Below are positions 1-27,122 of a stretch of 27,122 bases of DNA, one piece after another. A program made the position numbers and the translations under genes. The notes below the pieces were generated by a model, which searched no databases, had not been told where the DNA came from, and saw only the letters and a program-made list of their open reading frames with translations. Source of the stretch: a virus; IMG/VR virus record IMGVR_UViG_3300046791_000600, positions 1 to 27,122 of that record, one strand, 5' to 3'. How positions within the stretch are numbered: position 1 is the stretch's first letter; every line of letters begins with the position of its first letter.

Positions 1-1
1 C

Positions 2-895
2 CGCCGGCTCGATAAGGCGCAGCTCGCCAGCCTGCCGAACCTGCGCCAGGGGGTGTTCTCGATCTGGGAGTACCCGCGGCTCCGGGGCAACCGCCGCTAC
101 ATCCTCGGGGTGGACGTGAGCGATGGCCTCGGCCAGGACTACTCGGTGGTCGATGTCATCCGCCAGCCGACCATCGAAGAGCCCGCCGAGCAGGTCGCGC
201 AGTACGTCACCAACGTGCTCGACCCCAAGGCGCTCGCCTTCATCTGCGACGCGATCGGCCGCTACTACTGCGACAGCGACGGCATCGAGGCGCTGGCCGC
301 GATCGAGACCAACAACCACGGCTTGGCGACGCAGGACACGCTGCAGCTGCATCTGGGCTACTGCCACTTCTACGTCTGGGAGTATGCCGACGCGGCGAGC
401 GTCGAGCGGCGCTACAGCACACGCATCGGGTGGCTGACCTCCCCGCGCACCCGGCCGCTCCTCCTCGCCAGCTTCCACGGCGCGGTGACCGCGGTCGACC
501 CGATCAGCCATCAGCCCGATTACATCCTGAACAGCCCGATCACCCGCGGCGAGCTCCGCCACTTCATCACCGCCAGCACCATCGGCGAGGCCGAAGCGGC
601 GCGCGGGCAGCACGACGACTGCGTGATGGCGGCGGCGATCGGCTACTACGTCGCCTGGCGCATGGCCGGCGGCGAAGTCGAACCGGTCGCCGAGCGGCGC
701 CGCCGCCACGCCGCCTTCAACGCGCTGGCGAAAGAACGCCAGATCGAACGCCCCGACTACCGCAACTCCCCGGCGACCACCGAGGACGCCGACGACCTGG
801 AGACCGACCATGAAGAACGCGCCAGCAGCGACGACTACTACACCCTCAGCGATGAGACCGCGGGGATCTACTTCGACGACCGCACCCGCGCCTGA
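2..895 (+). CDS. terL: Terminase large subunit, C-terminal nuclease part (5' truncated)
   Basis: The frame is open to the left edge, so only the last 297 residues are present; the GTG at 53 lies inside the gene. The fragment looks like the RNase H-fold nuclease domain of phage large terminases, which cuts the concatemer at the start and end of packaging while bound to the portal. The sequence shows the expected acidic positions: an aspartate in GVDVSDG (codon 113-115), a glutamate in IETNNHG (codon 305-307), and the aspartate pair in QHDDCVMAA (614-619). The ATPase domain must lie upstream of the window. The C-terminus becomes acidic (EDADDLETDHEERASSDDYY), which is common for the portal-binding tail of terminases, although that role is inferred here. 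Its position just upstream of the portal fits. The assignment to TerL is firm; the packaging mode (cos or pac) cannot be read from this part. Confidence 0.85.
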   Translation, partial: RRLDKAQLASLPNLRQGVFSIWEYPRLRGNRRYILGVDVSDGLGQDYSVVDVIRQPTIEEPAEQVAQYVTNVLDPKALAFICDAIGRYYCDSDGIEALAAIETNNHGLATQDTLQLHLGYCHFYVWEYADAASVERRYSTRIGWLTSPRTRPLLLASFHGAVTAVDPISHQPDYILNSPITRGELRHFITASTIGEAEAARGQHDDCVMAAAIGYYVAWRMAGGEVEPVAERRRRHAAFNALAKERQIERPDYRNSPATTEDADDLETDHEERASSDDYYTLSDETAGIYFDDRTRA

Positions 896-923
896 GCCGA
901 GCGGCCGAGCGGCGCAGCACGTC

Positions 924-1262
924 GTGCTGCAGGAGATAGAGGCGAGCGTGGCGACGATGCACCAGCTGCTGCACGAGTACGCCAGCGAGCTGAAGTTGCC
1001 GGCGGGTCTGCACCTCGCGCCGACCGAGGTCGCCGCGCTGGAGGAGCTGCTCGGCGTCTCGATGCCGCTGACCCCGAGCTCGCTGCGCACCGCGATCGAG
1101 CGGCTGGCCTCGGTGCGGATCGGCGACATCCGGATCCCGTTCACGCCCGGGCAGCTCGCCGAGCTCCAGCACCGGGCGGCGAAGCGCGGGCGCACGGTCG
1201 AGGCCGAGATTCGGGCGGTGGTGGCGCGGATCGAGGACGAGCTGTTCTACCAGGGCGGCTAG
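924..1262 (+). CDS. Small protein with ribbon-helix-helix-like C-terminus
   Basis: This is 112 residues from a GTG at 924. The frame is open further upstream to an ATG at 810, but that stretch only re-reads terminase sequence and gives low-complexity Thr/Pro/Ser. G/C-rich third positions typical of coding begin near 909. Alternative starts are GTG 948, with GAGG upstream, and ATG 957. The C-terminal half has the pattern IRIPFTPGQLAELQHRAAKR followed by GRTVEAEIRAVVARI: a short strand, then two helices, with basic residues and a Gly-Arg turn. This resembles ribbon-helix-helix DNA-binding proteins of the Arc/FitA type. The N-terminal half is helical and leucine-rich (HQLLHEYASELKLP). Lying between terminase and portal it could be a DNA-binding packaging accessory or a regulator. 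The fold is inferred from pattern only and no function is assigned. Confidence 0.6.
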   Translation: MLQEIEASVATMHQLLHEYASELKLPAGLHLAPTEVAALEELLGVSMPLTPSSLRTAIERLASVRIGDIRIPFTPGQLAELQHRAAKRGRTVEAEIRAVVARIEDELFYQGG

Positions 1263-1346
1263 GTGCGCAGTCTGGCCGTGCTGAGTGCGTTGGTGGCGCT
1301 GTGCTACCTGCTCGCGTGGCCGTTCGGGAGAGGGAGACGACGCTGA
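1263..1346 (+). CDS. 27-residue single-pass membrane peptide (candidate micro-gene)
   Basis: A GTG directly after the preceding TAG opens a 27-codon frame whose TGA overlaps the ATG of the next gene (TGATG at 1344-1348). The product starts MRSLAVLSALVALCYLLAW and ends PFGRGRRR: one uninterrupted hydrophobic segment followed by a strongly basic end, so a membrane peptide with N-out/C-in topology would be predicted. The last codons also carry the purine-rich Shine-Dalgarno of the next gene (GGGAGAGGGAGA), so part of the basic tail may be dictated by that site. Third positions are G/C-rich as in neighbouring genes. It could be a holin-like or host-membrane peptide, or a leader for coupling. It is too short for homology and is supported only by frame, spacing and composition. 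Confidence 0.4.
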   Translation: MRSLAVLSALVALCYLLAWPFGRGRRR

Positions 1347-1834
1347 TGGCTTTGCACGATTACTGGTGTCAGGTCTGCGGGCAGGTCCTGACCGACATCA
1401 ACGTCCCGATCGCGATCGGGGCGACCAAGGGCGCGCCGCTGCACTGCGACCGCCCCGCCGCCTGGATCCCGCAGGTCGGGCGGATGGACGCCTACGAGCC
1501 GCTGCAGGAGTTCGAGACCTACGACGGCCAGAACCGCAAGGTCACGATCGACTCGCTCAAGAAGCTCCGCGACGTCGAGCGCCAGTCGGAGATCGATGCG
1601 CGCAACGGCGAGGGGCAGCAGATCAACTGGCGCCGCTACAGCAACGATCGCTCGAACCTCCACAGCCACAGCCTCGCGCCCGGCTGGACCGGCGGCGCGC
1701 AGCCCGACCCGGCGTTCGTCAAGAAGCACGGCAGCCGGATCCGCCGCGACGCCGCGGTCGCCGACACCGAGTATGGGCCCGGCGTCAGTGACGCCACGCC
1801 CTCCGCGCTCGACCACCTCTCGAAGGATGCATAG
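1346..1834 (+). CDS. Small zinc-ribbon-like protein
   Basis: 162 residues. The ATG at 1346 was chosen because it overlaps the upstream TGA and has a purine-rich Shine-Dalgarno; the frame is open upstream to 1301. The N-terminus MALHDYWCQVCGQV contains a CxxC pair (C8, C11), and a second half-site HC is at residues 33-34, similar to the FmdB-like zinc ribbons often encoded near terminase and portal genes in phages. The rest is hydrophilic, with a charged segment (SLKKLRDVERQSEIDARNGE) and His/Asn-rich stretches, and has no transmembrane segment. It ends two bases before the portal start, so the two are probably co-translated. A nucleic-acid-binding or head-assembly accessory role is possible. 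The metal site is inferred from Cys/His spacing, and with only three cysteines it may be incomplete. Confidence 0.65.
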   Translation: MALHDYWCQVCGQVLTDINVPIAIGATKGAPLHCDRPAAWIPQVGRMDAYEPLQEFETYDGQNRKVTIDSLKKLRDVERQSEIDARNGEGQQINWRRYSNDRSNLHSHSLAPGWTGGAQPDPAFVKKHGSRIRRDAAVADTEYGPGVSDATPSALDHLSKDA

Positions 1835-1836
1835 GC

Positions 1837-3996
1837 ATGGCTGACTTCTCCCGCTCCGGCGTCGCTGACCTCGGCCTCCCCCGCACCAGCGCCGAGCAGC
1901 TCCAGCACGGCGACCCGCGCGTCCTCGGCTGGCTGCGCGAGTGGATCCAGGAAGGCGACATGATCAACCGCCAGGATCCCTCCTACGACCTGATCGGCAA
2001 GGCCCAGGACTACATCGTCGGCAACCAGCTCTCGGCCGACCAGTGCAAGCTGAAGTACCTCCCGCAGGTGGTGATCAACGAGACCCGCAAGGCGATGCAG
2101 GCGCACGTCGCCGCGATCACCGACCTCAAGCCGGTCGCCGGCTGGAAGACCAATCCCGAGTACCAGGTCCAGGCCAACATGCTGAACCAGTACCTCATGG
2201 CCGAGTGGATGACGACCATGATGGATCTGGACCTGGGGGACTGCGTCAAGTACTCCCTGGTCGGCGGCACCGGCGACCTGGTGATCGACTGGGATCCGCA
2301 CGCGCCCCACGGCGGCGCCCACCAGCTGACCGCGCGCGACCCGCGCGACACGCTGCCGCTCCGCCCCTCGTTCGGCAGAAGCAACCAGCTGTGGGAGGGC
2401 GTCTGCTTCCGCGAGGAGCACACCGTCAACGTCCTCAAGAGCATGTACCCGATGCAGGCGGCGCTCTTCAAGGCCTCACCCGACACGCTCCTCGGGCAGG
2501 TGATGGGCCGCTTCCGCACCGGGCTGTCGCGGCTGATCTCACCCGCTGACCCGCTCGACTCGATCGCCTGGCCGGGCAGCGCCGCCACCACCCGCCGCGC
2601 CCGCGCCGGCGCGATCGTCGTCTACCGTGCCTACTTCAAGGACCGCACCCGGAACCTCACCAGCAAGCCGATCCCGATGGGCACCCCCGGCGCGAACTGG
2701 GCCTACGTGGTGCAGCCGCAGCAGCCGCTCTACCCGCGGATGCGCCTGATCGTCGCGACCGAGGACGCGATCATCTACGACGGCCCCAACACCTACTGGC
2801 ACGGGATGTTCCCGTTCTGCCGGCTGAAACTCTGGAGCGTCCCCTGGCAGTTCCTGGGCGTGCCGCTCTTCAACGACCTCCTGCCGCTGCAGGACGCGAT
2901 CAACGACACGATGCAGGACGTCCGCCTGGCGATGCGGCAGTGGACCAATCCCGACATCACCTACAACCGCACCGCCGTCAGCGAAGCGACCATGAAGCTG
3001 ATGGACCCGCGGCGCCCCGGCAAGCGCGTCAAGGTGATGCCCGGTTTCGGCGATCCCTGGAAGAAGGAAGACGGGCCGAACCCCGCCATCATCCAGATGG
3101 GGATCGAGATGTGGGAGAAGCTCACCCAGAAGTTCGCCGACTTGAGCGGCACCGCCAACCTGCAGGCGCTGCTGCAGCTGCGGCAGATGCCCAGCGCCGA
3201 CACCATCCAGAAGTACTACGAAGCGCTCACGCCCGAGATCCGCAGTGAAGCGCGCCAGGTCGAACTGTTCCTCCGCGACTTCAGCGAGATGGTCAAGATC
3301 AACTACTTCCAGTTCCTCTCCCAGAGTAAGCGCGTGCAGATCCTCGGGCAGGGCGGGAACATGCTCAACGAGTTCGACTTCGATCCGGCGATGTTCGTCC
3401 CGGCGCTCCTCCCGCACCAACCGGGCTACACCCCGGAGCTCGACGCCAACAACACCACCCGCGACCAGCGCGCGCAGTATTTCCACAAGCAGTTCGTGTT
3501 CGTGGTGCAGCCGAACTCGGTCCTGGCGATGGACGCTACCGAGCGGAAGATGATGCGGGTGCAGCTCGCGCGCATGGGCTACTACGACTTCTGGTCGCTG
3601 CACGAGACGCTCGAAACGCCGAACGTCGGCGCCCCACCCGCCCTGCCGCTGCCGCCGCTCACCCCGCCGCCCGCCGATGTCCTCCAGCAGATCCTCCTCC
3701 AGGTGCAGAACACCCAGGGCGCGCTCGGCGTGATGGCGACCGGGGCGATGGGGCTGCCGCAATACACCGACCCGGCGACCCAGCGCACCTTCTCGCTCGA
3801 CCAGGCCTCAGGCCAGATCCTCGAAGTCCGCGTCCCGGTCACCGTCACCGAGCGGCTGCAGGCGCAGGCCTCGCTCGGCATCGGCCAGACCGTCAACCCC
3901 GCCGGCCGGAAAGCCTCCGGCCAGGCCCCGCCCCAGTCCGAGACCAAGGGTGATGAACCCGGCGGGCGGCAAACCATCACTGAGTCGAAAAAGTAA
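1837..3996 (+). CDS. Portal protein
   Basis: 719 residues, ATG start. The portal is the dodecameric ring at one capsid vertex through which the terminase drives DNA and to which the connector binds. Supporting evidence is position (first large gene after terminase), size, and portal-like order. A helical N-terminus (QDPSYDLIGKAQDYIVGNQ) is followed by a helix-rich region with WMTTMMDLDLGDCVKYSLVG and a beta-rich wing (VVYRAYFKDRTRN, RLIVATEDAIIYDGPN). The segment PLQDAINDTMQDVRLAMRQW comes next, then long helices around residues 430-490 (ANLQALLQLRQMPSADTIQK, ALTPEIRSEARQVELFLRDF) that match the crown/tunnel region. The last ~140 residues are Pro/Gln/Ala-rich, starting LPLPPLTPPPADVLQQI, and probably form a flexible C-terminal extension. 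I cannot name the closest reference phage. The call rests on pattern and synteny. Confidence 0.85.
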   Translation: MADFSRSGVADLGLPRTSAEQLQHGDPRVLGWLREWIQEGDMINRQDPSYDLIGKAQDYIVGNQLSADQCKLKYLPQVVINETRKAMQAHVAAITDLKPVAGWKTNPEYQVQANMLNQYLMAEWMTTMMDLDLGDCVKYSLVGGTGDLVIDWDPHAPHGGAHQLTARDPRDTLPLRPSFGRSNQLWEGVCFREEHTVNVLKSMYPMQAALFKASPDTLLGQVMGRFRTGLSRLISPADPLDSIAWPGSAATTRRARAGAIVVYRAYFKDRTRNLTSKPIPMGTPGANWAYVVQPQQPLYPRMRLIVATEDAIIYDGPNTYWHGMFPFCRLKLWSVPWQFLGVPLFNDLLPLQDAINDTMQDVRLAMRQWTNPDITYNRTAVSEATMKLMDPRRPGKRVKVMPGFGDPWKKEDGPNPAIIQMGIEMWEKLTQKFADLSGTANLQALLQLRQMPSADTIQKYYEALTPEIRSEARQVELFLRDFSEMVKINYFQFLSQSKRVQILGQGGNMLNEFDFDPAMFVPALLPHQPGYTPELDANNTTRDQRAQYFHKQFVFVVQPNSVLAMDATERKMMRVQLARMGYYDFWSLHETLETPNVGAPPALPLPPLTPPPADVLQQILLQVQNTQGALGVMATGAMGLPQYTDPATQRTFSLDQASGQILEVRVPVTVTERLQAQASLGIGQTVNPAGRKASGQAPPQSETKGDEPGGRQTITESKK

Positions 3997-4008
3997 CCGG
4001 AGGTTCGC

Positions 4009-4770
4009 ATGACACGCCCGCGCCCCATCGACGCTACCCCCACCGACGGCCCGACCGCGCCGATGGTGGAGGTCTACTTCTACACGACGCCGACCGGCGC
4101 GACGCTGACGCTCACCCTCGACCAGGGCGGCGCGGTGCTGCCCGGCGTGCCGATGACCGCCCACGGCCGCCCCGACGCGCAGCGGGTGGCGCTCCCCGCG
4201 GGGACCGGCCAGCAGGGCGCGACGCTCGACGTGACCGCGGTGCATCCCGACCCGGCGCTCGTCTACCCGGTGTTCCACGGGCGCGGCGTGCTCACGCCGT
4301 CGACGACCGGCGAGGCGACCTACCAGTTCGACGACGTGCACCTGGTGGCGCTGCCGGCCGTGCCGGTCACCCCGCCCGACCCGCCGGGCCTCCCCGAGCC
4401 GCCGAACCCGAACGATCCGTTCGACACCATCCTCTGGGTCTACAACCAGGGCAGCTTCAACCTGGCGACGACGCGCGGCTGCGGCGAGTTCGTCGAGGCG
4501 TGCGCGCTGACGCTCTTCACCTACACCTCGCCGGCGTGGGGCCACGTCCGCAAAACCCCCGGCCAGGTCCAGTGGAACGGCCACGCCGTCGACGCGATCC
4601 ACGCGCTCGCGGGCGACTACACCGGCATCTGGGACATCATCACCAACAGCCAGGTCCCGGGCGCCGCGCCCGCCTTCAACTTCGCTGGCCCCGCCGACCC
4701 GATGCTCTGGTATCCGGGCAACCTCGCGGCGCCGCCGCCGGCCAGCCGTCGCAAGGCCGCCCACCGCTGA
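4009..4770 (+). CDS. Virion-region protein of unknown function, two domains
   Basis: 253 residues, ATG with a strong Shine-Dalgarno (CCGGAGG, 7 bases away). I do not recognise the family. Residues ~15-110 look like a beta-sandwich (VEVYFYTTPTGATLTLTLDQ), followed by a Pro-rich linker (PPDPPGLPEPPNPNDP). The C-terminal ~100 residues look like a compact domain rich in aromatics and conserved-looking polar motifs: WGHVRKTPGQVQWNGHAVDA, then GDYTGIWDIITNSQVPGAAP. It contains two cysteines (GCGEFVEAC). The tail ends in a basic stretch (SRRKAAHR). Its place between portal and the small-protein chain suggests a head component. It is followed by the longest untranslated gap around this part, which holds a strong inverted repeat. 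No enzymatic motif is certain. Confidence 0.7.
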   Translation: MTRPRPIDATPTDGPTAPMVEVYFYTTPTGATLTLTLDQGGAVLPGVPMTAHGRPDAQRVALPAGTGQQGATLDVTAVHPDPALVYPVFHGRGVLTPSTTGEATYQFDDVHLVALPAVPVTPPDPPGLPEPPNPNDPFDTILWVYNQGSFNLATTRGCGEFVEACALTLFTYTSPAWGHVRKTPGQVQWNGHAVDAIHALAGDYTGIWDIITNSQVPGAAPAFNFAGPADPMLWYPGNLAAPPPASRRKAAHR

Positions 4771-4783
4771 CCGTCGCGCGGGC

Positions 4784-4839
4784 GCGGCGTCGCTCACTGG
4801 GATCCGTTGGCTTGCCATGGTCGACGGGAGCGACGCCGC
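4784..4839 (+). other. 12-bp perfect inverted repeat in intergenic gap (possible hairpin)
   Basis: GCGGCGTCGCTC at 4784-4795 is matched exactly by its reverse complement GAGCGACGCCGC at 4828-4839, with 32 bases between the arms. It begins 13 bases after the stop of the preceding gene. There is no U-run after the right arm, so it is not a canonical intrinsic terminator. It could be an RNA stem protecting or processing a transcript, a Rho-linked stop, or a protein-binding site. Confidence 0.5.
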
Positions 4840-4868
4840 CCCACGCGCCGGCAGGTCCGCGCGCCGAC

Positions 4869-4883
4869 CGGAGGGGGATCTTG
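4869..4883 (+). repeat. 15-base intergenic motif, copy 1 (CGGAGGGGGATCTTG)
   Basis: The identical 15-mer occurs again at 23487-23501. Here it sits 37 bases upstream of the start at 4921; the second copy is 32 bases upstream of a start. It is too far from either ATG to act as an ordinary Shine-Dalgarno, so a shared regulatory signal is possible. Confidence 0.4.
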
Positions 4884-4920
4884 ACGGCTCCGCATTCTCC
4901 CCTGACGCTAACCGACAGCC

Positions 4921-5094
4921 ATGCCGCTCACCCCCTCGGGCCGCAACGTCCTCGCCTCGATGCAGACGCAGTACGGCGCCGACAAGGGCGAGCGGGTGTT
5001 CTACGCGACGGCGACCAAGAAGCCCGCGCTCGGCCAGAAGTGGCATGGCAAGGCGGGCTCGCCGACCGCCCCTCGGAGCCTAGCCAAGCGATAA
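4921..5094 (+). CDS. Conserved small phage virion-region protein (57 aa)
   Basis: 57 residues, starting MPLTPSGRNVLASMQTQYG and continuing ADKGERVFYATATKKP. The layout MPLT-x-x-G-x-x-(V/I)-L-x-x-M-x-x-(Q/E)-YG-x-x-KGE-x-VFYA matches small proteins or domains commonly found in phage structural modules near the portal and capsid genes. To my knowledge their function is not defined. The product is basic and soluble, probably one helix pair. The upstream Shine-Dalgarno is weak. The gene is preceded by an inverted repeat and the CGGAGGGGGATCTTG motif, so it may be the first gene of a sub-operon; the next gene starts four bases after its stop. The reading frame is confident and the role is unknown. 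Confidence 0.7.
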   Translation: MPLTPSGRNVLASMQTQYGADKGERVFYATATKKPALGQKWHGKAGSPTAPRSLAKR

Positions 5095-5098
5095 GCCG

Positions 5099-5257
5099 AT
5101 GGCGAAAGAAACCTTCGACCAGATGATCGCGCGGGTGACCGCGAAGAAGTCCGCGCCCGCCGCCGCCAGCGGGGGCCCGCCGCCGCCGCCCAAGCTCTCG
5201 CCGTCCCCGGTGAAGGTGCCGCAGCCCGCGGCGCCGAAGAAGTTCGGAGGGATCTGA
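5099..5257 (+). CDS. Small proline/lysine-rich protein (52 aa)
   Basis: 52 residues, starting MAKETFDQMIARVTAKK and then becoming Ala/Pro-rich (SGGPPPPPKLSPSP) with lysines, ending APKKFGGI. An N-terminal helix of about 16 residues is followed by a disordered tail. Its TGA overlaps the ATG of the next gene (TGATG, 5255-5259), and the final Gly-Gly codons supply the GGAGG for that gene. The family is not recognised. Co-location with four similar micro-genes suggests minor head or DNA-associated proteins, which is an inference from context and charge. Confidence 0.6.
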   Translation: MAKETFDQMIARVTAKKSAPAAASGGPPPPPKLSPSPVKVPQPAAPKKFGGI

Positions 5258-5430
5258 TGCCGTTCGTGCCCTTCACCAAGAAGTCTGCGATGGGCGACGA
5301 CGCCACCGCCTCGCCGACCGCGCCCGCCTTCAGCAAGAAGCCGGGCAAGCGGAAGCAGCGCAAGGCCGCCCCCGCACAGAAGGCGCTGATGAACCCCGGC
5401 GGCCGCGCGATGAGCGGAGGCGGTCGCTGA
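5257..5430 (+). CDS. Small lysine/arginine-rich protein (57 aa)
   Basis: 57 residues, starting MPFVPFTKKSAMGDD and containing a strongly basic stretch (SKKPGKRKQRKAA) near the middle, ending GGRAMSGGGR. No hydrophobic core is evident, so it is probably disordered or nucleic-acid binding. The start overlaps the previous stop, and the stop overlaps the next ATG at 5430. The codons for the final Gly-Gly-Gly-Arg hold the Shine-Dalgarno (GGAGG) of the next gene. I cannot assign a family. A packaged DNA-binding protein is one possibility. Confidence 0.6.
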   Translation: MPFVPFTKKSAMGDDATASPTAPAFSKKPGKRKQRKAAPAQKALMNPGGRAMSGGGR

Positions 5431-5804
5431 TGGCCGACGACGAGCTCGACGCCATCCGCCGCCACGTCGAGCGCTCGACCGGGCGGCAACGGGACGCCTT
5501 CACGGCGGACGATCGGGCGGAGGTGGGCCGGCACCTCGGGTCGTCGATGAGCGCCTCGCGCGACATCGAGCTGCCGAACGAGTCCGGCACGACCGACATC
5601 CGACGGGACACCGAGGTCTCCACGGGCGACAGCAAGCGGCCGACCAAGACCGTCTACTACCGGGACTCGGTCATCCCGGCCCGGCGGGCGGGGGAGGCGG
5701 ACGCCGACTTCAGCAAGCGGTACCGCGCGTTCACCGTGGCGGACAAAGAGGCGGCGCGGCGACAGGCGAGCAAGCCACGCTCGATGAGCAAGGGAGGTCG
5801 CTGA
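5430..5804 (+). CDS. Small charged protein (124 aa), unknown
   Basis: 124 residues, hydrophilic throughout. The N-terminal third is mixed-charge and helical (DELDAIRRHVERSTGRQRDA). The middle has a short beta-prone stretch (TKTVYYRDSVIPARRAG), and the C-terminus is basic and helical, ending KPRSMSKGGR. The start overlaps the previous stop, its own TGA overlaps the next ATG, and GGGAGG in the last codons serves that gene. I do not recognise the family. It has the same C-terminal style as its neighbours (S-M/L-S/K-x-GGR). A minor head protein is likely from context only. Confidence 0.6.
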   Translation: MADDELDAIRRHVERSTGRQRDAFTADDRAEVGRHLGSSMSASRDIELPNESGTTDIRRDTEVSTGDSKRPTKTVYYRDSVIPARRAGEADADFSKRYRAFTVADKEAARRQASKPRSMSKGGR

Positions 5805-5974
5805 TGGCCCGCGTCACCGTCACCAAGGCGCCCAGCGCGGACAACGCCGTCGTGATGAGCAAGAACCACGACCCCGCGCTCCTCAAGGGCTCGATGGCCG
5901 CGCAGGACTTCAACAAGCGAACAACCGCGACCAAGCCGATCCGCGGCGGTCGGTCGCTGAAAGGCAGGCGCTGA
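5804..5974 (+). CDS. Small basic protein (56 aa), unknown
   Basis: 56 residues, starting MARVTVTKAPSADNAVV and ending RGGRSLKGRR. The net charge is strongly positive, with only three acidic residues. It has a short beta-prone N-terminus, a central helix-prone part (DPALLKGSMAAQDFNKR) and a basic tail. The ATG overlaps the upstream TGA, and the next gene begins two bases after its stop. The family is not recognised. It continues the series of coupled micro-genes between portal and scaffold. Confidence 0.6.
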   Translation: MARVTVTKAPSADNAVVMSKNHDPALLKGSMAAQDFNKRTTATKPIRGGRSLKGRR

Positions 5975-5975
5975 G

Positions 5976-6593
5976 ATGGGCTTCATGGATGCGCTCACCG
6001 GCGGGCTCGGCGCGATCGGCGGAGCGGCCAAGGCGCTGACCCCGGGGCTGGGTGGCGGGCTGAACCCCGTCAAGAACATGCAGGGCGCGGGCAACGCGCT
6101 CGCCGGCGCCCCCGGGCTGGTCGGCAAGGTCGCGGGCGGGATGGGCGGCAACGCCCCCGGCGGCGGTGTGAAGCCGATGGCGGGCACCGCCCAGGGCTCA
6201 GTGGCCCCCGCCGGGCCAGCCACCCCACCGGCCGCGCTGGGTGCAGGACCGGGACTCGCTACGCCGGACACCGAGATGGCCGCCGGCCCAGGCATGGCGG
6301 CGGGCCCAGGTCTCGCCGCGGGCGCGGGTGATCCAGGCATGGCCGCCGGCGCCGGTGCGATGGGCGGCCTCGGCAAGACCGTCGGCTTCTCCGGTGCTGG
6401 CCTCGGCAAGCAGCTCGGGGGCGACGCCGGCATGGCGAAGAACCCCGGCCTCGCGGCCCTCAGCCAGAACCCCGGCCTCGCCGGCGGGATCGGCCAGATG
6501 CTCGCCAACAACCCCGGCCTCGGCGCGCAAGCCGGCCTCAGCAAGAAGAAGTCGATGATGGCCTCACGCAAGCTGACCGGAGGTAAACGCTGA
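5976..6593 (+). CDS. Glycine/alanine-rich protein with short internal repeats
   Basis: 205 residues. The N-terminal ~80 residues alternate Gly with small hydrophobics (GLGAIGGAAKALTPGLGGG). The middle has repeats of the type PGMAAGPGLAAGAG, and the C-terminal part repeats NPGLA (KNPGLAAL, QNPGLAGG, NNPGLGAQ) before a basic end (SRKLTGGKR). The low-complexity Gly/Ala/Pro composition argues against an enzyme. It is compatible with a flexible or membrane-active virion protein, such as one ejected with the DNA, but nothing proves this. It starts two bases after the previous stop, and its TGA overlaps the next ATG with GGAGG embedded. Confidence 0.6.
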   Translation: MGFMDALTGGLGAIGGAAKALTPGLGGGLNPVKNMQGAGNALAGAPGLVGKVAGGMGGNAPGGGVKPMAGTAQGSVAPAGPATPPAALGAGPGLATPDTEMAAGPGMAAGPGLAAGAGDPGMAAGAGAMGGLGKTVGFSGAGLGKQLGGDAGMAKNPGLAALSQNPGLAGGIGQMLANNPGLGAQAGLSKKKSMMASRKLTGGKR

Positions 6594-7003
6594 TGTATCC
6601 CCCCGCGGGCTTCCCCTCGACCGGCCCCTCGCCCGGCGCCCCAGCGCTCGACTCCCCGCCGCCCTCGCCGACCCCGATGGGCGACGCCGGCTCGGGCTTC
6701 TCGATGCGCGGCATCGCCGGCCCGGGCCCAGGCCCTGCCGGCCAGATCCCGACCGGCGGGATGCCGCCCGAGGTCCTGACCGGGATCACCCAGTCGGCCC
6801 AGGCGATGTCGGATCTGCTCGACAGCTGGGCGCAGATCACGCCCGACCAGGGGCCGCAGCTTTCCCTGATCAAGGACATGGTGCAGCAGTACCTCGCCTC
6901 GCTGATGGGCGCAGGCGCCGGCCCGGTCTCGCCGACCGCCCCCGGCTCCGCCTTCCCCGGCGGCGGCATGGACCGCGGCGTTCCTGGCCCTGGCACCGTT
7001 TAG
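6593..7003 (+). CDS. Pro/Gly-rich protein with a central helical segment
   Basis: 136 residues. The first ~60 and last ~30 residues are Pro/Gly/Ser-rich and probably disordered. The middle (PPEVLTGITQSAQAMSDLLD, then QLSLIKDMVQQYLASLMGAG) reads as two amphipathic helices. The start overlaps the upstream TGA. No family is recognised. The architecture, disordered arms around a helical core, fits an assembly or scaffolding accessory, or an internal head protein. Its position right before the IPT-domain protein and the scaffold is consistent with head assembly. Confidence 0.6.
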   Translation: MYPPAGFPSTGPSPGAPALDSPPPSPTPMGDAGSGFSMRGIAGPGPGPAGQIPTGGMPPEVLTGITQSAQAMSDLLDSWAQITPDQGPQLSLIKDMVQQYLASLMGAGAGPVSPTAPGSAFPGGGMDRGVPGPGTV

Positions 7004-7013
7004 GAGGATCCCC

Positions 7014-7505
7014 ATGACCTACGAGAAGTACGACCGGTCGGAGAAGCTAGAGAAGCCGGACAAGCCGGAGCGGCCGGAGAAGCCGGCCATCCCTGTCCCC
7101 AAACTGAAACCGAGCGCCCCGCGGGAGCGCACGGGGGAGCACGCCGAGGCGCTCGTCGACGAGCCCGAGGTCATCCCCCCGCCCGTGATCTCCGGGCTCC
7201 TGCCGCCGACCGCGGCCGTCGGCGACCCGTCCTTCGGGCTCCGGGTGGTCGGCTCCGGGTTCGACCTCAACTCCGTCATCGTGTTCGCCGGCAACGACGA
7301 GCCGACCACCTACTTCTCCGAGTCGGAGCTGACCACCGGGATGAATATGCCGCTCTGGACCGGGCCGGACTCGCTCTCGGTGCAGGTGCGGAACCTCGAT
7401 GGTCAGGAGAGCAACACCGTGCCGTTCGTCCTGACACCCGCACCTGCGGTGCCGGTCGACCCGGCGAGCGCGTCGAAGCCGACGCCCGCGGTCGACCTGA
7501 TCTAG
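7014..7505 (+). CDS. IPT/TIG (Ig-like) domain protein with charged N-terminal arm
   Basis: 163 residues, ATG with a strong Shine-Dalgarno (TAGGAGGATCCCC). Residues 1-35 are a Lys/Glu/Pro arm with a degenerate repeat (EKLEKPDKPERPEKPAIPVP). Residues ~55-145 have the IPT/TIG pattern: a Pro-rich start (SGLLPPTAAVGDPSFGLRVV), a G-S-G-F turn, and a later VQVRNLDGQESNTVPFVL strand pair. Such Ig-like domains decorate phage capsids and tails and are thought to bind carbohydrate or stabilise surfaces. Lying between portal and scaffold, it could be a capsid decoration or head-fibre protein. It ends in TAG, but the downstream bases in the same frame still read as a Pro/Thr-rich linker (see findings). 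Confidence 0.7.
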   Translation: MTYEKYDRSEKLEKPDKPERPEKPAIPVPKLKPSAPRERTGEHAEALVDEPEVIPPPVISGLLPPTAAVGDPSFGLRVVGSGFDLNSVIVFAGNDEPTTYFSESELTTGMNMPLWTGPDSLSVQVRNLDGQESNTVPFVLTPAPAVPVDPASASKPTPAVDLI

Positions 7506-7513
7506 CCTGCACT

Positions 7514-7543
7514 CCCGCCGACGACGACCCCGCCGACGACGAC
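7514..7543 (+). repeat. Perfect 15-bp tandem duplication after the IPT-domain gene
   Basis: CCCGCCGACGACGAC is present twice back to back (7514-7528 and 7529-7543) in the 146-base gap before the scaffold gene. In the frame of the upstream gene it encodes a Pro/Thr repeat after the TAG. The rest of this gap shows no other feature except the scaffold's Shine-Dalgarno. Confidence 0.6.
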
Positions 7544-7651
7544 GCCAACCACCACAGTAGCCCCAGGTGAGAGGAGCTCACGCCGGCCTTGCCCGCAGCC
7601 GCGGAGGGTCGCGCGCCGCTCTTGCCTCAACCCCGGGAAGGAGACAGTCCG

Positions 7652-8443
7652 ATGGGTGCATTCGAGTCGGGTCAATCGTTCCTCACTGGCGTGCTCAGCA
7701 AGCTCCCGCCGGAGCAGCAGGCACAGGCGCGGGCGATCTTCGAGGCTGCGGAGGCCAAGGATGCCGTCACCCTGCTGGGCGACGGCGCGCTCGCCCGCAG
7801 TGACTACAGCCGCTCGATGGATTCGATCCGTGAGAAAGAGCAGGCGCTCAACGAGTACTACGTGCGCCTCGACGGCTGGTACAACGAGAACAAGACGACG
7901 CTCGACGCCGCGAAAACGGGCACCGACCCGGCCCGTGAGCAGCCGCGTCAACCCGCTGCACCGGCGGCGGGGGGCAACCTCGCGCTCACGCCCGACGACA
8001 TCCGCCGGATCGCGGACGACGCGGTCAACGCGGCGGGCCGCGACTACATCGCGGTGTCGGCGTTCCTCGGCACCCAAGGGGGGCGACATCAGCACCTCTT
8101 CAACGAGCCGCTGGACATGACGGAGCTGGTCGCGAACCCGAAGCTCGGCAAACCCATCTACGGACAACCGGGGCGGGTCTACTCGCTGCAGGACGCCTAC
8201 ATGGAGCGTTACGGCGAGCGGATCCAAAAGAAACAACAAGAGGCAGAAGACAAGCGGATCAACGACGAAGTCGACAAGCGTCTCGGCGAGAAACTCAAAC
8301 AGAGCAACAGCGGCCACCCGTTCCCGCTGCGCCAGGAGTCCTCCCCGCTCGACGTGCTCCAGTCCAAAGAGGGCCCGGCCCAGCACACGCTCGACTCGGC
8401 GGTCGCCGAGTACGAACGGCTGGTCGCGGCCAAACAGGGCTGA
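7652..8443 (+). CDS. Candidate head scaffolding protein
   Basis: 263 residues from the ATG at 7652, chosen because AAGGAG lies 8 bases upstream; the frame is open to 7589 but without a ribosome site. Scaffolding proteins fill the procapsid and guide capsid protein assembly. Evidence: it lies immediately before the major capsid gene, and the sequence is largely helical and charged. It has a coiled-coil-like stretch (SMDSIREKEQALNEYYVRLD), a Pro/Ala linker (REQPRQPAAPAAGG), and a highly charged helix (RIQKKQQEAEDKRINDEVDK). The C-terminal helix ends YERLVAAKQG; basic helical C-termini bind capsid protein in known scaffolds. No catalytic motif of a maturation protease is visible. Weak sequence conservation is normal for this family, so the call rests on position and composition. 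Confidence 0.65.
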   Translation: MGAFESGQSFLTGVLSKLPPEQQAQARAIFEAAEAKDAVTLLGDGALARSDYSRSMDSIREKEQALNEYYVRLDGWYNENKTTLDAAKTGTDPAREQPRQPAAPAAGGNLALTPDDIRRIADDAVNAAGRDYIAVSAFLGTQGGRHQHLFNEPLDMTELVANPKLGKPIYGQPGRVYSLQDAYMERYGERIQKKQQEAEDKRINDEVDKRLGEKLKQSNSGHPFPLRQESSPLDVLQSKEGPAQHTLDSAVAEYERLVAAKQG

Positions 8444-8497
8444 GGCACCGACGCTGACCCGATCGCCGTCGCGCTGACTCCGCACTAGGAGGCTCCC

Positions 8498-9550
8498 GTG
8501 GCAATTCAGCTGGACGAAGTCAACACAACGGTCACCAAAGAGATCGAGCCGGGGGTCGTCGACGGCTACTTCAAAGCCGGCCCCTTCATCGCGATGGCGA
8601 AGTCGCGGTTCAACCGGAAGTGGATCGGGCCGCAGATCCAAGAAAACTTCATGTATAAGCCGATGAAGGGCGGGGCCTACCGGAAGGGCACCTCGTTCGA
8701 CATCACGCGGCGGCAGACCCGCACCGGCCTCCTCTTCGGGCCGCGCTACTACCAGGTCGGCATCACCGAGTTCCTGGAAGACCTGGAAGTCGAGCTCGCC
8801 GGCCCGCGCGCCGCGTTCTCGGTCATCCGCACCGACATGGCGCAGGCCTCCCTCACCATGTCCGCGATCCTGGAGATCGCTGCCTTCCACCACGGCCAGG
8901 CGCTCGCCGGCGACGACCGCTCGATGGAGATCAACGGCCTCGAAGAGGCGTTCAACAACGGCACCTCGGCGTCGTGGGCCGGCAACATCTTCCCGAGCTA
9001 CGGCGGCCAGACCCGCACCGATGTCAGCCCCGCGCTCGACCCGCCCGCCGGGCTGATCGCGCAGGACCTGGGCGGCGCGCCGATCTCCTACCGCGTGCTG
9101 CGCCACAGCTACTTCTCCTGCATCATCGGCAACGAAGCGCCGACGATCGGGATCACCACCAACCGCTGCATGGGCTACATCGCGGAGAACTTCCTGCCGC
9201 ATCAGATCATCGACACCACCCAGCCGGAGATCAACTGGCCGGGGATGAAGTTCGACAAGGCGACGATCACGATGTCGCAGTACTGCCCCGGCGCCGACGG
9301 CGTCAACGACGCCGACCTCGGCAGCTACTACGCCCCGAACGAGACCTTCTGGTGGCTGAACTTCGGGCCCCAGGGCGACGACGCCTACATCCGCCTCTAC
9401 ATCGCGCAGTCGCGGAAGTTCGCGTTCGGCTTCACCGGCTTCAAGGGCGCGCGCCAGGACAACCAGGTCGCGGGGCAGATCCTGTTCGCCGGCAACCTCA
9501 CCGTGAAGGCGCTGCGCCTGTCGCGCGTGATCTCAGGCATCGGCAGCTAA
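8498..9550 (+). CDS. Major capsid protein
   Basis: 350 residues, GTG start with an ideal Shine-Dalgarno (TAGGAGG, 7 bases away). It is presumably HK97-fold, forming the icosahedral shell. Features: a helical N-terminus (EVNTTVTKEIEPGVVDGYFK) and a segment like an E-loop (YKPMKGGAYRKGTSFDITRR). A long central helix follows (RAAFSVIRTDMAQASLTMSA), then beta strands with an aromatic-rich part (SYYAPNETFWWLNFGPQGDD) and a C-terminal closing strand (VAGQILFAGNLTVKALRLSR). There is no long N-terminal delta domain, consistent with a separate scaffold gene upstream. Size, place and strong expression signals support the call. I cannot name a specific capsid subfamily by eye. Confidence 0.85.
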   Translation: MAIQLDEVNTTVTKEIEPGVVDGYFKAGPFIAMAKSRFNRKWIGPQIQENFMYKPMKGGAYRKGTSFDITRRQTRTGLLFGPRYYQVGITEFLEDLEVELAGPRAAFSVIRTDMAQASLTMSAILEIAAFHHGQALAGDDRSMEINGLEEAFNNGTSASWAGNIFPSYGGQTRTDVSPALDPPAGLIAQDLGGAPISYRVLRHSYFSCIIGNEAPTIGITTNRCMGYIAENFLPHQIIDTTQPEINWPGMKFDKATITMSQYCPGADGVNDADLGSYYAPNETFWWLNFGPQGDDAYIRLYIAQSRKFAFGFTGFKGARQDNQVAGQILFAGNLTVKALRLSRVISGIGS

Positions 9551-9561
9551 GGAGAACCTTC

Positions 9562-10110
9562 ATGCCCAGCACCTTTGAACAGAATGCGATCTACCTCCAG
9601 AGCGGCGACCCCACCAAGGAAGACACCCCGACGCTGGTGGCGCCGGGTACCCTCGGGGCGCGCTTCACGATGCAGCATCCGACCGGACGCAACACCCCGG
9701 CGGTGCCGCCGCGCACCAAGCGCTTCCAGCTGGTGAAAACCGATCCGGCGATGGCCGCCGCCACCGTCATCGGCGGGCCGGCGTACTGGCTCGACAAGTC
9801 CCAGTACATCGTCACCACCAGCCCCGCGGCGCTGAACCAGATCGCGGGCGTCTTCAACAACGTCACGGTCAAGGGGAACTACACCTGCATCCAGGTGGGC
9901 GGGCCCTGCCCGGTGACGCTCTCGGGCGCCAACGTCACGGCTGCCGCCTCGGGCGACATGATCATCGGCGGGGCCGCGGGCCTCGGCCTGCTGGTCGCGT
10001 CGGGGACGGCGCTGACCAACATCCCGCTCGGGCGCGTCGCCTTCCCGCTGGTCAAGGACGTCCCCAACGCGCGGGTCGTGATCGACCTGGACCTGCCGGA
10101 AGGGGTGTAG
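9562..10110 (+). CDS. Capsid decoration-like protein (DUF2190-like pattern)
   Basis: 182 residues from the ATG at 9562 (TAAGGAGAACC upstream). It directly follows the capsid gene. The N-terminus is extended and Pro/Thr-rich. The middle has IAGVFNNVTVKGNYTCIQVG and the C-terminal part reads ASGDMIIGGAAGLGLLVASG followed by strands (NIPLGRVAFPLVKDVPNARV, ending VIDLDLPEGV). The V-x-x-G-D-x-(I/V)-x-G-x-x-x-G-x-L-V core resembles small beta-rich capsid decoration proteins (DUF2190 type). It probably binds the outside of the shell. Confidence in a virion role is good; the exact family is not certain. Confidence 0.65.
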   Translation: MPSTFEQNAIYLQSGDPTKEDTPTLVAPGTLGARFTMQHPTGRNTPAVPPRTKRFQLVKTDPAMAAATVIGGPAYWLDKSQYIVTTSPAALNQIAGVFNNVTVKGNYTCIQVGGPCPVTLSGANVTAAASGDMIIGGAAGLGLLVASGTALTNIPLGRVAFPLVKDVPNARVVIDLDLPEGV

Positions 10111-10112
10111 TC

Positions 10113-10433
10113 GTGACGGGGACGATCGACAAGACGAACCTCCAGTTCCACGACAGCTCCTCGGCGCGCATCCGCAAGATCGGCGGCTACGTCGGGCCCG
10201 CCAGCTACGTCAGTGGCGGCGATCCGATCGGGCCGGGCGACCTCGGGATGGGCCGGATCGAGCTGATGCTGTTCACGCCGGCGACCAACGGCACCCTCTT
10301 CACCTATCCGGTGTGGGTGGCGACGGCGACCGGCGGCACGGTCAAGTGGCTGGTCGGCACCACCGGGGTGGAGGTCGCGGGGGGCGTCAACCTCTCGGCC
10401 TACACCGCGCGCTTCGAGGCGATCGGCAAGTAA
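10113..10433 (+). CDS. Small beta-rich head protein, unknown
   Basis: 106 residues, GTG start two bases after the previous stop, with GGAAGGGG upstream. It is predicted all-beta: RIELMLFTPATNGTLFTYPV, then WVATATGGTVKWLVGTTGVE, ending ARFEAIGK. No transmembrane segment or catalytic motif is seen. Its position right after capsid and decoration genes suggests a second decoration or head-completion protein. I do not recognise the family. Confidence 0.6.
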   Translation: MTGTIDKTNLQFHDSSSARIRKIGGYVGPASYVSGGDPIGPGDLGMGRIELMLFTPATNGTLFTYPVWVATATGGTVKWLVGTTGVEVAGGVNLSAYTARFEAIGK

Positions 10434-10441
10434 CCGTCGCC

Positions 10442-11221
10442 ATGCAGCTCACGACCTACCAGGCGGTCCCCAGCGGGATGTCGTTCGATCTGGACGTCAC
10501 CTCGACGGGGACCGCCTATCTCCTCTCGACGCCGGGCAACGAGGCCACGGTCGCGCTCCAGGGCACCGGCGTCTGGGCGGTGGAGATCCTCGCCTCGGCC
10601 GACGGCGTGGAGTTCACCCGGCTCGCGGTCCAGACCATGCCCGGGCAGTGGCGCTACGGCACCAAGGGGGCGGCCGCCGCGGCGATCCGCGTCCTCGGCT
10701 ACACCAGCGGCGTCATCTCCGGGATGCTCGCGCACGGCGGGCTGACCCCGATCACCAACGTTTCGGCGCTCTTCGGCTCCTACCTGGTCTACAACTACAA
10801 CAGCACGCGCGCCGAGCCCCCGAGCGACGGGCAGCTGCGCTTCGACACCAACCTGCCCGCGGCCGTCACCAAGGTGTGGATCGCCTACCAGTCCGATGGC
10901 GGCAGCGACCAGTATCAGAGTCTGCTGCGGCTGCCGGTGGGCGGCACGCTCCTCGTCCAGAAACGGAACGACCACTACACGGCGCTGCTGCTCACGCTGC
11001 GCGGCGCGTCGGTCGACAAGGGTACCTACGTCGAGGTGCCGGTCAGCTATCAGGAACACGTCGGGTCGCTGACCGCGGCGCAGAACCAGGCGATGCTGGT
11101 GGCGGTCTTCAGTCCGGGCGCGGCGATCTCGCTCACGCCGACGACCGCGACCGCGCTGCCCGGGCCGCCCGAGCCGTCCGGGCCGATCGCCACGCCCAAG
11201 GCGAGGGCCCACAAGCCATGA
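10442..11221 (+). CDS. Beta-rich virion structural protein (tail-fibre-like domain)
   Basis: 259 residues from the ATG at 10442; the Shine-Dalgarno is weak. The N-terminal ~90 residues contain a sandwich-like pattern (VWAVEILASADGVEFTRLAV). Residues ~120-215 have the G-x-L-R-x-D order with later strands (TKVWIAYQSDGGSDQYQSLL, LPVGGTLLVQKRNDHYTALL) that I associate with small beta domains in phage fibre and baseplate proteins. The last ~40 residues are a Pro/Thr-rich tail (TTATALPGPPEPSGPIATPK). The stop overlaps the start of the next gene (ATGA). A head fibre or tail accessory protein is plausible; no specific name is justified. Confidence 0.6.
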   Translation: MQLTTYQAVPSGMSFDLDVTSTGTAYLLSTPGNEATVALQGTGVWAVEILASADGVEFTRLAVQTMPGQWRYGTKGAAAAAIRVLGYTSGVISGMLAHGGLTPITNVSALFGSYLVYNYNSTRAEPPSDGQLRFDTNLPAAVTKVWIAYQSDGGSDQYQSLLRLPVGGTLLVQKRNDHYTALLLTLRGASVDKGTYVEVPVSYQEHVGSLTAAQNQAMLVAVFSPGAAISLTPTTATALPGPPEPSGPIATPKARAHKP

Positions 11222-11364
11222 CCGGGCTGATCGTCCTCTGGATGGTCTGGTCCGCCCTGACGAGTGCGGGCGCGGCGTGGGTCGTGGCGCGTCGCTTGGC
11301 GGCGCTGGAGCGACGGGTGGGCACGTTGGAGCGCGGGCTGGGCGTCACAGGGAGTGGGGCATGA
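11218..11364 (+). CDS. Small membrane protein with coiled-coil tail (48 aa)
   Basis: 48 residues. The ATG overlaps the previous TGA (ATGA at 11218-11221), and its own TGA overlaps the next start (ATGA at 11361-11364). Residues 3-24 are hydrophobic (GLIVLWMVWSALTSAGAAWV) and would span the membrane. They are followed by an amphipathic heptad-like helix (ARRLAALERRVGTLERGLG). TM-plus-coil micro-proteins in phage genomes include holin- and spanin-related proteins, but no lysis enzyme is nearby, so this remains open. The perfect overlap at both ends is good evidence that it is translated. Confidence 0.6.
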   Translation: MTGLIVLWMVWSALTSAGAAWVVARRLAALERRVGTLERGLGVTGSGA

Positions 11365-12080
11365 GCCAGGACTTCGGCTACTGCTGGCGCACGGTGCGGC
11401 TCTACTGCCCGGCGGCGCCGACCTTCCTGGCGCGCGAGTGGGTGCAGGCCGCCTGGAAGCAGCTCCTGGCGGCGCGCCGCTGGGGCTTCATGCGCGCCGA
11501 GATCGCGCTGCCGGTCCTCGCCGGCGACACGGCGATCATCCTGCCGCCCGACTTCGCCAGCTTCAAGGTGGTCGTCGACCAGGTGCGCCAGGTGCGCCTC
11601 CCGTTCACCACCACGATCGAGGAGCTCCTCACCGCCGACCCCGCGCTCAGCGCGACCGGCGCGCCGAACGCCCTCGTCGCGACCTCGCCGTCGCCCGACC
11701 CGCTCACCCTCGGCCAGGCGCGCTACCGGCTCTATCCCGCGCCGGCGTCCCCGGTCACCCTGACCGCGGTCTACCATCGCCAGGGCGGCCGCCTCACCGA
11801 CGCCGACGCCTTCGCGGGTGTGCTGGCCGACGGCGCCGAGGTCCTGGTCGCGGGTGCGCTCGCACAGGCCGCGCTCTGGCCCGGCACCGGCGAGAAGCCG
11901 AGCCCCTACTTCAACGCCGGGCTCGCCCAGACCAAGACCGCCGAGTTCAAGTACGGCGTGCAGATGCTGTCGCTGCGCGACGACGAGCAGTACCCCGACG
12001 ACCTGTGGGACAGCTGGCCGGAAACCTGTCACACGGCGGTCGGCGCCGACCCGCGTGCCACCGACGCGTGTGCCTGTTAG
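11361..12080 (+). CDS. Head-tail connector / adaptor-like protein, copy A
   Basis: 239 residues from the ATG at 11361, coupled to the upstream micro-gene. Architecture: N-terminal helix (FLAREWVQAAWKQLLAARRW), a beta-rich middle (AEIALPVLAGDTAIILPPDF, later YRLYPAPASPVTLTAVYHR), then a C-terminal helical part (AEVLVAGALAQAALWPGTGE and NAGLAQTKTAEFKYGVQM). This helix-beta-helix order is typical of neck or adaptor proteins that sit under the portal in phages with gp4-like connectors. Two genes at 23534 and 24258 have the same overall layout, suggesting three related connector proteins. The C-terminus has an unusual Cys-rich end (DACAC). The connector call is inferred from pattern and not from a verified match. 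Confidence 0.6.
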   Translation: MSQDFGYCWRTVRLYCPAAPTFLAREWVQAAWKQLLAARRWGFMRAEIALPVLAGDTAIILPPDFASFKVVVDQVRQVRLPFTTTIEELLTADPALSATGAPNALVATSPSPDPLTLGQARYRLYPAPASPVTLTAVYHRQGGRLTDADAFAGVLADGAEVLVAGALAQAALWPGTGEKPSPYFNAGLAQTKTAEFKYGVQMLSLRDDEQYPDDLWDSWPETCHTAVGADPRATDACAC

Positions 12081-12096
12081 TCAGTAGGAGAGCCTT

Positions 12097-12384
12097 ATGT
12101 CTGATCTGAAAACCTTCTGGGACAAGCCGGGGATGCCGATGAGCACCGACCTCGGCGGCGACGCCGTCGTCAGCAGCGGCACCGACCCGCAGGTCTCGCT
12201 CTCGGGCGAGAACGCGCTGCAGCCGTTCTGGACCAACGACCCGGTCCCCAAGACCGACGGCGAGGAGTCGTCGAACTCGGTGAGCGGCCTGCCGCAGCAG
12301 CCCTCCCGCTTCCAGCCGACCGAGATCCCGCCGCCGCTGCCGACCCTCCAGGATCGCCGGCCCGGCACCATCGACGAGCAGTAG
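12097..12384 (+). CDS. Small hydrophilic protein, unknown (95 aa)
   Basis: 95 residues, ATG with a good Shine-Dalgarno (TAGGAGAGCC). Acidic and Pro/Ser-rich, starting MSDLKTFWDKPGMPMSTDLG and ending LQDRRPGTIDEQ. It is probably mostly disordered, with tryptophans near both FW motifs (KTFWDKP, QPFWTNDP), an internal echo that may mark two copies of a short binding motif. No family is recognised. Context suggests a virion or assembly protein. Confidence 0.55.
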   Translation: MSDLKTFWDKPGMPMSTDLGGDAVVSSGTDPQVSLSGENALQPFWTNDPVPKTDGEESSNSVSGLPQQPSRFQPTEIPPPLPTLQDRRPGTIDEQ

Positions 12385-12396
12385 GAGGTCGCGCAC

Positions 12397-12702
12397 ATGG
12401 TCGTCACCCTGCAGCTCGCGCTCGCGGCCTCGCCCGTCAAGCGCCTCTCGGATGTCTACGGGGGGACGGCCGGCGTGCCCGACGAGACCAAGAACATCCC
12501 GTACCGGCAGCTGGTGATCACCAGCGTCGGCGCGTCGGCGACGATCGGCTCGACGGTCGGCGTCACGACCACGACCGGCTACGTCCTCCCGACCACCGGC
12601 CAGCTGGTACTCGGGCCGTTCCCCACCGGCGCCGTCAAGCTGAGTGATCTCTACGGCGTCGGGGCCGGGGCGACGCTGACCATCCTGGGCGTACCGTTCT
12701 AG
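12397..12702 (+). CDS. Small beta-rich protein with two LSD-x-YG motifs (101 aa)
   Basis: 101 residues, ATG with a strong Shine-Dalgarno (GTAGGAGGTCG). Predicted all-beta and Thr/Gly/Val-rich (ASATIGSTVGVTTTTGYVLP). A short motif is repeated near both ends: VKRLSDVYGG around residue 13 and VKLSDLYGVG near the C-terminus, which could form equivalent strands of a closed barrel or ring. The gene is followed after nine bases by the large fibre gene. No family is recognised. Confidence 0.55.
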   Translation: MVVTLQLALAASPVKRLSDVYGGTAGVPDETKNIPYRQLVITSVGASATIGSTVGVTTTTGYVLPTTGQLVLGPFPTGAVKLSDLYGVGAGATLTILGVPF

Positions 12703-12710
12703 GGGCCCCG

Positions 12711-14525
12711 GTGGCGGTCTTCGATCTCATCGAAGCGCAGTACGGGCGCACGGGTGGGTCGAATCCGCACACGCTGACCTTCACGGCGACGATCCCGACC
12801 GGCAGCCTGGTGCTGGCCTGGGCGCGCAACAACAACCTCGACGCCGGCCGCTCGATCACCGACAACAAGGGCAACACCTACACCCGCGTCGCCGACGGCG
12901 ACAGCTTCTGGGGCGACTGGTACTACGCCGTGAACGTCACCGGCGGCGCCAGCTTCGCGGTCAGCCACAACAACTCGGTCTCCTCGGCGGCGGCGCTGAT
13001 CATCCTCGCCTTCGTCGGCGACGCCAACGTCGTCCTCGACAACTGGTGCACCCTCCAGTACAACGGCGGCGGCGTCGCCACCTACGACTTCGGCGACTGT
13101 GCGACCTCCGTGACCGGCGCCCTCCTGGTGGGCAGTCTGGCCGGGCATCTGGCGGGGCTGCTCGGCTTCCACGACACGACCGGGTTCACCACCGCGACCG
13201 TCAACAGCACCGGCGACTACGTCGACGACGTCGCCTCGCAGTACAAGCTCGCCGGGGCGGCGGGGAACTACCGCGAGACCGGCACCACCGGGAGCGCCGG
13301 GCAGACGCTCGGCCAGGTGATCGCCTTCAAGGGCGCCCTGCCGGCCGGCACCGTCGCGCCGGGTACGGGGACGATCACGTTCGCGGGCCAGGTCACGACG
13401 CTCGTCCGCAGCGCGTTCAACGCGCAGCGCTACATGACGCCGTTCGTCGTCCGTCCGAGTGGGCTCGGGTCCGTCGACTTCGTGACCCTGGTCGATCGGA
13501 CGCTCCCGCGCTTCAAGTCGGTCGCCAACAGCGGCCACGTCGCGAGCGCGCAGGGCTACGACCTGATCCCCTACGCCGATGCGGGCTGTACCCAGCCGCT
13601 CGACTACGAGCGGGAGTTCTACGATCCGACGACCGGGCAGGTGGTCGACTGGGTGCGCGTGCCGGAGCTGCTGACCGGCACCACGATCTACTACGGCTAC
13701 GGCGACCCCTCGATCACCACCGACCGGACCACGCCCGCCGCCGTGTGGATCAATCACCACCTGGCGGTGTATCACCTGGGCGCGAGCGGGGGCACGCTCG
13801 TCACCACCGACTCCACCGCGCACGGCTATCACGCCACCAACAGCGGCGTGACCGCCACGGCGGGCCGGTTCGGCGGCGGCGGCGCGCTGTTCGATGCGGC
13901 CAGCGACAAGATCTACTCTGGGGCGACGGTGAGTGACTTCAGCACCAACGCGAACTGGGGGATGAGCTGCTGGTTCAAGCCGACCTTCGCCTCGACCGAC
14001 ACCAACCTGTGGTCGATCTTCGGGTCGTGGAACCTCTCCACCAACGACCCGCGCGCGCAGATGCTCTACCGCAACGACATCGGGCTCTACACCGAGATCG
14101 TCAACAGCGGGACGTCGCGGGCGCATCAGCTGTTTCCCACCTTCTCCGCCAATACGTGGCACTACATCGTGCTCTCCCACCCCGGCGCCGGCACGCCGTC
14201 GATCTGGTTCGACGGGACGGCGCTGACCCGGGTGGACTCGGGCTCCGGCACGGCGTCGGTGGTGAACCAGCCGTTCGTCATGGGCGAACGCCTGGTGGCC
14301 CCCGCCTGCGGGTTCAGCGGCGTACTCGACGAGGTGCGCTACTACGACTTCTTCACCGACAGCTTCCAGGTCGGCGCCGACTACGTGTGCCAGGGCGACC
14401 AGGCGACCTGGTGGGGCGCGACCGAGAACGAAGTGCCACTCGGCGGGATCGTCCCCGGCGACCTCCTCTTCGCCGGTGGCGCGGCCTCCCTCGGCTTCCG
14501 CATCAACATGCCGGACGAACCATGA
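12711..14525 (+). CDS. Fibre/adhesin: beta domain, DUF2341-like and LamG/ConA-like domains
   Basis: 604 residues, GTG start. Order: residues 1-205 form a beta-sandwich with a D-N-K-G-N-x-Y motif (SITDNKGNTYTRVADG), as in many phage receptor-binding proteins. A short repeat-like unit APGTGTITFAGQVTTL (~217-232) follows. Residues ~240-340 match the DUF2341 pattern (SAQGYDLIPYADAGCTQPLD, WVRVPELL, then IYYGYGDPS). Residues ~345-560 form a LamG/concanavalin-like domain with GMSCWFKPTF, NTWHYIVLSHPG and a closing FSGVLDEVRYYDFF. The end (GGIVPGDLLFAGGAASLGFR) resembles another shaft repeat unit as in the giant fibre. It probably binds glycans on the host surface. Its stop overlaps the start of the methyltransferase (ATGA), an unusual coupling of fibre and enzyme. 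Confidence 0.75.
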   Translation: MAVFDLIEAQYGRTGGSNPHTLTFTATIPTGSLVLAWARNNNLDAGRSITDNKGNTYTRVADGDSFWGDWYYAVNVTGGASFAVSHNNSVSSAAALIILAFVGDANVVLDNWCTLQYNGGGVATYDFGDCATSVTGALLVGSLAGHLAGLLGFHDTTGFTTATVNSTGDYVDDVASQYKLAGAAGNYRETGTTGSAGQTLGQVIAFKGALPAGTVAPGTGTITFAGQVTTLVRSAFNAQRYMTPFVVRPSGLGSVDFVTLVDRTLPRFKSVANSGHVASAQGYDLIPYADAGCTQPLDYEREFYDPTTGQVVDWVRVPELLTGTTIYYGYGDPSITTDRTTPAAVWINHHLAVYHLGASGGTLVTTDSTAHGYHATNSGVTATAGRFGGGGALFDAASDKIYSGATVSDFSTNANWGMSCWFKPTFASTDTNLWSIFGSWNLSTNDPRAQMLYRNDIGLYTEIVNSGTSRAHQLFPTFSANTWHYIVLSHPGAGTPSIWFDGTALTRVDSGSGTASVVNQPFVMGERLVAPACGFSGVLDEVRYYDFFTDSFQVGADYVCQGDQATWWGATENEVPLGGIVPGDLLFAGGAASLGFRINMPDEP

Positions 14526-15085
14526 CCGCCATCACCGACGCGGAACGGCGCACCTACGACGCGATCTGGCAGCACGACGCCTACGCCGCCCACGCGCCCG
14601 GCGAGCACTACGTCGACGTCTTCCTGGCGATGAGCGGCGCCGAGCCCGGGCAGCGCATCACCGATGTCGGCTGCGGCAGCGGCAAGGGCGGTGTGGCGCT
14701 CGCCGCGCGCGGCTTCGACGTCCAGCTCTGTGACCTCACCCACGCCGGCCTGGTCCCCGCGGCGCGGGCGCTGCCGTTCACCGAGACGGTCCTCTGGCGC
14801 GGGCCGATCCCGTGGGCCGACTGGTATTACTGCTGCGACGTGCTCGAACACCTGCCGCTGCCGTTCACGATGCTGGTGGTCAGCCGGCTGATCGCGCGCG
14901 GCCTCGGCGCCTTCTTCTCGATCGCGCTGATCCCCGACACCTTCGGCGCGCTGGTCGGCACGCCGCTCCACCAGTCGATCCAGAGCTTCACCGCCTGGCG
15001 CGACCAGCTCGCGGAGATCGGCGAGGTGGTCGAGTGCCGCGACCTCGGCGACACCGGCCTCTATGTCGTGCGGAGTGACCGATGA
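14522..15085 (+). CDS. Class I SAM-dependent methyltransferase
   Basis: 187 residues from the ATG at 14522, overlapping the fibre gene's stop. Methyl transfer from S-adenosylmethionine is indicated by motif I ITDVGCGSG (residues 46-54), an acidic residue at the end of the next strand (CDLT, D71), and motif IV CCDVLEHLP (104-112). The C-terminal strands end GDTGLYVVRSDR. An N-terminal helix with YDAIWQHDAY probably caps the active site. The substrate cannot be read from sequence: the protein lacks a target-recognition domain and the DPPY/NPPY or PC motifs of DNA methyltransferases, so a small molecule, sugar or protein target is more likely than DNA. It is coupled to the DUF115-like gene downstream (ATGA overlap). 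Confidence 0.8.
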   Translation: MTAITDAERRTYDAIWQHDAYAAHAPGEHYVDVFLAMSGAEPGQRITDVGCGSGKGGVALAARGFDVQLCDLTHAGLVPAARALPFTETVLWRGPIPWADWYYCCDVLEHLPLPFTMLVVSRLIARGLGAFFSIALIPDTFGALVGTPLHQSIQSFTAWRDQLAEIGEVVECRDLGDTGLYVVRSDR

Positions 15086-15957
15086 TCGATCCCGCGCTCC
15101 AAGTCCTCGACGGCATCGAACTGGTCGGCGGCGCGGTCAACACGCCCGACGACGTGCTGCTCGCCAACATCACCGCGAACATCCGCCGCGGCCACCCGCA
15201 GATCAAGGAGCAGCTCGGGCTGCAGCGCGACGCGATCGCGCTCGTCTGCGGCGGGCCGTCGCTCGCGGCGACGCTCCCCGAGCTGTACGCGCTCGCTGCC
15301 GACGGCGTCAAGATCGTCACCGTCAACGGCGCCTACCAGTGGTGCATCGCGCACCACCTGATCCCGTCGATGCAGATCGTGATGGACGCGCGCGCCGGCA
15401 ACGCCCGCTTCCTCGATCCGCCGCTCCCCCGCTGTCACTACCTGCTCGCCTCGCAGTGTGACCCGGTCCTCTTCGACGCGGTCGCCACCCGCCCGCACGT
15501 CTGGATCTACCACGTCGGGATCAACGACGACACGCCGACGACCAAGGCGGTGCTCGACGGCTACTACCTCGGACACTGGCACAACGTCGGCGGCGGCACC
15601 ACCGTCGGCACCCGCGCGCTGGTCCTCCTGCGCACGCTCGGCTTCGTGCGCTTCGATCTGTTCGGCATGGACTCGTGCTGGCAGGACGACGTGCACCACG
15701 CCTACGCGCAGCCGGAGAACGATCACGACCAGCGGCTGCGCATCACGGCGGCGCCAGCCGGGCATCCCGAGCTCGCGCGCGTCTTCTGGTGCGCGCCGTG
15801 GCACCTGCAGCAGCTGCAGGACTTCCTCCAGCTGGTACGCCTGCACGGCGACGCGTTCGTCCTCACCGTGCACGGCGACGGGCTGCTCGCCTACGCGCTC
15901 ACCAGTTCGGCTGACGTGCAACTTCTCGATGATCAAGGAGCGATAACTTATGGCTAG
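15082..15957 (+). CDS. DUF115/MptE-like protein
   Basis: 291 residues, ATG overlapping the methyltransferase stop. Features of the DUF115/6-hydroxymethylpterin-pyrophosphokinase MptE-like family, also found in the Maf flagellin-glycosylation factors: a Rossmann-like start ALVCGGPSLAATLPEL (residues 53-68), then VKIVTVNGAYQWCI, and SMQIVMDAR with a short acidic motif. A glycine loop GGGTTVGTRALVLL (about 170-183) leads into FDLFGMDSCW (about 192-201). Family members act in sugar or nucleotide-sugar transfer or in pterin pyrophosphoryl transfer; many uncharacterised copies exist in phages. With the methyltransferase upstream it may modify a glycan, either on the fibre or on the host surface; this is inference. 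The C-terminal eight bases overlap the next gene. Confidence 0.75.
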   Translation: MIDPALQVLDGIELVGGAVNTPDDVLLANITANIRRGHPQIKEQLGLQRDAIALVCGGPSLAATLPELYALAADGVKIVTVNGAYQWCIAHHLIPSMQIVMDARAGNARFLDPPLPRCHYLLASQCDPVLFDAVATRPHVWIYHVGINDDTPTTKAVLDGYYLGHWHNVGGGTTVGTRALVLLRTLGFVRFDLFGMDSCWQDDVHHAYAQPENDHDQRLRITAAPAGHPELARVFWCAPWHLQQLQDFLQLVRLHGDAFVLTVHGDGLLAYALTSSADVQLLDDQGAITYG

Positions 15958-16396
15958 TGCGTGGTCGGTCTACAACCTGGCGAAGAAGAAGATCGGCAAC
16001 GGCTCGATCAACCTCGCCGCCACCGTCTACCGGATGACGCTGCACACCAGCGCGTCCAACGCCAACACCGCGACCCTCGGCACCTACGTGTCGCTGACCA
16101 ACGAAGTGACCGAGAACTTCGGCTACTCGTCCTCGGGCAAGGCGATGACCTCCGAGGTCTGGACGACCGGCGCCTCCGCCGGCCAGTACAAGTGGGACAT
16201 GGATGACGTGTTCTGGTCGGCCAACGCCGGCACGATCGCGAACATCAAGATCGCGGTGCTGTGGCTGTCGGGCACCTCGGCGAACGGCCGGCACCTGGTC
16301 TGCCGCTCGCTGCTCTCGACCTCGCAGTTCTCGCTCTCGGCCGGCAACCGCCTCACCATCCAGATGAACGCGGCGGGTGTGCTGACGCTGACCTAG
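15950..16396 (+). CDS. Virion structural protein, unknown (148 aa)
   Basis: 148 residues, ATG with AAGGAG nine bases upstream; it overlaps the previous gene by eight bases. Pattern: SVYNLAKKKIGNGSINLAAT, then VYRMTLHTSASN, a Gly-Tyr turn (NFGYSSSGKAMTSEVW) and WDMDDVFWSANAGTIANIKI, finishing with RHLVCRSLL and a hydrophobic strand. This order (short helix, N-G-S-I-(N/D)-L, L-x-x-S, G-Y-x-x-x-G, D-D-x-x-W) is one I associate with small beta-rich proteins in phage fibre regions. It has no enzymatic motif. A fibre-attachment or tip protein is plausible. Confidence 0.65.
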   Translation: MASAWSVYNLAKKKIGNGSINLAATVYRMTLHTSASNANTATLGTYVSLTNEVTENFGYSSSGKAMTSEVWTTGASAGQYKWDMDDVFWSANAGTIANIKIAVLWLSGTSANGRHLVCRSLLSTSQFSLSAGNRLTIQMNAAGVLTLT

Positions 16397-16398
16397 TG

Positions 16399-16776
16399 AT
16401 GGCGCCGGAGAAGTTCGTGCTGCGGCTGGTCGACGCGGCCGGCGACCTGCTCGCCTGGGCGACGGTCTACGCCCAGCCGTCGCCGCAGGACCGTGCCGCG
16501 TCGTGTCCGTTCTGGCCGGTCGACGGCCGCACCACGCCGCTCGTGATCGAACGCGAGGGCGTCACCGACGCGATCACCGTGCACTGGTGCGCGCTCGATG
16601 TCGCGCGCCAGTCGGCGGTCGACGCGGTCGGGGTCGCCGCCGGGCAGGTGTTCGCCTTCACCTGGATCGAGCCGGTGTGGCTGGTGTCCGGGATGCGCGG
16701 CGTGCCGCTGCCGGCGGTGACCGAGCGGGCGTCGGTCGTCGCCAGCGCGCCCACCGGCACGATCGCGGGGGCCTAG
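16399..16776 (+). CDS. Small protein in the same frame as the giant fibre (125 aa)
   Basis: 125 residues from the ATG at 16399, two bases after the previous TAG; a GTG at 16396 is an alternative. Beta-rich and not recognised: VLRLVDAAGDLLAWATVYAQ, then VIEREGVTDAITVHWCALDV, then QVFAFTWIEPVWLVSG. Its TAG (16774-16776) is followed after twelve bases by the giant fibre's ATG in the same frame with no other stop. It could be the fibre's N-terminal attachment domain made as a separate protein, or joined to it by readthrough. No Shine-Dalgarno is clear for either start, so coupling or reinitiation is likely. Confidence 0.55.
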   Translation: MAPEKFVLRLVDAAGDLLAWATVYAQPSPQDRAASCPFWPVDGRTTPLVIEREGVTDAITVHWCALDVARQSAVDAVGVAAGQVFAFTWIEPVWLVSGMRGVPLPAVTERASVVASAPTGTIAGA

Positions 16777-16788
16777 CCCCGGGCCCCC
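16767..16788 (+). promoter_or_regulatory. All-GC inverted repeat directly before the giant fibre start
   Basis: GGGGGCC at 16767-16773 pairs with GGCCCCC at 16782-16788, with eight bases (TAGCCCCG) between. The loop starts with the stop codon of the previous gene, and the right arm ends at the base before the ATG. No Shine-Dalgarno is present. The stem could hold back initiation or affect termination at the TAG. Confidence 0.4.
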
Positions 16789-19700
16789 ATGGCCTCCCAA
16801 GTCTTCACGACCCTCGGCGCCCAGACCTGGACCTGGCCTGCGGGCGTGACCAGTGTGGTGGCCGAGTGCTTGGGCGGGGGTGGTAGTTCCGGAGACGCGA
16901 CCGGCAACCCGTGTACGAGTGGTGGGGGGAAGGGCGGTTCGTACGCGAGAACCACCATCACCAAAGGCGCGGAAGCCTCGCTGGACATTGTCGTCGCGGA
17001 TAAAGGGGCGTCGTCCTACGTCTCCCAGGGCGGGACGATGCGCGCGCTCGGGGTTGGGGGCACCAACTCGTCCACCAACGTGACGGCGAGTAGCAATGGG
17101 GCGGGGGCCACCGCGCAGAACGGGACACCCGTCGGCACGACGCTGTTCACGGGTGGCAACGGCGGCACCGGCAACTTCACCTCCGGTGTCGCCGGTTCTG
17201 GGGCTGGCGGCGGCGCGGCGGGCCCGACCGGCAACGGTGGCAATGCCTCCGTCAACGTCGCCGGGATCGTCGGCACGGGCGTCTGGGCCAACGGCGTGAC
17301 CTACCAGAAAGCCGGGTCCGCCGGGGTCGGCAACTCCACTGACGGCATCGCCGGGGTGGCCTACGGCGGCGCGGCGTCGGGAGCGAAAAAGAACTCGGGG
17401 GCGAACAAGCTCGGGGCGGCGGGCGCGCAGGGCATCGTCGTCCTGACCTGGCCCGACTCGATCCTGATCGCGCCGCCCGCGGGCACGTTCGGCCTGGTCG
17501 GCACGATCGCCACCGCGCTGATCCTGCTCGGGCCGATCCCCGCTGGCTCGCTCAGCCTCGGCGGTCCCCCGCCGACCCTCGCGATCATCCAGGGGCCGCG
17601 CATCGACGTCCCGTCCGGGTCGCTGGTTTTCAAGGGCCCGGCGCGTCCGGCCGCGGGTGGGTTCACCGTCACCCCCGGGGTCGGGGCGCTCACGCTCAGC
17701 GGGCTCGCGCCCACCGTCCCGACGCCGCTCCTCAGCACACCCGGCGTGGGGGCGCTCACCCTCACCGGCCAGCCGCCCAGCCGCCCGATCACCAGCGGCC
17801 TGGTCATCCCGGCCGGGGCGCTCACGCTCACCGGCCAGCCGCCGACCGCCGCCCTCGACACTCGGCTCGCCGTCCCGACCGGCACGCTCGTCCTCAGCGG
17901 GCTGGCGCCGAGCCTCGCCCTCGACACCCGCCTCGCCGTCCCCGCCGGCGCGCTGGTCCTCGCCGGCCCGGTCCCGACCGTCGCGCAGGCGCTCCGGTTC
18001 ACCGTCACGCCCGGGGTCGGCGCGCTCACCCTGACCGGCCTCGCGCCGTCGCTCGCGCTCGACACCCGGGTGGCCGTCCCGACGGGCCTGCTGACCCTCA
18101 GCGGCCTCGCGCCGTCGCTCAGCCGCCTCACCCCCGTCCCGACCGGCGCGCTCGTCCTGGCGGGCCTGCCGCCCGGCCAGGCGGGCCTGGTCAACGTCCC
18201 GGTCCCCGCCGGCGCGCTCCTGCTGCAGGGGCTGGCCCCGACGCTCTCCGCGCCGGTCCTCGTCGCCGTCCCGTCCGGCACGCTCCAGCTCACCGGCCTC
18301 GCCCCGACCGTCGGGCTGGCGGTGTCGCCGCTCGTGCCCGCCGGCGCGCTCACGCTCACCGGCCTCGCGCCGCTCGTCACCGCCACCGCTGGGGCGATCA
18401 CCCCCAGCGGCGCGCTCGTCCTGACCGGCTACGCGCCGACGCTCAGCCAGCCGCTCCTCACCGCCGTGCCCGCGGGCACCCTCGTCCTCCAGGGCCAGTC
18501 GCCAACCCTCGCCCGGATGGTGACGATCGTCACCCCCGCCGGGACGCTGACCCTCACCGGTCGCGCGCCCAGCCTCGCCTGGACGGTCACCCCACCCACC
18601 GGGACGCTCGTCCTGGCCGGCGCGCCGCCGACGCTCGCCTTCGTCACCCGGGTCGCGGTCCCCGCCGGCACGCTCACCCTCACCGGCTACGCCCCGGCGC
18701 TCACCGCCCGGGTCGGCCAGGTGCTCCCGACCGGCGCGCTCGTGCTCACGGGCTATGCGCCGGCCGTCGCGCGCACCGCCCGCCTGACCGTCCCCGCCGG
18801 GACGCTCACCCTGACCGGGCGCGTCCCCGCGCGTGCGGTCTGGTCGCGGGTCGTGCCACCGACCGGGGTGCTCCTCCTCCAGGGCTACGCGCCCAAGGTG
18901 ATCACGCCGCCGGCGCACCTGCCGGTCTGCATCGTCGACTTCCCGATCGACGACGGGACGTGCGCGCCGCCCAAGCCGGTCGTCCCGCCGGTCGTCGTCC
19001 GCGCCGTCGCGGCGCCCCGGACGCCCGCCCCCGTCGTCCTCTTGGTTGGCGCCGAGACCGCCGTCCTCGACGAGAGCAGCTACGCCCGATCGCTCACTCT
19101 GGTCGGCAACGCCGCGCGCACGACCGCGCAGGCCAAGTTCGGCACCGCGTCGATCACCTTCGACGGCAGCGGTGACCGGGTGACGACGGGAGATGCGGCT
19201 GAACTGAACTTTGGTGCTGGAGACTTCACCGTTGAGGGCTGGTTCCGGCTGACCGGAAAAGCCGACAGTCAAGCCCTGATGGGACAGTGGGACAACGCGG
19301 GATTTTTGTCCAACTGTTCCTGGTATTTGTACGTTGTCGGCGGTTCCCTGATGTTGCGGCTGGCCGTCGGCGGCACGTTCGATACCGGAAACGCGTGGTC
19401 GCCGACGTTGGGGCAGTGGTACCACGTAGCCGCTGACCGTCAGGGAACCACGATCCGCGTCTACGTGAACGGGGCGGTCCTGGCTACGAGTCTGTTCTTT
19501 TCTTCCACCGTGACAGATTCAACCGCAGCGTTAGTGCTCGGGGCCATCGGTGATACAGCCGGCTTTCCTTCCTTCGACTTCAACGGCCAGATGGACGAGG
19601 TCCGCATCACGGTCGGCCTGGCGCAGTATGCCGGCGCGTTCACGCCGCCCACCGCGCCCTTCCCGCGCGACCCTGTCGGCGTCCTCGCCAGTGTCGCCCC

Positions 19701-21297
19701 GGCGGCCCTCCAGCTGACCGGCCGCGCCCCGACGGCGCTCAGGCTGGCGTCCGGCCTCGTTCCGGTCGCGCCCGCGTTACTCCAGCTGACCGGCCGCGCC
19801 CCGACCCTCACCACGCTGGGGGGCACCGTCCCGCCCAACACCACCCCCGCGACCGCCCTCGACCTCGGGACGCTCCCCGTCAGCCTGTCGCTCGATGTGA
19901 GCGGCGCCCCGGGGCCGACACACGACGTGTGGTTCACCTACACCGCGCCGACGCCGCTGGCGGCGTACACGGTCGGCTGGTTCGCCTCGATGGTCGGGCA
20001 GTCGGTGGTGACCCTCGTCTTCACCGGCCCGGTCGACGCGCTCGTGAACTACAACGGGGCGTCTGCGCCCATGCAGCTCCCGGTCACGGCCGGGGTCACG
20101 TACTACTTCCAGGTGACGACTGCGACGCCGACCGCCCCCTTGGTCCTGTCGCTCGTCGCCGGCCCGAACGTCGCCTCGCCGCTCGGGGCGTTGGTCATCA
20201 ACGACGATGCGACCGGTTTCCCGATAGCGATCCTCTCACCGACCACGGGGGAGGTGCTGCAGTATCGACCCTTCCTCGCCGGCGAGACCGGCGCGGTCCT
20301 CGTTGGGGGGCCGTCGCTCTGGGAGGACGTGGAGGATCTGGCGGCGCTGCACCTGTTCGACGCGACCCTGACCGAGATCGCCGCGCCTGCATGGCCGCGG
20401 CCCTATGCGAATCAGGCGATCGGCAGCAACCGGGTCAGCCGGTTCTATGTTGCGGTCGACAACGAGGAGGGCGACGGCCCCGCGCTCGTGACGACGATCG
20501 ATGCGACCGGCGCGTTCGGGCCGACGACCTGGCACCTCCCGAACACGACGGTGCGGGCGATCGAGCCGTCGCGCGACGAGACGATCCTCTACTACCTCCG
20601 CGACTTCGGCGGGCAGGTCCACCGCTGGGATCTCGTCGCCGACGCCGCTCTCTCGGATCTGGCCCCGGCGGTCACCGACTACCAGCCGTACGGGCAGTGG
20701 GGTCGTGAGTTCCTCGTACTGTCGGATGGGTCGATCATCGTGCCCTACATGAAGCTGCCGGGCGTGGGGCTGATCACCTCGTTTGTCCGTCGTTACAGTC
20801 CCGCCGGCGCGATCCTCAACACCTACGACCTCGGGCGCTTGAAAGTCAACCGGGTCGCCTACGATGGGCTCGATGCGCCGGGGGCCTTCTGGATCTGGTC
20901 CTACCTGCTGGAGGAGACGACCAACACCCCGACCAACGACTGCCGCTTCCACTACGTGCGGGTTAGTGACGGGGTCATCTTGCAGACGTTCGACACCCAC
21001 ACGGTCGCGGAAGGCGTCTACGTCGGCGCCGCCGACCCGGCGACCCTGCCGCCCGGTGCGCGCTTTGGGCACGCCGGCTCCTGTCCGTTCTATGCCCTCC
21101 CCTACGCGCTGCCGCCGTGGGGTGCGGACGTGCCGCCCGAGCCGGAGTTCTGCCACGCCGTCTGCATCGTCGACTTCCCGATCGACCCCGGCACCTGCGC
21201 GCCGCCGACGCCGGTCGTGCCGCTGGTCGTCGCCACGCCGCGCCCCCCGCGCGCCGGGCGTCGGGGTCCGCCGGGATGGAAGAGGAGGAGGGACTGA
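16789..21297 (+). CDS. Giant modular tail fibre / adhesin (1502 aa)
   Basis: 1502 residues. Order: residues 1-222 form a glycine-rich domain (CLGGGGSSGDATGNP to GAAGAQGIVVLTW), like the Gly-rich tips of phage fibres. Residues 225-706 hold about 22 tandem units of ~22 residues with core P-(A/T)-G-(T/A)-L-(T/V)-L-(T/A)-G-x-(A/P)-P. A Cys-Pro motif CIVDFPIDDGTCAPP lies near 713. Residues 753-950 form a LamG/ConA-like domain (FDGSGDRVTTGD, DFTVEGWFRL, QWYHVAADRQ, MDEVRITVGL) with clearly lower GC than its flanks. Two more shaft units occupy 963-1013, and a PPC-like beta domain (DVWFTYTAP, VTYYFQVTT) 1014-1127. A propeller-like part follows to ~1440, then a second motif (CHAVCIVDFPIDPGTCAPP) and a basic tail ending PGWKRRRD. 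It probably forms the receptor-binding shaft and heads. Long antisense frames here are composition artefacts. Confidence 0.75.
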   Translation: MASQVFTTLGAQTWTWPAGVTSVVAECLGGGGSSGDATGNPCTSGGGKGGSYARTTITKGAEASLDIVVADKGASSYVSQGGTMRALGVGGTNSSTNVTASSNGAGATAQNGTPVGTTLFTGGNGGTGNFTSGVAGSGAGGGAAGPTGNGGNASVNVAGIVGTGVWANGVTYQKAGSAGVGNSTDGIAGVAYGGAASGAKKNSGANKLGAAGAQGIVVLTWPDSILIAPPAGTFGLVGTIATALILLGPIPAGSLSLGGPPPTLAIIQGPRIDVPSGSLVFKGPARPAAGGFTVTPGVGALTLSGLAPTVPTPLLSTPGVGALTLTGQPPSRPITSGLVIPAGALTLTGQPPTAALDTRLAVPTGTLVLSGLAPSLALDTRLAVPAGALVLAGPVPTVAQALRFTVTPGVGALTLTGLAPSLALDTRVAVPTGLLTLSGLAPSLSRLTPVPTGALVLAGLPPGQAGLVNVPVPAGALLLQGLAPTLSAPVLVAVPSGTLQLTGLAPTVGLAVSPLVPAGALTLTGLAPLVTATAGAITPSGALVLTGYAPTLSQPLLTAVPAGTLVLQGQSPTLARMVTIVTPAGTLTLTGRAPSLAWTVTPPTGTLVLAGAPPTLAFVTRVAVPAGTLTLTGYAPALTARVGQVLPTGALVLTGYAPAVARTARLTVPAGTLTLTGRVPARAVWSRVVPPTGVLLLQGYAPKVITPPAHLPVCIVDFPIDDGTCAPPKPVVPPVVVRAVAAPRTPAPVVLLVGAETAVLDESSYARSLTLVGNAARTTAQAKFGTASITFDGSGDRVTTGDAAELNFGAGDFTVEGWFRLTGKADSQALMGQWDNAGFLSNCSWYLYVVGGSLMLRLAVGGTFDTGNAWSPTLGQWYHVAADRQGTTIRVYVNGAVLATSLFFSSTVTDSTAALVLGAIGDTAGFPSFDFNGQMDEVRITVGLAQYAGAFTPPTAPFPRDPVGVLASVAPAALQLTGRAPTALRLASGLVPVAPALLQLTGRAPTLTTLGGTVPPNTTPATALDLGTLPVSLSLDVSGAPGPTHDVWFTYTAPTPLAAYTVGWFASMVGQSVVTLVFTGPVDALVNYNGASAPMQLPVTAGVTYYFQVTTATPTAPLVLSLVAGPNVASPLGALVINDDATGFPIAILSPTTGEVLQYRPFLAGETGAVLVGGPSLWEDVEDLAALHLFDATLTEIAAPAWPRPYANQAIGSNRVSRFYVAVDNEEGDGPALVTTIDATGAFGPTTWHLPNTTVRAIEPSRDETILYYLRDFGGQVHRWDLVADAALSDLAPAVTDYQPYGQWGREFLVLSDGSIIVPYMKLPGVGLITSFVRRYSPAGAILNTYDLGRLKVNRVAYDGLDAPGAFWIWSYLLEETTNTPTNDCRFHYVRVSDGVILQTFDTHTVAEGVYVGAADPATLPPGARFGHAGSCPFYALPYALPPWGADVPPEPEFCHAVCIVDFPIDPGTCAPPTPVVPLVVATPRPPRAGRRGPPGWKRRRD
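17470..18910 (+). repeat. ~22 tandem 66-bp units encoding the fibre shaft
   Basis: Degenerate in-frame 66-bp units, some expanded by one or two codons, each encode one copy of the V-P-A-G-T-L-T-L-T-G-x-A-P-T-L motif plus a variable spacer such as ALDTRLA. Nearby units are often closest to each other; for example ALDTR spacers occur at three or four successive sites near 17860-18070. This suggests growth by unequal recombination. Two further units lie beyond the LamG domain, at about 19676-19830. Confidence 0.75.
18925..18950 (+). repeat. CIVDFPID-encoding repeat, copy 1
   Basis: The 26 bases at 18925-18950 are identical to 21160-21185 within the same gene. They encode the start of the motif (V)CIVDFPID, followed by a Gly-Thr-Cys-Ala-Pro-Pro segment in both copies. 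Confidence 0.6.
19190..19600 (+). other. Compositionally distinct (lower-GC) LamG-coding segment
   Basis: Counting by hand, lines 19201-19260, 19261-19320 and 19321-19380 have 33, 35 and 37 G/C of 60, and 19501-19560 has 35 of 60. A shaft-repeat line such as 17941-18000 has 50 of 60. Codons rare elsewhere in the window (AAA, TTA, TTT, GGA) cluster here. The reading frame is uninterrupted. Confidence 0.6.
21151..21185 (+). repeat. CHAVCIVDFPID-encoding repeat, copy 2
   Basis: The 30 bases at 21151-21180 are identical to 23435-23464, and the part 21160-21185 is identical to copy 1 at 18925-18950. It lies 112 bases before the stop of the giant fibre. Confidence 0.6.
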
Positions 21298-21298
21298 G

Positions 21299-22999
21299 AT
21301 GGTGACCTTTCCACCCGGCAGCTGTCTGAAACGCACGACCGGGGGGTTCCTGCCGCCGGTCGGTCAATCCGAGTCGCTCCTCTGGATCCGGCTCGACGCG
21401 TCGGCGAACCCGCGCATCCTGCAGGTGTTCTACACCGTCGACCGTGACTACACCGCGCCCTACATCAAGATCGCCTCGCCGCCCGGGAGCCCGGACACGA
21501 TCGGGATGGAGGTCTTCGACGGCACGACGATCTCGCGCAGCTATCCGTACCAGGACCTGCAGCTCCAACGGCTGAAGTGGTACCCCACCTGGATCCGCTG
21601 CACGAGCGGCGTCCTCACCCTGATCGCGCACGCCAACGGCAACGGCACCTCGGTGTACTTCCCCACAGGCCCGTGGACTGGGCGCTCCTTCGTCTCGCAC
21701 TATCTCGGCGGCGACGGGCTCTCGTCGACCACCGGCGTCTCGCTCGCCGTCTACCGCGCGTGGGACTACCTCCCGGCGTCGTCGGATCCGATGGCCTTCA
21801 TCTGGTCGGAGCTGGCCTCGCTCGAACGGAACTGGGACATCACCCTCCCCGAGCCGCCCAATACGACCTTCGTCGACACGGCGCTCGATGTCGATCTGCT
21901 CGACCAGTCGGTCAACGCCCGCCACTGGGTCGCCGTCGGGTCTCCGGTCGTCACCCCCGGGTTCGACTGGGGCACGATCAGCCCGCTCGCGGCGGACAAC
22001 ACGCTCTACTCGTCGGGGTTCGAGTTCGGGCTCAGTCTCGATCGACCCTACCAGTCGGGCCTCCACATCGGGACCGGCTGCGGTGGGGGCAACATGTTCG
22101 GCTGTGGCAGCTCGGGACTGGAACGCCTCTTCGAGACCGGCGGGCGCGGCTTCAGCCGCGGCGCCCTGCACTTGGATCTCCAGGCTCTGGTGCCCATGCC
22201 GCAGCCGGAGGGCAGTGGGACGCCCGGGCTGCGGGTGTTGTTCGTCTACGACCGCAACAACCCCTCCTACATGGTGTATCGCCCCGGCGGCGGCTACTAC
22301 AACCCGCCCCCGCCCTACAGCACCAACCTCAGCGCGGTCGTGTGGGGGGACGGGTCGATCTATCTTGAGTGTGCCGACGGCGCGGCGGGCGTGTATCCCT
22401 GGATCGCGACCCTGATCACTGCGACCTCGGCCCCCGGCCTCGTGCCGATGGACGGCGTCACCACCACCGGGCTGCAGTTCCTCTGGGATCTGAGCGGGTC
22501 GACCCTGGTCGTGCAGGCCTACGTCAACAACGTGCTGGCGGTCACCGCGTCGGGACCTGACCGGGGGCTGGTGTCGAAGACCTGGAACTACGTCGCCAGC
22601 TACACCGATCGCTCCCCCTCGGACAACGCGAGCCACACGGGGTTCTACACCTTCAAGTCGATGTACTCGAACATCGCGGTCTACCCGACCAACGTCCTGG
22701 GCAATCGGCCCGGCTGTTCGGGGGCGGTGCCGATCTCGCTGGCGTACGGGTGCTGTTACCCGATCCCCGTCGCCCTCCCGACCAGCCTGACGGGCGACAT
22801 CGCGGCCAACAAGCTGTCGATCCACGGCTCCTCGTTTTTGCCGGGCGCGTTCTACGTCTCGGTGCAAGGGCCGGAGGGCGTGTTCGTCGCCTACGACTGG
22901 GACTCGTCCACCGAGACGTTGATCGTGCTCAAGAACCTGAACCCGCCGCTCCAGGCCGGCGGCACCTACTGCGTGACCGTGGGGAACAGCTGTCGCTGA
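21299..22999 (+). CDS. Fibre-region protein with beta domains and C-terminal IPT-like fold (566 aa)
   Basis: 566 residues from the ATG at 21299, with a strong purine-rich Shine-Dalgarno (AGAGGAGGAGG), starting right after the giant fibre. The N-terminal ~190 residues look like a ConA-like sandwich (SESLLWIRLDASANPRILQV, TWIRCTSGVLTLIAHANGNG). The middle has Gly/Cys-rich loops (GTGCGGGNMFGCGSSG) and a second sandwich (WDLSGSTLVVQAYVNNVLAV). The last ~80 residues (NKLSIHGSSFLPGAFYVSVQ, ending GTYCVTVGNSCR) resemble an IPT/Ig-like module. It is probably an adhesin subunit working with the giant fibre. It ends in TGA followed by C, and the next gene lies in the same frame just four bases later. 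The specific family is not recognised. Confidence 0.65.
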   Translation: MVTFPPGSCLKRTTGGFLPPVGQSESLLWIRLDASANPRILQVFYTVDRDYTAPYIKIASPPGSPDTIGMEVFDGTTISRSYPYQDLQLQRLKWYPTWIRCTSGVLTLIAHANGNGTSVYFPTGPWTGRSFVSHYLGGDGLSSTTGVSLAVYRAWDYLPASSDPMAFIWSELASLERNWDITLPEPPNTTFVDTALDVDLLDQSVNARHWVAVGSPVVTPGFDWGTISPLAADNTLYSSGFEFGLSLDRPYQSGLHIGTGCGGGNMFGCGSSGLERLFETGGRGFSRGALHLDLQALVPMPQPEGSGTPGLRVLFVYDRNNPSYMVYRPGGGYYNPPPPYSTNLSAVVWGDGSIYLECADGAAGVYPWIATLITATSAPGLVPMDGVTTTGLQFLWDLSGSTLVVQAYVNNVLAVTASGPDRGLVSKTWNYVASYTDRSPSDNASHTGFYTFKSMYSNIAVYPTNVLGNRPGCSGAVPISLAYGCCYPIPVALPTSLTGDIAANKLSIHGSSFLPGAFYVSVQGPEGVFVAYDWDSSTETLIVLKNLNPPLQAGGTYCVTVGNSCR

Positions 23000-23002
23000 C
23001 GT

Positions 23003-23485
23003 ATGCCGCCTGTCAATGACCTCTGCACCGGCGCGCTGCCGATCACCGTCCCGTCGACGAGGGTGATCGACACCACCACCGCGACCAACGACCCGGCGAC
23101 GCCCGACAGCGACTGGGGATCGGGCGACTCGAACAACGGCGTGTGGTTCACCTGGACGGTGCCCCCGGGCTGGACGCGCCTCGGCATCACCCTGCATGAC
23201 GACGACTACCAGGGCGTGCTCACCGTCTTCGAGGGCAGCTGCGGCGCGTTGGTCGTGCCGGAGGAGGAACAGGGGGGCTACAGCAACGGCACCCGCGTCG
23301 ACGGCGGCTACGTCCCCGGGCAGACCTACTACTTCCTGGTCACCAGCTACGACCCGGGCGGGGTCGCGGCGTTGACCCTCACGTTCTTCCACCCGGAGCC
23401 GACCGGCGCCATCTGCGTGACGCTCTCCGACGGCTGCCACGCCGTCTGCATCGTCGACTTCCCGGTGGGGGCGCGCTTTGACTGA
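23003..23485 (+). CDS. Stand-alone PPC-like beta domain protein with CIVDFP tail
   Basis: 160 residues, ATG three bases after the upstream TGA and in the same frame; the Shine-Dalgarno is weak. The pattern NDLCTGALPITVPSTRVIDT, NNGVWFTWTVPPGW, YQGVLTVFEGSCGAL, GQTYYFLVTSYDP and ALTLTFFHPEP is that of a pre-peptidase C-terminal (PPC)-like beta-sandwich, as found in secreted and adhesive proteins. The same kind of domain lies inside the giant fibre (1014-1127). It ends GCHAVCIVDFPVGARFD, a shortened copy of the fibre's C-terminal motif. It is likely an accessory fibre piece, or a C-terminal domain of the upstream protein if the TGA is read through. Confidence 0.65.
   Translation: MPPVNDLCTGALPITVPSTRVIDTTTATNDPATPDSDWGSGDSNNGVWFTWTVPPGWTRLGITLHDDDYQGVLTVFEGSCGALVVPEEEQGGYSNGTRVDGGYVPGQTYYFLVTSYDPGGVAALTLTFFHPEPTGAICVTLSDGCHAVCIVDFPVGARFD
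23435..23464 (+). repeat. CHAVCIVDFP-encoding repeat, copy 3
   Basis: Identical over 30 bases to 21151-21180. It then diverges into a short GARFD end and a stop, so this copy lacks the Gly-Thr-Cys-Ala-Pro-Pro part. Confidence 0.6.
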
Positions 23486-23486
23486 T

Positions 23487-23501
23487 CGGAGGGGGATCTT
23501 G
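23487..23501 (+). repeat. 15-base intergenic motif, copy 2 (CGGAGGGGGATCTTG)
   Basis: Identical to 4869-4883. It sits in the 48-base gap after the last fibre-region gene and 32 bases upstream of the connector gene at 23534. Both copies mark the start of a new functional block. Confidence 0.4.
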
Positions 23502-23533
23502 CCGTCCGCCCCGGTTCCCCGGAGACTGCTCCC

Positions 23534-24265
23534 ATGCCGTACAGCGTGACCACGCTGGCCGACCTCCAACTCGTCATGGCCCAGCGCTGGGACCAGGTGG
23601 TCTTCTGGACGCCCGAGGAAGCGCGCCTCGCCCTCAACGAGTCGCTCCGCGAGTGGAACCTCCTGACCGGCCGCTGGCGCACCGTCGTCCCGCTCGACGT
23701 CCTGGCGCACGTTCCAGAAGTCGCGCTCCCCGGGGTCCTCAGCTACGCGATGCGGGTCACCACCGCCGCCGGCGCGCCGCTCCACCCGACCTCGATCGTC
23801 GAGCTCGACCTCGCCGAGCCGCAGTGGCGGCTCCAGACCGCGGCCGTCCCGACGCTCTGGGCGCCGGTCTCCCTGACCCAGATCGCGATCTGGCCGGCAT
23901 CCCCCACGACCGTCCTCGCCGGCCTGCGCGGCGACGGCGTGATGCGCACGCCGGTCCTCACCAACCCCGCCGACCTGGTCGCCCTCGGCGAAGAGATCGT
24001 CGACGTGATCGTCGACATGGCGCTGCACGTCGCCGCCTACAAGGAAGCGGGCGACCGCTGGCGCGCGACCCGTCCCTACTTCGAGGCGTTCCTCCAGGCC
24101 GCCGCCGACGAGAACAGTCTCCTCAAGGAGCACCAGGCCTACCGCCGCTGGGCGGGGCTCGACCGCCGCCGCGACCTCCAGCCGTCGACCGGCACGCCCA
24201 GCCAGCTCCAGGGCGTCGTCTCGCAGTTCAGTCGCCACGACAAGTCCGAGGTCGCCAATGACTGA
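23534..24265 (+). CDS. Head-tail connector / adaptor-like protein, copy B
   Basis: 243 residues, ATG. Layout: an N-terminal helix-turn-helix-like part (DLQLVMAQRWDQVVFWTPEE, ARLALNESLREWNLLTGRW), a beta middle (WRTVVPLDVLAHVPEVALPG, then LTQIAIWPASPTTVLAGLRG) and a C-terminal helical region (ADLVALGEEIVDVIVDMALH, AAYKEAGDRWRATRPYFEAF). This resembles connector or neck proteins of tailed phages that bind the portal. It shares this plan with genes at 11361 and 24258. It overlaps the next gene by eight bases. The call rests on pattern and place; it could also be a tail-completion protein. Confidence 0.6.
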   Translation: MPYSVTTLADLQLVMAQRWDQVVFWTPEEARLALNESLREWNLLTGRWRTVVPLDVLAHVPEVALPGVLSYAMRVTTAAGAPLHPTSIVELDLAEPQWRLQTAAVPTLWAPVSLTQIAIWPASPTTVLAGLRGDGVMRTPVLTNPADLVALGEEIVDVIVDMALHVAAYKEAGDRWRATRPYFEAFLQAAADENSLLKEHQAYRRWAGLDRRRDLQPSTGTPSQLQGVVSQFSRHDKSEVAND

Positions 24266-24902
24266 CCGCGAGCTCCTCAGCGAGCTGCAGTACGTGCTGA
24301 TCGAACCGCCCGACGGCGGCGACACGTTCCCGTCGTTGATCTGGACGCGCGCCGAAGTCCTCGATGCCGTGAACGCCGGCGTCCGCGCGCTCGTCCGCGA
24401 CACGCACCTCGTCGTCACGCGCGTCGAGCTCGCCGTCACCGCGCTCGCCCCGGTCGTCCCGCTCCCGACCAACTGGCTCGCGACCGCGCACCTGGTCTGG
24501 CGCGACACCGCCACTCAGGTCCGCACGCCGCTCGGCCCGGTCGACGCCTTCGAGAGCGACCTCGCCGTCCCCGGCTGGGAAGCCGCGCCCGGCCTGCCCC
24601 TCGGCTACGCCGACCTCGCCGGCCCGACGCTGACCCTCCGCCTGGTGCCGACCCCCGACGCCGACGGCACGATCGAGCTGCTCTACATCGCGGTGCCGCC
24701 GGATGTCGCGCCCGTCGTCGCTGGCGCCGCCACGCCGCTCCCCCTCGCGCCGGAGGTCGCCAGCGCGCTCAAGTACGCCGCGCTCGGCACGCTCCTCCGC
24801 AAGGTCGGCCGGCTGCTCGATGACGAGCGCGCGCACTACGCCGAGCGCCGCTACGAGCTGACCCAGACCGCGACCAGCATCCTGCTCGGAGGGTTCGCCT
24901 GA
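24258..24902 (+). CDS. Head-tail connector / adaptor-like protein, copy C
   Basis: 214 residues, ATG. Layout: N-terminal helix with a Trp-acid-Glu segment (LIWTRAEVLDAVNAGVRALV), a beta middle (VVTRVELAVTALAPVVPLPT, TLTLRLVPTPDADGTIELLY) and a C-terminal helical part (EVASALKYAALGTLLRKVGR, HYAERRYELTQTATSILL). The closing motif, in which a helix is followed by Y-A-E-x-R-Y, is typical of neck and adaptor proteins in short-tailed phages. The TGA overlaps the next ATG (TGATG), with GGAGG in the last codons. It probably makes a ring between portal and nozzle. It is likely related to genes at 11361 and 23534. Confidence 0.65.
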   Translation: MTDRELLSELQYVLIEPPDGGDTFPSLIWTRAEVLDAVNAGVRALVRDTHLVVTRVELAVTALAPVVPLPTNWLATAHLVWRDTATQVRTPLGPVDAFESDLAVPGWEAAPGLPLGYADLAGPTLTLRLVPTPDADGTIELLYIAVPPDVAPVVAGAATPLPLAPEVASALKYAALGTLLRKVGRLLDDERAHYAERRYELTQTATSILLGGFA

Positions 24903-27122
24903 TGGCCGAACAGATTAGCCGCCGCGCGCAGAACGTCACCGGCGCCCCCTTCGAGGGCGCGTTCGAGAACCAGCTCCTGCGCTTCGGCTCGAAGGGGCTG
25001 AACCTGGCGATCTCGCTCGACGCGATGGAGGGCTGGTCCCGCCTCACCAACATCTGGCACCAGAACGAGGGCGAGGCGACCACCCGCCCGGGGCAGTTCG
25101 CGCGCTGGACCCACGGCGGCTCGCCCACCCACTCGATCCGCCGGCTGCACGTCCCGCGCGGTCCCTCGACCCGTTTCTGGGGCGTCGGCACGTCGCTGCA
25201 CCGCGGCGGCCTCGGCGCGACCACCAGCATCGACGGCGGCTACTCCGGCAACCCGCTCGCGCTCCTGCCGCACCGCCCGACGCTCTCGGGCGACCCGTGG
25301 CTGTTCGTCGGCGACTCGGCCAAGATGGCGAAGGCGCGCGGCGACGGGCTCGTCCTCCCGATCGGGCTGCCCGCGCCCTCGGCCGCGCCCGTCAGTGCGC
25401 TCGACACCGAGTACCGCACGCTCGTCTGCCAGTTCGAGGCCGCCGACGGGACCGACGCCGCGAACTGGACGGGCACGCCCGGCACCGACACCGCCGGCCA
25501 CGACGCGGCGGCGCCGATCGTCGAGGACAGCACCATCATCCCGCCGTTCAGCGACTCGACCTCGCTCTGCCGGTTCAAGAACACGCCCGGCGCCGCGACC
25601 TCGACCTACGACACCTGGTGGGGCGCGGCGGTCAGCGCCGACATGACCCAGGTGTCGCTCTACCCCACGGGCCTCGGCCCCCGAGCGGCCACCGACGACG
25701 ACGTCGTCCACTTCTGGATGTTCTTCTCGCTGCCGCATCTCCTCTCCGAGATGCGGATCTACTTCGTCTGCTCGCCGGACTTCGCACCGACCGTCCTCCC
25801 CGGCACGGTCGGCGATGTCGGCGGCAACGACGACGCCTACTACAAGGCGTTCCGGCCGCACGACTTCGCGCAGGCGATCCAGGGCCACCTCGCGCAGGTC
25901 GAGGCGTCCGAGAGCGCGCGCGTCAAGGCGGTGCGCGATCAGGACCTGAAGACCCGCGGCATCGGCGACATCCGCGACACCTGGGCCGAGCTGCGCGCCG
26001 TCAAGGATCCGAAGCGCGCGGTCTCGCTCGCTGCCGCCGGCGGCAGCTACCAGTGGTTCGAGTTCGGCACCGTCGGCAGTCCGCTCCGGCGCGGCGACTT
26101 CCAGCGGATCGGCGTCACGCCCGGCCGCGACTGGTCGACCATCACCGGCATCATCGTCTACGTCCGCATGGACATCGACGAGCGCGACGCGGAAGGCGTG
26201 CTCGGCCTCGATGATCTCTACCTCACCGGCGGCTTCGGCCCCGACACCATCGAGCCCGGCGCGCAGCAGTATGACTACCGCGTCACCCACTACGACCCGC
26301 GCACCGGCTGCGAGTCGAACGGCTCACCCGAGCAGCTGCCCGCCGCCTATCTCGATAGCGTGCGCCGGCCGATCGTCATCGACCCACCCGCCTACGGCGA
26401 CGGCGCCGTCCGCCAGCGCTTCTACCGGCGCGGCGGCTCGATCATCGACGACTGGTATTTCCTCGGCGAGAACACCGCCGACGGCGCGACGTTCACCGAT
26501 CGCCTCTCGGACGCCGAGACGGTCACCGCCGGGACGCTCCCCACCGATCACTTCCAGCCGATCCCGACCGTCGACAACGACGGCACCACCATCCTGGCGC
26601 AGCCGCTCCCCGCGCTCTGGGGGCCGATCGAGGGGATGCTGTTCGGTTGCGGCGATCTCTATCGCCCCGGGCATGTCTACTACTCGATGCCGGACGCGCC
26701 CGACCACTGGTCGTCCTCGGGCAACACCGAAGTGTGCGCCCCCTCCGAGGAGCTGATGAACGGCGGCGTCGCCGGCCACCAGGGCTTCGTCTTCAGCCGC
26801 TCGCGGCTCTACCTGCTCTACCCGAACCTCTCCGGCCAGTCGGGCACCGTCACCGCGACGCCGTCGCTCTGCACGCGCGGCTTGCTCGGGCGCTGGGCGA
26901 TGACGGTCGGCCCCGGCGGGCTGGTCTTCTTCGTCGCCGAGGACGGCGTCTTCGTCACGCAGGGCGGCCCGGAGGAGCGCCTCAGCGAGGCGATCAATCC
27001 GCTCTTCTACGGCACGGTCGTCAACGGCTACCAGCCGATCGACAAGGCGGCGGTCACCGCGCTGCGTCTCACCTGCTGGGAGAACGATCTCTACTTCCTC
27101 TATCAGGACCTCACCGGCGCGC
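24902..27122 (+). CDS. Tail hub / nozzle-like protein (3' truncated)
   Basis: The frame is open from the ATG at 24902 to the window end, at least 740 residues. I checked the translation line by line through about 26,700 and saw no stop; the rest also reads as continuous protein. The N-terminus (SRRAQNVTGAPFEGAFENQL) and GWSRLTNIWHQNEGEATTRP resemble the start of phage tail hub or stabilisation proteins. Residues ~480-740 read as propeller blades: YDYRVTHYDPRTG, LFGCGDLYRPGHVYYSMPDA, GHQGFVFSRSRLYLLYPN, GGLVFFVAEDGVFVTQGGPE. This is the style of the P22 gp10-like nozzle/stabilisation family. It is coupled to the connector gene upstream. The role is an inference, but the set connector-connector-hub is typical of podovirus-like tails. 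Confidence 0.65.
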   Translation, partial: MAEQISRRAQNVTGAPFEGAFENQLLRFGSKGLNLAISLDAMEGWSRLTNIWHQNEGEATTRPGQFARWTHGGSPTHSIRRLHVPRGPSTRFWGVGTSLHRGGLGATTSIDGGYSGNPLALLPHRPTLSGDPWLFVGDSAKMAKARGDGLVLPIGLPAPSAAPVSALDTEYRTLVCQFEAADGTDAANWTGTPGTDTAGHDAAAPIVEDSTIIPPFSDSTSLCRFKNTPGAATSTYDTWWGAAVSADMTQVSLYPTGLGPRAATDDDVVHFWMFFSLPHLLSEMRIYFVCSPDFAPTVLPGTVGDVGGNDDAYYKAFRPHDFAQAIQGHLAQVEASESARVKAVRDQDLKTRGIGDIRDTWAELRAVKDPKRAVSLAAAGGSYQWFEFGTVGSPLRRGDFQRIGVTPGRDWSTITGIIVYVRMDIDERDAEGVLGLDDLYLTGGFGPDTIEPGAQQYDYRVTHYDPRTGCESNGSPEQLPAAYLDSVRRPIVIDPPAYGDGAVRQRFYRRGGSIIDDWYFLGENTADGATFTDRLSDAETVTAGTLPTDHFQPIPTVDNDGTTILAQPLPALWGPIEGMLFGCGDLYRPGHVYYSMPDAPDHWSSSGNTEVCAPSEELMNGGVAGHQGFVFSRSRLYLLYPNLSGQSGTVTATPSLCTRGLLGRWAMTVGPGGLVFFVAEDGVFVTQGGPEERLSEAINPLFYGTVVNGYQPIDKAAVTALRLTCWENDLYFLYQDLTGA

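Follow-up and report, generated by a model that had tools for sequence, protein, structure and literature searches.

Why does one short peptide recur at the ends of protein modules in two different genes of a phage? The question is raised by a virus record of IMG/VR, in which the 27,122 nucleotides analysed here (the window) include genes for a terminase-like protein, a portal protein, a capsid protein and an SU10-type adaptor. A scan of the whole window with a degenerate DNA form of the hexapeptide CIVDFP gave exactly three matches, at 18928, 21163 and 23447 on the + strand, and none in 100 shuffles; two of them lie in the open reading frame (ORF) 16789-21297 and one in the ORF 23003-23485, both on the + strand. 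The repeated stretches described in these two genes by the first-pass annotation are real, with 21-31 identical bases between copies: copies 2 and 3 have 31 bases in common (21150-21180 = 23434-23464), copies 1 and 2 have 27 exact bases in common and are 89% identical across 73 nt, and copies 1 and 3 have 21 exact bases in common. The copies and their surroundings are arranged as follows, the CIVDFP-containing peptides being called tags.

16789-21297, + strand: carrier gene 1, 1502 aa, with two tags; order of parts: Gly-rich N-terminus, 22-aa repeat shaft, tag 1, LamG-like domain, PPC-like domain, beta-propeller, tag 2, basic tail
16807-17451, + strand: glycine-rich domain (Pfam Gly_rich_2, aa 7-221, E = 4e-7)
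17461-18924, + strand: shaft of about 22-aa (66-nt) repeats of type VPAGTLTLTGLAPTL
18925-18996, + strand: tag 1, VCIVDFPIDDGTCAPPKPVVPPVV, at the joint of shaft and LamG domain
19162-19608, + strand: Laminin_G_3 / concanavalin-like lectin domain (aa 792-940, E = 4e-18)
19831-21099, + strand: PPC-like domain and beta-propeller (aa about 1015-1437), homologous to proteins of the relatives L075, L100, L073 and L082
21151-21231, + strand: tag 2, CHAVCIVDFPIDPGTCAPPTPVVPLVV, in the low-confidence C-terminal tail beyond the propeller
21299-22999, + strand: intervening cassette gene, 566 aa, no family match
23003-23485, + strand: carrier gene 2, 160 aa, last gene before the adaptor, with weak similarity to a tagged 829-aa cassette protein of a relative
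23435-23482, + strand: tag 3, CHAVCIVDFPVGARFD, C-terminal, a short form without the second Cys half
23491-23525, + strand: promoter-like element GGGGGATCTTGCC-N-GAGACT, with a start codon 42 nt downstream of GGGG
23534-24265, + strand: SU10-type adaptor protein gene, the conserved 3' border of the variable cassette

The placement of the copies at module ends holds in general. Copy 2, on the other hand, had been taken for the C-terminus of the fibre, and it falls short of the very C-terminus, 32 residues lying beyond its last Cys. According to prediction, the tag region is unstructured (pLDDT about 28-39, as against 70-87 in the adjacent propeller); AlphaFold2 prediction of the 160-aa protein without an alignment gave a pLDDT of 44 and was unusable. 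The window and ten proteins of relatives gave no Pfam match to a C-terminal chaperone domain of the Peptidase_S74 type (ICA/IMC). The claim that the identity of the copies is too good for the amino acids alone is weakly true. Under this genome's codon usage, a match of two CHAVCIVDFP copies in all codons has P = 0.012; of 21 synonymous positions, 4 differ between tags 1 and 2, where 8.4 differences are expected (P = 0.03). The DNA identity of the window copies is only mildly unexpected (P about 0.01-0.03), and this mild excess makes recent copying within the genome possible but does not require it.

Two further features of this region are recorded here in their own right. The 566-aa protein carries no CIVDFP tag and terminates in CVTVGNSCR; this end (22964-22996) resembles the ICVTLSDGC directly 5' of tag 3, and the 566-aa protein and the tag 3 region may have a second small Cys motif in common. 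Within the putative adhesin cassette, at 14522-15957, lie the genes for an MptE-like protein (PF01973) and for a protein that weakly matches methyltransferases, and modification of cassette proteins by these products is possible.

The capsid gene (8498-9550) was assigned because its product resembles the major head protein of Tunturi phages. With its protein (MCP) as query, 46 related contigs of uncultured phages were found, and bacterial genome contigs gave no match. The nearest cultured phages are Tunturi_1 and Tunturi_2, at 25% MCP identity, which are podoviruses of Acidobacteriota (PMC11924767); no tag was found in them. The cassette that differs from phage to phage is situated between the conserved head genes and the adaptor gene. 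In Tunturi_1 (L101, PP887698.1), several consecutive virion or tail genes at 10371-23028 start with apparent Sec signal peptides, e.g. MKKFIQLALLFILPAAASAQ and MKKLILILPLLATSLAGAQ, and the ‘DSFDHY’-like proteins of L114 and L118 have similar starts. The ‘DSFDHY’ proteins adjoin RVTQ-repeat proteins, a pair widespread in diverse phages (L018, L021, L030, L041, L107-L119), and have a conserved C-terminus of their own, NPxTGxAWTxAxxNAxxFGxKRT.

The literal CIVDFP string is absent from the 46 related phages. An exact-string search of viral contigs returned 13 loci and no relevant relative; these loci, which were terminase-like proteins, short head proteins and spurious frames, were rejected. Neither a query with the short tag nor one with just the C-terminal part of carrier 1 gave matches, and a scan of the relatives with a too-strict pattern was negative. 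The tag became visible on reading the C-termini of cassette genes, and its general form could be defined as C-x(2-4)-[FL]-P-[IVL]-[DE], often followed by G-G-[ST]-C-P. Endings in the relatives include CITGAFPVDDAAAGGSCPARPLP, CIPADFPIDVVPPGGSCSAGLLP, CATDFPVDTPSGTACRTDFPI, CPVDFPIEAEPAGGSCAPPFFDPDTEENWP, CPVDFPIDPND, CPVTFPIG and CRITFPIDVSLGGSACAALVLP, among others. The strict tag lies within the last 45 residues of 15 of the 818 proteins of the relatives, compared with 0.95 in shuffles, and all 15 map to the cassette between the head genes and the SU10-type adaptor. A scan of 20 whole records with the DNA form gave 13 sense sites, none antisense and none in the reversed control. Twelve of these are known tags, and the thirteenth is a free-standing cassette ORF of L041 (MNVCASTFPIDPVTPGGACVPGFFDPDTDASWT; 10854-10955), a putative ORF of 33 aa that is essentially the tag alone and whose ATG overlaps the TGA of the gene before it; it may be translated or be the remnant of a deleted gene. 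In 12 of 20 genomes the strict tag is on the gene that directly precedes the adaptor, and in 18 the product of this gene has a Cys within its last 40 residues; in the two remaining genomes, L078 and L085, the tag is on a neighbouring cassette gene. There are variations: the tags of L088 are internal, several tags have a single Cys, the tail is merely Cys/Pro-rich in the distant members L086, L093, L095 and L100, and some cassette proteins are untagged, e.g. the ‘DSFDHY’ proteins and the product of window 21299-22999. No earlier description of such a tag was found in literature searches, and we know of none.

The proteins that the tag ends or joins are unrelated to each other, and comprise RVTQ/VVEV-repeat proteins (with an N-terminal domain that is F5/8-type or other), F5/8-type lectins, PPC-beta-propeller, beta-helix, LamG and Gly-rich proteins. 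The search of viral sequences that the first-pass annotation had called for thus yielded a degenerate form of the motif on different domains of relatives; the motif is neither absent elsewhere nor bound to one fixed site with constant domains around it. Tags follow repeat shafts (window tag 1, L082, L027 and the RVTQ repeats) and are also found on globular beta-propellers and PPC proteins. Internal tags are located at joints, namely tag 1 of the window, where the shaft meets the LamG domain, and two tandem copies in L027; the counterpart of the L027 protein, L082_3822, terminates shortly beyond its tags. In a set of five propellers, the window protein and four relatives with 24-36% identity to it, the tail Cys forms an invariant column. 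Five distinct RVTQ proteins are tagged within the clade, as against none at 13 loci outside it, of which two run off the contig and a few match in other than the C-terminal part. Among PPC-propellers, those of the window, L127 and L130 have the tag, those of L124 and L126 only the tail Cys, and those of L122, L125, L128 and L129 neither. Outside the clade, then, both of these carrier folds are without the tag. The tag is restricted to the clade and to the cassette, and the clade restriction could in part reflect shared descent. The conserved, attachment-like part of these proteins is C-terminal or at a module end and their N-termini differ, which is not the pattern of a classic N-terminal anchor of receptor-binding proteins (RBPs).

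At the 3' end of the cassette lies a promoter-like element of the pattern GGGG[AG]TCTTG[AC]C-N17-GA(C/G)(G/A)CT. On the sense strand 26 distinct sites match it strictly, and the antisense strand has no such site; simulated sequence would give about 0.2 per Mb. Most sites have a start codon 42-51 nt downstream (mode 44), which suggests that the element is likely a near-leaderless phage promoter. The genes that it precedes are the adaptor gene and a small one beyond the portal gene, and its sites include window 4873-4910 and 23491-23525, L076 9950 and 17605, L078 1441 and 9957, and L083 4865, 7766 and 9957. Read in frame, its -35 half encodes GGSCP in L018, L070, L030 and L034, and GGSCS in L099; the GGSCP half of some tags is, in other words, the translated -35 box. 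Tag and element are nevertheless separable, since window tags 1 and 2 and those of L021, L039, L072_1755 and L027 are without the element, and the elements at window 4874 and L078 9957 are without a tag.

Is the tag then conserved as DNA or as a peptide? Two explanations regard the peptide as secondary. In one, the repeated sequence is a recombination joint for the swapping of modules and the peptide its by-product. This reading, one of the two that the first-pass annotation had offered, draws on the 31 bases common to copies 2 and 3, on codon identity somewhat above chance, on similar tags on unrelated carriers (L030, L033, L034), and on the last genes of L033 and L072 (L033B/L072_880), which are unrelated upstream and 81% alike over 230 nt from the tag onwards. 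Copies are also more alike within than between genomes in amino-acid identity (0.63 versus 0.49, permutation P = 0.0004; P = 0.017 when the window is left out), a likeness that would fit duplication or conversion, with the caveat of shared ancestry. In most pairs of unrelated last genes, however, homology begins at the downstream promoter or the adaptor and not at the tag. All copies are in frame, and the DNA-form scan of the 20 whole records revealed none that was out of frame or antisense. Between genomes, observed and expected codon identities are 0.62/0.71 for Cys, 0.85/0.82 for Phe, 0.58/0.46 for Pro, 0.83/0.83 for Ile and 0.85/0.68 for Asp, so that the third positions of Cys, Phe and Ile are close to the codon-usage expectation and those of Pro and Asp moderately above it; in L048 each of the four F-P-I-D codons has an alternative third base. 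On the whole, the variation at third positions is roughly that predicted by codon usage, and the tag is therefore conserved as a peptide and not as a DNA joint; nucleotide conservation does not in general exceed what the peptide needs. The joint is improbable as the primary role and may still contribute, because the tags adjoin the conserved 3' border of the cassette. In the other explanation, the tag is an accidental translation of the regulatory element at this border, as the in-frame GGSCP and GGSCS would suggest. The C-x3-FP-[IV]-D core, however, is not within the element, tag and element dissociate, and the core amino acids are kept while their codons vary. The whole tag as a translated DNA element was rejected for the core on these grounds; the explanation is largely refuted there, retained for the GGSCP half only, and extremely improbable as an account of the tag.

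What these findings show is a short Cys-containing sequence at module ends of unrelated carriers, conserved as a peptide and confined to one cassette of one clade. The carriers are presumably virion adhesins and the cassette a receptor-binding one. With somewhat less than even confidence, we propose that the C-terminal tag of this clade, of which CIVDFP is the form found in this phage, serves as a docking plug for adhesin-like proteins that are exchanged rapidly. A fixed virion component would recognize the tag as a short linear plug, the cysteines perhaps helping or locking the docking, and any newly acquired adhesin with a tag could thereby be mounted; internal copies (tag 1, L027) might be old C-termini turned into joints by fusion to a further module. 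One peptide at the ends of unrelated proteins and on a flexible tail is what such a docking tag would look like. Of the two options in the first-pass annotation, docking or crosslinking is favoured over recombination joints, and a shared Cys-based tag with some copying within genomes fits the module ends, the different domains and the within-genome likeness. Well-studied phage RBPs attach via their N-terminus (PMC8262889), so that C-terminal docking would be unusual. The more general reading is held with greater doubt: a universal coupling peptide of 10-30 aa would mount any adhesin on a common virion socket, occur also as a free 33-aa ORF in one genome, and reverse the usual N-terminal anchoring of RBPs. 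A docking plug, if the tag is one, would account for the exchange of entire adhesins (lectins, propellers, repeat proteins) with no need to evolve an attachment domain anew for each, and would provide a sequence handle for receptor-binding proteins in uncultured phage genomes as well as a small peptide for finding the virion-side socket.

The main rival to the docking plug is a disulfide staple or oligomerization clamp, in which hydrophobic F-P-I together with a cysteine or two would hold the ends of trimeric shafts in register and link them covalently, in the manner of a collagen cystine knot or a fibritin foldon and with no docking to the virion. Tags placed after repeat shafts, a carrier 1 otherwise poor in cysteines, and a full tag of about 30 aa, plausible as a mini-domain, are all consistent with it. 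A staple is unlikely in view of the globular beta-propellers and PPC proteins that are tagged too, the homologous repeat proteins outside the clade that lack the tag, and the single Cys of several tags. The C-termini of phage fibres are often distal and host-binding, and an FP(I/V)D stretch flanked by Cys could be exposed as a small loop; the tag might on this basis be a host-directed ligand at fibre tips, either a receptor-binding loop or a host surface anchor. This is decidedly improbable: the tag is conserved while the rest of the cassette diversifies, the opposite of what is expected of a host-binding determinant, and internal copies (tag 1, L027) would lie buried in the shaft.

The proposed docking plug could be compared with several known systems. 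The T4 fibritin foldon and collagen cystine knots are about 30 aa or shorter and register trimers, some with Cys; the tags, unlike these, are also present on globular propellers, and no sequence similarity is claimed. Mosaic phages have conserved boundary or linker sequences and short repeats at module borders. The tag resembles them as a short repeated sequence at such borders, and differs in being conserved at the peptide level and always in frame. Modular phage RBPs combine a conserved attachment module with exchangeable specificity modules (PMC8262889), as would the tagged proteins; RBP anchors, however, are N-terminal folded domains, and the tag is a C-terminal peptide of 10-30 aa. Tailspikes have exchangeable C-terminal intramolecular chaperone/autocleavage (ICA) domains (PMC3742443), which are likewise C-terminal modules common to unrelated phage fibre proteins, but are large, folded and self-cleaving, and no such domain was found with the tag. 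Encapsulins, whose shell has the HK97 fold of phage capsids, load their cargo through C-terminal targeting peptides (PMC7925596). There, as is proposed for the tag, a short linear peptide on a flexible C-terminal tail allows unrelated proteins to be mounted on one shell; the cargo of the tag, by contrast, would be displayed adhesins, and the tag has a conserved Cys and tandem or internal copies. The likeness is one of logic, and none of sequence would be expected.
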